64,000 bases of DNA from Hydractinia symbiolongicarpus (taxonomy: Eukaryota; Cnidaria; Hydrozoa; Anthoathecata; Hydractiniidae). Made by a program: the position numbers and the translations under genes. The notes beneath the pieces are model-generated. The model saw only the letters and a list, made by a program, of their open reading frames with translations. It did no database searches and was not told where the DNA came from. The DNA lies in NCBI RefSeq assembly GCF_029227915.1, contig NC_079888.1, positions 16,527,501-16,591,500 on the forward strand, given 5' to 3'. Within the stretch, counting starts at the first letter, position 1. Each line of letters begins with the position of its first letter. Of the stretch, positions 1-64,000 are shown in pieces.

Positions 1-2619
1 TTTTAATTAGCACAAAAAATATGAAAAGCCAGTAGGTTAACCGTCAGAGTCATTTTATCATTGAATGGTGTACTTCAGACCAATCTGATAAAACATAATT
101 TTGCATGAGGCATAAGAAAATTAAGCAGTCATTTTGAGGAAGAATTAAAACCTGTAAGCAAATATTGAAAAGGTAAGAAGATTTTTGGTAAAATGATTTT
201 TGCTAGACCTATAGACATGCTATATGAAGAAATTTGAGACAAATCGCACACAATCTTATTTTAAGTCACACTTTGATTGAGTGCTCAACCTGGCTTATAA
301 TTAAATCCAGAATCCACTAAAGATATAGTGGTGGCTATCGAACAGCTCACCACTGCAATATATTATCTCAAGCCAAGCGAACATAAGTTTAAATCAGGTT
401 ATATAGTTTTCATTTTCAGTCCCATAATTTCAGCAAAAATTAAAATATTGCCTTGAGATTTGGTTTCATATGGTTTTAGGCTGGTTTGATAAAATTAAGC
501 CAAAAAATAATTCTATTACCATTATACTTTCTGAGTTCCAGAATTTAGCCCTTTTCAGATATGCTTATAAGCTGTTTTAAATGGCATATTAATTTTGACT
601 AAGATACAGGTTCAGATAATAATAAAAGCAATTTTAACCTTAGAAATAGGTCAGATAAGATTTAACCTAAAATTATACCAGTCAATTATGCCACTAAACG
701 AAAAATTTAGTTGCAAGAAACATATTTTTGCTGATATATTTTTGTGATAGGATGCTCTTATGATGAGAATACTGAATTAATCTTTGTGATTGGTTTGGCA
801 TTTTGAATATTTATTAAGCCAAATAATAACAAAAAACATAGAAGTATGTGTCAAATAAAAAACTTTTTTTGAACAGCAGCAGAACTTTGATATAAGCTCT
901 AATTGTGCGATTTTGTGGAACCTAATTTTGGTCAAGAAATAATTTCTTAAAAGATTTTTTCCCAACATTTTTTTCTCCTGAGGTAGTACACAATACTTTG
1001 CTCTTGATAAAAATGTTTATTAATATATATTTTAAAAATATTAAGCCAGTAAGACGTGATATAGTTAATTCAATTAACAAATTAGGTCGAATGTTACTTT
1101 TAATTTTTAAACCTGTTTAACACGTTCAATAAATTTTTTGGATTATTAACGTTTTAAACAAAAATAACCCTTGTTTTTGTATATCTAATGTGTGTGCGAT
1201 AAAACGTGAGCTTGTTGAGTCAAAAATAAAAAAAGGTGTATAAAGGTGTAAAAAGGCTATATGGTGTTTTAAAAACGTCATTAGAAAAAGAAAAAGCAGA
1301 ATTTAACAATGAATAGGTGAATTTTAAGGAATGTCAAGGCCACAAAGTTCTGATGAAAAATCATAATAAGAAAGCAACTTTAGGATTCATACAGCAAAAT
1401 CTTTGTCATCATATAAAAGCTGCAATGCAGACACAGATAAGAATTTACAGAAAGTGATAATTCTGAAGTTCAGCCAAAATGAGTAAAGAATATAAAAAAT
1501 GTTAATATAAAGTTAAATTTTTGCCCATTCAGAGATTATGTAGCTATTTGTAAACCTTAGAGAACTAACGATGTGTTTAGTCTAGCGAGCAAATCATTTA
1601 CCAAATTCCAGGTTTCCTCTAATTACATGTTTTGCAACGTAATGCTTGCTAGGCAACCAATTCAGTACATTCACATAACTAAACGATTTGAATTTCAAGT
1701 AAACAGCAGTTTAATAACATGATTGTGTATTTACACATTTGGAAAACAATCGGAAGCAATATGTGAGCAGTTTGTATTCTGCGTATAAGATGAATAAAAA
1801 CAAACTTGGTGCCTATATCTGTGATGTGAAACGCTAAGCTTACTTAGCTCTGCAAGCTTTTATACAAAAAGTGGCCTCCTCCATGACCATGTTCATCTCG
1901 CTGTCCCAACACCTGCTTTTCTTTTTCAGTCGTTCATCTATTTAAATACCATTGGTCTCAATTTATTATGACCAATCATGACAGGCTTTACGTCATGACC
2001 AGTTTTACGTCTTAAAAAATATTACCTACAAAAAATCTATTACAAACGTCTATCTGCAAAAATTGTTAAATTTTTGTCCACTTGTTTAAATATCTACTAT
2101 TGAAAATAATTACCATTATATACATATTTAATTTTTGATCATCGTGAATACTCAACACTTTTGTTTGACAATGTGCACCATCCTAACAGCCAGGCAGTGA
2201 AAGGTCAAACTATTTACGTATAGTAATGTACTAGATTACATTTCTTTTTTTCTACTTTTAAAAGTTTATCAAAGGTCAGAGATTATAAAGAATTTTTCTG
2301 ATGTAACTTCTGTTTTGTTGGGTTGGTGTAATTGCTGCAGTTGTTCAGTTCTCATATTTATTTTTCAAACAGTACTAGATGAAAACCAGTTATGTATATT
2401 AAATATCCATGGTATTCTAATTACTCCTCTATTATATATCTATCCTTCTTTTATGTTTCAATCTTATTTGTTCTATACATGTGCCAAAGAGAGTATTATA
2501 ATTTATAGTGACACTTTAGACATGCTATTAATTTTAATGATTTAAACGAACTTCCAAGGTGTTGCTTTCAGATCAGAGTTTTTACCTGTTTGAATTGTTG
2601 CTGAAAAATATTTTATGCA
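1..2619. other. AT-rich sequence upstream of FGD-A, no gene recognised
   Basis: No reading frame here has a recognisable protein or a convincing exon. The only ORFs are short, low-complexity and AT-rich. It precedes the first coding exon of FGD-A at 2620 and so should hold its promoter and 5' UTR, but I cannot point to a core promoter element. Confidence 0.5.
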
Positions 2620-5600
2620 ATGACGAGGTTGAGTATCAAGAAAGAAAATGTAGGATTTCATGGAATTCTTCATCAGGTAAAAAATGTAGGCCTGCACTAA
2701 TAATAGTTATTAGAAATCTAGCACTGCATTGTAGATGAGAAATTGAGAGATGTAAAGTTTGAAGTGTAGAAAGTTAATTAATTGGTTGATTTTATTATGC
2801 TTTTGCAATAATGTCTTCATAATACATAAATCTGAAAATATTACTAATAACAGAATTAAAAAAAATGAGAAATGAAGTTTTTCCACTGTATGAAATAAAG
2901 TTTTTCCACTGTATGCATTCTACATTTTTCAAAGTTTTTATACATTTTGTCTGAAACCAGCAAAATTTTAAGACCATTAATTCTAGACTAAGTCGACATT
3001 TTTAAACCGAAAAACACGTTTAAGGCAAACCCAAATAGCCTTAAGCTGTCCTCGATACTATCTGCCACTTTTTTTTATTGTTGTATTAACAATAAAACAC
3101 TTTGTATACAATTCTCCCTTTGAAGATACAAGAGACAATAGATATAATCATTTGTGAATAACAAAACAAAGTCTTTGCTGGCTGATGTTTTAATGTTAAC
3201 AGTATCAATAAAATAAATTACATTCACTGCACTAATTTTTAATTTATAAAATTTGGTACCCATGAAATATTTTTCTAGCTATTTTTTGCATAATTTAATG
3301 TTTTTCCTAATAAAATTCCTAAAAATTAATTCACACAAAAATTTTGACCTAAGAATATTAGTACCATTAAAGCAGAATATTAGTAAGAATATTAGTACCA
3401 TTGACGTACAGACACCTAAAGGTTCTAACATAAAAACACACTGCGCAACTTGAGTACTAAAACATTGTGTCTGTAAAGTCTAGTTTCATATTAATATTAA
3501 AAAGTTACTTTTCGTGCTTCTCTGTTGCACTTTTTTGCCCTTTCACTGTAATAAAATCATCTTCATTTTGAAGAAAAAAACAGACACAGTTTATGAGGTC
3601 ATTATACCCAAAGCAATAATATTTTAGTTTTGTCTCCATATTTATAATGCTTGTACCTTTCAGCCTAAAACGTGGTAAAAAATTGGGTTTGTGTTTTCTA
3701 GATTTAAACTTTGTAAACAAATTAAATTTTATTGAGAAGAACCAAGAAAAAATGTTTGTTATTTGTTATTTTATAGTTTCCATTTTTTCATCTTTTTCTT
3801 GTCAAAAGTTTATATTTATAAAAATTTATATTAGTTTAAAATAAATATTCTATGAATTATAAGCTTTCCAATGATATAAAATGACATGGAAGTCAAAAAT
3901 TTGCAAAAAAAAAAAATATTTGCGTGTTTCATGTATCCTTAGTGATAACCCTTATAACCTTTTCAGTTTTTGTTGTATTTTTAACAGTAAGGGTCTCGGT
4001 TGTTTGCATGGAGCTCACTGCGTTCGGTCCATGACGTCATAACCTTGGTCGCTATTTTCCTGTAGCGCCCGGCTAATTGGTTTATAAGTCATTATTACAT
4101 TAACACATCGGTGTTTTTGCACAACTTGAGATTTAACCCACGAAGATTCAAAAATTATGCTCTGTTACAAAGTAGTAATTATTGTTTAGTTAATTTCTGA
4201 TTGCATAGTGATGTGGTTTTAATAATATTTAGACACAGTTAAAAAGTTTACTGCATTAGACTTCCAAATGTGTTAAAGTTATCCTAACCGCCATCATAGT
4301 GAGAGGTACAATTGAAACATGCTTTATATGTCAGATAGAAAATATCTGAAAGCACTAAAAAAAAAGGAAAAGTGAAATATAATTATTTGTTTCGCATAGT
4401 TCTATGGGTCTAGGGGTGTGTTTTTTATATTTGATGATGTTTTGGATTATGGTAAATACAAATGTACATTCGTTCAATTTCTTTGACACCGTTTTATTAT
4501 TTTCTACAGTTGTTAAAATTGTATGTTATCTTTACCTGCTGTATAGAAAGTGAAACATGTAACGCAAGTTTTTTAAAATATAAAAACAAATTAATAACAA
4601 AGCATTTTTTGACACGTTAAATTAGTTTTACTCGTTTTCAGTGACTTCTACACACAATGGAAATTTGAGCTTTGTTTAAGTTACATTCAAATTTATATAA
4701 AAATTACAAATTCATAAAATTAGGTTAATTAATTACACTTTTTAGAGGAGATTTATTTCAGTTAATGAGTGCTCTCCTTTAAAGTTTACTTAAAAACATT
4801 ACTGCTAGTATTTTTCCACTGCTTGGTAAGATACTAAAGGAGAGACAGTTTGTGTCATTCTGTTGATTTTTTTAATTTAAGTAGTATTCCTAAATTGTGT
4901 TTGTTTGATAGGCTATTATGCAGAACCTACATCAACGAAAAATCAAACAAAAAATTGCAAAGCGCATGGTAACATTTGCTGCTTTAAACTATAGTCGACC
5001 AAGAGATGACACAGGAAAACCGTTGTTGCAGACTCGAGCACGCTTCTATTCACACCATGTAAACAGTCAACCAACTACTGAAGTACAAAGAACTTTATCT
5101 GATCCAGATCTATATCGAGACAGTTTAAAGAGGAATAAAAAGGTAAAAACTAAGCATCCTCTATCCCTTAGATTCTGCCTTGTTAATTCTGTATTGATAA
5201 CTGTCTTTGGAATGACACATATTCTGTAAAATCTATTAAAAAATTATAAAATAACAGCTTTACAGCTGTATTTAAATGCAAAGGTATTAGGAAATTTCTT
5301 TTCGAGTGAATGATGATGAATAATAACCTATCTAACCTGTTCTAGGATAGGTTGAATAAGGTATATTAATGACCTTTTTCCTATTCAATCTAGACTGTGC
5401 TAGTTCTGAGCTCAAATTTCTATGCATAAAGTTAGTCCTTATTACCTTTTGCCAAGTTGTCGTGTTGATCTACAGCTGGGATTTGTCCCAGGACACTTTC
5501 TCACCCAATTATCCTCCTCCATTCTTTCCCAGCTACATCAACCTTTTTTACCTGGATAATATCTTTAATGCTAAAATTTCTTACTTTGCTTCTTAGCTCA

Positions 5601-8600
5601 TCTAATTCTTTCTGTCTTTCAAACTGGTGTTACACACACTCCTAACCATTTTCATATCATTTCTTTTTAAACGGTCAAAATCTTCCTGCTTCACTGTAAC
5701 CATGTACTCAATGCTTACAAGCCTGATAAAAAACTGAGTTGCTACAAACCCATCTCCTGACCACTTTCCAACGACAAAGTCATATCTGACTTCAATGCTA
5801 CTAATCATAACTTTAGACGTTGATGCATTCACTCTCAACCCTTCTCTTCTAGACCTTTCCTCCACTTCTTAAACTTTTCAATTAATTTTAACTCTAAATG
5901 TAATGTAGGTTGTACACGGAAACAAGTCTTTCTTCATACACGCTCAAGACATAAAAAACAAAAATACAAGAAATTCATTCATGCTGTTGTACAGAAATTC
6001 TCTTAGCTAACAAGTCAGCTCATTTCATTTGATATTTCGACATCTATTAATTCTTCTTTTTGTATCTCTTGATCCTAATTCAAAGTATTGCTGAATGCAG
6101 TAAACAAAATGATAATTTCAGTCGAAGCCATTTTGTAACCATACTTTGTTCCAGGTTTTGTTTTTCGGCTACTTTACGCGGTAGAGTGGAGATAAACTTG
6201 ACTCAATCCTCCGCTTGCTAACTCTTAATTCAACTTATAAATCTGCTATAAGAACCAAATCTTTTGGATACATTAACTCGCATGGATACCCTCTTCTGAA
6301 CTCCATGGACAGCGCTTCTAATACTATAATATAAAGGACTAATTAGAAATCTGATGTACATTGTTGATTTAAATTAAATTCATCACTAAATGATTTTTTA
6401 ATCCTGACATTGTACCATCCTTTCTAGCCCCTAAATAACTCAAAGCTTAAACTTTCCTTTACTTGATTAACCCACTTCATCTCTTTACAGTTACTACTTT
6501 AGACATCACCCTTGCTCTTAAACAATCAATTATAACACTTGACTGCCTGTTACTGGGGATAACAATATACTTCATAATTTAATTTGCAAGACTTGTTATA
6601 AGTCCAAGTCTTGTATTTCCAGATGCTTTTGCTATCTCTTTTTTTAAATTAAAGTTTTTTCTGTTTTGGACCTGAAACCTGAAACCTAAAACCCGTTTGT
6701 GTGAAAAAGCTTTGTCAAATGCACCAAGAGCTTCATAAAAAGCCAGTGCTTTTTTTTTCTCTAATTACATTGATGTCTATTCGTGTCTAGGGTAAATTTC
6801 ATAGTTATTCAGGGGAATCTCATGATTTAACGCTTTATTTATGATTTCAAATTTATTGTTGTTTGATTTGTAAACAAATATTGAACCTTATGCACCCTCT
6901 TTGAAAGTATTTTTTTAAAAAGTTGTGGTTACATGGCTACTGTTATTATTTTTAAGCTTCATACAAAGTGTTAAGTATGAAACTGCTTTGTTCAATATTG
7001 ATGTAAAATATAACTGTATGAACCCTGGAAAATGTAAACAAAGAAAGCAATAAAAATAATTTCTGAAATTTGATCGTTGTTTCTTTTGTCTGCTTGCTTT
7101 CTTTTTTTGTACATACTGCCTAAGGATTTTTTACAGCATAACAGAATTGTATTGGGGCTAATAGGAAGATGTTTTTCAAGAAGAAATTTATTTCGTATGT
7201 GAGTCGTAGCAGATCTGATGTATGTGGTTATTTACATATAATATTTGTCATTACTGTTGGTTAAGCATTCATTTCTTTTATGTTTCTTTAATGTTCAAGT
7301 AAACAAGAATAAACGCATTGTAGCTTTGAGTTTTTTATAAACATTCTGAGGTTGTGATGTGGCAGAATTAATTTATTTGGTGTGTGAACATTTTGTGAAG
7401 ACCATTTTAAGACTCCAAAATCATTCTTTTAATTTTAAATTTTTTTTAGCTATTTAAATGCTTTCTTATCAGAGGTTTATTTTTTTATAGTCCTCGGATG
7501 ATCTGTTAGGTGAGAACTATGAAATTGGAGACCCAACAGAAGAAACATTTACGCCGTATACAGCAGTTGGGTCGCACGAAGATATACATGAATTAAAAGA
7601 TAAAGAAAAACAACAATCAGTACAGATTCTTCTATCAAATTTTGAACGTCGTTCGGCTTGTGATGTAGATTATAAAATAGACGATAAGATTAATAATGCT
7701 GAGGATAAGACAATGTTAAGTAGTAAGCCAGTACCGAAACCAAGACCAAAAAACACAAATGGAAGTCCAATACCTAAGCCACGTGTGCCATCAAAACCAA
7801 AACTAAAACCTAAACCTCTTGATTTAGTTGAGAATGAGAAGCATAAATTTAGTGTGTCACTCCCATCTGAAGTCCTCAAAAGCATTGAAAACAACTATGA
7901 TAGACCAACATCAAAAGTTATGGTGGAAGAAAAAGTTCCTGTCTATGAAGTTCGATCACCATCCAAAAAGCAAGGATCAACCAAAGTGGATGTGGTTCCA
8001 TACGCCATTGTTAAATTACAAATGGAGCCAAATCAAAAGGAAAGCCCACCCGTTCTACCACCAAAAGATGTTTCTTCACCAGTATCCCCAAAGTTTAGTC
8101 CTTTGCAGTCACCTACTTGTCATGAACAATATTTGGAGCCTATTGAAGCTCAATCTCCTGTAGTTAGTCCTGTATCAAAACAAGCACCAAAAAGTATGTC
8201 AGAAAAAGTTAAGACTAAAAGAAACAAATATAAATCGAAAACAGCAACAATATCGAATAGTTACACTGACGAAAAACCTTCACCATTTAGTGATGAAGCA
8301 AAAAGACGTCAGTCACTTCCAGATTACCTCCAAGACATTTCTTCTGTAGATAAAAACTTATCTCAAAAAAATCATTTGTATGAAACAGTGTCACCAGCAA
8401 TGTCTGACGAAGAGGGATGGGATTCGGATGAATTTGATGATGCTTCAAGTGGCGAAGAGGAGTTTACTGTCGTGAAAGTGTCTCAAGCTATACCAAAAAT
8501 GGTAAAAAGTGTTTCTGTTTCCATTCAATTGCAATTACAGAAGTTCTATTTTGACTGACTTAGAAATTATATTAGCCATGGCAGAATGAGCTTCTAAATC

Positions 8601-11600
8601 TTCTGTGTTTGTATTTTAGCCCCATTTGGAAGGCACTGAACGAAAAATCTATAACATAGTGACTGAAATCTTGACCACTGAAAGAGCGTAAGTGAAATTT
8701 ATTATTTATTATAATTTATTCCAATAAAATCAAATCTCATGCAGTATGTTTCAATGAGCTTCATATTAACGCACGCATGGACAGTAAGTAAAGTCTTTCT
8801 TGAAACCCAAGATTTCATGATTTTCACCAGTCTCTTCTGATCTTTTTACAGGTATGTCAGAAGACTGTACCTGCTGGATAAGGTATAATATCAGACTTTA
8901 TTGTCCTACCTATTGTAAGTTGTCGAAGTTAGTGTTTCAGTTGCATTTTTTCTGTGCCAAAATTTTTTTAATAAAATTTATGGATTGCTTAAAATTAATG
9001 TTTGCAACATTTTGATCAACGTGATATATTCGCCATACCCTAAATAATAATTAGTTGTTTTGTTGACACATATAACTCATTGTTTATGAAACACTTATAT
9101 AATTGGTATTGTGCTTGCGAAACCTGAAATACTCAGTGCAATATTTTGAATTGAATATGGTCAAGTCTGGCTTGACAATACAATACAAAGGTGTTTTGAG
9201 GATGAGCATCAAATCTGAATGAAAATTTGTTAGAATTTAACCCAAAATTTTTACAGAAATTTGTGCCAAGGATTAAGATATGAAAATGTAAATCAATATA
9301 ATAGCCTTACTTTATCTGTCTTTTCGAAATGACTGCCAATTGTTACTTAATGTTAATGATGCACTAATAGGGGTGTGTTGAATATGTATGACATGTGAAA
9401 CTGGAACGAAACACGTGGATTTCTCCATGAGAATCTGACTAGTAGTAGTAACTGGTACCTGTTTTTTTCCTTTCAAGGTTTTTCATGAGCGGTTTGTACA
9501 AGAAGCCAAAGAAAACAACATGATACCTGAGAAAGTTGTAAATGAAATTTTCCCAAATTTATCTCCAATCTATAAATTTCATTCTACAATTCTACTACCA
9601 GAATTAGAAGCACGGATAATGGAGTGGTAAGTTTGTTGTGTATACTTTCATGTAACAGTTACTTTTCATGTCAAAGTATGGCTACCGATGCCTCAAGTAT
9701 CCACAAAAAAAACGTTTGTGGTGCTAACTGTTGAATAATTATACCACTGGTCAAGAGGTAACGACTAATCGAAGATACTGATGGCACACATAGTAACTAA
9801 TTTACTATTATTTAACGAGAATACAGTTGCTACTAGCCCTTTTAATATTTACCATTTACATACTCTTCTATCTTCTCATTTTTGTACTTTAAATTTCTCT
9901 TTTATGTGAAAAACTTAGTATTCCATCACTGTTTCATTTTATTGCAAAGATACGTGCAAAAAAAATTTGTTGGCATTCAATCATCTGCAATTTGATTTTT
10001 TTTTAAATTTGTTTTTGATGCTGGACTGTTAGATAATTTTGTTACGTTTTTTTTGATGGTGAAAACCTTTAGCGACCATATTTATTTTAAAAAGAAATGT
10101 TATCAACAATACAAAATTATATTGGGAATATTGAGTAAATTTAATTGGTACATGGTGTTTGTCTTGGTTCATCAAATTTGTATTTTAATTTCTTTTTGCA
10201 GGGCCAAAGTCGATAAGATTGGTGATATTTTCAAGACACTTGGGCATTGTCTCTTGGTAAAACAAACTGCATTTTTGATATGTATTTTTTTTTTCGTTAA
10301 TTAGATGTCATTTTTCTGGATGTTATTTAAATTTTCCTTCGTTAATGTTTATTTACAGCTATACACAGAGTTTGTGAAGAATTTTGACAAAGCAACATCT
10401 ACTTTAAATCATTGGATTAAAAAGTCACCAAAATTTGCAGCAGTAGTGGAAGAATTACAGGTAAACCAACATCATTTTAAGACTCTATTTACTAGTTATT
10501 TGAGTTACCTAAGTAATCCAACTGGTGAGCTGTTAACCTGTACATCTGGATTGAGACGCCAGGTCCCAGCTAGTACATTAAAAGAGGAAAAAACCCATAA
10601 TATTGTGGACATGCGTAAATTGAGACAGTTACATGTTATTTTTTAGAAACGTCCTGAATGTGAGAACCTCTCCCTTCAACATCATATGTTGGAGCCCGTT
10701 CAGCGAGTGCCAAGATACAAACTACTTCTACAGGGTAAATCGTTTAGCTATCGTGTTCTTTTGAAACTTATAAGCAGTAAATCAAATGCACCTTGACTAA
10801 TTGAGAATATGGTAAAATGGAATTATCCATGTACATTTCTCAATTAACTAGATAAAATTCACTTGATTTACCATCTACCATCTACCAGGTATGTAATGTG
10901 TTTATTCTGAAAGTCTTATTAAGGAAAGCTTGCTAGTTTCTACTGGTTATCGTCTTATAATAATTTCTAAGTAAAAGAATGTTAAAAAAATTGGTTTTGC
11001 AATAAAGGATTGGACCAGTTAACTAAATTCAAGAAAGTACTTGAATGAAAATTTTGGTGGCCAGGAGCAGAAAGAAATGCCTGGTTTAAATTGATTTATT
11101 TAAAAAAATGGTGGTAAAATTATTTGCTGTATTTTTTTTTGATTAGATTATCTGAAAAAATTGCCAGCTGATTCTCCAGATCGAAAAGAGTCTGAAGGTG
11201 AGTGCCATTTCTCACAATTCTACGGGCATTCTTCGATGTACCAAACGAGTTAAAAATATTTACATTAATTCTAAACAAGTTAAAAATTTACGCTTGCATC
11301 ATTGTCGAGAATAAATAGCTATATTGCTGCCGGCATGCATTGTACGAATAAAGATGTATTATGAACTTTAGACTTATTACACTAAGTACGAATCAGCTGT
11401 GCTTTTTTGTTAGTCTGATTGTGTGCATAATCTAGGTAAAAGTGGAGAACTATATCTACGTGTGACTATCACAAACACATATGCCCTGGCAACAAACGAG
11501 TTCCTGAAATTTTGGAAATTTCTTTGTGAATTATCCCTATTGAATTTGATTACGAAATAACTTTTAATAACCTGATGAAACTGTTAATATGTGAGCGAAG

Positions 11601-14600
11601 AAATGAAGTTGAAGTTGAATTATTAATTGATCAGTTTTTATGTAATATTCTGCATGATTTTTTAGCCTCACTTGTCATCATATCAAAAGCAGCTATACAT
11701 GCGAACAACTCCATGAAAGAAAATGTATGTTTTCCTGCATTTGATCCTTTCTTATGTGTACAGATTCTAACAAACCAATAATTTAATTGCATTGTAGTAT
11801 AGAAGTTATTTCATTGTTTTTTAGGAAAAATTTAAAAAACTACTCGATATCGAAGATAGAATTCAAGATGGCTTACATAGCGAGAGTTTAGTCACAGCCA
11901 GCAGGGTAGGTCTAGCTGCGGTATTTTTAAAATGTTTTGCTGCTCCATTTTTTTGTTCTCAGAGAAAATTTTCTTACTGTGTCTCCATCTTTTTTAGGTC
12001 TTTTTGAAGGAAGGTGAACTTACCAAGCTTGCAGCCAGAAGTGGTAACAGAATGGCTCGAACTGTAATGTTGGTAGGTGTTCCGAGCAATTTCATGTAGC
12101 AATCTTGTTTACAGGTCCGCACTGGTAAAAATGTTGTCCTTCAGATACTGACTTTTAAGGATTTAATCATTCCACATAAATTATAATGTCATGTCATGAC
12201 AAAAACTGTTGTAATCACTGATTTTGAACCTGTAAATGAGATCTGGACTTTCACTTTGCAAACTTTTATTTTGAATGGTGGATTTTATGTGTTCCTAGCC
12301 AAATATTTAATATATGGTGATGACCCCATAATTTAGAATATATGTAAAATTTCGTATGAAAGTGTAACATTTGATGTGATTTTTACCTTGAAATCCCTTT
12401 AGAAATTTTGCTTTGATTTTTCCTAAGGTTGATTTTTTTATTTAATTTTTTTACAGTTCAACGACTTTTTGTTATGTTGTTCACTGACGGCAACTGGAAA
12501 GCTTCGCGTCCGGCAAATCATGGATTTAGCTGGATTGAGTATCGACGAAGTAGACTCGACATTACCAGAGAATTCATTTCGTATTAAAAGTCGGCAGAGG
12601 ATACTAGATTTAATAGCCCACAGTGAGGAGGAGAAGGAAGAGTGGGTGGCAGCGATAAGAGCTGCAGTCATCGATCTTCACGAGAGGAGAGGTGGGTTTA
12701 TGGATATTCTATGGAATTTTATTCAGATTTTTCCCTACAATTTCTGAATAAGTGAGGACAAGAAATTAAAAGAATCCACATGCTGTGTTGAAGGGCGTGA
12801 AGAAGGGCTTCATTCGCATGTTTAAAAATGTTTGCTCGCTCATTCTAATTTTCCCACTTTTGGAGACAGTTATTCTTCATGACTTCTTTAGGCTCGACTA
12901 TTGAACGTATGTTAGAAGAAGATCGCAAAAAAAATAGTACACAGTCAGTCGGACAGACTGCGCCTTTATGGGTGAAAGATGAAGATGTTACCATGTGTAT
13001 GCTGTGCGCTTTAAAGTTTGGATTGGTGCATCGGAAGCATCACTGCAGAGGATGTGGAAGGGTGTGAATCTTTTTCTTTATTAGTATTTTTTCATTTCCC
13101 AAGAATTTCATAACTTTAAAGAGAATTTAGCCTTGACGTGACAATGGCGTTGTAACTTGTTTGTTTTTTGTGCAGGTGGTGTGTGATAAATGTTCAAATT
13201 ATCGAGCTAGCTTGGCATACTCGGGTGATGAAGTCAAGCGCATTTGTTTTGCATGTTCACAAAAACTTGGCATAACTACTAAAGATTCAGTGGATAAGAA
13301 AGACGCAAGGAAGAGTGTCCGAGCTAGAGATCTGTCAGCTTCCGCAGGTAAGATTTCACACTGTCCCTAAAAATGCTTTAACTTTAAAGTTCTAAGTTGT
13401 TCATCCTGTCAAAATTTTAAGAAACATGTATAATTGTCTTAAAAAAAACAAGGCATTATGCAAAAGTAATTTCTAGACACTCTAGGATAGTGAGAATGTA
13501 AGTGTAAATGGACACCTACTCTAATTGTTACTGCACGTGCCACTGTAAAAATCTGAATGGGCACGTAGTTGTTAGTGGACACTTTACTGTATGTGAGAAC
13601 CAGATGTGAAACTTTAGGAATCATTGGGAACTAAGTGTTTGTAAACACCCATCTGTTAGCATGGAGGTAGAAATAAAAAAGGGGATTAAACTCTTGGTTA
13701 ATCCCCTTTTCATCCGTGATGCAATCAGTTGCAAACCTATTCATGTTGTATTTTTTAAATTTTAAAGCGTGTCAGTTTCGGTAAATTTCATTGATCGAGA
13801 AAACAATGGAATGGTAATAAGTTATAACATTACGTAATAATTGGAGGGTCAATAAATAGTTCATTTCAAAATGGCTGATATGTGTTTTGTGTGCGAGCTA
13901 AATCAAAGTAATGGAAATAGGTCAAACAAAGTTTTTTATATCTGTCGAATCTATTGATGAAATTACACCATTTAAAAAGTAACTATTAACTCTTCTACTT
14001 TTTTTCCATTTTTGACTCACTCTTGACTCATAGTTTTATCATGCTAAGTTGTAGTAAATCTTTGTCCATATTCTGCTTTGTACACAAGGTTAAAAAAATG
14101 GTTAAAAAGCGGATATTTTAAATAACGAGGATAATTAAAAGTTGCTATGACAACTCAGTGTTCGCCTGAGTGCTTGGTCTAAAAATCACGTTTTTTTACA
14201 TATAAATAAATGGGGCGCTGAAGGATGTTGTAATGGTTTTTTGTTGCAATCCAGTGAAATGCACATCACGTATGGATATCAAAGGGATGCCAAAACAATA
14301 GCACTTTGAATAGAATTTCAATGTGCACTATTAATCTCCTCTTTTCTACATCCATGCTGTAAGTAGGGACTAGATGTAAATGGACAGTCAATCGTGAATG
14401 GACACTCACATTTAGGTGAGAACTGCCATTTTGGCCAAAATATGCTAGGGCGAAACTGCAATTTTTAAAATTTATGACCACTAGTATTTGCGTACTCAAT
14501 TTCTACTTAACATGTAAACATTATTTTCTAACTTGTTAACGTTTATATCAACAACAGTTTGGACTTAAGCAAACTGTTGTTGATGTCAGCATGTCCCTTA

Positions 14601-17369
14601 TTTAAAGTTTGTGGTCCTTGTGTTCCCTGACATGGATTATTTCAAAATTAATTCGAATAGAAGCTTTTTCAGCCGATCGGCTGTAGAGTATAAACAATTT
14701 TATGCTTGACCATGTTTTACAAATATCAAAAAATTGCCATTGTCCATCGAATTGAATAATTTGAACAAGATTGCACGTGTTAGAGAGTCAAATGCAAGGG
14801 ATATCTGCAACTGGTAAGCCTGAATATAAAATCGTATTTAGAAATTTGTTTTTTACTTGCGGCTTTGCTTTTGTAATAGGGTTTTGAAACTAAATTGTAA
14901 CGTTATTGAGGTCATTTCATGTATAGTCGGTCTAAACATTTCTCCCTCTAAGAGAGAGTTAACGATAGAAACTGTACTTTAAAACCACTTTTTTGATTTA
15001 GACATGTGTGGGGAAGTGTTTTGGAAACCTCCCGGCAAAGGTTGGAGCAAAGAGTGGGTCGTTTTAACAAACTTTGTTTTATATATTCAAAAGAAAAAGC
15101 AAGTGAGTTATTTTCTATGCACCTATATGGAATAGTACATTTCCTACATCTTGTTCTATTTGTTGTATTTTTATGTCGCTAACTGTCCCTCTAAAAGCCT
15201 GTTTATATTAGCTGGTTTGTCTCACTTATAAGGGGTAAAATTTATACGCATTTAACATGTGGCTTTGTTTGATTGGAAAATATTGTTACATTATGTGATG
15301 ATTTTACACAAAGTTTGACAACAAAAGTTTGAACATACGGATGTTTTTAACAACAATCTCCTTATACTCATATTATGTTTGTCATTTTCGTATTTGTGTG
15401 TGGTTCAGCACATTTTTAGGTGAGAATACTAGTATTAATAATATAAAGAAGGCCAGTCGTTAGCCTGTGAAAGAATCCACGGGTTCACACATTTTGCGAG
15501 AATTGTCCTGTGCAACAAAGTGGATGAAACTATATCGCATTTGCCTTTTTGTGTGTCCGTGGCACGACTTTTTTTCTTGCGTAAAGACAGAATACGGGTA
15601 TAATTAATATAGAAACTAGTTGTATATCCCGTTAAAAAATTTACTTTAAGCAAAAAGTATAAAACATTTGGTACGGAAAAATTGCAGTTAATCGTAAAAT
15701 TCGCGTTCTTTCCATGAAAAGTTACTGTAGAATTTTAAAATTTACCAGTTAATAAAGCGTGATTCTTAAAGAAATAACAAAGACAAAAAAGGGAAAGTTA
15801 ATTCACTCTGATTATTGCACAAAATTTAGTTCGTGACTATTTTTTTTAATTAAGTTTTCTATCATACCGAACATTTTTATAGATGATGTTTTGTAGCCTT
15901 TTTGTTGAGTGTAGACCAAAAAAACTGTTTTTTCTATGAATGAAAGACACGCCTCATTAGCGTATTAAAGGGGCTACGAACCGGTTAAAATACTCACATT
16001 ATAATACTCACGCAACGAACAGCGCACTTTGCTCGCTGGTTCAATATTTTTTTTCGAAAAGTATATTACAAAGAAATATTTCAGCAAGACTCATTCTGGA
16101 TGAAAGCATGACCAAGGCTGAAGAAGATAAAAATTCTAGATATATCTATATGCTCGAGTCTGTAAATTACATACATGCCGGAAAAATAGCCATTTTTGTT
16201 TTTTGCCGCCATCAGTTCGACTTTCGTGTAAGTCACTAAAGCCGAAAACCAACGGCCGTTCCGTAGCCCCTTTAATATAATAGACTAGTTGCCGGATAAG
16301 GTATCCGTGCCGGAGATGACTTCTGTTTTTTCCATCTGTTTCAAGTTATTTGGCCTAACTTTATACGTGCAATACGATGGTCTCACTAATTTAAAAAATG
16401 CATTTGCTTAAAATATGTCCACTTTGCCTGTTCAGATAGACACACTTACAGAGGTAACGTATTATTAAAAGAGACAAGTTTTATGACCCGCGGAAAAAAT
16501 CCACAAATTTTGTAGACCTCGGCAATAACTCAATCGTTATGCAAACTAGGAGGATAGATCGCGCATAATTATTCGAAATTTGAAACACGACGCGCTCGTT
16601 GTTTTTATTAATCTTTTCAAAGACGTCAATAAATATGGCGCACCTTGGAAGCAGTCTTTTTCAATTAATTTTACTTTTGTATACTGTGTTTGTTCTTGAT
16701 AGGATGTAAAAGCTCGTCTAACGTTACCAGTTCCTGGGTTTGAAGTTGCTCCTCCAAGCTCAGTAAGTGTCATTGTATTTACGTGTTTTCATTAGATTCG
16801 TAACTGCAACTATGGCATAATAGTTGGTCAAAAGTTTTCATTATGTTAAAAATCAGCCTTCAGAGTAATGAATGAAAAAACTAAATATTTGGTAAAAAAA
16901 AGTGTTACCTGCACAAAGAGTTCCAAAAATAACAAAAAAATAAAATTCTGTATGATTTAGGCAGATGAAATCGACACAGCTCATCCTCATTGCATCAAAC
17001 TCCACAAAAAGAATAAAAAAGATTTTACTTATTTCATTTCTTCGGATAGTAAAGAAATCATCACACAGTGAGATTTTTTGTTTGTCTGTTTGTTTTCTTC
17101 GTTCATTATTTGTTGATTTTTGTTAAATCAACTTGCCTTAACTTCAAATTTTATTCATCTCAATTTTTTTCACAGTAAATTACTTGCGTTTTCTTTTAAT
17201 ATATCTACTATGCAGTCGTGTCTTTGCCTCGTTTGGTTGTGTTCGAACGTTTAAAAAATGTGTAAAAAGGAGACCAAGATATACTGCTCTCCTTTTCAGA
17301 TGGGAAGAACATTTACAGCATGCAGTAAAAGCTCAAAAAGTTCCCATCACAGAGCACGAAGAAGAGTGA
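2620..17369 (+). CDS. FGD: FGD-A: FYVE, RhoGEF and PH domain protein (Cdc42-type GEF), 20 exons, 990 aa
   Basis: Exons: 2620-2676, 4912-5142, 7491-8501, 8620-8687, 8852-8882, 9478-9626, 10202-10256, 10359-10460, 10647-10734, 11147-11197, 11666-11724, 11825-11905, 11998-12072, 12457-12691, 12892-13061, 13176-13347, 15002-15102, 16703-16762, 16961-17067, 17300-17369. They join in frame to 2973 nt ending in TGA. Residues 1-433 are a disordered, proline-rich and acidic N-terminus with PxxP motifs ([16 protein letters not shown]). A Dbl-homology domain follows at about 434-634 ([32 protein letters not shown]), then PH1 at 635-765, a FYVE zinc finger at about 791-853 ([14 protein letters not shown], eight cysteines), and PH2 at 879-990 ([10 protein letters not shown]). 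FGD proteins are GEFs for Cdc42 that bind phosphoinositide membranes and shape actin; length and domain order match FGD1. The start was chosen because exon 1 aligns codon for codon with exon 1 of the paralogue. Exon 1 is the least certain part. Confidence 0.93.
5590..6320 (-). mobile_element. Decayed LINE reverse-transcriptase fragment in FGD-A intron 2
   Basis: Read on the minus strand, the region gives RT pieces in different frames: a decayed catalytic box ([10 protein letters not shown], where YADD is expected) near 6240-6284, then KGLEE and [15 protein letters not shown] near 5810-5890, then [14 protein letters not shown] near 5610-5680. These resemble the palm-to-thumb part of non-LTR reverse transcriptases common in animal genomes. 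Frameshifts and the damaged catalytic box show it is dead. An 87-codon stretch at 5602-5865 stays open by chance and is not a gene. Confidence 0.6.
13460..14600. repeat. Degenerate repeats around GTGTAAATGGACA and two perfect hairpins in FGD-A intron 16
   Basis: Intron 16 (13348-15001) contains scattered copies of a motif like GTGTAAATGGACA (near 13500, 13575, 14371 and 14395). It also has two perfect inverted repeats. One has 13-bp arms at 13677-13689 and 13698-13710 with an 8-nt loop. The other has 15-bp arms at 14547-14561 and 14570-14584 with an 8-nt loop. The same intron of the paralogue carries the same motif and its own hairpin. No coding potential is seen. Confidence 0.6.
15453..15490 (-). 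mobile_element. Degenerate Helitron-like 3' end in FGD-A intron 17
   Basis: On the minus strand the sequence reads CCCGTGGATTC, then CAGGCTAACGACTGG. It is a decayed relative of the better-preserved terminus at 26427-26456, which ends GGGCTAACGACTAG. The closing CTGG fits the CTRR ending of Helitrons, but here the terminal hairpin has lost pairing. The length of the element is unknown. Confidence 0.4.
15965..16275. mobile_element. 303-bp MITE with TTAA target-site duplication
   Basis: Terminal inverted repeats begin AGGGGCTACG at 15969 and end CGTAGCCCCT at 16271, imperfect further in (GAACCGG against GGAACGG). TTAA flanks both sides (15965-15968 and 16272-16275). There is no internal ORF. 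The TTAA duplication places it with non-autonomous piggyBac or Kolobok elements. It lies in intron 17 of FGD-A. Confidence 0.7.
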
Positions 17370-19922
17370 CAAGAAGCAAAAGATTATTACAGCGGGAGTA
17401 ATTTTTCCGTTATGGTGTCCAAACTATGTAAGCACAAAAACTTAAAGGTTTTTGTGAAGATGGACTTATACTTTCGGTTATAAAAATCACAATTACAGCG
17501 GTATGGTGCTCGTGAAGAACGCATCTATAGGAAGACAACTTGAGTGAATGAAAAACTTGTAAAGTCACAAAATACATTTATTTTAATTATATATCTAGTT
17601 TATAGATTCCTCTTACGGTTTGCTGAACTTGTAAATTTCACGCTTTTTATTATCTTTTCCCGCCTATCAACCCCCCTCCTCCCTTGTTACAACACTCCTC
17701 CTTTGTAGAAAAACAAGTGTTGTTTACACTGGAGGAATCAAACACTTTTTTATAGTCCTCCATCGGTAGAAAAAAAGCAATATTCTTTTTAGTTAGTTTT
17801 TTATAGTTTTAATTTCTTAGATATATATTATAAACTATAAATTGCATCTCAGTTGGCATTTAAACTCTAGTTTTTTTCTAAAAAATTTTTATGAAAGAAA
17901 ATTTTGTTACTTTTTTAAATTCACAATTAAACAAATTTTTGTCCTTTGCTACAATTTTTTTAATAATAATTCAAACATATTTGTATGATATTTATAATTT
18001 TTGTGAAATTATTTTTTTACAATTTTTTTGAATATGTATGTTTTTTTTATGAAATTATTTTTTTAAAAAAATATGCACTGAATTTACACACAACAATCAC
18101 TAAGAAAGCTGGAAAAAAGTTGTCTATGCTTCTTGTCATAATTAAACCGATTGTATATTAATACATTATATATTCAGAATTTATATTTACCTAACTATTT
18201 TTTGTTTTGTTGTAGTAATAAAAATGACAATTTCGTTTCTTGGTCCTAAATTAAGCTCGGGATATAGTAAAGGAGCATGGAAACGAGGTTGTGTTATATT
18301 TTATGTTAAATTGTTGTATATATCGAAAAGAAATCCTGTTCTCAAAAAAACCTGTACCGTTTTTCGCCTGTCAGTTTGTGCGGCTGCTGTTGTAAATGCT
18401 TGTCTGCGACTGCAACTTCATCCCTAGGTCTCGTATACGCCTATGGTCTACAGAACGCCGTATTCAAGACGGAGCTGTCATATGTACTCTTATTACGGGA
18501 TACAGCTTCAGTACAGAGACGGGCATATCAGAAAGAAAAGATTAGTTTTCAAATGCATGAAAATCGAGTAATATTCTCAACCAGAATAAATAAAATCACA
18601 CACTACTATCTGCATAGATATAGGAGAACGTAGATGTGATACGAACTCGATAACGCAGATGCAGAAATATTTTTTCGTTTTATTTCTAAGAGTGGGGATT
18701 ATTAGAGAAGCTTGGAAATCAGAAAAAGCGGGAATTTCAGAGTAAATACGGGACCCTGTTATAACAAAAGACAAAAAAGGTATTTTTTGAAAAGTATGAG
18801 TGAAATCTAAATGTGAAAGCAAAAACTACACCGTAAATTTTTGTGAAACAAATATGTATGCTAGCCTTTGGAATGTATAACGTCAACTTTGTCCCCGGGA
18901 CTTGTTAGTATTTTGTATTTGGACGGAACCTAAACAGGTTGTTTAGGTTTCGTTCAAGATAAAACACACTCTAACAACACGATATGATCAACATACTTGC
19001 CTCAAGGAATTTGTATATGTTTTTTGAACATTTAAATTGGTTTTTAAGGATTTGGACTCAGATTTTTTAATAATTATTCATGATATGATGAATAATTATT
19101 AAAAAATACCTTTGAGTGTATTGTTAAAATATAATTTGAAACTAGTCTGAGAGTTTAATACTCTGCGCAAAGGCGAACATGTGAATCGTTGAAAAAAAGT
19201 GTAGCCGCTGCAAACGGCTCCAAACTTTTGCGTTTTGTTGTTTTGAAATTTCCAAAGACAAAAATTTTGCGAAAAAGGGCTAAAAACGCGAAAAACGTTT
19301 CTGCCCTTAAAATAAACAAAGCGTGCATGGTAATAAGGAATGGAGATGTCGTCTGTTGGAAATTCTTTTCACATGTAGTGTAAACAGAGTAAAACATGGC
19401 TGTTGTAACTATCAACTTCTTTTTTCCTCTTAACACCCAAAGTATTTCAATTCATCTTAGAAATATAAGAGGTTACAAATAGTAACAAGGTGATTTTGGA
19501 GCGATAGATCGAGAACTCCAACTTGCGTAATGGGTTAGAAATTGGGATGACATTCCAAAGTCTGACATGATTTCAAATTCATAAACTACAAACAATAGGC
19601 ATACGATTTTTAAAATTTGAAATATTCTTTTTAATAAAAAACATTTTGCGTTTCTTTCTGAAAGAGTTTATTATTTTCTGATATCCCAGATAACAAGCGC
19701 CTACGCATGTTTAAATGGCATGGCATCAAAATTACATGTTTATTATATTATTTTATGTATTCTATATTTTTTAATTAGATTACACGTGTGCATAAAGGAG
19801 TTTAGTATACATTAAGTTTGAAGTTTCGGTCTGTTTACCTTGTTGTGTTCGAAACATAAGAGGCTGCTTTGAGATTACAGTTTGTTTCCTAGCAAATCTG
19901 TTGGTGGAAAAATCTTGACGCA
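17370..19922. other. Spacer between the tandem FGD genes
   Basis: This 2.55-kb spacer should contain the FGD-A 3' UTR and the FGD-B promoter. No coding exon was recognised; ORFs of 60-93 codons have no family resemblance. The nearest AATAAA (18216) is about 850 bases past the FGD-A stop. A short hairpin lies at 18927-18949 and a larger foldback at 19031-19138. Confidence 0.5.
19031..19138. repeat. Foldback with a perfect 20-bp core
   Basis: The arms at 19062-19081 (ATTTTTTAATAATTATTCAT) and 19088-19107 are perfect reverse complements around a 6-nt loop. Pairing continues imperfectly outward to about 19031 and 19138, giving arms of roughly 50 bases. It lies about 0.8 kb upstream of the FGD-B start. 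It could be a foldback-type MITE or simply an AT-rich palindrome. Confidence 0.6.
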
Positions 19923-22900
19923 ATGGCTAAATTGAATATAAAGGAAGAAAAAGATGGAATTCATGAAATTATTAAAAAGGTAGGAAGAACTAAATTTTTA
20001 ACCAATACACGTTTTTCAAATTATAAGTTTTTCATAATTTTGTTGTTTTGCCATTAAGATCATATTCAGCATCATTGAAGCCTATTTCCACCAATGGGTT
20101 TATTATTAAACATGTGTTTCTTACTAAAACTCGTGGATAAGTTTATTTTCTAATTCGTTATGCAGTAAGGTTATGCGTTCACATTGAACTTAAAACGAAA
20201 GTTAAAATTCGTGACTTGTATAAATGAGGACAGCAGGAAAATTTTAGAATTAGGTTATCTTTATTTAAGTATGATCAAAACTAACTTTTTTAAAAAAAAA
20301 CACTAAACCTTGTTCATACCCTAGTTTGTCATCTCTCTCTCCAAACGTTCTCTTTTCTGTCCTTTTCCTTATATCCATTGCCAGCTTTATCAAGCCTGGT
20401 CCCCACCAATATGTATTTTAAAAGTTTTAAAGTTAAAATTATAGGTGGGAATGCTAAAAATAAAGACATGATGACTTTACATGCACAGCAAACACAAAAC
20501 CTGTTTTTTAGTCGCCTAGCCAAAATTTAGTCTCTGTTTACCGTCTTTTTTTTACCGATAAGGCATCTTCTCATTCTGTATTTTCGAAATCATTAAAATA
20601 CTCTGCAGAAATGTTCGCAATAAGACTGCAATCCATGGAGATTATTTAAAAGCGTCAATAGATAGCTTTAACAAAAATACTTATTAATATTGAGTTTGGA
20701 TATTTCAAAACAATAAATAACGGTCCTTGTTCTTTATTGACTACATGCATACGGAAGAGAATCTAATATCAACATGTGATGCTCTATCAGCAAGTTTCTA
20801 TACAAAACCACCTGTCCGAAAGTTGAATGCCTTATAAGGTATTCCTGTTGGTTAAACAACGAGATATTTTTGCGAAAATGAACAACACGCTTAACAACAC
20901 GTTGTCACTCTTGGAATAGGTTTTAAATCACAGAACCTCTTTTTTTTTCTTAGATACAATCACCTTGCACTTATGCATTATTTTATAATAAAGTTTAAAG
21001 TTTGAAATCTCTTGTTTACAGCAGCTGCCATATTCTCCAGAAAATTTTATTTCGCGTGTGAGATAAACGAAGCAGAATAGAAATCAATTTCTGCTCGAGA
21101 GCAGAAGCTCTCTGGCTTGTTGCGCTATAGCGGAAAATGTAACCAAATGAAATTTCACGTGCAACAAAAAATGATCTTTATATTATAACAGAAAAAATTA
21201 AACAATAAAGACTTTTTTTACTTACTGCAAACATGCTAGCATTTATAAGAGGCATTTTACTTTTACATGTTTAACCTTAGGATAAATTCGAGGACCCTGT
21301 ATAACCTAAACCTGTTTTTATTACCGTCTATCACTTTGGGAGAGAGTAGCCAAACACGTTTTGCATGTAATACTTTTTTCTAATGATTTCTTACCCTACA
21401 TAACTATTTCAGTTTTTTTATGTTACTTTTATCAATAAGAGTTTTACAAAAGAGGCACTTATTTATCTAGGGTTTTTATTTGAACTGCGTAAGTCGGACA
21501 AGCATAAAACCACCTGCGATGTTATAATGCGAACTACAGCTACGGGTCAACCCATGCCATATAAGGGAAATTGGGTAGGTATTGCCGCTGTATACTTAAT
21601 GTGTACATTCCGAACACAGGACCCACATCGATAACAGTGTTTGCAACACTAAAGTGGCCATATCCTGTATAAACATTCGGGATAATAATAATGATAATAA
21701 TGGTAAGAACTTAATATTGGGAAAGTACTAAAAAGCATAAAAGTGAAATATAGTTATTTGAAATCTGGTGCTTTTAACAATGTCGTGGCGTGGCCTTGTG
21801 CTTATGGAGTTCGCTTCGTAATCACAAGGTCCTTGGTTCGGTCCACAGCGCGGGCATGTTTAGCAAATGCATTTACTACAGCTACGTGTCAACCCATGCC
21901 ATATAAGGGAAATTGGGTTGGTATTGCCGCTGTATACCTAATGTGTACATTCCGAACACAGGACCCACATTGATAACAGTGTTTCCAACACTAAAGTGGC
22001 CATATTCTGTTTAAATATTTGGGATAATAATAATAACAATAATAATAATAATAATAATGGTAAGAACTTAATATTGGTTACAATCCACTTTCTCTCTAAT
22101 GTATTACACAACTGCATCACTTACAATATTGTTATTTTTTGCAAGTTGAAGAGGTAATATTTTTGAATAAGAAAATTTTTTGAAATTGTACTTATTCTGA
22201 TGAAAAAGTCCTGCCATTCTATTGCTTTTTTCAGTCTAATTAATATTCAAAAATGTATATATATATATATATATATTTGTAGCCAGTTGTTCACAACACT
22301 CATCAAGGAATCAAACGAAAAAGCTTGAGGATAAGTCGTCCAAGGGACGATGCTGGAAAGCCAAAATTACATGACAGTCAACCAATTATCGCTGTGCCAG
22401 GAAATCTATCTGATCCAGACAGTGTGAAGGAGAATGAGCAGGTGAAAAAACTAAGTAGAATTTCCACATAAACGTACTTTATTTCAACCTTAACCTTTAA
22501 GGAAACATTATCAATAAAGTATTAACATTTGTCGCACACTGACACTCCTCAGTTTTTTGGACTTAGTAACCATTATACAGTAAAAAATTCGTTTGAATAT
22601 ATTTAAACCTCCTTGATATCATACAGATAATGATGTATTATGATACTCTGTACTGTGTGTAGGTATAATAATTAGTTTCTGTTTAAAATACAGTTGTTAC
22701 TGCTTCACTTAATTTTGGAAATTGCTTCCTTGCTTGCTTCCTTTTGTTTTTTAATTTAAAAATGTTTTCTTATCAAGACCAATTTTTTTTTCCTTTTAAT
22801 TTAGCTATTCAATTGTTTTATCATCTAATTTTTTTTTATAGTCATCAGATGATGTGCTAACCTGGAACAGTGAAAACAGTGTTTTAATAGATGTAACACC

Positions 22901-25900
22901 ATTGCCAGCAGTTATATCCGATGGATTACAAAATACAGAAAACAAGCAATCAGTAAAGAATATGCGATCATATTTTGAACACAATTTGGTGTTTAACATT
23001 CATAATGGTGTGAACCAAAAAATGTTATGTGATAAGCCAGTGCCAAAACCAAAACCTATAGATTTCAACGAACGTCCAATACCTAAGTCATGTTTGACTT
23101 CAAAACCAAAACCAAAAGTAAAACCTAAACCTTTCAATATGGCGAAAAATACTTTACCTAAACACGTCCAAAACATTCAAAAAAGTTATACCCCAAAATC
23201 CATAGTGAAAGAAAAAGCTATTGACTGCAAAATTCAATCACCCACAACAGAATTAACAAAATCTCAATTACATAAAATGGAGGATAAAAATCCGTCATTG
23301 CTACCACCAAAAGATGTTTCTTCTCCATTATCCTTTAATATCAGTCCTCAGAAATCGCCAGCGATGTATGAAGAAGGGGACTGTGATTCTGATGAAGATG
23401 AAGACGATTTAAGTGATGACGAGGAGTTTGCCATGCCGGGTATGCCTCAAGATAAAGCTAGAATGGTAAAAAGCATAACTTTTTATTGGCTTTACCGTTG
23501 TAATTAGTGGATGAATAAGATATATTACCAAAGTTAAAAGATTATGTCATCTTGAAATGTAAACAATTCTTTTATAATGCTTTTTGTACGTTATAAGCAT
23601 CCACAGCAATTTTGGTGTGTTTAAAATGATACTTGATGGTTTATTTTGACTGTCTTGAAAATCACAATAACCATGACAAAATAAACATTATTACAACCAA
23701 AATATACTGTGTTCTGGCACTTTTTTTTAGCTTCATTTAGAAGGTGCTGAACGAAAAATTTATCACATTGTGACTGTGATTTTAACCACTGAAAAAGCGT
23801 AAGTGAGAATTATTTTTATTCTTTTTCATAACATCACTTCGAAGTCCAGATTTCTTAAATGCTAAAAGGTGTAGTTTTATGTTAAAGGTTTTTTTTAAAA
23901 CGGATAAAATTGCCCTGTCTGCAGGTTTTGGTACACGAGCACCCCATTAATGCATGCTTAAATAACCTTTTCTTAAAACAAAAAACATAATAACTTCTTT
24001 GTATGACTTTTTGCAGGTATGTGAGAAAATTGCACCTGTTGGAAAAGGTATTGCTATTTTTCTTATCACGATAAATTTAATGCTGCTTAAATCGAGGTTT
24101 TTGTTGCATTTTCTTTCCCACCACTAAACATCAATTATGGAGATTCACCGTTAAAAATAAATAATACACAACTTATCATGGCATCAATAGCATTCTGTAA
24201 TCCGTGTTATCAGTAGCTATTATTTTGTTATTAGAATTTATTTTAAATTCCCCAATTTATTGGACTAACAAAGTTCCACTAATTGACACAATGGTATACC
24301 GTTTTGATGTATTGTAGGACAGGGCGAAAGGGACTCTAAAGCGTGCTTACGCCAACAAATTAATGCTCAGAACATTGAAATTTTTAACCTCATAACATTC
24401 GAAGTTTATTTGATATAATGCAACTTTTTAATTATTATTTATAAAACATTTTAAATATGCATTAATATATTTCGCTCAACTAATTATCTTGTTAATGACA
24501 GAATGCAGTACCTGTTTTTTTCTTTAAGGTTTTTCATCATCGCTTTGTAAAAGAAGCCAAAGAAAACAATGTGATACCTGATAAAATTGTAAATGAAATT
24601 TTCTCAAATTTATCTCCAATCTATGAATTTCACTCTACAGTTTTACTACCTAAGTTAGAAGTACGGATAATGGAATGGTAAGTTTGTTTATACATAGCAG
24701 TTTCCATTCAGATGTTTAGCCGCTCTAGATTATACCTTGCTTTAGAGGGGGTCATAATCTTTCGAAGAAACAAATTCAGAAATGTGAAATACTTTAATCG
24801 CGTTGATTTTATGATGTAATTTAATTTAGTAGAAAATGGCATTTTTAATCGAATTATATGTTATAAGATTATCAAATTTGTATTTGAATTCCTCTTGGTA
24901 GGGAAACAATTGACAAAATTGGTGACATTTTCAAGACGCAGGGTCATCATCTCTTGGTAACATATATTGTATTTCCCGTGGTTTTTTTTGAAATGTATTT
25001 TTCATTTCCCTATTCGATTTTAATTTTTCAGGATATTGTTCAAACTTTTTAGCTATACACCAATTTTGTGAGAAATTTTGACAAAGCAATATCTACTTTA
25101 AATAATTGGATTAAAAAGTCACCAAAATTTGCAGCAGTAGTGGAAGAATTACAGGTAAACCAACATCATTTTAATTCTCTACTCGGAAAAATTTAGACTT
25201 GCCTATGTTTACATTTGAGGAAAATTCTTTAAAACACTATTCATTTTTTCGAAAGGCAGCGAATTTTTTTTTTGAATAAGTGCAGAACCATTTTATCTTA
25301 ATACTTATAACATTGATGTTTACGGAAGAAATCCATACATTAGGAGAGACACATATTATTTTTAGAAACGTCCTGAATGTGGGAATCTCTCCCTTCAAGA
25401 TCATATGTTAGAACCCGTCCAGCGAATGCCAAGATACAAACTACTCCTACAAGGTATTTAAGATGTTTTTAATTTTGACACGTTTGCTCCGTGTTTACCA
25501 GTAGGATAGCTTAGAAACCAGCTGAAGAGTGCGAGATCTATACAAAAATTCGGGAAATTTTTAACTTTTTCTCAAAATACCAAACGGAATCATTTTGCCA
25601 ACAATCTGCAGGCGGTAGGCTAAAAGAACTGTACATTGGCAGAAGCGTAGTCCGAGTAACCGATGTTGCCAATCCCCAAAAGGTCTGAAAAATGGTAAAA
25701 TCCAGGCATGCTACTTCCCCAAAAATTTCGTAAAAAGCAAATATCCACTGTGAACAATTGCAAGTGGGTCTTCTTACATAAAAACAGCTTTTTAATATCT
25801 TGTGGTGAAAAGCTTTAAAAAATCGCCCTCCTTTGTAATAATTTATGCCCGGGATTGAAGCTATATAGAGTGTAAAATAACTCAATTACCTGCTTAAAAA

Positions 25901-28900
25901 TTGAATGAAGGGAAGATTGTGGTGACCAAAAACAAAAAGAAATGCCTGCTATACAATATTCTTTTAAATTAGCAGTTGAAATTATCTATTTATTTATATA
26001 TCGATTAGAATACCTGAAAAATTTGCCATCTGATTCTCCAGATCGAGAAGAGTCTGAAGGTAAGTTATTGTTGCTGGAATTTTTACAATTCTATTAGCCT
26101 GCTTTGTCGTGCTTTATAGAGGGGATGGCTGCGTGGGGCTAGGGCTTGTTAATTTTGCACTTTGTGGAAAAGGTTTGTATATATCAAATATGAAAACACT
26201 ACGACAAGGGCAGAAACTTTCGGGTATCAAAAAAACCGAAATTTATGGAAAAAACTATCGTGTTTCGCGGTTTTTGGAACAAATTTCGCGAATAAGTAAA
26301 AAATAAAAATGTAGAAATTATTAAATATTTCTTGTGAATTCTCCTTATTGGAATGGCTTGCGCGATATTAAGCTGTCTGTCTGTCTGTCTGTCACGCAAA
26401 ATGGTAGCTTAGCTGCGACGGGCCAACCCGTGGATTTTCCACGGGCTAACGACTAGTATTGTATATTGATTAATGTGTCGTAATATTCTGCATGCTTTTT
26501 TAGCCTCTCTTGTCATCATATCAAAAGCAGCTAGACAGGCTAACGACTCCATGAAAGAAAATGTATGTGTTTCTTGCTTTCACTTGTGTTTTAGTTAGGT
26601 TTTTTTTGCAGACTGACGTTATTGTTGTTTTTTTAGAAAAAATTTAAAAAACTAATTGATATCGAAGATAAAATCCAAACTGGTCTAAATGGCGAAAGAT
26701 TGTTCACATCCAGCAGGGTAGGTCGAGCTTTTAACTGTAAAGTTTTTTATTTTGCTGTCGAAATTGTTTTATATAAGTTGCTTCTCATGTCACTTTTATT
26801 TGCAGGTTTTTTTAAAAGAAGGTGAACTTACGAAGATCGCAGCTCGAAGTATAAAGAGAAAGGCTCGTACTACTATTATGTTGGTAAGTCTCTTTTGTAT
26901 TTATTTTTTTAAACAAGATTAATTATGATGTCGTGTCAGTCTTTATTAATGATTAGAATCTGCAAAAAGAGGGGCTGTTCATATGGAGGCGAGCTGGCCG
27001 GGTTGACCGGGCTGACTCACTTGTTTCAGATCTTGCCATGTTTCAAACAACCTTATAAAACATAACAAGAAGCCCTGGGGGCTCTAAGAATTTCCGCGCG
27101 CTACCAAAATATTTGATGAAAACCTGATAATTCGTTGTGTTATTGTGCCAAACATTCGAAGGAGTTTGGTGCATGAACCTCTGAAGATAAAGCACACCAG
27201 TGACATTATATCTTACAACAAACGCAAACAAAACGAAACGTGTCATAATAAACTCACATTTTAATAGAAATTGCTAACAAAAAATACAGCCTATCTCATG
27301 GTTGAAGGTTTTGCGATTGAAACGTTTATGGTCTTAAACGGCATTAGTTGACAAAAAATCAAAATTTTGATGTGACCATCCTTTTAAGCATACTTTTTTT
27401 ATTAACTGTGGCAATTTTTGTCGAAAATAAAGCAGTTTTAATTTTTGGACCAATTTTGGCCTGAAATGGCATTTAGGTGACAATATCAAAATTTTGAAGT
27501 CAACATTATGTTCAGCATACTTTTTTTGTTAACTTTGCCAATTTTTGTTGAAAATGAAGTAGTTTTAATTTTTGGACAAATTTTGGCCTAAAATGACATT
27601 TAAAGTTGCAAAAAAACAAAATTTTGATGTCACCATCATGTTCACCATACTTTTTTGTTAATTGTGCCAAAATTTGTCAAAAATAAAGTAGTTTTAATTT
27701 TTGCACCAATTTTGGCCTAAAATGACATTTAGGTAACAAGAAATCAAAATTTTCATGTCACCATCATGTTCAGCATTCTTTATTTGTTTACTGTGCCAAA
27801 TTTTGTTAAAAATAAATTAGTTTTAATTTTTGGACCAATTTTGGCCTGAAATGACATTTAGGTAAAAGAAATCAAAATTTTGATGTCACCATCATGTTCA
27901 GCATACTTTATTTGTTAACTGTGCCAAATTTTGTCGAAAACAAATACCAATTTTGGCCTGAAACGTCAATACGAGACTTCCCAGTAGTTAAGGAGCTTGG
28001 GTACGAAGTTTACATCTGTGACGGAGGAACGTGAAATCCCAGGGTCGATTTTTTCTCAAAAAATGCTCCGAAAGAAAAAACGACGGTTTTAAAGAATTTC
28101 CTACGCCTTCGGGCGCGGAAATTCAAATATGTTCATTTGAAAAGCGAGATAATCCACTTTACTAAGATCTTGGTTGTTTCTACCGACATCCGAGCAAGGC
28201 GGGCAGGAATTTTTCTATATAAACACATCATGCCGGCTAACCGAGTTAACCCACATCACTTTGGAGCATGATCGAGACTATTTTATTTGTAGAAAGCATT
28301 TTTTATGTTTAAAATAGCCAAAATATTGAAGATTTAACCTTTTTGTCAATTTATATTACTATTGGTGAAAATAATACTATATTATACGCCTGGGAACAAT
28401 AAATATATAAAAACACTCCAAATGAATAACATTATTATCAAATTTGATCATTATTTTCACAAAACAAACATTATTTGTAGCATTCTCATGAATTACATAT
28501 TTTTGAAGAACCCTTGTATTTAGAACGCGATATAAAATATATAAACAAACTTTCATGACTTTCTTTAGCCCACCTAACCGGGCCAGCTCGCCTGACACGA
28601 ACGTAAAAAAAATTAGCCTGTCTAACCGGTAAATCGGGCTGGCTCACTTCATATGAACAGCCCCTAATACTATGTTAATAAATTTGTCTCGGTATTTAAA
28701 AGGTTAAACTATATTCGTTTCTTGCCAAACTCCTTCAATATTTTGTTGAAAAAACGAAATTTTTCTTTGATTGTTCTTTCTTTCAGTTTAACGATTGTTT
28801 GTTATATTGCTCACTCACAACAATCGGAAAGCTTCACGTCCGAAAAATCATGGATTTAGACGGATTGAGTATTGAGGAAGTAGACTCTACATTACCAGAG

Positions 28901-31900
28901 AATTCATTTCGTATCAAAAGTCGGCAAAGGATAATAGATTTAATAGCCCACAGTGAGGTGGAAAAGGAGGAGTGGGTGGCAGCCATAAGAGCTGCAGTCA
29001 CCGATCTTCATGAAAAAAAGGTTGATCTACTTGTAATTTCATTATGGTTGCTTACAAATCAACTAAAAAATATTTCATGTATCACCCAAAATTTTAGTGC
29101 ATTCTTTCCTTACAATGAAAATCAGTAAATATAATAAATAGATAGAATTTAAACCCTTAAATAGCCATAATACTGTGGTAAGTATTTAGAAGAAGAAGAA
29201 GAAGAGCTAGGAATTGAATCCATTTTTGTGTTTTTAATGTTTACTCATTGGTTTAAACTTTCTCGAAACGTTTTGTGGACATTTCTTCTTAGGTTCGATT
29301 GTTCCACGTCAACCAGAAAAACATCCAAAGAGCGATGGGACAGGATCAATCGGACAGGCTGCGCCTTTATGGGTGAAAGATGAAGATGTCTCCATGTGTA
29401 TGTTATGTGCATCAAAGTTTGGATTGGTGCATCGAAGACATCACTGTAGAGGATGTGGATGGGTATAGTTATTTTACTAAAATATTATTTATGAACTCTT
29501 TAAGAATTTATAACTTTCTAAAGAAAGACCAGAACTGATTACATAGCAACTTAATTTATTTGAAACAGGTGGTGTGTGGCACATGTTCAAGTTATCAAGC
29601 TAAATTGGAATACTCGGGTGATGAAGACCAGCGCATTTGTGTAGAATGTTTTAAAACACTTGAAGACGACACGACAGGTGTCCTGAACAAAAACCCAGCA
29701 GCTTCTATAGGTAAGATTAGTAAAGAATCCTTAGAAGTATTTTATTGCTAAAGTTCTAGGTTATTTATTCTGTCAAGAATGTTAGAAACCTAGTGCAATT
29801 GTCACAAAAGCGTCAAGACGTTTTACAAATATACTTTCCAAAAACGTCAAGAAATTGTGAATCATGTATGTTAAAGTGTAAACAAAAGTGTGAATGGACA
29901 TCTAACTCATAGTTAGCGAGTGAGGATACACGATTCAGAATATTTATAGAGGGTATAGCCACTTCAGTGCTAGAAAAACTGTTATCAATGTGGATCCTGC
30001 GTTCAGAATCTATACATTAAGTATACAGCGTTAATACCTACCCAATTTTCCTCACATGGCATGGGTTGACACGTAGTTGTGGTAAAGGCACTTGCTAAAG
30101 ATACCCACGATGTGGACCGAACCACGGACCTTGTGATTATTAAGCGAAATCCATAACAACAAGGCCACGCGCCACTAAGGAGCTAGTTTTTATAGGAAAC
30201 CAAAGCACAAGGGGTAACAAAATTAAAATGAACACACATCACAGTATGAATAGACGCCTAACTGTTTGCAGACACTATAAATGAGGTGTAAATGAACATT
30301 CATGAGTGATTAACAACTAAGTGTAAATGGACATCGAAGGATGAGTGAGAAGTGTCAATGCATAGTAATGTGTAAATAAAAGAGAAATAAGTATGACAGG
30401 ACACAATCCTGCATCAAAGTATGTAGAGACAAATTCAAAATTTAGACGTTTTCACTCCTACCTAGAAGTGAAAACGTCTAAATTCAATAATTTTGATCAA
30501 GATTGTAGGGAAAGTGGGTGCGAGACGCTCAAGTATGAAAGTGAGAAAGCTAAGATATTGTAAATTATAAATTTTATGGCACATACGTTTATCCCCCTTA
30601 ACTTTTTGCTGCCGCAGTGTGAAAAAGTTGACCAGTTTTTTTTAAAGTGACTTTCTATCGTTATCACAGGCTATTAAGGTTTCATATGTTGTCAATACAA
30701 ATATTTTCTGTTCTCCTTTTATTATAGAGTTAACTTTAGAGGTTATACTTTAAAATTTCTTGATTTAGATATGTGTGGAGAAGTGTTTTGGAAACCTCCC
30801 GGCAAAGGTTGGAGCAAAGAGTGGGTTGTTTTGACAGAGTTTGCGTTGTATATTCAAAAGAAAAAGCAAGTGAGATATTTTTTGTTCACCTGATTGGAAG
30901 AGTACATTATCTTACCTCCATGCTTACATCTATTGCTTTCATGAATTTTTCATGAGAGGAGCAGGCTTAGTATGTAAAGCTGTCTGCCTTGAATATGATA
31001 AAATGGCTTTTTTACTCAGCTTCTCTGTAGAGCAATGTTTATACCATTTGATTATATTACGACGCGCCTTTTGTCCAAAATTTACTCCATGTAGCAAAGC
31101 TAGGGTGTTTATACGAAAACATTTCATCCCATCTACATGCAGTTCCGAAAATCAAGTAAAATCTAACTTAAGTGAAACGAACTGCTTTTTACAATGCATT
31201 TTTATGAAAATGACTTTGGCCTGAGTTGGCCCTATATTTCAAGGCTATTTTAAGGATAATGAAAGCACAGATTACAACAGATTATAATTCAGAATACGTC
31301 TAAAAATGTTTTTTAAAATATTCTTGTAAGCATTTTTTATACGCATTTGCATTTAAAATTTGAAATTTATTTTCACGTTGCTTTAAAGTTATCCAACACT
31401 AAATTAACATTATTTACGATTTTATTATGTTAAGAAGCTATGTAGGCTTCAACACCTCTGTTTAATGTGTATATACTATTTTTCTGGTTGCCCTTTACAA
31501 TTCTGCACGGATGGTAGTGCGAGTTAAATTGACCAAATGAATTTCTTTTGTGCTTATTAATTGACAGCAAACACTGGTAAATTAATTTTAAATTTATGTA
31601 ATACAATTCTTCTTAATAGGATGTGAAAGCTCATTTCACGTTATCAGTTCCTGGGTATGAAGTTGATACCACAAGCTCAGTAAGTTTCATATTCACAGTT
31701 ATCCGAAATTATATTTATGACGTCATCAGCTGTTTAAAAAACAATTTGATACTACGGAACCGAGCATACATGTTCATATGAAGGAAATTAGCGTAATTCA
31801 TGAAATTTTATTCTCATAAATAATCATAATTTATTCCAGCCAATCTGTTTGACGTTTGACCTGTCGTCTATGACGTAACGTATGTCACGTGATAAAATAA

Positions 31901-32742
31901 TTTTTAACCTTATTTTGGAAAGTTTATTTTTTGAAAATGCGCAACCTCGTTCCCAGGGTTTTTGTCTCTCATTGGCGCCGCGCTTATAGATAGGTCTGTT
32001 CTGTCATGTTCGTCTCGCCGTCCGATATGCAAAAAGCGACAACATGTCCTGGGATCGAGGTTGGGAAATGCGAATATCGTGTTATTCCTAAATATTTTAA
32101 AGTAATAAATGCCATTCTTTTCTCCAGGCTCTTTACGATAAACTTGTTGGGTTCGTCTGCGGTCCCCAAAACTGGGATCGAATCCCACTCAGTGCCAGGC
32201 AGTATGTTGTGATGTGCAAAGTAGTTTTTCTTCAATAAAAATTAGAGAGTCTTTTTCAAGTTCTAATAGAAACAATTATTCATAGCGATATTAAAGAAAA
32301 TGTTAACGTAGCTCACATAAGTTCTTAATACGCAATACCCTCATGACCGCAAAAGTATTTTATTCCATTCCCCAGAATTTCTAAACACATTTACTCGCCA
32401 AATTTGGCCATTATAATCTCTGTCCTAGAAGCAAAAATTTCGGCTTTCTGTATGATTTAGGCGGATGAAATCGACAAGGCTCATCCTTACTCCATCAAAA
32501 TTTACATAAAGAATAAAAAAGATTTTACTTATTTTATATCTTCGGATAGTAAAGAAATCATCACACAGTGAGATTTTTTGTTTGTTTGTTTGTTTTCTAG
32601 TAATTTACTTATATGCTTTTGAATTCTTAATTCTCTTACTTTTATTGGCTTAGCTACTGCTCTCCTTTTCAGGTGGAAAGAACATTTAGAGCACGCAAAA
32701 AAGGCTCAAAAAATTCCCATCAAGGAGCAGGAAGGAGAGTGA
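19923..32742 (+). CDS. FGD: FGD-B: tandem paralogue of FGD-A, 20 exons, about 828 aa, possible frameshift at exon 14
   Basis: Exons: 19923-19979, 22283-22441, 22842-23465, 23731-23798, 24017-24047, 24529-24677, 24902-24956, 25053-25154, 25366-25453, 26009-26059, 26504-26562, 26637-26717, 26806-26883, 28787-29020, 29293-29462, 29569-29710, 30769-30869, 31620-31679, 32461-32567, 32673-32742. Every exon matches one in FGD-A with the same phase, and most lengths are identical. Domains: N-terminal linker 1-280 ([19 protein letters not shown]), DH about 281-481 ([15 protein letters not shown]), PH1, FYVE ([14 protein letters not shown], all eight cysteines), PH2 ([10 protein letters not shown]). 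The coding sum is 2486 nt, one base short. The deficit is at the exon 14 donor, after an A7 run (29013-29019), where FGD-A ends one base later in phase. This is either an assembly error, a real frameshift, or use of another donor. The rest of the frame is open, so recent loss or error is likelier than an old pseudogene. Confidence 0.88.
21534..21703 (+). mobile_element. 5'-truncated SINE copy A with AAT-rich tail
   Basis: The body is shared with the copy at 21721-22060: CATATAAGGGAAATTGGG, then GATAACAGTG, then a tail of AAT and AAC units. The tRNA-like head is missing. It lies in FGD-B intron 1. Confidence 0.7.
21721..22060 (+). mobile_element. tRNA-derived SINE copy B with AAT tail and 17-bp target-site duplication
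   Basis: The head near 21783-21860 looks tRNA-derived (GTGGCGTGGCCTTGTG; B-box-like GGTTCGGTCC), as expected for an internal Pol III promoter. The body follows (CATATAAGGGAAATTGGG, GATAACAGTG), then an (AAT)n tail. TAAGAACTTAATATTGG occurs at 21704-21720 and again at 22061-22077, fitting a LINE-type target-site duplication. It lies in FGD-B intron 1. Confidence 0.7.
22254..22277. repeat. (TA)n microsatellite
   Basis: An uninterrupted TA repeat lies directly upstream of the acceptor of FGD-B exon 2 (exon starts 22283). Confidence 0.9.
26100..26456 (+). mobile_element. Short Helitron-like element in FGD-B intron 10
   Basis: The 3' end has the Helitron layout: an 8-bp hairpin (CCCGTGGA at 26427-26434, TCCACGGG at 26438-26445), a 7-base spacer, CTAG at 26453-26456, then T. 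A CTGT microsatellite (about 26371-26392) lies upstream. The 5' end is not determined; the intron limits the element to under about 400 bp, so it must be non-autonomous. A degenerate related terminus is at 15453 on the minus strand. Confidence 0.55.
26970..28665. mobile_element. 1.7-kb non-autonomous DNA element in FGD-B intron 13
   Basis: The terminal inverted repeats are exact over 16 bases: AGGGGCTGTTCATATG at 26970-26985 and its complement at 28650-28665. Subterminal GAGCTGGCC-type motifs occur at both ends. No transposase frame is present. The interior holds about five 128-bp tandem repeats. I could not see a convincing target-site duplication, so the superfamily is open. Confidence 0.7.
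27350..27975. repeat. Tandem repeats of about 128 bp inside the TIR element
   Basis: About five units begin near 27350, 27478, 27605, 27733 and 27862. Shared words are CAAAATTTTGATGTCACC, TGTTCAGCATACTTT and ACCAATTTTGGCCT. The last unit is shortened and followed by GTACGAAGTTTACATCTGTG. The same family, with the same shortened end, recurs at 46525-46740. Confidence 0.8.
29938..30175 (-). mobile_element. SINE copy C, same family as copies A and B, inverted
   Basis: Read on the minus strand from 30175: GTGGCGCGTGGCCTTG, a B-box-like GGTTCGGTCC, then the body with GGAAAATTGGGTAGG and TTGATAACAG, ending near CTATAAATATTC. It is about as long as copy B but more diverged, with no clear AAT tail. 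It lies in FGD-B intron 16. Confidence 0.65.
30439..30484. repeat. Perfect 18-bp hairpin in FGD-B intron 16
   Basis: The arms are AATTTAGACGTTTTCACT (30439-30456) and its exact complement (30467-30484), with a 10-nt loop. The sequence is unrelated to the two hairpins in the same intron of FGD-A. Degenerate GTGTAAATGGACA-like motifs lie upstream (29878-30345). Confidence 0.75.
31935..32072. mobile_element. 124-bp MITE with AAATGCG duplication
   Basis: The terminal inverted repeats are CAACCTCGTTCCCAGG at 31942 and the complement CCTGGGATCGAGGTTG ending near 32063 (one mismatch). The flanks repeat AAATGCG (31935-31941 and 32066-32072). There is no coding capacity. A 7-8 bp duplication suggests a hAT-like element. 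It lies in FGD-B intron 18. Confidence 0.6.
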
Positions 32743-34357
32743 CAGAAAACAAGAAAAATACAAAAAAATCAACTGGAGTGGTTTTCCATTATGGCACCAA
32801 AGCTGTGTAATCGCCAAAACTCACTTAGGTTTTTGCGGGATAAGAACAATCGAAGCGAAAGTTAAGTGAATTAAGAAGTTAAGAGAAGGCGAAAGAATAG
32901 CAAGACAACACAAAATGCATCGGTATTGAAGCATATTTTTATTGTTAATATATATATATACTTTATAGTTGAATATAACTTTTTTAATTTAAAGCAGTTA
33001 TTATTAGAACGTTTTGACCCCTAAATATGGAAAAAATATTATGGCAGTTTAAATCTAGTGTTGTGGATATTTTGTATAGCTACTTCGTGTCAATATTTGT
33101 TACAGTAAAATTTATATAGTTAGCTAGCTAACTAGCTAGCTCGTATCCTCTTTAGAAATACATATGGAGATCCCTACTATTGGTGTCAGGGGTTACTCAA
33201 CCCAGATTCTGGGTTGTAATAATGGCTACGTGAACAAGCCTATACTGGGTCATGCTTGTAGCCGTGGCGATGTCAGAACAGAGACAAGATGGCCTGGGGA
33301 CGAGGTTATACTTTTATTTCTCATTTATATTATAAACTCAAAATACATCTCTGTTGGCCTACACTCCATTCTTGTACCCAGGGTGTCTTGGCCTCCAAGT
33401 CGAGCAGTATTTCGAAACAGATAGACAGTATTTTAAAACAGATCTGCAGTTTTTCGAAGGGGATTGATACCATTTTGAAAAAAATGGTAGTCCTTATCGA
33501 CCAACATACGATGCCGATGAAAGCAAAACCCGCTGTACGCCAACGACGTTTTCTTGAAAAGAGAATGCTAATTATACTTGCTCGTAGCTAGCATGTTCTA
33601 TCGTCCCAGCTAAAAATAATCCAGTGCATTCTTTCAGCACAAAAATCCAGTACGTTCAAATATTTTCAAAATTTTTACGCGTGATCAACTAGCCTGGAGA
33701 CCAGATTGCAAAGAGTTTTTTTCCTGTTCAGCAACTGTGGAAAGTCACAAGCCGACAAGTATAGTGTTTTAAAATGTCACCATACATTTGAGTTTGGTAA
33801 CGAAACACGATATAAAGAAGTTTAATGTGATTGATATATTTTTGAAAATTATATACAACACTAGAAAGTAACGTACTATTTCAATTCAAACATGTGGTAT
33901 AAAAAAATAAAGTTTTAAATCGTGCTCATTTTTCTTTTTAAAATTTTTTGCTAGGTTAGGCACGAAATTTATCAAATTTCACATTTATAATTACCTTAAA
34001 TTATATTATAATTGCGAAAAATATGTATTTAGTAATTCAAACAACAGAAAATAACTGGCAAAAGAAACTTAAAAACAAACAAATACAAAAAAATGCAGGA
34101 TTTCAAAGTCATGTGTGATCAAGAGTTTCTGAACTGATTGTACGCACATCACATTCAACACAAACTCCACGTATTCTAGATTGTAAAACTCTCTATTACA
34201 AGAAATAAAAAAACAAAGAAAGACACACAAAAAAACATTGGACTTCACGCGATAAAAACATTTGTCTTTTATTTGCCACTGGTGACGAATTAAAAAAAAT
34301 ACAAAAACAAAGGAAACAAACAAAGACAATAAAAAATATGATCTTAGCAAGCAAAAT
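32743..34357. other. Convergent spacer between FGD-B and the sorting nexin gene
   Basis: The 3' ends of the two genes face each other here. An AATAAA lies on the minus strand at 34268-34273, about 85 bases past the sorting-nexin stop. A CCTGGGGACGAGGTT word at about 33291 matches the end of the MITE at 31942-32065, so a truncated relative may be present. ORFs up to 100 codons show no family. Confidence 0.45.
34268..34273 (-). promoter_or_regulatory. Candidate polyadenylation signal of the sorting nexin gene
   Basis: AATAAA on the minus strand, about 85 bases after the stop codon. Confidence 0.5.
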
Positions 34358-37300
34358 CTACGCTACGTCCTTTAGTTCAGTGATAGCTTTCTTTAGTAGT
34401 TCGCATGTATCTTGATGATTTTCAATATGGCGGTCGGCAAGCTCACTTAAGGCAGTTTGAAAGTTCTGTATTCTCTGTTCTGTGAATCGTTTGAACTGAA
34501 ATAGAAGAAACAGTAAAAAGAACTTTTAAATTCACCACCCGGAGATGTTTTTTTAATTTCAGTCTTATCGAGAATACGAATAGTTAAATTAACCTGTTAT
34601 CATGGAAAATCATTTTCGGGAAACTCGGACTACTGTAATCATGCAACTACTGCACCACTTACCTCTGTTCCAGCTTTATCCGAAACCTCATCAAATACTT
34701 TGTCAGCATCTTCTTTGGCTGTCAACAACTAAAAAAAAAACGTTTTACTCACGGAGTAGAGTAGAATTCCATCTATCGGGAAATGACCAATAACACTTTT
34801 GCTTTACATTTAAACATTTTTTTGTATGGACTTCGTTAACAAAAAGGGGGTTCAGAGTCCACATTGCCCACTGAAATAAAATATTTGAAATAGTAACCTA
34901 ATTCCGAATTCACGTATCACTAGCTATTAAATCGAAGTTCGATATTTCCAATTTCTCTGAATAGCGCAACCTTTACTTTGTACACACATGTCAGACACTC
35001 AATAACCTGCAAACAGTAGATTGACGAGCCTAATAATACAACCGTGTAAATGAATAAAACTGAAGTTAAAAACACACTTGTTGTCGATTTTTCGGTTTGG
35101 CCTTCTCTAGAGCTTTCGCCGCATTCTCAGATTCGACAAGTTTGCACGTTCGTCGAAATAACATATCCTAAAAATAAAATATTTTTTTCCATAAATGGAA
35201 GATTGATTTAAAAAGAGTTAGGAACTATTCATAATGGCGAAGGGGCGAAGCAAAAACTGGGATAAAATGTCCTGCCTTTATTTGTAAAATACGGTACCAC
35301 GATGAGAAATTGCACATAAGGATAAGGCCACATTCCTTTTACACTCAACTGGGTTGCAGACCTCGTTAAAAAGAAAACTGTCCTGGGATCAAATTTCATT
35401 ATATAAATAAAACATTTACAACAGTAAAAACAGTGGAAGTGAATATATATTCTTCGTCTTGACCCTTCGGTTTTCCTGCCCTGTCTATTCTTTCGTTGTC
35501 TATCTACATGAAAATCGTAAGTATAATAATTAACCGACTTTACACCGACTTTACACCGACCTGGCATGACTGCAGATTTCGAGCATACAACTCTATAATG
35601 GAACCAGCTGTGTCATCTGTGATAAACGATGTCTTCTCAGATTTTAACTAGAGGTAAAAGAAACTTTCACTTAATATCGGGTATTTAAACGACATCACAG
35701 CAAATCTAGTCAGAGCACTTGAATAGGTCGAAACTTTTGAAAACGTCAGGAAGATTTTACGCCTTCCACAGCTGTGTATCGATATTTTTTTTAAAAAAAA
35801 ACTAGAGAAAAATATATATTTTAAAAAATTCAGAGGAAAATATCCTATTGCTACACGCAGGATTTTGGCGACAGACAGACACAGACAGGCAGACATTTGT
35901 GTGTCTTGACCTGGTGGTCAGTTACCGGTTACACAAGCAAACTTTAATTTGACGAAGGGGAAAATTGAAATTTCATTTAAGAAAACTCAGCAAAATATAA
36001 TTTTTTGAAACACAAAAATAACTAAATAGGTTTGAATAGAAGTTAAAATAAATCGATACCTGCAGTTCATCTAAAACATCAGAAAATTGTCCAAGAAACC
36101 TAGGAAATAAATTGTGGTAGCAAATTCAACATCAGTCGTCTACCACGAGTCCATGTTGCTGAGAGACTTATTACAACCGGATTGAAAACAATGATACCTT
36201 GTTATTGGGCGAAACTCGTCATAACATTCCGTTTCTTAAAGCCTAATTTTTTTCCAATTTTTAATTTTTTATGCATTTCGAATGGGGAAAACGAGACGAA
36301 AGTAGACAACAAAACTAAGGTCACAAAGTTTTTGATGACAACAACAAAACTAAAGTAACAACACTCCTGTATAAAATTTTGTACAAAACTAATAAAGTTA
36401 CAGTTAAGAATAAATTTTTTAACTTGGTGAAATACCTAGTTAGAATTTTCGAATTTTGAATATCAACAGTTGCAGAGTTTCGAGCAGTCATCGCTGTGGT
36501 TCCCAAATGATTTGCAAAACCTGAAGATAATTCAGTATCCCTGTTACAAAATTCATAGTGATGCACTAAATAAACAGCTTAGTCCAGAATTCCAACACAA
36601 GGTGTCATCCAGGTTTTTATGTTGAGGAATAAACTTTTTGGGATGCTGCCAAAATATATCATTTGCAAAATTTCTTTCATTAAAGTATAAACTGCTGCAC
36701 GACAAGTAAAGGTAACAAAGCGATGTTTGATACTATGCTGCTGTAGTATTCTATATAGAAATTTAAAACAAAACTACTTACTATTCTCTGCAGCTAGCAT
36801 TTTACCTTTATTCTAAAAAGTATATACAAAAATCGTTTTGGTTGTCATGTAATACTGTCAGAACTGGACGAAAGTTTATCTAGAATTTAGTATTTTGAAC
36901 ATTTAATCAAAGCATTATATGCAGAAAAATGTATGCAGAAATTTTAAAACATGACCTTGAAACTATCCTAGTATCAGAATGCACAAAATTAAGCACTAAC
37001 AGACCACTGGTAGAATCTGTACTTACCACATGGCATTGTTTCATGTTTAACAACAAACTATTTGTGTTATCTCTTCTCTTCTGAAACTCATCATCCACAT
37101 CCTAAACATCAGATCAGGATTTTTACCGAACGTTTTTGCCAGAAAAGATGGAAAACTTAACAGAGTACACTTGTAAATGACGACACACCTTGTGATGTTG
37201 GAAACGAGCATTATCGACGATACTAACAAACGAGTCCAATAATCCACGCTTTACAGCTGCTCTAACAGGTGGCTGTAACAAAATTGGAGAATAGCTTATT

Positions 37301-39045
37301 GTTTAAGCTTAATACATTTATATATAACCTTTAAAGTTTAAATTTCTAGGATGAGAATTGAGTATAGATATAGAGAAAATATCTGTACTTCTTCATCAGT
37401 AAGGAACTTTTCAAGGTTTTCGTCATCTTTGAACAATGGATGGTTTGCTAGATCTTGGATAAATCTAAAAAAAGCAATCTTCTTGGTAACATCATAATAT
37501 ACAGCGCCGTACCCAGAGTTTAGTTGGGGGATAACGTTCACATGCTGCAAAATTTTCTTAAATTAGAGTCTCTTAATTTTAATACATGAGCATTCCAGTG
37601 TATGAGTGAAGTCTTCTTGCACGAATAAACATGATTCTATGGTGCTTGGAATTATGAGCTAGTGAAAACATCCACACGAATTCATCTAGGCTCAACTACC
37701 TGATCTGAAAAAAATTACACATCTTTTGTTTTGTTTTTGACTTTTTTATTCCAACAATAATCACTTCACGTCTCGAATAAAATCAAGTGCTCACAATTAT
37801 TCCTGACATAATGTAGAAACAACATTTTTCTTTCTATTTGATTTGTTGGGAATGAGGTTGTGCATGTGAATAAATCAATCAAGCTATCAATTTTAGTTCA
37901 AAATTAAATATGCCGCATGACATAGTGAACAAGGAAACTCACGAGTGCAAAAAAAGCATTCTTTATTTATTATTTTTAAAAAAAAATCTGTTCACTGAAG
38001 GTTAGTTTGGGTGGATTAGTTTGGGTGGATTAGTTTGGGATTAGTTTGGGCGCACACCGTTCTAACGGTATCGAAATACCACTTCTGAGTACGGCGCTGG
38101 TATATATAATTGACGTTGGAAAAATAGTTATTAAAAAGAGAAACAAATTATTTTACATAAGCAGCACTCTTACTTTTGTAATCGCTTGCAATCTTTATAA
38201 TACTCATCGCCACCAATCGTTCGGGAAACTACACATACATAAAACACATACATATGCCAGCAGATCAATATATAACATGTTACAAACCCTGACTGTGCAT
38301 CAACTGACATGTAGCATTTAGGCACAATAAAACAAACTGTCTCACCGTTTTGTTTAACATTCACTTTACTTTCCGCATTTGCTGGCACAGCAGCAGGCTT
38401 AGGAGGAAGAGAAGGGATCTAAAATGAAGAAAAACAGTATTACAGCACCATATTTTATTATGCTGACTGTGTGAGTGTGAGTATCTGTGATATATTCTAC
38501 AATTTATTTTAAAACCAGCTATAAAATATCTAAACAATTTTGAAAGAAGGATTTTAAAAAATTTAAGTGGTAGATTTTCATTCTGAGATCTAAAATCAGA
38601 GTCAGCAATAACTGAAGAGAGAGTTTGCTGGAGAGATGACTTCAGACAACTTTCTATTGAATATTCTTCAGCATAAAGTTGATTTTTAGAAGTTTAGAAG
38701 TAATGGGATGTTCAATCTAGCAGCACTTATATATAATATAGCTTGCGGAAGCCTAAATTTAATTTAAACTCACAATGATCGCAGATGTGTCATTCCGTGT
38801 GGTTAAACAATGCAACAAATATTCAAAATCTTCATATTGACGGAACACGATTTTACCTCCCTCACTCTCATCAGTTTCCTTCTATGATTAAAAAAGTCAA
38901 TTTGTGTAAACTAATTTAATGTATCGCAGCATTAACATTTTTGTTTACATATATAGATACTTACTATTTTTGTTTGAACAGTAAATTTTACAATTTCTCC
39001 ATCTTTACTTGCATCTGAGATAGTTATATTATATTTTAATTCCAT
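34358..39045 (-). CDS. SNX5/6: PX-BAR sorting nexin, SNX5/6/32 type, 14 exons, 362 aa
   Basis: Minus-strand exons: 39045-38965, 38881-38774, 38418-38346, 38228-38174, 37464-37389, 37272-37189, 37101-37027, 36812-36782, 36520-36436, 36099-36060, 35647-35561, 35167-35078, 34728-34663, 34495-34358. They join in frame to 1089 nt ending in TAG. Residues 1 to about 131 form a PX domain (FRQYEDFEYL, IIPSLPPKP, DLANHPLFKDDENLEKFL). The rest is a helical BAR domain (DVDDEFQKRRDN, DMLFRRTCKLVESENAAKAL, ending ITELKDVA). These proteins tubulate endosomes as BAR dimers and work in retromer or ESCPE-1 sorting. The Arg-Gln-Tyr in the PX motif resembles SNX5/6, which do not bind PI3P canonically. It is shorter than vertebrate SNX5/6 (about 400 aa), mainly in the PX region. 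The 55- and 31-nt exons were placed by phase and similarity, so they are the weakest calls. Confidence 0.88.
37998..38050. repeat. Short tandem repeat in a sorting nexin intron
   Basis: About four copies of GGATTAGTTTGGGT-like units, the last shortened. It lies in the intron between exons 4 and 5. Confidence 0.75.
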
Positions 39046-39239
39046 TTCAATTGTTAATATACACTAAAATAATTGTTTTATTACATTCCAAGTTAATTTG
39101 AATAAGACTTTGTAAAAGGCTGTGGACAAATAACAAAGTTCTACATTAAAGAAAAACATGAGCTATATATACAATGAACATTTAGCTTATGTTAATAAAT
39201 AGATAGACAGGTGTACATATTTTACATGGCTATGGCCAG

Positions 39240-39537
39240 GGATATACCCTGTCTATTATTTCCAGGAGGGGCCATGGCTTAGATGGAGAGTCCTAGAGTA
39301 TTCAATGATCATTTTGAGCTACGTAGACCCAATTAGGGCCGGCACTCTACTATACAACTCCTGGCAACATCTAACGGCCCACACAGTGTTCCATCTGCCC
39401 AATTTCCCTCACATTGCTTTGGTTAACCTGGGGCTATGGTAACATTCACTTGCCCATGTTGAATCGCCGTCAAGAAGAATCGAACCCGGTCTCCTGCACA
39501 GAGTACAAGAGCTATAACCACTAATCTACGACGCCAC
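39240..39537 (-). mobile_element. tRNA-derived SINE, second family
   Basis: Read from 39537 on the minus strand, the head is GTGGCGTCGTAGATTAGTGG, with an A-box-like TTAGTGG and a B box GGGTTCGATTCTT. A body follows that contains GTGAGGGAAATTGGGC, resembling the body word of the first SINE family. The tRNA resemblance is stronger than in copies A-C. It sits just upstream of the sorting nexin start, in the same orientation. Confidence 0.7.
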
Positions 39538-41013
39538 AACTTAATTGTGGTGTCTGCAGTAACGTTTCTGTTGTCTAATGTTCTTAGGATCAGACATAAA
39601 TAAGGAGCTTGGGGGTTTAAGACATCTTATACATGAAACTTCACTTGGGGCCATATTGGTAATACATGATAGGAGTGTTGCCTCACCTGCTTGTTTTCAT
39701 CATTATCAGATCTCTGTGATGCCTTGCTTCAGGATAACATTATAAATATCAGTACATTGTCCATTTAAATTTGGATTTATCAACAATGGCTGGAGCTAAA
39801 GATTCTCTCCCTATACTATCAGGGATGCTGTATCTGTTTTGTTAAACTAACAACACTGTTTTTATGTGATGGCACTCTGGTCAACTGTGGCAGCGTTTCA
39901 CTGTTAAAGACACCCATTGTTGAAGACGGAGTGCTGAATTGGCTTTTCAATCACGCATCAACAAATATGGCGACAATGTTGCCCTAGCTGTATGGTTTCC
40001 TTAAACAATTATTTGGTTAAGTGCCAAGGTTTTAGTCCAGCAGTGGGAGCAAGAGTCCTCACTAATTACCACTTGCATATTTTACTGATGGAAATGTCGA
40101 GTTTCCTTAATCAGCTGAAAGTTTGGACAGAGAGTGTGTGGCTTGTTTATTATATCATGAATTGATATTAATGATGTATATATGCTATTATTAGTTTATG
40201 TTATTATTAGTTTACGATATTATCATTTATATTAAAGAATAGGAACAGAATAATGAGATATAAGGATGTGGCTAATGAAGTGCAAAACACTTGCAATGGA
40301 GTGCAGCCAGGATGTACATGTCATTCTCAGTGTTACCATTCAACTGCATTATGATGAAGAGAACAATACGCTGTGGGAGACACTCATAATAGAGTGCATG
40401 GTATGACACTTTGCTTTGGGTAAGCATTTGATGTGATTATCCGATTATGATTATTTGGCAAACATCTATCTGTCCTGCCCATCCTTGTTTACAAATATAT
40501 TCAAAATTATGGTTCAGAAATCTGTTTGTTTAGTACCACTGAAGTTTGTTTGCAATCATGTTCATTGGGAAAAAATGATTACCAGGATTTAAAAAATATA
40601 GATTGTCATGTTTAAAAACATTATCTTAAGTGCTGGTATTGTTGCATTTGGAGAAAAATAAATGATAAAAAACTTTGACAATAACGAAATGTTATTTTAA
40701 AAAATAATTTTCATCAGCATTGTTGTTCTGTTCCATCTTTTAACACCACTCAACTATTAACGTTTGCCCATCCCGTTTGTAAACAGTTTGTTTCATTAAA
40801 AAGTTAGGTCAGAGCATTGAAAGATGGGACAGCCCAACTTTCAATGTTTGTTCTTATAAAGTTTTTAAATGAAAAAATGTGGTGTTTAAAAATAGGCCAC
40901 CTATCCCAACTGTGCTACAATTTTCTCCTTGGCACTTGATAAGAAATTCCCTAAAGTTTTCTCTGAATTTAGTCTTAGTTATAATTAAAAAAATAACACT
41001 ATGTGATTATTAG
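39538..41013. other. Spacer, no gene recognised
   Basis: No exon or ORF with family resemblance. Words near 40770-40870 (CCCGTTTGTAAACAG, GGGACAGCCCAACTTTC) loosely match the complement of 46990-47100, on the far side of the transposon nest, so an older inverted flank may exist. Confidence 0.4.
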
Positions 41014-42596
41014 CAGTCTTTTTCAGGAGAGGCATGCGATCGCACGCGCACACCTTGGCACAGGCCTAAATCGTTTCAGGCGTGTGATTAATCGCACGCC
41101 TGAAAAATAAATGTTGAGTTTTCAAAATCAACCTTTAAAATCCATTTTGTAGCGTGCGATGGCAGCCCTCGAAAGAATTTTTGGAGACTCGTTAGACAAA
41201 ACGTCCGATAGATTTCCGACATGGTCGGACACTTTTAGATCTCAGAAATTATTGAATAGTCCTGGTCCTTTTAATCCACGAGCAAGCCTATTCATAGCCA
41301 ACCTGACCATCCTAGCTAATTCACCGACTCCTGACTTAGACAACGTGCCATGGGAGAATTGTTTAACTGTCACCGACTTAAACCATGCATGGAACTTATT
41401 CAAATACTACTTATCAACCGCAATCAATAAACATGCGCCAATTAAAGAAAAAACTGTACGTGGAAAATCCAACCCCTGGATAACCAGAGAAATCAGAAAC
41501 TTAATGAATACGCGAGATTATCATCATTGCCGTTTTAAACGATCAAATTCTACCGGAGATTGGGAAAGTTATAAATCTTACCGAAACTCTGTAACCAATC
41601 GCATTCGTGTTGCAAAGGCAAACCACGTTCGTGCTGTTCTGAAAGAATCTTCAGCAAATCCAAGAGATTTTTGGAAACAAATTAAGTCGTGCTACCCTAC
41701 TAAAGATTCATCAAGTCCGAGCAAAACATTCGTAATCAATGGAACAGTAACATCCAATATTCGATCAATTGCGAACAATTTTTGATCTTTTTTCACTAAA
41801 GTTGGTTCATGTCTCATGAAATCATCAATAACCAACTTTACTTGGAAACTGTTCAACATACGTAATTATATGCGCACGATTAATAAAAGGAATGTATCAT
41901 TTAAATTCCAACCAGTGACAATTAATCAGGTGAATAGAGTACTAAAATCGGTTAAAACGGCTAAAGCTGCTGGTATTGACACTATCCCCGGTAGGATAAT
42001 TAAAGACATCTCAAACGAACTAGCTGCACCTGTCATGTTCTTGATAACCTGTGAAAAATCTGCAAAAATAACACGAATTGCATAAATCTGGCGATCGCTC
42101 AAACATAGATAACTACCGACCCATTTCCGTACTAAATGTGTTGTCTAAAGTCATCGAACAAATCGTCTACGACCAGCTAGCTGATTATTTAGAAAATCAA
42201 GATCTATTGAGTGAGCACCAATATGGTTTTCGACGAAAAAGATCTACACGTGAAGCGGTTAAATCACTTGTTGACGATATAAGATACAATATGGATAAAA
42301 GTAAGACAACTGGAGCTCTATTCATGGATTTGAGAAAGGCCTTTGATACCGTAAACCATGGCTGCCTTCTCCAGAAACTGCTTTATTATGGTATTACTAG
42401 CACTGAAATTGATTGGTTAAGCAATTATCTTTTTAATCGAAGTCAAACTGTTTTCATTGATGGAGCATACTCAGATCCTAAAAATATGACGCATGGTGTA
42501 CCCCAAGGTTCCATTCTGGGTCCATTGCTATTTATTCTTCTTATCAATGACTTACCGTGCCAATTGAAACACTGTCGAGTATTGATGTATGCTGAT

Positions 42597-43050
42597 TGAA
42601 AATTAGTACTAAATGTTAGTTACCTTGAACAGAAAACAATTTCTCCAGTCAAATAATCCAAGTGAAAACAAACAATTAATTAACTCTCAATAACACCACT
42701 ATTAATATCATTAACACGACGATTAGCAATTAACAATGTTCTCCAATGTAACCATTAAACAATATCACTGGTATAACTCAAGCTCCTCCACAGCTATGAT
42801 TTGTTATTACTTTAATTAGTTAATATCTTGTCTAAAGGGAAAAGTATCAATCTCCCTTCTTTTCTTCTTTTCGTTGATTGTAAATTCGTATCAATTGCAT
42901 TCACAGTATCAGGCCATAGTCTCATGGTTAGCTATCTCCCGAAAATGAATGTCAATCTTAATGTCTCTTTTACAACAATCTATCAACGAGATGTCTATCA
43001 ACGAAAATCAACGTCTTTTCAATAACAAATTTCTATGAGCAATTATAACA
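42597..43050 (-). repeat. Candidate 3' LTR of the copia element
   Basis: On the minus strand it would begin TGTTATAATTGC (43050) and end TTTTCA (42597), the TG...CA form of an LTR. It lies just beyond an A-run and GGG that could be the polypurine tract. It directly abuts the interrupted YADD codon of the LINE. No second LTR is present to confirm it. Confidence 0.45.
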
Positions 43051-43061
43051 TAAATTTGCAA

Positions 43062-43068
<7 letters not shown>

Positions 43069-43102
<34 letters not shown>
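43069..43102. repeat. 34-base T-run (A-run on the copia strand)
   Basis: It lies 22 bases past the copia stop codon in the copia orientation, followed by GGG. It may be part of a polypurine tract, or a poly(A) tail from retroposition of a transcript. Confidence 0.8.
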
Positions 43103-43106
<4 letters not shown>

Positions 43107-43124
43107 CAAACAATGGTGAAATGT

Positions 43125-44732
43125 CTATTTTTCACCATCAATGACCGATGTTAAATCCCCTGACTTGAGAACTTCCATCAGGGAAAAAGGAGATGCCCCT
43201 TTCTTTGTCAGCACATCGGCCATTTGATGTTTTCCATCGATCCATCGTAGGGTGACTTCATCGTTGTTGATCATCTGCCTTAAGGCATTTATTTCCACTC
43301 GGAGTCGTTTGTCTGATACTGCCTTGGTTGAACCAGCACATTCGAAGAGTGATCTACTATCAGTTAAACATACAACTTCAGGTTTTTCGGCTAAAGACTC
43401 TTCAATCATTTTAGCCAAGAAGAATGCTGTGTCAGCTCCATCTACAGAAGCTAGTGACTCCGCTGAAAGAGTTGAACGTACTACACGACGAACTTTATTT
43501 GAGCTCCAGGAAATTGGTGATGATTTTCCTGAACCATCAGTTAAGAAGGCGATATGACCACCTTGACTTTGACCTCCTTCGAGATTGTTGAAGCTGGCAT
43601 CAGTGAAAACCTTGATGCTTAGGTTATTCAAGGTAAGTTTTGGCACAGTAATGTGGCAATCTTGAGATTTCAAGAACTTTATCGTCTTATTGATGAGTTT
43701 AATATCAGCCAGAGTAGCTGTTGTTACTCTTGATGACACATCGCTTACGGTGAAGCTAATTTCTGGTCTTGACATACATGCCAACCAATTGAGCTTCCCA
43801 ATTGATTGTCTCATTTTAGATCTTTCAACTTCATTGATTGGTTCATCCTTAGAGCATTTTATTCTCTCCATACTGAGAGTGATTGGCTCTAGCTCATTGA
43901 TATAATCGGCTTGTTTGATGGTGATTGTTCCATCTTCATTTTGATCGAGGTCAATACCAATATATTTGAAGTGTCGTATATGTTCACTACTGGTCTTGAG
44001 GATACTCTTCAACTTTGATACCACATTAACGAAGGTAGAACTTCCTGCCCAAATCACGTCATCAACGAAACATACCAATATTCCGAAAATCAATGTATTT
44101 GAAGACCAGATGAATATTCCTTGATCTAGTTCAATAGGCTTTCCACCGAGTTGAATTAATTCACTTCGCAGTTTTAGGTACCAGCTACGACTTGCGTCAG
44201 CAAGACCATACACCGTTTTTGACAACTTCCAAAGGTTTTTGGTATTAGCCTCCTTCGGCGGCAGAACAATGACTTCTCTGTCAATCTTCTTTCCTTGAAG
44301 GAATGCTGTTTTGATGTCCAGAGAATTCAACATCCAATTTTTGGATGAAATTATCGTCAATGCTAATCTCAATCCTTCCTTAGAGCACGTTGGACTGTCT
44401 GTTTTAAAATTTTGGACTTCTTCAAAACCACGTGCCACAAGTCGTACCTTAACTGAAGGTTGGCCATCAATAATCTTTGGTGTTACAACCCATCGTAGAC
44501 TCATAGTTTCTTGTCCTTCATTAGGTATCTCGATGTAGACTGAATTGTTAATCCATGACTGTAGTTCTTTTGACTTTGCTGACAGTACTTCACTGCTGTT
44601 GGTGATCAGAGTGACTTCTGACACAGTCATATATTCATCAAGCAAGTCGTTGAATGAAATGATATAAACCAACCAGATTATTACGAATACCTTGGGATTC
44701 AACTTGATACTCACCTTAACATGAACCATCAC
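43125..44732 (-). CDS. Ty1/copia-type polyprotein fragment: reverse transcriptase and RNase H, open frame
   Basis: The 535-codon frame has no internal stop. The RT catalytic residues are present (SLDIKTAFLQG and FVDDVIWAG), with the copia-typical WKLSKTVYGL between them. The RNase H residues follow (VFTDAS, SAESLAS, CLTDSRSL, HQMADVLTK). Gag, protease and integrase are missing, so the element is a 5'-truncated remnant and not autonomous. The first part of the frame (44732 to about 44650), including the only upstream ATG, is antisense LINE sequence, so the apparent start is an artefact of the insertion. Such elements replicate through RNA; this copy lacks what that needs. Its intact frame suggests a fairly recent insertion. 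Confidence 0.85.
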   Translation of the reverse strand: MMVHVKVSIKLNPKVFVIIWLVYIISFNDLLDEYMTVSEVTLITNSSEVLSAKSKELQSWINNSVYIEIPNEGQETMSLRWVVTPKIIDGQPSVKVRLVARGFEEVQNFKTDSPTCSKEGLRLALTIISSKNWMLNSLDIKTAFLQGKKIDREVIVLPPKEANTKNLWKLSKTVYGLADASRSWYLKLRSELIQLGGKPIELDQGIFIWSSNTLIFGILVCFVDDVIWAGSSTFVNVVSKLKSILKTSSEHIRHFKYIGIDLDQNEDGTITIKQADYINELEPITLSMERIKCSKDEPINEVERSKMRQSIGKLNWLACMSRPEISFTVSDVSSRVTTATLADIKLINKTIKFLKSQDCHITVPKLTLNNLSIKVFTDASFNNLEGGQSQGGHIAFLTDGSGKSSPISWSSNKVRRVVRSTLSAESLASVDGADTAFFLAKMIEESLAEKPEVVCLTDSRSLFECAGSTKAVSDKRLRVEINALRQMINNDEVTLRWIDGKHQMADVLTKKGASPFSLMEVLKSGDLTSVIDGEK

Positions 44733-46288
44733 CTTAAAAAAACATACAAGCGTATAACCTCACGCATCAAACTTTTATATAAAATACGTTACAAAATTTC
44801 TCCAAATGTTGCTGAAACCATCTTTAACTCAATGATCCACCCACTGTTCTTTTACTGCTACGACATATTTGGTGGAATGAATAAAACACGGATTGGAAAA
44901 TTTGAGTCCTTGCTGAGAAGAGCTAAACACATCATCAAAACCCGCAAGAATTGGTCAACATTCGTCACTCAAAGAAAACGGAAAGTAGCAATTGATGTGT
45001 TCAAAGCCGTTAACGATATTACTGTTGACAGCAATTACAAATTGGTTAGCCATTCGATTAACACCAGAGGAAATAGATTTAAATTAGTCTTACCTATCAT
45101 TAAGACGGAAGCTGGTCGGAAGCTTACGTATTATCAAGGAGCTTTAGTTTTTAATAGTCTCCCTTCTAATATCAGGGAAGAAAAGAGTATGATAAATTTT
45201 AAAAAGTTTTTGAAACAAAGTGAGTTCTAGGTCTATTACCTTAGCTTGATTAATTTTTTGCTGAGATACCCTGTAGCTACAAGGCTTTGTGAATTTAGAA
45301 TCCTATTTTTCAAATTCGATTTTTGCAACTTACCTCAGCTTGATCCTATACGTTACAGGGTGTCTCGGAGATACGCTATTGTTTCTCTGATTTCTAATGT
45401 TGTGAAGTTTGAATCCTAAACTCAAATTTTTTCTAATTCCCATTTTTGCTAATTTTTCTGTTCATAGTCTGCTATTTGATTCTTATTTTCTTTTCTTTCT
45501 TTTTTTTTTCTAACATTCTCATAATTTTATATATATTATTTAAAAACAAAAAACAATTTTTGGCTCTTTGTTTACTTTGTTTATTTTTGTTTTAACAGGT
45601 CACTCGTTGATAACAGTGCAGTTATATTATATCATACTGAAGATGTAAACCTGTATAAATATGATTAATAATAATAATAAAATAATAATTAAAAGAACTA
45701 CGTAGACATAACTCTCTTTTGCCTGGCCCCTTCGTTGTTGGTCACCAGGTCTTACACAAGAAATCCAGCCATGCGGTTCTTAACTAATGCGGCGGTGAAG
45801 GCCGGCGGAGCATGGATGAAGCAAGTCTGCAAAACTGCACTCACAGGCAGAATAGACATTTTATCATGAATTTAATTGTAGATAATTTCTTCAGGTCCGA
45901 ATTTAATGGATTTTTTCTTTATGCCAGTAAAAACGAAACCCACGTGCAGTGTAAATTTTTTTGAAGTTTTAAGCCACGTGGATAAAGATTTTTTTTAACT
46001 TTAAAACAAAGCATATTTTTGCCTATTTGCTTGTGATGACCTGAAAAGTGAACAATAAATATAAAAATGACAGTATAGTCATGCATATTATTTCGGACAT
46101 GCTATACCAGTAGACTCTCGATCATCGTGTTTGGGGTTCACGATTTAAACGTCCACTTTTCTACCACAAAATGAATGCCTGTGTCGTATGCGTATCATTC
46201 TTTGCACATGTGCTTCACATCGCACACGTTACTTGATTTACACGTGCGAATCATCGCACACCTACCCAAATATTCCTGAAAAAGGCTG

Positions 46289-49200
46289 TATTAAGTGCAA
46301 TGTGTAGTTCAAAATTTAAAGACTAGTTTGAAAAGGAATTAGGTTTTAAAAAAGATTTAAATCTTAAAGATAAGAAGTCAAAATATCAACAAGACACAAG
46401 ATACGCAAACAACCTCGCGAATAAAGTTTACAAAAAGCTGTCTATCAAATTGTGATCGCAGTTAGACACAACATATTTTGCCATTCAGATAGGCAATAAT
46501 ATTTGTTACACGCTATGCAAATTTTGTGGAAAATATAGTAGTTTTAATTTTGGACCAATTTTGGCCTAAAATGACATTCAGGTGACAAAAATCAAAATTA
46601 TGATGTCACTATTATGTTCAGCATATTTTTCTGTTAACTGTGCCAAATTTTGTCGAAAACAAATACCAATTTTGGCCTGAAACGTCATTTAAATGACTTT
46701 TAAGTACTTAGAGAGTTTAGGTATGAAGTTTAAATCTGTGGCGTTGCAATTGACCATTTGGGACATAGTTAGTTAGTTACGAGTTGGAAACCTATCCTCG
46801 CAGGTGAGATAGTGAAAAGCAAAAAAAAGTAAAAGTAGTTACCAACATGAGATTTGAACTCACGACTACTCCCGTTTCGGTGGTTAGAGAGGCAAAAATT
46901 TCCATTCTTGTAGGACATACTTGCGTTTTAATACAAGCTTATGAGCTATAAGATTAAAATTAAATAAGATTCTTCTTCCTGCTATATTTTGCTACTAACA
47001 CTGAAAGGTTGATAGTTGGGACTGAGCTTTGACAAACAAGTCACACCGTTGAAAGATTGAACCACCCCTGAAAATTAGACTATCCTGATTACAAACAGGA
47101 CATCAACTTCATAATTTAATATACATTTGTTCATCCACAAGTAGTCACAAATTTTAATTGCAACTTTTTCATAAATAGTTTGAACTTCTTAGCCTTGAAT
47201 GTTACTGGGACTTATGTTGTGTTTGTTCCCAACACCAAAACAGCAACCTCTATACCAGTGTACAAGGGCAAAGGAATTTTTTTTCATAATTTTTTTATAT
47301 TTTAGGATCACACACACAAACAATATTATCAAAGCTTCCCGAAGGCTTAGGAAGCATAATTTATCACATCATGGATGCCTTTTTCTTATTTAATAGGCTT
47401 GGGTGGTATGTTTTTTAACCAAGTCTTGTTTTTCTAACAAAAAACAGCTCACAATAAATCAATAAGTTGGAAAAAGTTATTATGTGTATTTTCGTGCGGT
47501 CTAAAAACTACTGCAACAAAATTTAATGGCATTCGTGACACAGCAACAAAAGCTGAATGTCACCATGGGATTTAGAGAGCTGCAGCTCTCATTGTAGCTT
47601 ATTTTGATTAGTAAAACACAAAGTGTAAGTCATTACATGGAAAACTAGCAGAGTTTATACTCTATGGGTCTGCGAATCTAAGATGTTACAGGAGCAAGAG
47701 AGTCCCATCCACACACAGAAAAGTGCAACTAATAATACTTGGAATGGAGGAAGGAAGATCAAAAAGCTATAATGCATCGCCAAACCATTATGCATTCCAA
47801 AATTTTATCTTATCAATAAAGGTAAACATGTTAGCTATAGCTGGCTAATATTCTGTACTTTGTAAAATCATTCAGAAAAGCATAGTTTCTTATGACTATG
47901 AGAAAAGTAAAGAACTCTGTCACACACATGACATGTAGTTGATTTTTCATTTTATTGCTGCGTTGACTTCCTAAAATAAAAATTAAGGTCAAAATAGTAT
48001 TAATTTTTACGCGGTAAGACCAATGACTATGTTTACATCCTTGGGTTCATCCGATTATCCGATAATTCTCATGGAAGGATTTCAATCAAGCAATCAAAAG
48101 TTTATTTCAAGGTCAAAAGATCGCTAGCTGCTAGCATTTCAAAACAAATCATACTGATGACTGAAAGCAAAATTGTGTCACTTAACCCATTTAGCAAGCT
48201 GTTTACCCGACTTAACTATCCCCTGTGTTTAATAAAACATAATAAACATCAAATCTCCTCTATCTTTTCGCTTCGCAACTAGCTAGCTACATATTCGGTG
48301 TAGCTAGCTATAAGCTAGCTAGCTAGCTAGCTATAGATGCTTTTATTTTTTATTTTGTACTTACAGTACTTTACCTTGTTACTAACTAATGCTGTCATTT
48401 TCAATGTTTGTTTTAAATTCAGCAGTTGTATTAGCAATGGGTATAGTTTGTAACCCTCTTGGAGCTTAAAGGTTAGCTACCTCCCGCGAAAAGTAAAGTT
48501 AATTGCATATAAAAAAGCTTAAAAGGTAGATAGATAGATAGCCGTCTAGCTGTTCACTTTGATGTGTTTTGAACATTTTACATAAATTTCAATATTTATT
48601 TACCATAATTATGCTCAATGCTAACTCATGACGCATTATTTCACATAATTAGTGCAACTTTTAAGACAAATATCTTGACAACAAGATTTTGTCTTAAGTT
48701 GCACAAAAAAAAAGATTTATAGAGAACTTTCAAAAATCTTTCATATTTGCTCAACTTGATTTTTTGCAGGAGGTAACCTTTAACACCCCTTCCCCACTTT
48801 TATAATCATTTCCCCTTTCTTAGCATTTCCACATTTATTTACTTTCCCTTTCTACGAATTCCCCCTTTTGTAGGGCGGATTATCTTTCCTCCCTCCTTCC
48901 ACCTTTTTCTAAAATTATGGTAAGTTCTGGTAGATAGAACATTGGTTATCAAAACTTACACGGTAAAAGTGGCCTCTTTTTCCTAGCCCTTAAATTAGAT
49001 GCTCTTTTCCTTTGTAGTAATTTGCAGTAATCCTATAAAAAGATGAATGTCAAATTTGATAAAAAAGTTCTTCAAAACAGGTGATAACTATTGTGTGTAT
49101 ATATACTACATTTACATACATATAGATGCATTTTAAAGCAGCTTGACATGGCCTATATAGTGTATTTAAAAAAATTGTTCAATAGCTATTACTGATTGAT

Positions 49201-50379
49201 GTCGGGTTCAGAACATGCAGCAGTGTTTTTTTAATCTTTTTGCATACCGCCATTTTTAAGTATGCATGTCAGGCCTTCTATAGAAACATTTATTTCTGTG
49301 AATTTGGAATATTTATAAAATTATTTGCAGAAATCTTTCTCCCAAAAACATATTGGGCTAAATTTAAAATAAAATTAAAAATAAATCATGAAAAATGATC
49401 TGTATTCTTTTCAACTGTGGCCTGCTTTTAAAAATAGACAATCGCAAAATGTTTGTTTGATATTGGATTCATCAAATTACATCTTGCAAATATATACGTT
49501 GGGACTATATTTGCTATTAAATCATCCTGCAAAAATTTATCCAGCATTACTTAATCCTCTCAAGGTACTATTTGGATCTTTGTAAAGTTTTGTTCCAGGC
49601 TCTATCTAATGATCTGCAAATTTATATATCTCCTTAATGTTATGATTTATTTGTAGATTTGCTCCAAGAAAAATTTCTTTTTTCGTCTATTTAAATGATA
49701 AATTTTTTTTTCTTGTTGACTGCTTTTAATAACAATTTTAACCATAGATTTTAAATTTGTTTTTTTGAACCACTGCATGCAATATAAAAGCTATTTGTTC
49801 ATTGCCATGACAACAACCCCAAATATTGATTCTGGTTAAAAACAGAAAAATTATAACCTTCATAAATCTTTAATTTTTATTGGCTGTAGAAATATGAAAA
49901 ATATTTTTCTTTTTATTACTTTTTCTTAAAAAATAATTTACTTCATGACGATATACATATATATAATTCCTTGGTAGTTAAACCTGTCCAAATAAATAAC
50001 AATGAGTAGAGAATATTTAATATTTTTTTTTGTGGATGAATGATAATAATAGTATTCCCTTCCATACACTCCACTGGCACTGTAACAGCTGCATTTTCTT
50101 CTTTCAAATATTTGACTTAGTGTTATATTATGAATATGTTCATTCAACACTGCACCATCTTGATAAAATACTGTTCTTTACACATGAACTTCTAATGAAT
50201 TTGTGATTAAAGTTCTCTAAAATCACCATGAAAAGCACAGGAGTTTAATGTTGACACTATGCTAAATGTTTGAGTGTATTTATAATGTCTGGATTTATAT
50301 AATTTTTTTTTTGATTAAAGAGAAGTAAGAAGAGTTAAGCTTTCAAAACAAGACTAATGTGTTTTAAAATGCTTTAATA
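46289..50379. other. Spacer left of the Roco-TIR gene, mostly unexplained
   Basis: It holds a copy of the 128-bp repeat family (46525-46740), AGCT-rich simple repeats (about 48293-48335), and AT-rich DNA. No coding exon was recognised. The Roco-TIR promoter and 5' UTR should lie in the last part. Confidence 0.45.
46525..46740. repeat. Dispersed copy of the 128-bp repeat family
   Basis: About 1.5 units resembling 27733-28020, including ACCAATTTTGGCCT, TGTTCAGCATA, TGCCAAATTTTGTCGAAAAC and the same shortened last unit followed by GTATGAAGTTTAAATCTGTG. The terminal inverted repeats of the first copy are not seen here. Confidence 0.75.
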
Positions 50380-53300
50380 ATGTTGGGAATGGATAATAGT
50401 TTGCTTGGATCTGAGGATAGCTCTGCTGTCTCGTATATCTTAGACCAGGAAGAGCATACGCTAGCATTTGGAGAGGATGCAACCTTGCAACAAATTAAGG
50501 TAAAGTTGCTAAATTAAACATCGGCTAATAAGCACTTTATTTGTAGAAGTTGAAACAATTTAAAATACCAGTCATAGTAAAATTTTGTAGCCATTTTTTG
50601 TGGTTCTGCTATTTGCATCCTAAATGCAAATAGCTGCAGCGTACATGGTAATGCTATGACATTAAAACTAATAGCAAGTTCTAACATCAATGGAAATCAA
50701 GTATTTCTTTGCTTTTTAATGCAAAAAACGCCATAGAAGTTCTTTAACCTGAATTAACAATATATCCACACAAGGCACTAAAGACAATGTTGTTCCACCA
50801 CATTAAAATTTGTGAAATGGTATTTCTTTGATTTAGTCATGATTAGACCGGCAATATGCGAAAAATTTAGCAGATAATGCATGCCAACTTGCTGACTATC
50901 CAGATTATCTGTTTTATTATTATACCCAATCGATCTTTGTTGTCTTTTGATTTACCTTTATAAAATTCCCACCTTAATCATTTTTAAAACATTTATATAT
51001 TCAAGTTCGCTTAGTTAAAAACCAAAGAAACTAATGCTTGAGTGATTTAAATGATGAAATTTAGCATAAATTTGATCATTAAGAGCTTGAAAAAGATAAA
51101 TTATTTAATATTTATTTTTGCTAAGGGGTATATAATATTATTAATTATTCCTTCCTATAGAAGTGAGAGATTTTTCAATCTTTAGTTTTTTTGATTTAGA
51201 CATAGTTTTATTCTTTGTTTCTTCTCTTTTAGAATGACTTTGCAAGTGGTGGATACACTGAAATTAAATTCTTTAACTGTGCACCCATACCAGTGCAAGC
51301 CTTGTGTGACATTATACCCACAGTGAACTCAAATTTAAAATCGTTAATCATCTGTGATACGCCTTGGATCAATGATGAATGCATCGAGTTATTTACTGCG
51401 TACTGTCATAAATTATATAAAATTGAACTTCAGGGATGTCTTGTACATATTACACGCTCTGGCATTGAGTCTATCAGTAGAAATTGTGGTTCACTTCTTT
51501 CGTTGTCAATTGTATCTACTCCGATTAATGATGTTGCGCTAGCACAAGGTAATTGCTGTAAGGAACAATGGATGCTGGATAATAGAATGTTTCCAGCACT
51601 TATAAATAATATGAACTCAAAGCTCAGACATTTTGCTTTATCAGGTTTTGATACATTAACTACTGATTCGCTTATAAAATTTCTGTCATATTTTAAGGGA
51701 ACGTTACAATCGATAGATTTTAGTGAACTTAACATTATTGATGAAAGTGTTTTGAAATGTATTGGTGAACACTGTAACCGTTTGTTTATACTGAAGTTGA
51801 ATCATTGTATAAAAATAACAGACACAGCTATTTGTATGTTGTTATCTAAGAACTGCAACATAGAAGTGCTTGAGTTATGTGGCTGTCAACAGATAAGTGA
51901 CATTTCATGCGATGCAATTTCGAAAAACTGCCCGAAACTTTCCATCATTAAGCTAGACAATTGTAAAAGATTAACAGAAAAGTCACTGTCATGTTTATCG
52001 AAGGAGTGTAAAAGACTTTCTTATATCAGCATGAGAGAAACATCACTTAGAAGTCTACCTTACGTTCTTGGAAGTTTAAAATATCTAAGCTTCTTAAACG
52101 TAGATGGATGTGCTCAGTTGACATTTCCACCCAAAGAAATAATTTCAAAAGGTGTTGCAGCAATACAGACTATTCTTTGCGAACACAATATTTCACATCA
52201 AATCCGATGCATGCTCTTAGGGAGCTCTCAAAGCGGAAAATCTAGTATCATGTTTGCTTTGAAGGGTGAACAGATAAATAATTTAGATGGGGAGACTTTT
52301 GGTATTCCTGTGCAGAAGTGGTATCCCTTAGAAGCAGGTTTGAAGTACTCAGTATAAAAATTTGGGGGAAAACCTTTTTACTAAAACTTTTTTCAACACT
52401 GCTTTTTTCATGTGGTTTTATTACATTTGCTATCTTAATATAAACCTGAACAAGCATGCCATTAAACAACTAAAAAAAGGTCAGTTTTATTAATTTTTTT
52501 TTAGATGGCTTGAACATTTTACCAAAATTTTGCGAAAACACCTCACTATCCTTCGAGTTGTGGGATTGCACAGGAAGACAGGTGACGTAGTTTTGTATGC
52601 ATTCCTTCATGCTGTATATTACTACCCTGGTTTTACAGGAATTAGGAATGTAAAATTACAGCACTAATTCTTTTTTCAGCATTATGAAATTATGATGCAG
52701 AAGAACATTTATTGCAGTGGGTTCTTTGAAGCATAATAGCTCCAAAATTCTAGAAATTTGTGGATAAATTAAACATACTACTGGCTTGATTCTCTTTTTT
52801 TTGTTTTTCCTATTTAGATTGTCTTAAAGGCTTTTCATCATAATTTGATAAGTGACATATTTCATAATTCTCTCTTTTTTTGAATATTTTTTGCCTGACG
52901 TTTTAAATTAATTTTGATTTGTTTAATATAGTGTATGTAAAAATAAGACAGACAACCAAAGACTAGGCAAAGAAAAGAATTAAAATAACAAAAACTTGAT
53001 AAATTGTATTTATAACTGTTACCCTTTTTATGTTTATAGGCTATGGAAGGCGTACATGCATTCTTTATGAGCAAAAGAACAATTTACATTGTCGCTTTCA
53101 ACCTTTCTGTTTATAATAGTGCTGATAAAGTTGCAAAATGGGTCAGCACAATCCAGGCTAAGGTAAATATAACTGTGTTGCATTCTTTGCGTTGTTTTGC
53201 AGACTAGTTTCTGCTAAACATTGTTTCCAGGTTTTTAATATCTGCATCTTGTGAATGATTTACAGTCTATATGAAATAATTTTTTGATTTAATATTTGAA

Positions 53301-56300
53301 TGTTTATAGGGACCAGGTTGCAGCATAATCATAGTAGCGTCTCATCATGATTTATCAACACAACCAAAAACAACACAGGCTTGTGAAAGAGTCATGAATA
53401 AAGTGAAAGAACAAGAAGAAAACCAAGTAGCTGAGATTAAAGAAGAGTTGCTTTTTTTAAGGTACAACTTTGAAAATTCATACAAAAGAGTGACAACAAG
53501 AAAATTAATTTTGTTCTATTAAATGTCTTTCTTTGGAATTCGTGGTAAGGTTAAGACAAAATGTGTTTCACTATTATGTGTGTATAGTTATAATGAGACA
53601 AATGCAAAATTGTGTTGGAAATTCTACCTCATAATTTCATAATGTTTGTAGGGCTAGGAGATCCGATAATTGTATTTCATCATTGAGAAAGGGAAGCAAC
53701 ATGAACAAATCATTTTATTTTTTCTAGAGATTTGGGATTATTTGCAATGATTAGTTCAAAGCGACGTAAATTGGAATGGTTGTTAGAAAACAGACCAGCA
53801 GTTCATCCAGTGATTATTCCTGTTAGCTCAATAACAGGCGAGGTTAGTATGGATTTTTTTATACATCTGGAAAGTTCTTTTCGAAATGACATATATGTAA
53901 AATGCTGTCATAAGTACAGGCTGTCAAATCCGACGCGAATCCGCAAATCTGATGCGCATGCAGACTCTTGTGACCTCCGATACCGGGAATTCAACCACAT
54001 TCGTGCAATTAATAACATTAGTCACCACATTTCTACTCTATTTCTACTCTTTCCATATTGGTGAACCTTCGAACAAACACTTCGTTCCCTGCCAAGGTCT
54101 AACATTTGCTGTTGATAGTTACCATTTTAGTTTTCCCTTTAATGAAGTCAAATACTTTACAAAACAGTTGTTGATTATCATACATCAAGCCCTTGCGCGC
54201 AGATCATCAGGAACCTAATTATCGGGACGAGTCTGGTTATCGACTTATTGAGTGACTGCATTTATGACCATTGTTAAGAAGTATAGAGCTGTGTGAGTGG
54301 CATTGTTGTATTCTTTACCAATAGGGTATTGATGAGCTGAGAAATACTATGTTAATGATTGCATTGGAAGTTGAAAGATATGCACCAGTTGTGTCAACAA
54401 ATGAACTAGAAAATTTGTTTCTCGAAATTTGTAACAAGAAGAAAGAAGGGATTGTCATCTTAAAATGGAGTGAGGTTGTTGAAATGATGAAATCATATAA
54501 AATGGATTCTGCTAGTATTTTGGAATTGCTTAAAGAACTTGACAAACTTGTAAGTCAATGTTTAGTTAGTTGTTTAGTGGCCACACCTATATTATTTTAA
54601 CCTAAGAAGATGGAGACTCCACTAAAATCTCCTAATAGCCTAAATTTGAACCAAAAATATCAATTATCTTTAAAATATTCCAAAATTGTTTAATTCTGAC
54701 ATGCATTTTTTTCTTTCTTGTTGGTTATAATGTTTTGAAAAAGGTAACCAGTATGATGTCAGAAAAAGCTTGATAATTGTCTATTTCCTTTTTGTCGAAA
54801 TCTCCTGCAAAATAAAACTTTGCACGTTTTTATTGTTTTTTAAATTTACCATCCTGGTTAGAAAATACCTAGATGGACTTTGAAGCTAAATTTTTCTTTC
54901 TTGCATGTTATTCTATGTTAAACAGAAATCATACCGTCAGATTCTTGTTTCTGATTTTTTACAGAGTTTTCTTTTTAGAAAGAAAAAAGAACCTTTAAAA
55001 CTTTGAATCGTTTTTAAATTTTAAGTGTATGTCATTATGTAACTGCTTTTTTGTCAAAGGGAAAATTCACAAAGTTCTTTAGTGACAAGGAATACAATTG
55101 GAAAAATCATATGGATGTTTTCAGGGAATGCTCTTTTGCAAAATAACAAAATAATTAGATGCAAGTGGGCTAAGCTGCACATAGCTTTGATAAGAAAAAT
55201 AAAAGCAGATATTTTGAACTTGAAATGTTCATTTATATTACATACTGTGATTGTTAATTAAATTAGTATTACCCATTTTGTTCTTTTTATTTTTTATTTT
55301 GTCTCGTTTTTTTGTTTACTTCTATCACCATTTTTATATTTCCCTTACTATGAGATCATAAGGCTATAAGCTTTGTGTATTGAGGAAATTTCCACTGCTG
55401 TGACCTTCTGTTTACAGTTGTAAAATCTGCTATATTCAAGATAAACATAAAGAAATTTCTTAATTTTACCAAAATACTAAACGGCATAACTGTAACGTAG
55501 TTCTGAAACATTTTGTTTTTGTTTTAGGGTGTTGTCATGTTGTTGAACACATGTCTGGTTTCTTCAAGTTTCACAGATATTGGTAATGACTGTCTGGTTT
55601 GCACAAACCCTCCCTTACTTGCTGAAGCAATCTCTGCTTTGCACAGAAACGAACCTAACGCTCAAGATATTGTAAATTATCTTACCCGGGGTGGACATAT
55701 TGACAATATTTGGACTGGTAACAAGCCTAACGATTGGACATTACGTAGCACATTTAATAATATTACCACAAATGGAGTTATCCGTGAATGTATCGTTCCT
55801 GTTCTGCTTTGTGTAATATTGATTTTATAACCTCTATACCTTCAGTGGAGACATTTTTGCAGAATTTATTATTTTTTAGTTCCTATTTGCAAAATTGCAC
55901 TTTAGAGGAGCAAGCTAAGAAAGTTAGTTTTGCAAGAATTATTTCCAACAGAAATATTTTCACTTAAGTTGGGTGTGTTGTGATTTAAAATATATATATA
56001 CCTGGTAACATCATAAAGAAAAAAGTTCCAAAGGCTAATTTTAATGTAAAAAAATGTGTAAATTTTTTGGTCGATGGAACAATTCACCTTATACGGGCTT
56101 AAATATGGAATTGAAAAAGATGGTGGTATTTTTTTGTCACAAAAGTCGCTAATTTTTGCAAAAAAGTAATTCCCAAGTTTTGCTGTGCTACCTTGGTCCT
56201 TCTTGTTCTTCAAGAATTCATTGTAATAAATTCAGTCAGATGACACAAAATTTTGGCAGGATGAATGCAAAATTTATTAAAACTTTCATTATGCGGGGAC

Positions 56301-59300
56301 ATACTGAAAGTTTTCAAAAAATTATAAAAGTGCCTGATTTTTAGAATGTGGATAAGTAAGATAAATTGAAGATCAACATGTTTTCTACATTAGCATCAAC
56401 AGAAGTATTTTGTCTTTAGAAATTAAAGCTATCTGATCCTAGGCAGTTTGAACTAATCATCGAAGCAATCAAAAGTCTTTTTGTGCTAGTGAGTGGAGCT
56501 CCAAATGCTAGTTACGATGTGGAACTAATCGTACCCAACATGAAAGCCTTATCAGTATACAAGCGCTACTTTTTACCATTGCAAGGACTACTTCCAGTAA
56601 TACCACAGGTAAAAAAATAATATTATATCTTAACCCATTTGCAATTTGGTATCCAACATGAAAGCCTTATCAGTTTATAAGTGCTACTTTTTACCATTGC
56701 AAGGATTTCTTCCAGTAATACCACAGGTAATAACCAATTATATTTTTTACCCATTTAAAAACTAGAAACTTCCAGTGCCGTTTTCTTTTGATCCGGTTAT
56801 TTGAGGTAATTAAAGGCAAAGACACGCTATCCGTTTTTAATGATCTGTTTTCAACGTTCTATTTTAATGACATTAAAAATGAATAAGACAGTGTGAACAC
56901 ATTACATATGACTAGCGAAGTAGTTTCACATTTTTAAGTCGATTGTAAGTCTTCTATTCCTAAGTTCTGCTGAAGACATTCAAAGTTTTGCAACTTGTTT
57001 CAATGGTTATAAAGTCCAATTTGATTTCCATCAACGTTCTCTCTAAACTTAAGGAAATTTTTTCTTTGTTCTCGTTTTATAATTTTGTACGCAAAATATG
57101 TTTATACGCCAAGTTAAGCGATAGATCGAAAACATCCAGACTAAACCCAAAGTGTATGTTTTTTTAACCAAAACATGTGCATTTATTTTAGCTTAATGCA
57201 TGGCTTCCAAAATGTCCACCCACCCACATTCAAGTTGGTTGGAACTATCGTTTTGTTGGTTCAATTCCCCCACATCTGTTTCTCACTCTCATTTCTGCAT
57301 GCACTCTGGTGCACAGCACTTCTGAGACGCTTAGTTATTGGCAATCTGGCGCATACCTCAGATGCAGTGATGTTGATGTGAACGTCTGCCAGTGGAAGGA
57401 TAAATTGGTGCTGCAAGTTCTAGCTCGCACAAAGAGTATTGCTGGGACAAGACAAGCAGTAAATAAAGCTTGGTGTTGTTTAGCAAAGTATCTTTATACT
57501 GTTGAGATGATTCTCGCCTCGTTTCCTGGACTGTACTATGAAGTAAGTAAGATGTTTTTTTTGCTCATTTGTATTTGTCTGCAAATAAGGAAATTTTTAT
57601 AGAAACATCATTCAATCAGATATGTTGACTGTGTGTTTGTATGTATCTTCCTTTTCTGGCTTTGATCTCTATTTTACCATGTTTTTATATTCTGGAAATT
57701 TACTATACGAAGGTTTCTCTGCGTTTAATTCTCTTTAATTCATGAAGCTTTCGCGTAGAGCTGGCCTGAAAACAATTGATTGCGCAAAAAATGCTATTTT
57801 TTTGTGCATTGTGCATTTGGTTGCGAAAATTTGATGAGAATAGTACATGGTTTACAGTTTTATAATAATTTATTTCCTAAATCAAATGAAATTAAAGAAC
57901 ATCAATAAAAACAGTTTATCCATGTTGGTTGATGTTATAAGATTGAAGAAACTTTGAGCAGCTATCAGACACCTAAAACTATTTGTTTTTATATAAAAAA
58001 GAAAGATTAGGCAAGACTTTGAAGGCGCTTAACCTAGGTGTGCGAAAGTTTTATTACAAATTGGTGTGAAATTTTTTGGAATGAGAATACATAGAAACGA
58101 GCGAAAAAGACCAGAGTTGTGTTATTTAGTTTTTTTAAAAAATGTTCAACTGTATAGTTCGGCCATCTTGTTGTTTTAAAAACATTTTGTTTGTTCCACC
58201 AGTTGCATTTTCGTGTCATATGCATTTTTAGGTATTCCAGCTAGCATTTGCTCATCTCCTTATATGTAGGATTTCTTTTACTGTTATTTCTGTTATTCCA
58301 GTCACACAAAATGTCTTTTGTTATAAAAATGTGCTTCTTATCAGGGTGGCCGCAGTTTATAAAATTTCCCAAATAACTTGCAAAATGAAAACCCTCATAA
58401 AAATCTCCTAAATAACTTGCAAAATAAAAACCTTCATAAAAATCTCCCAAATAACTTGCAATATGAAAACCCTCATGAAAATCTCCTAAATAACTTGCAA
58501 AATGAAAACCTTCATAAAAATCTCCCAAATAACTTGCAAAATGAAAACCCTCATAAAAATCTCCTAAATAACTTGCAAAATAAAAACCTTCATAAAAATC
58601 TCCCAAATAACTTGCAGAATGAAAACCCTCATAAAAATCTCCTAAATAACTTGCAAAATGAAAACCCTCATAAAAATCTCCTAAATAACTTGCAAAATGA
58701 AAACCCTCATAAAAATCTCCTAAATAACTTGCAAAATGAAAACCCTCATAAAAATCTCCTAAATAACTTGCAAAATAAAAACCTTCATAAAAATCTCCCA
58801 AATAACTTGCAAAATAAAAACCCTCATAAAAATCTCCTAAATAACTTGCAAAATGAAAACCCTCATAAAAATCTCCCAAATAACTTGCAATATGAAAACC
58901 CTCATGAAAATCTCCTAAATAATTTGCAAAATGAAAACCCTCATAAAAATCTCCTAAATAACTTGCAAAATGAAAACCCTCATAAAAATCTCCTAAATAA
59001 CTTGCAAAATGAAAACCCTCAAAAAAAATCTCCTAAATAACTTGCAAAATGAAAACCTTCATAAAAATCTCCCAAATAACTTGCAATATGAAAACCCTCA
59101 TAGAAATCTCCTAAATAACCTTAGTATTTTCTCCAACTCCTTACTAAATTCCCTTTAAATGACGTTTAAACGGCCACCCTGTTTATGTCGTCTTTATCTA
59201 CGGCACAAAAATATTTAATCTTGAATGTATATCTTTATTAGGTTCTATCGGTTACCAGCAGTCATTGTAAACCAGTGTTGGAAGTTATTGACGAATTTGA

Positions 59301-62300
59301 AGCAGGAGATATCAGTGAGCCTGACGTGCTTTGGTTTATCCCATTGAAAGGTACAAAAGTCTCGCCCATCCACTTCTTACTTCTCAAATGTAATTTAAGG
59401 TGATGTACAACGTGTGCTGTGTACCTCCATAATTATAGCTGTCTTTGTGTGTACAAAATGGTTGCCAACAGCTTTATCCCCCCCCTTTCCAGCTTCAACT
59501 GGCTGTAAAATATTCAGTAAGGAGTATACAAAATAACAACACAGGGAATACTTGCCACGGACAAATTTATAATAATAAAAACTGAACTCCCTATGCTACC
59601 ATTTTTAATTTAATAATTAAGATGAATTAAAGTATGAACTGAAAAGTTTCGTTGATTGTTTGTGATTGATAAGTTCATATAATCAACAAAATAACAGCAT
59701 CTCTAGATTCGAGAGGGATTTTTATTTTCGCAATCAAGGGTTTCTTTGTTACATTTCATAGAGTTTTTTAATGACGCAACATCGGGTAGGGTTAATTACG
59801 GATACCCATAATGTTTTCAACCATAATGGTGGCGATTCAAATTCTAATTGCTCAACAAGATCTTATGACAAACTGGGGATAATCTGCAGTTTTGTCAAAT
59901 TTTAGGAGTCTGTTTAACCAGTAGGTTTGTAAGCTTATTTTGTGTGCAGTGTTTTGTTTTTAAACTCTTTTATTTGCTCGTTTGATCAGCTCCTTGTGTT
60001 GTCAACATTGTTTACATTGATCGATAATAACAATTTCGTCCTCGTTGTAAACAAACATGGCTGCGAGCTGCTTTTTAACAGCCAAATACAGTCTAGAATA
60101 TTAGTTTTTGTTTTTATATGGCTTTCAGGGTAGCCATATTGTCTGGAAATCTTCTGTGCCTATGTTTATATTTTGTTTAATCTCAAGTGAGAAGATTTGT
60201 TCAGATTTTAAATCTAGAGATTTAATTAATCGCATGCAAGCTTTATTAACCAGTACATTTAGATGACGAAAGATGAGGGGCACAAACTTTGTGTGATATA
60301 AATTAAACAATGTCTATTTACTTATGTATATTGTTGCTTAAAAAAAAGGCGGGAATCTACTATCGTTTGTATTGTTCAAAGTTGTCCTTGTTGTATAATA
60401 CACTTCTTTCTACATATAAGAACATAGTTTGTAACAATATATGTTTCAACCAGCTGCCATTTTGCGAACGGCCAATGCAGCTAATAGCCGGATTCAGATT
60501 CCATCAGAAGTTTGTTTTGTTCTTTCGTAGACACAAAAATCTTTATAGTTATTTGATCTAAATTTTTTATGCATTAGGTTTATAAGCTCTCAAGTGTACT
60601 TCGGTTTTTCTTTCTTTTTAATATCATGGTTTGCAGAGAAAAATAATTTTTAAAACGTTTAAGGTTATGTGAAATTTGAAAAAAAGTTAGATTGAGCGTG
60701 GTCTTATGTTGAGATAAAATTTTGTTGTCGAGAGAAACACAAAAGGGTTGTTTGATTGCATTTTTAAGTCTTTGAGAAAATTGCAAAGCCCGGATCTAAG
60801 AAAAAGATACGAATGCTGAGACGTTTTTCTGTTTATTTCCTTTGTTTGTTTGTTTGTTTGTTTGTTTGTTTGTTTGTTTGTTTGTTTGTTTGCTTGTTTG
60901 TTTGTTTGTCGATTTGTTTATTTGTTTGTTTTTTTTTGTTTGTCGATTTGTTTGTTTTCTTTATTTTTTCTGATTACAATAAATTGTGTCTCTAAAAAAT
61001 TTCCATCATTCAAACCTGTCTGTTTCAAGATAATTGAAATTCAGTTTAAAAAGAAATTTTAAAACTATCATTCTGCACACTGTTGCTTAAGAATAGTTAA
61101 GGCTATGATAAAAAATGTGTTTTTTCTTTAAACATTTTGATGCTACAATTTTTTTTCTTATGTTTTTGTGATCACTTAATAAAACATCATTGCATCCCAT
61201 TCACATACTGTTGTTTCATTGTAAAAATAAATTTCTTCATAAGTGAAAAGCCCATCTCGGAAACCGATAAAGGAATGTTTTTGTTTACAGGGTGAATAAA
61301 AAAGCTCCATTTTCTACGTTTTTTTTTGTGATATTCTCACTTTCATATATATTTGAACTTTTTTTCTCCAAAACATGTTAATAAAGGACATCTGCAGATT
61401 GAATATTAGCTTTGCTTTTGTTTTTCCTGTGTTTCCTGCAAAAGTATATGTCTACAAATATCTGCCATCGTTTATAGGTGTATAAATATATATTTTTTTT
61501 TCTAGGTAGTATCAGAAACTCAATACGATCTGCATCACTCCCGCCAAATTATTTTCCATGGCTGAAATCCATTTATGGTACGTACAGGTGGATGTTAGTA
61601 TGAGTTCCTTCTTGTTAAGTTTTTATTTTATTTATTTACTCGGATAGCATAGTCGGTCCCCAATGGTGTTAATGGAGGGTCCTGCAAAGAGAGTTCAAGG
61701 TATATTTAAAGCTTCCATTTGAGCTACGCAAAGCTCTTCTTTCAGCTACAAAAGGCGTTCAAACACTATAACAGCCTAATTAGACAACTGCCTAAAATAT
61801 CAATCCTCTTCTTATAAATGCTAAACGTTAAGCAGAAATAATTGATTTCCTTGTCTCTGGAATGACTCGGCCGGGTTTTTAACGTTTGCATGTTTTTCTG
61901 AAGAAATTCAACGTGACTAATGACCTGCACCAATGAAGTGTTTAATGACGTACTACAGTCCCGTGAACATGGCATGCCCAAATCACGTGACATGTCAATG
62001 CACGAAGATAATTTGATAATGTTTAAATGTTGTATTGTAATGTGGTATTGCAAAAACAAAATAAACCTTGTTAGGCTGTATTCTCTCCTTAGAGAGAGCA
62101 AAGCAGGAGCAGGAGATAAAAGAAATTTAATACGATCTAAAATTAGGTGTGATGTCGAATATCATTAGTTAGACCATTGCAATAATCGCGTTGTACGCAG
62201 TGTTATGGTGATTTTGAATTTATTACAAGAATGTGCTCTTTTACACTCATTAGTGCTCTGCTTTTAAATGGAACATAAGAAATATCTGAAGTTGCTAGTA

Positions 62301-62878
62301 TCAAACTGTGATATTCTTCGAGGACTTCTTGTGCCGTTTCTCTGTGATGTTTTTCGTGCATGTGCTAACATCTATGTCGGAAGTCAAAAAGCAATATATA
62401 AAGTTGCGAAAGTGAACAATTTTGGCTCAGTAACTAATTTTTTTGCCAGCTAAAAAGTTTTTGTCGACCTTTTTTTTAGTCGGCTTTTTTGTTGCCAGCG
62501 AGGTTGTGAGAAATAGAAGAAAATGTCGTTTTTTTCGACGTTAATTCCTTGTTGTTTCATGCTGAATTCTAATGGGAGAGTCTGTGAAATCAAAAGAGTC
62601 TGTGAAATCAACAGATACTCACAATCAAGAGTCACTCTCTTAAGTTATCACTGTTTATGCGTGTATGACGTCACTGGAATTAAATCGTCGTTTATTATCT
62701 GTTTGTCTTTTTTAGATCAAAACAAAGTTTATTTGAGCTTCTCGTCTGAGCTTTCAACTGAAGTGAAATCAATAAAACACTATCTTCAATCGGCTGGTTA
62801 CGACGTTTCCACCGACCAAACCGACCCCATCGGTGCTGTCGACGAATCTCGCTTGATTGTTTGCATTCTGTCGGATTC
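50380..62878 (+). CDS. LRR-Roc-COR (Roco) protein with a C-terminal TIR-like exon; 3' end outside the window
   Basis: Exons: 50380-50499, 51233-52337, 52505-52581, 53040-53162, 53310-53461, 53728-53842, 54325-54549, 55528-55812, 56420-56608, 57192-57542, 59242-59350, 61506-61577, 62716-62878. They join in frame to 1028 codons and end at a donor, so the gene continues beyond 64000. Residues about 41-360 are leucine-rich repeats, many cysteine-containing (LKLNHCIKITDTAICML, LELCGCQQISDISC). The Roc GTPase domain has P-loop GSSQSGKS at about 370-377 and a DxxG (ELWDCTGRQ). COR spans about 530-960 (GSIPPHLFLTLI). The last exon begins KVYLSFSSE and reads as the first half of a TIR domain (YLQSAGYDVSTDQ, ESRLIVCILSDS). 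Roco proteins are dimeric GTPase scaffolds (LRRK, MFHAS1); TIR domains act in immune signalling or NAD cleavage. The catalytic half of the TIR is not visible. Confidence 0.88.
56529..56768. repeat. 120-bp tandem duplication across the exon 9 donor of the Roco gene
   Basis: Bases 56529-56648 (exon 9 end plus intron start) are repeated at 56649-56768. The second copy keeps CCACAGGTAATA, a usable donor, but has no acceptor in front. Reading through from exon 9 meets a TAA straight after the first donor, so the copy is a relic and not coding. Confidence 0.85.
58372..59118. repeat. 39-bp minisatellite, about 19 units, in Roco intron 10
   Basis: The unit is AACTTGCAAAATGAAAACCC plus TCATAAAAATCTCCTAAAT (39 bp). 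Two main variants are interspersed (TGAAAACCC with CTCCT, and TAAAAACCT with CTCCC). Because 39 is divisible by three, frames stay open on both strands (13-residue periods NNLQNENPHKNLL and GDFYEGFHFASYL). It sits inside an intron of a well-supported gene, so neither frame is called as coding. Confidence 0.9.
60841..60957. repeat. (TTTG)n microsatellite
   Basis: A near-perfect TTTG repeat with a few substitutions in its second half. It gives spurious Phe-Val-Cys-Leu ORFs. It lies in Roco intron 11. Confidence 0.95.
61640..61775. mobile_element. Possible SINE body fragment in Roco intron 12
   Basis: Words such as GGAGGGTCCTGCAAAGAG and TTTGAGCTACGCAAAGC resemble GGAGAGTCCTAGAG and TTTGAGCTACGTAGACC in the SINE at 39240-39537, in the same order and similar spacing. 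No tRNA-like head is seen. Confidence 0.35.
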
Positions 62879-64000
62879 GTAAGTATAATCACTCCGTTTT
62901 CATGTTAAAAAAGCAGTTGGTGTGTGAAAATGACGGTTTTTGCCTATGTTGCTAAAAATTAGTCAAAAAAAATAATATATATATACATATATATATATAA
63001 AATTAGCGCAAGATATATAAAACGTTTATATGCGATGCATGGACTTGGATGTTTGCAACGTTAGAATGTCAACCTTCACAACATCAGTAGCAAGATTTTG
63101 ACCCGCATGTTCTTTCTAGATCCGTGTGTGTGGGGTAAACAAAAGATTTTCTGCGTTTTTATTAAGTTCTGTGGAAGTTTGGGGCTTGATTCAGGTTTTG
63201 GGAAATATGTTGATTGTATCATGATAAATGGTGTGTTTAACCAATGAAACTTGGTCAATTTCGTTTGTTTCTGTAAGTTGATCAGAAAGGGAATGCGGAT
63301 AATAAATACTTCAGAACAAAAACACTTGTGAAGGACATGTATATAGAGAGAGAGATTTTCAGTACATATATGGAAGGAATTATATTCTGTTATCGGTGTG
63401 TTAATGCCTTTCTTTTAGCTGTTTTACTCTACTCTAAATTAAGATATTTTTATCCATGTCAATCCAATAAAGATTATCTCATGCTCGACCTGTGTAATTT
63501 TTTCATTTATAGTTCTTGCTTTAATTAAAGTGACCTCCATGTTTTTAGAGATTACAGGATTAAGCGCCGCTGATTCATCTCGAATACAGTTATAATGAAA
63601 AAAAAACCGTTTAAACTTAAAATCTCATTTTTAGCTGGCGCATAGAAAAGATAAAAAATAGTTTTTTTTTTCAATGCGACAGTTAATAATACGGACGGGA
63701 CCTGAATTTGTGCACGTGAAGTAGAAAAGCTGTAGGGTGGAGAGTGTCACATCCTTCCCCACAAGTTGTTTTTTGTTATTGTGATATCAAGAATAGTTTG
63801 ACAGTAATGAACATAATGAGGTTTAATGAGCCTTTTTAATTACAGTTAATCAGCTTTCCTGTGCGAAGCCTAGTTGTGTCTGTTTGTGTGTGGTCCGCAA
63901 CAGAATGTGCGATGTTGTACAATATTTCCTGTCTTAAGTACATCGTGTAACTGACGCACGAATGTGACATGACCAGGTCACATATAATGTTGTTTATCAC
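62879..64000. other. Start of the last visible Roco-TIR intron
   Basis: No exon completing the TIR domain was found before the window ends. A TA-rich microsatellite lies at about 62972-62999. The remaining ORFs are short and without family resemblance. Confidence 0.5.

Follow-up and report, generated by a model that had tools for sequence, protein, structure and literature searches.

A spliced Roco gene of Hydractinia symbiolongicarpus predicted to join FBXL-type leucine-rich repeats, Roc, COR, a divergent TIR-superfamily domain and a CaaX-type C-terminus

The window, a stretch of 64,000 nt from Hydractinia symbiolongicarpus (NC_079888.1, positions 16,527,501 to 16,591,500 of the forward strand), contains a reading frame that stays open for 1028 aa without a stop over 13 exons at positions 50380-62878. 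The exons are linked by 12 GT-AG introns of compatible phases. An initial annotation had proposed that this single spliced frame carries leucine-rich repeats (LRRs), a Roc GTPase domain, COR and then a TIR domain, and had treated the protein as incomplete at 62878. Both proposals held: the open frame and colinear relatives support the order of domains, and two further exons were found downstream of the window in the same genome, giving a full protein of 1264 aa encoded by 15 exons, with the frame open to its stop codon. The predicted domain order is LRR (FBXL-like)-Roc-COR-TIR-alanine-rich tail, ending in CVII. The exons are as follows (window coordinates).

50380..50499, + strand: exon 1, with a putative start ATG (aa 1-40), aligning with the N-termini of P0001 and P0002
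51233..52337, + strand: exon 2, FBXL-type LRRs (seven units by pattern) and the Roc P-loop GSSQSGKS
52505..52581, + strand: exon 3, Roc, with WDCTGRQ
53040..53162, + strand: exon 4, Roc
53310..53461, + strand: exon 5, Roc, with ASHHDL, a G4-like motif
53728..53842, + strand: exon 6, end of Roc, with SSITG
54325..54549, + strand: exon 7, Roc-COR junction and COR, by profile comparison
55528..55812, + strand: exon 8, COR; donor GTAATA
56420..56608, + strand: exon 9, COR
57192..57542, + strand: exon 10, C-terminal half of COR
59242..59350, + strand: exon 11, post-COR
61506..61577, + strand: exon 12, linker LPPNYFPWL, colinear with relatives; donor GTACGT
62716..62878, + strand: exon 13, the opening part of the TIR domain, which by homology covers strand A, helix A, strand B, loop and strand C
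Window-equivalent 67809-68071: exon 14, beyond the window
Window-equivalent 69153-69598: exon 15, beyond the window

Two exon ends were chosen over competing positions. An end of exon 8 at 55790 is not followed by GT and was rejected in favor of 55812, while for exon 12 the end at 61577 was preferred to 61587 because it fits exon 13 in phase. Read by eye, the latter exon has a single open phase out of three, the phase left by exon 12; the AG preceding position 62716 has the richest pyrimidine tract (9/10) among the five listed acceptors leading to the GTAAG donor at 62879. Exons 13 and 14 also agree in phase (2 into 2), and no piece is missing where P0002 is aligned across them; positions 64001-66500 in window-equivalent numbering are N in the sequence used, where any exon would be invisible. 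When searched against its own genome, the DNA of exon 2 matched only itself.

The best match of the LRRs among solved structures is F-box/LRR protein 2 (FBXL2; E = 7.1e-29). FBXL proteins are intracellular. The Roc domain scored 55 bits against a Pfam cut-off of 27 (1.2e-14) and retains its G motifs: G1, the GSSQSGKS quoted in the initial annotation, at aa 370-377 in exon 2; G3, WDCTGRQ, which we take to be the Roc switch II; the G4 motif ASHHDL; and SSITG, presumably G5. With the A1 profile, the best solved matches were LRRK2 Roc structures (3.7e-15), and the Arg following Gly in the G3 of the window protein (WDCTGR) is also found in the LRRK2 counterpart. Unlike LRRK2, the window protein has no detected kinase domain (none found in aa 1-1028, 952-1116 or 1117-1264) and carries a TIR domain and a CaaX tail instead. 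Profile comparison with four prokaryote-like Rocos gave good agreement for Roc (P = 2.8e-23) and weak agreement for COR (probability 92.5, P = 4.8e-7, 230 columns); the Pfam COR models did not match the window protein. By these profile comparisons, the protein is classed as a Roco, with a Roc domain followed directly by a divergent COR.

The TIR motif pattern noted earlier (KVYLSFSSE...YDVSTDQ...LIVCILSDS) lies in exon 13, and the profile test of the completed domain gave a divided result. Against Pfam TIR_2 the domain reached 25 bits (2.8e-5), short of the gathering cut-off of 28. Profile-profile comparison (hhalign) with 13 TIR_2 domains taken from the same genome did place it among TIRs (probability 96, P = 4.9e-9, 83 columns), compared with a best P of 0.019 in 50 column shuffles and P values of 0.14 to 0.32 for Roc, COR and prokaryote-like Roco controls. 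The reference set was drawn from 23 of the 34 TIR_2 places in the genome, from which eight (≥90% like a kept one) and two (stops) were dropped. For the part inside the window, the alignment stopped at strand C and spanned no more than 53 columns (P = 1.7e-6). Among the A4 members, four of five matched Pfam TIR_2 at E-values up to 1 (best 1.2e-6); for P0007 the fragment reached 29.4 bits, above the cut-off, and the whole protein 26.3 bits. No TIR match was obtained with the A4 profile or the TIR-like segment of P0002 against PDB sequences, nor in NCBIfam; pieces of the TIR searched against PDB sequences also lacked a convincing TIR match, one of these searches having the TIR-domain protein 8btn as its best hit at E = 0.71. 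Two AlphaFold models had mean pLDDT values of 36.0 and 37.8, probably low because of scant alignment depth. On balance, the profile evidence assigns the completed domain, at aa 976-1075, to the TIR superfamily as a divergent member.

The relatives bear directly on whether this is one gene. P0001 and P0002 match at 41% up to aa 1003, starting at aa 17 or 11, so the 13-exon frame is more than a chance assembly; P0007 matches at 29% over aa 367-1005. P0001, P0002, P0006 and P0007 all continue colinearly beyond COR into a shared TIR-like segment, which is kept in P0002, P0006, P0007 and the window gene and is partial in P0001, while P0008 stops at its first strand. In the octocoral-like models P0007 and P0008, LRRs are absent and G4 is degenerate (ASNCEV). 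A protein search with aa 560-1140 of P0002 returned P0001 and P0002 only. Since P0006 and P0007 can be read without a break on contigs of 2431 and 3664 bases where the window gene needs more than 10 kb, these contigs look like transcripts joining COR and TIR.

The initial annotation had itself raised the possibility that the 62716 exon belongs to a separate TIR gene downstream of an LRR-Roc-COR gene, a reading to which the 1.1-kb intron before exon 13 and the weak TIR score inside the window lend some color. It was discarded on the phase-exact splicing (exons 14 and 15 included) and on the colinear relatives, which are single proteins, and the transcript-like contigs argue in the same direction; we regard two neighboring genes as extremely improbable. 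Alternative transcripts were considered as well, in which retention of intron 13 would yield a short form stopping just after strand C (LSDS-stop), with a dominant-negative or regulatory role. P0001 does end at the corresponding border (LTNK), but any phase-2 exon with GTAA behind it gives an immediate stop, which makes the stop at this border a cheap coincidence, and P0002 and P0006 continue past it. We consider such a short form unlikely.

NAD-cleaving TIRs, such as those of SARM1, plants and bacteria, carry a catalytic glutamate in helix C. The check for this residue proposed in the initial annotation came out negative: the usual position (Tyr+9) holds Ile (aa 1039) in the window gene, and Val, Leu and Asn in P0002, P0006 and P0007, respectively, so that glutamate is found there in none of the four family members reaching the position. 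Among the 13 same-genome TIR_2 references, eight have the motif [SN]CxxE, two (L021 and L025) reach the position without it and three stop short. Because of these substitutions, NAD cleavage by this TIR is unlikely, and a canonical NAD-cleaving TIR is unsupported.

The last four residues have the CaaX form in each protein compared: CVII in the window gene, CAIL in P0002, CTIL in P0006 and CVVL in P0007 (P0001 and P0008, whose models end earlier, are left out). The protein end looks like a membrane-lipid attachment signal, with predicted prenylation.

The architecture itself is not new. "Novel Gene 1" (NG1), described by van der Burg et al. in 2016 in every actiniarian examined, combines FBXL-resembling LRRs, a Miro/Ras/Roc GTPase, a low-threshold COR ~300 aa downstream and TIR_2, in the same order as the window gene (PMC5094078). 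NG1 was published from sea anemones, and its kinship to the window gene is judged by architecture. The main text of that paper contains no occurrence of "prenyl", "CAAX" or "catalytic" (PMC5094078), and we found neither the conserved C-terminal CaaX box nor the lost glutamate described in print for such proteins. In Aplysia, proteins joining Roc, COR and TIR go by the names of TLR, MyD88-like or TIR protein, and some of them contain MBT, EF-hand or death-like domains; the relevant parts of the source do not describe an FBXL-type LRR as in the window gene (PMC9334734). Bacterial AP-GTPase (Roc)-COR proteins likewise combine LRR-Roc-COR with a C-terminal TIR, one of at least 24 C-terminal domain types (PMC8195603).

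Taken together, the conserved CaaX box and the lost glutamate suggest a TIR scaffold that is anchored at a membrane, gated by a GTPase and without enzyme activity, and we consider a 1264-aa LRR-Roc-COR-TIR-tail Roco of NG1 architecture working in this way the probable explanation. The tail would be prenylated and hold the protein at the membrane, and the LRRs would be the sensor for a ligand or partner protein. Roc-COR would cycle through nucleotide states and thereby alter the oligomeric state; this change would expose or cluster the TIR, which may then bind other TIR domains, as a scaffold or a brake, without NAD cleavage. The likeliest setting for such an output, we infer, is innate immunity.

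A GTPase-switched NADase in the manner of SARM1 or plant TIR-NLRs, with catalysis by a non-canonical residue, would fit the TIR superfamily assignment, the TIR effectors at the C-termini of the bacterial AP-GTPase-COR proteins (PMC8195603) and the CFEE of P0007, which lies one residue away from the expected place. The missing glutamate at the tyrosine-anchored position excluded it as the leading reading, and the segment from strand B to strand C is ~8 residues shorter than in the TIR references; we hold it to be quite improbable. Somewhat unlikely, with a clearly better claim than a catalytic TIR, is a non-immune Roco serving trafficking, the cytoskeleton or development, as LRRK-type proteins do, with the TIR a mere protein-binding module or decaying. 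Its Roc is nearest to LRRK2 among solved structures, and among the five domains (LRR, Roc, COR, TIR and tail) the TIR shows the lowest conservation: 25 of 98 residues are identical to P0002, compared with 153 of 355 in COR and 63 of 103 in the alanine-rich tail. Such low conservation fits relaxed as well as adapted function, and retention of the TIR in the relatives that reach it speaks against this reading.

If the scaffold interpretation is correct, the gene would represent a GTPase-switched animal sensor-TIR that cnidarian lineages have kept; together with its predicted lipid anchor and pseudo-enzyme TIR, this would be a distinct wiring of TIR signaling. Other proteins that combine sensor, switch and TIR are the plant TIR-NLRs, which are STAND ATPases, and those of bacterial systems. 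More tentatively, there may be a class of animal proteins whose Roc-COR GTPase gates an enzymatically dead TIR at the very membrane to which a prenyl group on the C-terminus ties the protein itself. Such a TIR adaptor would depend on no transmembrane receptor and on no MyD88, and its conservation would reach from an octocoral-like lineage to the animal of the window. A parallel for the tether comes from FBXL2, which like FBXL20 shares the LRR type of the window protein (FBXL2 being the match). To our knowledge, FBXL2 has no Roc, COR or TIR, and the window protein, unlike FBXL2, gave no F-box match. FBXL2 also ends in a CaaX box and is lipidated via the GGTase-3 route; by analogy, the combination of FBXL2-like LRRs and CaaX suggests that the window protein may be lipidated by the same route.

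Rebuilt from the window sequence, the Roco gene has 13 exons within the window (50380-62878), joined across 12 GT-AG introns of compatible phase, which encode 1028 aa without a stop. Its TIR domain is interrupted at exon 13, where the reading frame exits in phase 2 via a GTAAGT donor. In the source genome (480.9 Mb, 76 contigs; window at G000:C14:16527501-16591500), we examined 30 kb for the missing exons, extending ~28 kb downstream of the window end. The first 2,500 bases downstream of the window are N; past this stretch, tblastn searches with related proteins as queries located two further exons.

Exons beyond the window (window-equivalent coordinates, counted on past 64000)
67809-68071, exon 14, starting in phase 2 after TTTTAG and ending in phase 1
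69153-69598, exon 15, starting in phase 1 and ending with TAA

The completed frame of 15 exons encodes 1264 aa. Across the exon 13/14 join the TIR runs on gap-free in the alignment (...ESRLIVCILSDSYFTEDKLSLIKNNI... versus ...RAGLILLLLTNKYLEERNFDTVKLAL... in the relative P0002); the extension past 64000 completes both the domain and the protein. The initial annotation of a single spliced frame carrying LRR, Roc, COR and then TIR is borne out at the level of sequence, with phases fitting throughout.

Relatives were collected in three protein searches, two of which scored the best 7989 and 7995 candidates by shared words.

Related proteins
P0001, 1032 aa, 12 members, EukProt
P0002, 1274 aa, EukProt
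P0006, 532 aa, JGI
P0007, 921 aa, ENA
P0008, 630 aa, Paramuricea clavata (octocoral)
P0003, distant Roco, Caldilineaceae bacterium

Together with P0004, P0005 and P0009, P0003 (the only one of the four with an organism name) forms a set of distant Rocos that we term prokaryote-like. Alignment gives the window protein an identity of 41% with P0001 and P0002 and of 29% with P0007 and P0008; by domain, its identity to P0002 is 141/321 (LRR), 97/230 (Roc), 153/355 (COR), 25/98 (TIR) and 63/103 (tail). Because P0007 is 79% identical to P0008, it appears to be octocoral-like. The contigs carrying P0006 and P0007 (2431 and 3664 bases) are too short for introns of the window-gene kind and are therefore probably spliced transcripts with COR and TIR together. 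The P0008 model ends at the first TIR strand and that of P0001 at strand C. The latter end coincides with the end of exon 13, just before window 62879, as expected from an unspliced reading of intron 13; a short isoform ending in this intron is possible, but the coincidence with P0001 comes cheaply. Both P0007 and P0008 start just upstream of Roc and carry a degenerate G4 motif; their lack of LRRs would reflect either LRR loss or split gene models.

Pfam analysis of the 1028-aa protein returned Roc (55 bits, E 1.2e-14), Ras and weak LRR matches, and the Roc motifs G1, G3 and G4 are all in place, in agreement with the proposed Roc GTPase. The top solved-structure matches of the corresponding profile, A1, were LRRK2 Roc domains (3.7e-15). 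For the LRRs, the nearest solved structure was F-box/LRR protein 2 (E 7.1e-29), followed by FBXL17 and, lower, SKP2; seven LRR units, some 26 residues apart, were recognized by pattern in the window protein and four in P0002. COR had no Pfam match on the window protein and a very weak one on P0007 (E 0.16), but when its profile was compared with that of the four prokaryote-like Rocos, the probability was 92.5 (P 4.8e-7).

TIR_2 scored 14.7 bits on the 1028-aa protein, 21.7 bits (E 3e-4) on the 56-aa exon 13 peptide and 25 bits (E 2.8e-5) on the completed domain, all under the Pfam cut-off of 28, which the P0007 fragment exceeded (29.4 bits). Of the five members of the TIR family profile A4, four have a TIR_2 match with E no greater than 1. 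The source genome holds at least 34 TIR_2 places, 30 of them over the cut-off, and 13 domains selected from the 34 served as references: of 23 places taken, 8 with 90% or more identity to a retained one and 2 containing stops were set aside. Against these, the family profile reached a probability of 96 (P 4.9e-9, 83 columns). By itself, the window sequence reached P 1.7e-6 (53 columns); the best of 50 column shuffles gave P 0.019, and Roc, COR and prokaryote-like Roco control profiles gave P 0.14 to 0.32. The proposed TIR thus falls short in the Pfam search but emerges from profile-profile comparison, and it is on this controlled comparison with same-genome domains that we assign the domain, at the level of sequence, to the TIR superfamily. 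AlphaFold models were of low confidence (mean pLDDT 36.0 and 37.8) and did not reveal the TIR fold, and PDB sequence searches with TIR segments were negative. Eight closely alike TIR_2 places (L009-L015, L017) lie within 1.3 Mb (G000 C2:12.69-13.93 Mb), probably a recent local TIR expansion; L009, the copy retained as a reference, has the CxxE motif.

NAD cleavage by TIRs requires a catalytic glutamate. [SN]CxxE is present in 8 of the 13 references; L021 covers the catalytic place without it, L025 has CKSG there, perhaps beyond an exon end, and three (L022, L023, L029) stop short. In the window gene this glutamate is absent: aligned from the conserved tyrosine, the position holds Ile, as against Val in P0002, Leu in P0006 and Asn in P0007. 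A one-residue shift would place a glutamate in P0007; the window gene, P0002 and P0006 have no nearby rescue. The segment between strands B and C is also short in the window gene (profile alignment).

The stretch after the TIR is rich in alanine (26 Ala in residues 1160-1230, 71 residues), and the protein ends in PKSSM followed by CVII, a CaaX box (predicted prenylation signal). The relatives end in CAIL (P0002), CTIL (P0006) and CVVL (P0007). Leu or Ile as X would suit geranylgeranylation.

Beyond the architecture and key residues themselves, we infer a mode of action in which the LRRs would bind something, Roc-COR would switch between oligomeric states depending on nucleotide, a prenylated tail would hold the protein at a membrane, and the TIR would act as a scaffold or brake by pairing with other TIRs. 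An immune setting is suggested by the usual associations of TIR domains.

Novel Gene 1 (NG1), which van der Burg et al. 2016 (PMC5094078) reported from all actiniarian species examined, has FBXL-like LRR, Miro/Ras/Roc, low-threshold COR and TIR_2 and is described as lacking a vertebrate ortholog; the same study lists NG3, with Roc/COR, death and kinase domains, and the combination of TIR_2 with GTPase domains in bacteria, Crassostrea and Trichoplax. In the Aplysia immunome, Roco domains are reported from one further TIR protein besides two TLRs and two MyD88-like proteins (PMC9334734), bacterial LRR-Roc-COR proteins include TIR among many C-terminal effectors (eLife 2021, PMC8195603), and large TIR proteins with LRRs are mentioned for placozoans (PMC6321704). 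The LRR-Roc-COR-TIR architecture is thus already known; the Hydractinia symbiolongicarpus copy, which has an octocoral-like relative, probably extends it to a cnidarian outside the actiniarians. The words 'prenyl', 'CAAX' and 'catalytic' are absent from the main text of the NG1 paper, as are both 'Roc' and 'GTPase' from PMC8260672 and PMC1896004; a search for Roco, prenylation and CAAX listed three papers whose titles point to other topics. The literature searched, with subscription journals mostly outside its reach, yielded no mention of the alanine-rich CaaX tail or the missing glutamate, two features worth testing.

Within the gene, the 3' half of exon 9 (56530-56608) is copied in the following intron (56648-56726; 72/79 bases identical), and no usable acceptor was seen by eye upstream of this partial copy. 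Intron 10 contains a 39-base unit repeated ~19 times (58361-59119, 93% match) with long frames on both strands. Further frames lie elsewhere in the window.

Other frames in the window
7491-8555, 10305-10643, 22842-23504 and 28700-29125, exon-like RhoGEF and PH frames
42072-42596 (+), reverse transcriptase frame, RVT_1
43128-44759 (-), reverse transcriptase frame, RVT_2

The RhoGEF match (26 bits, Pfam) is slightly under the cut-off, and the RhoGEF/PH frames may be FGD-like. Those at 7491 and 22842, neither with a Pfam match, look alike by eye and are perhaps two tandem copies. The neighboring RVT_1 and RVT_2 frames appear to be LINE-type and Copia-type, respectively.
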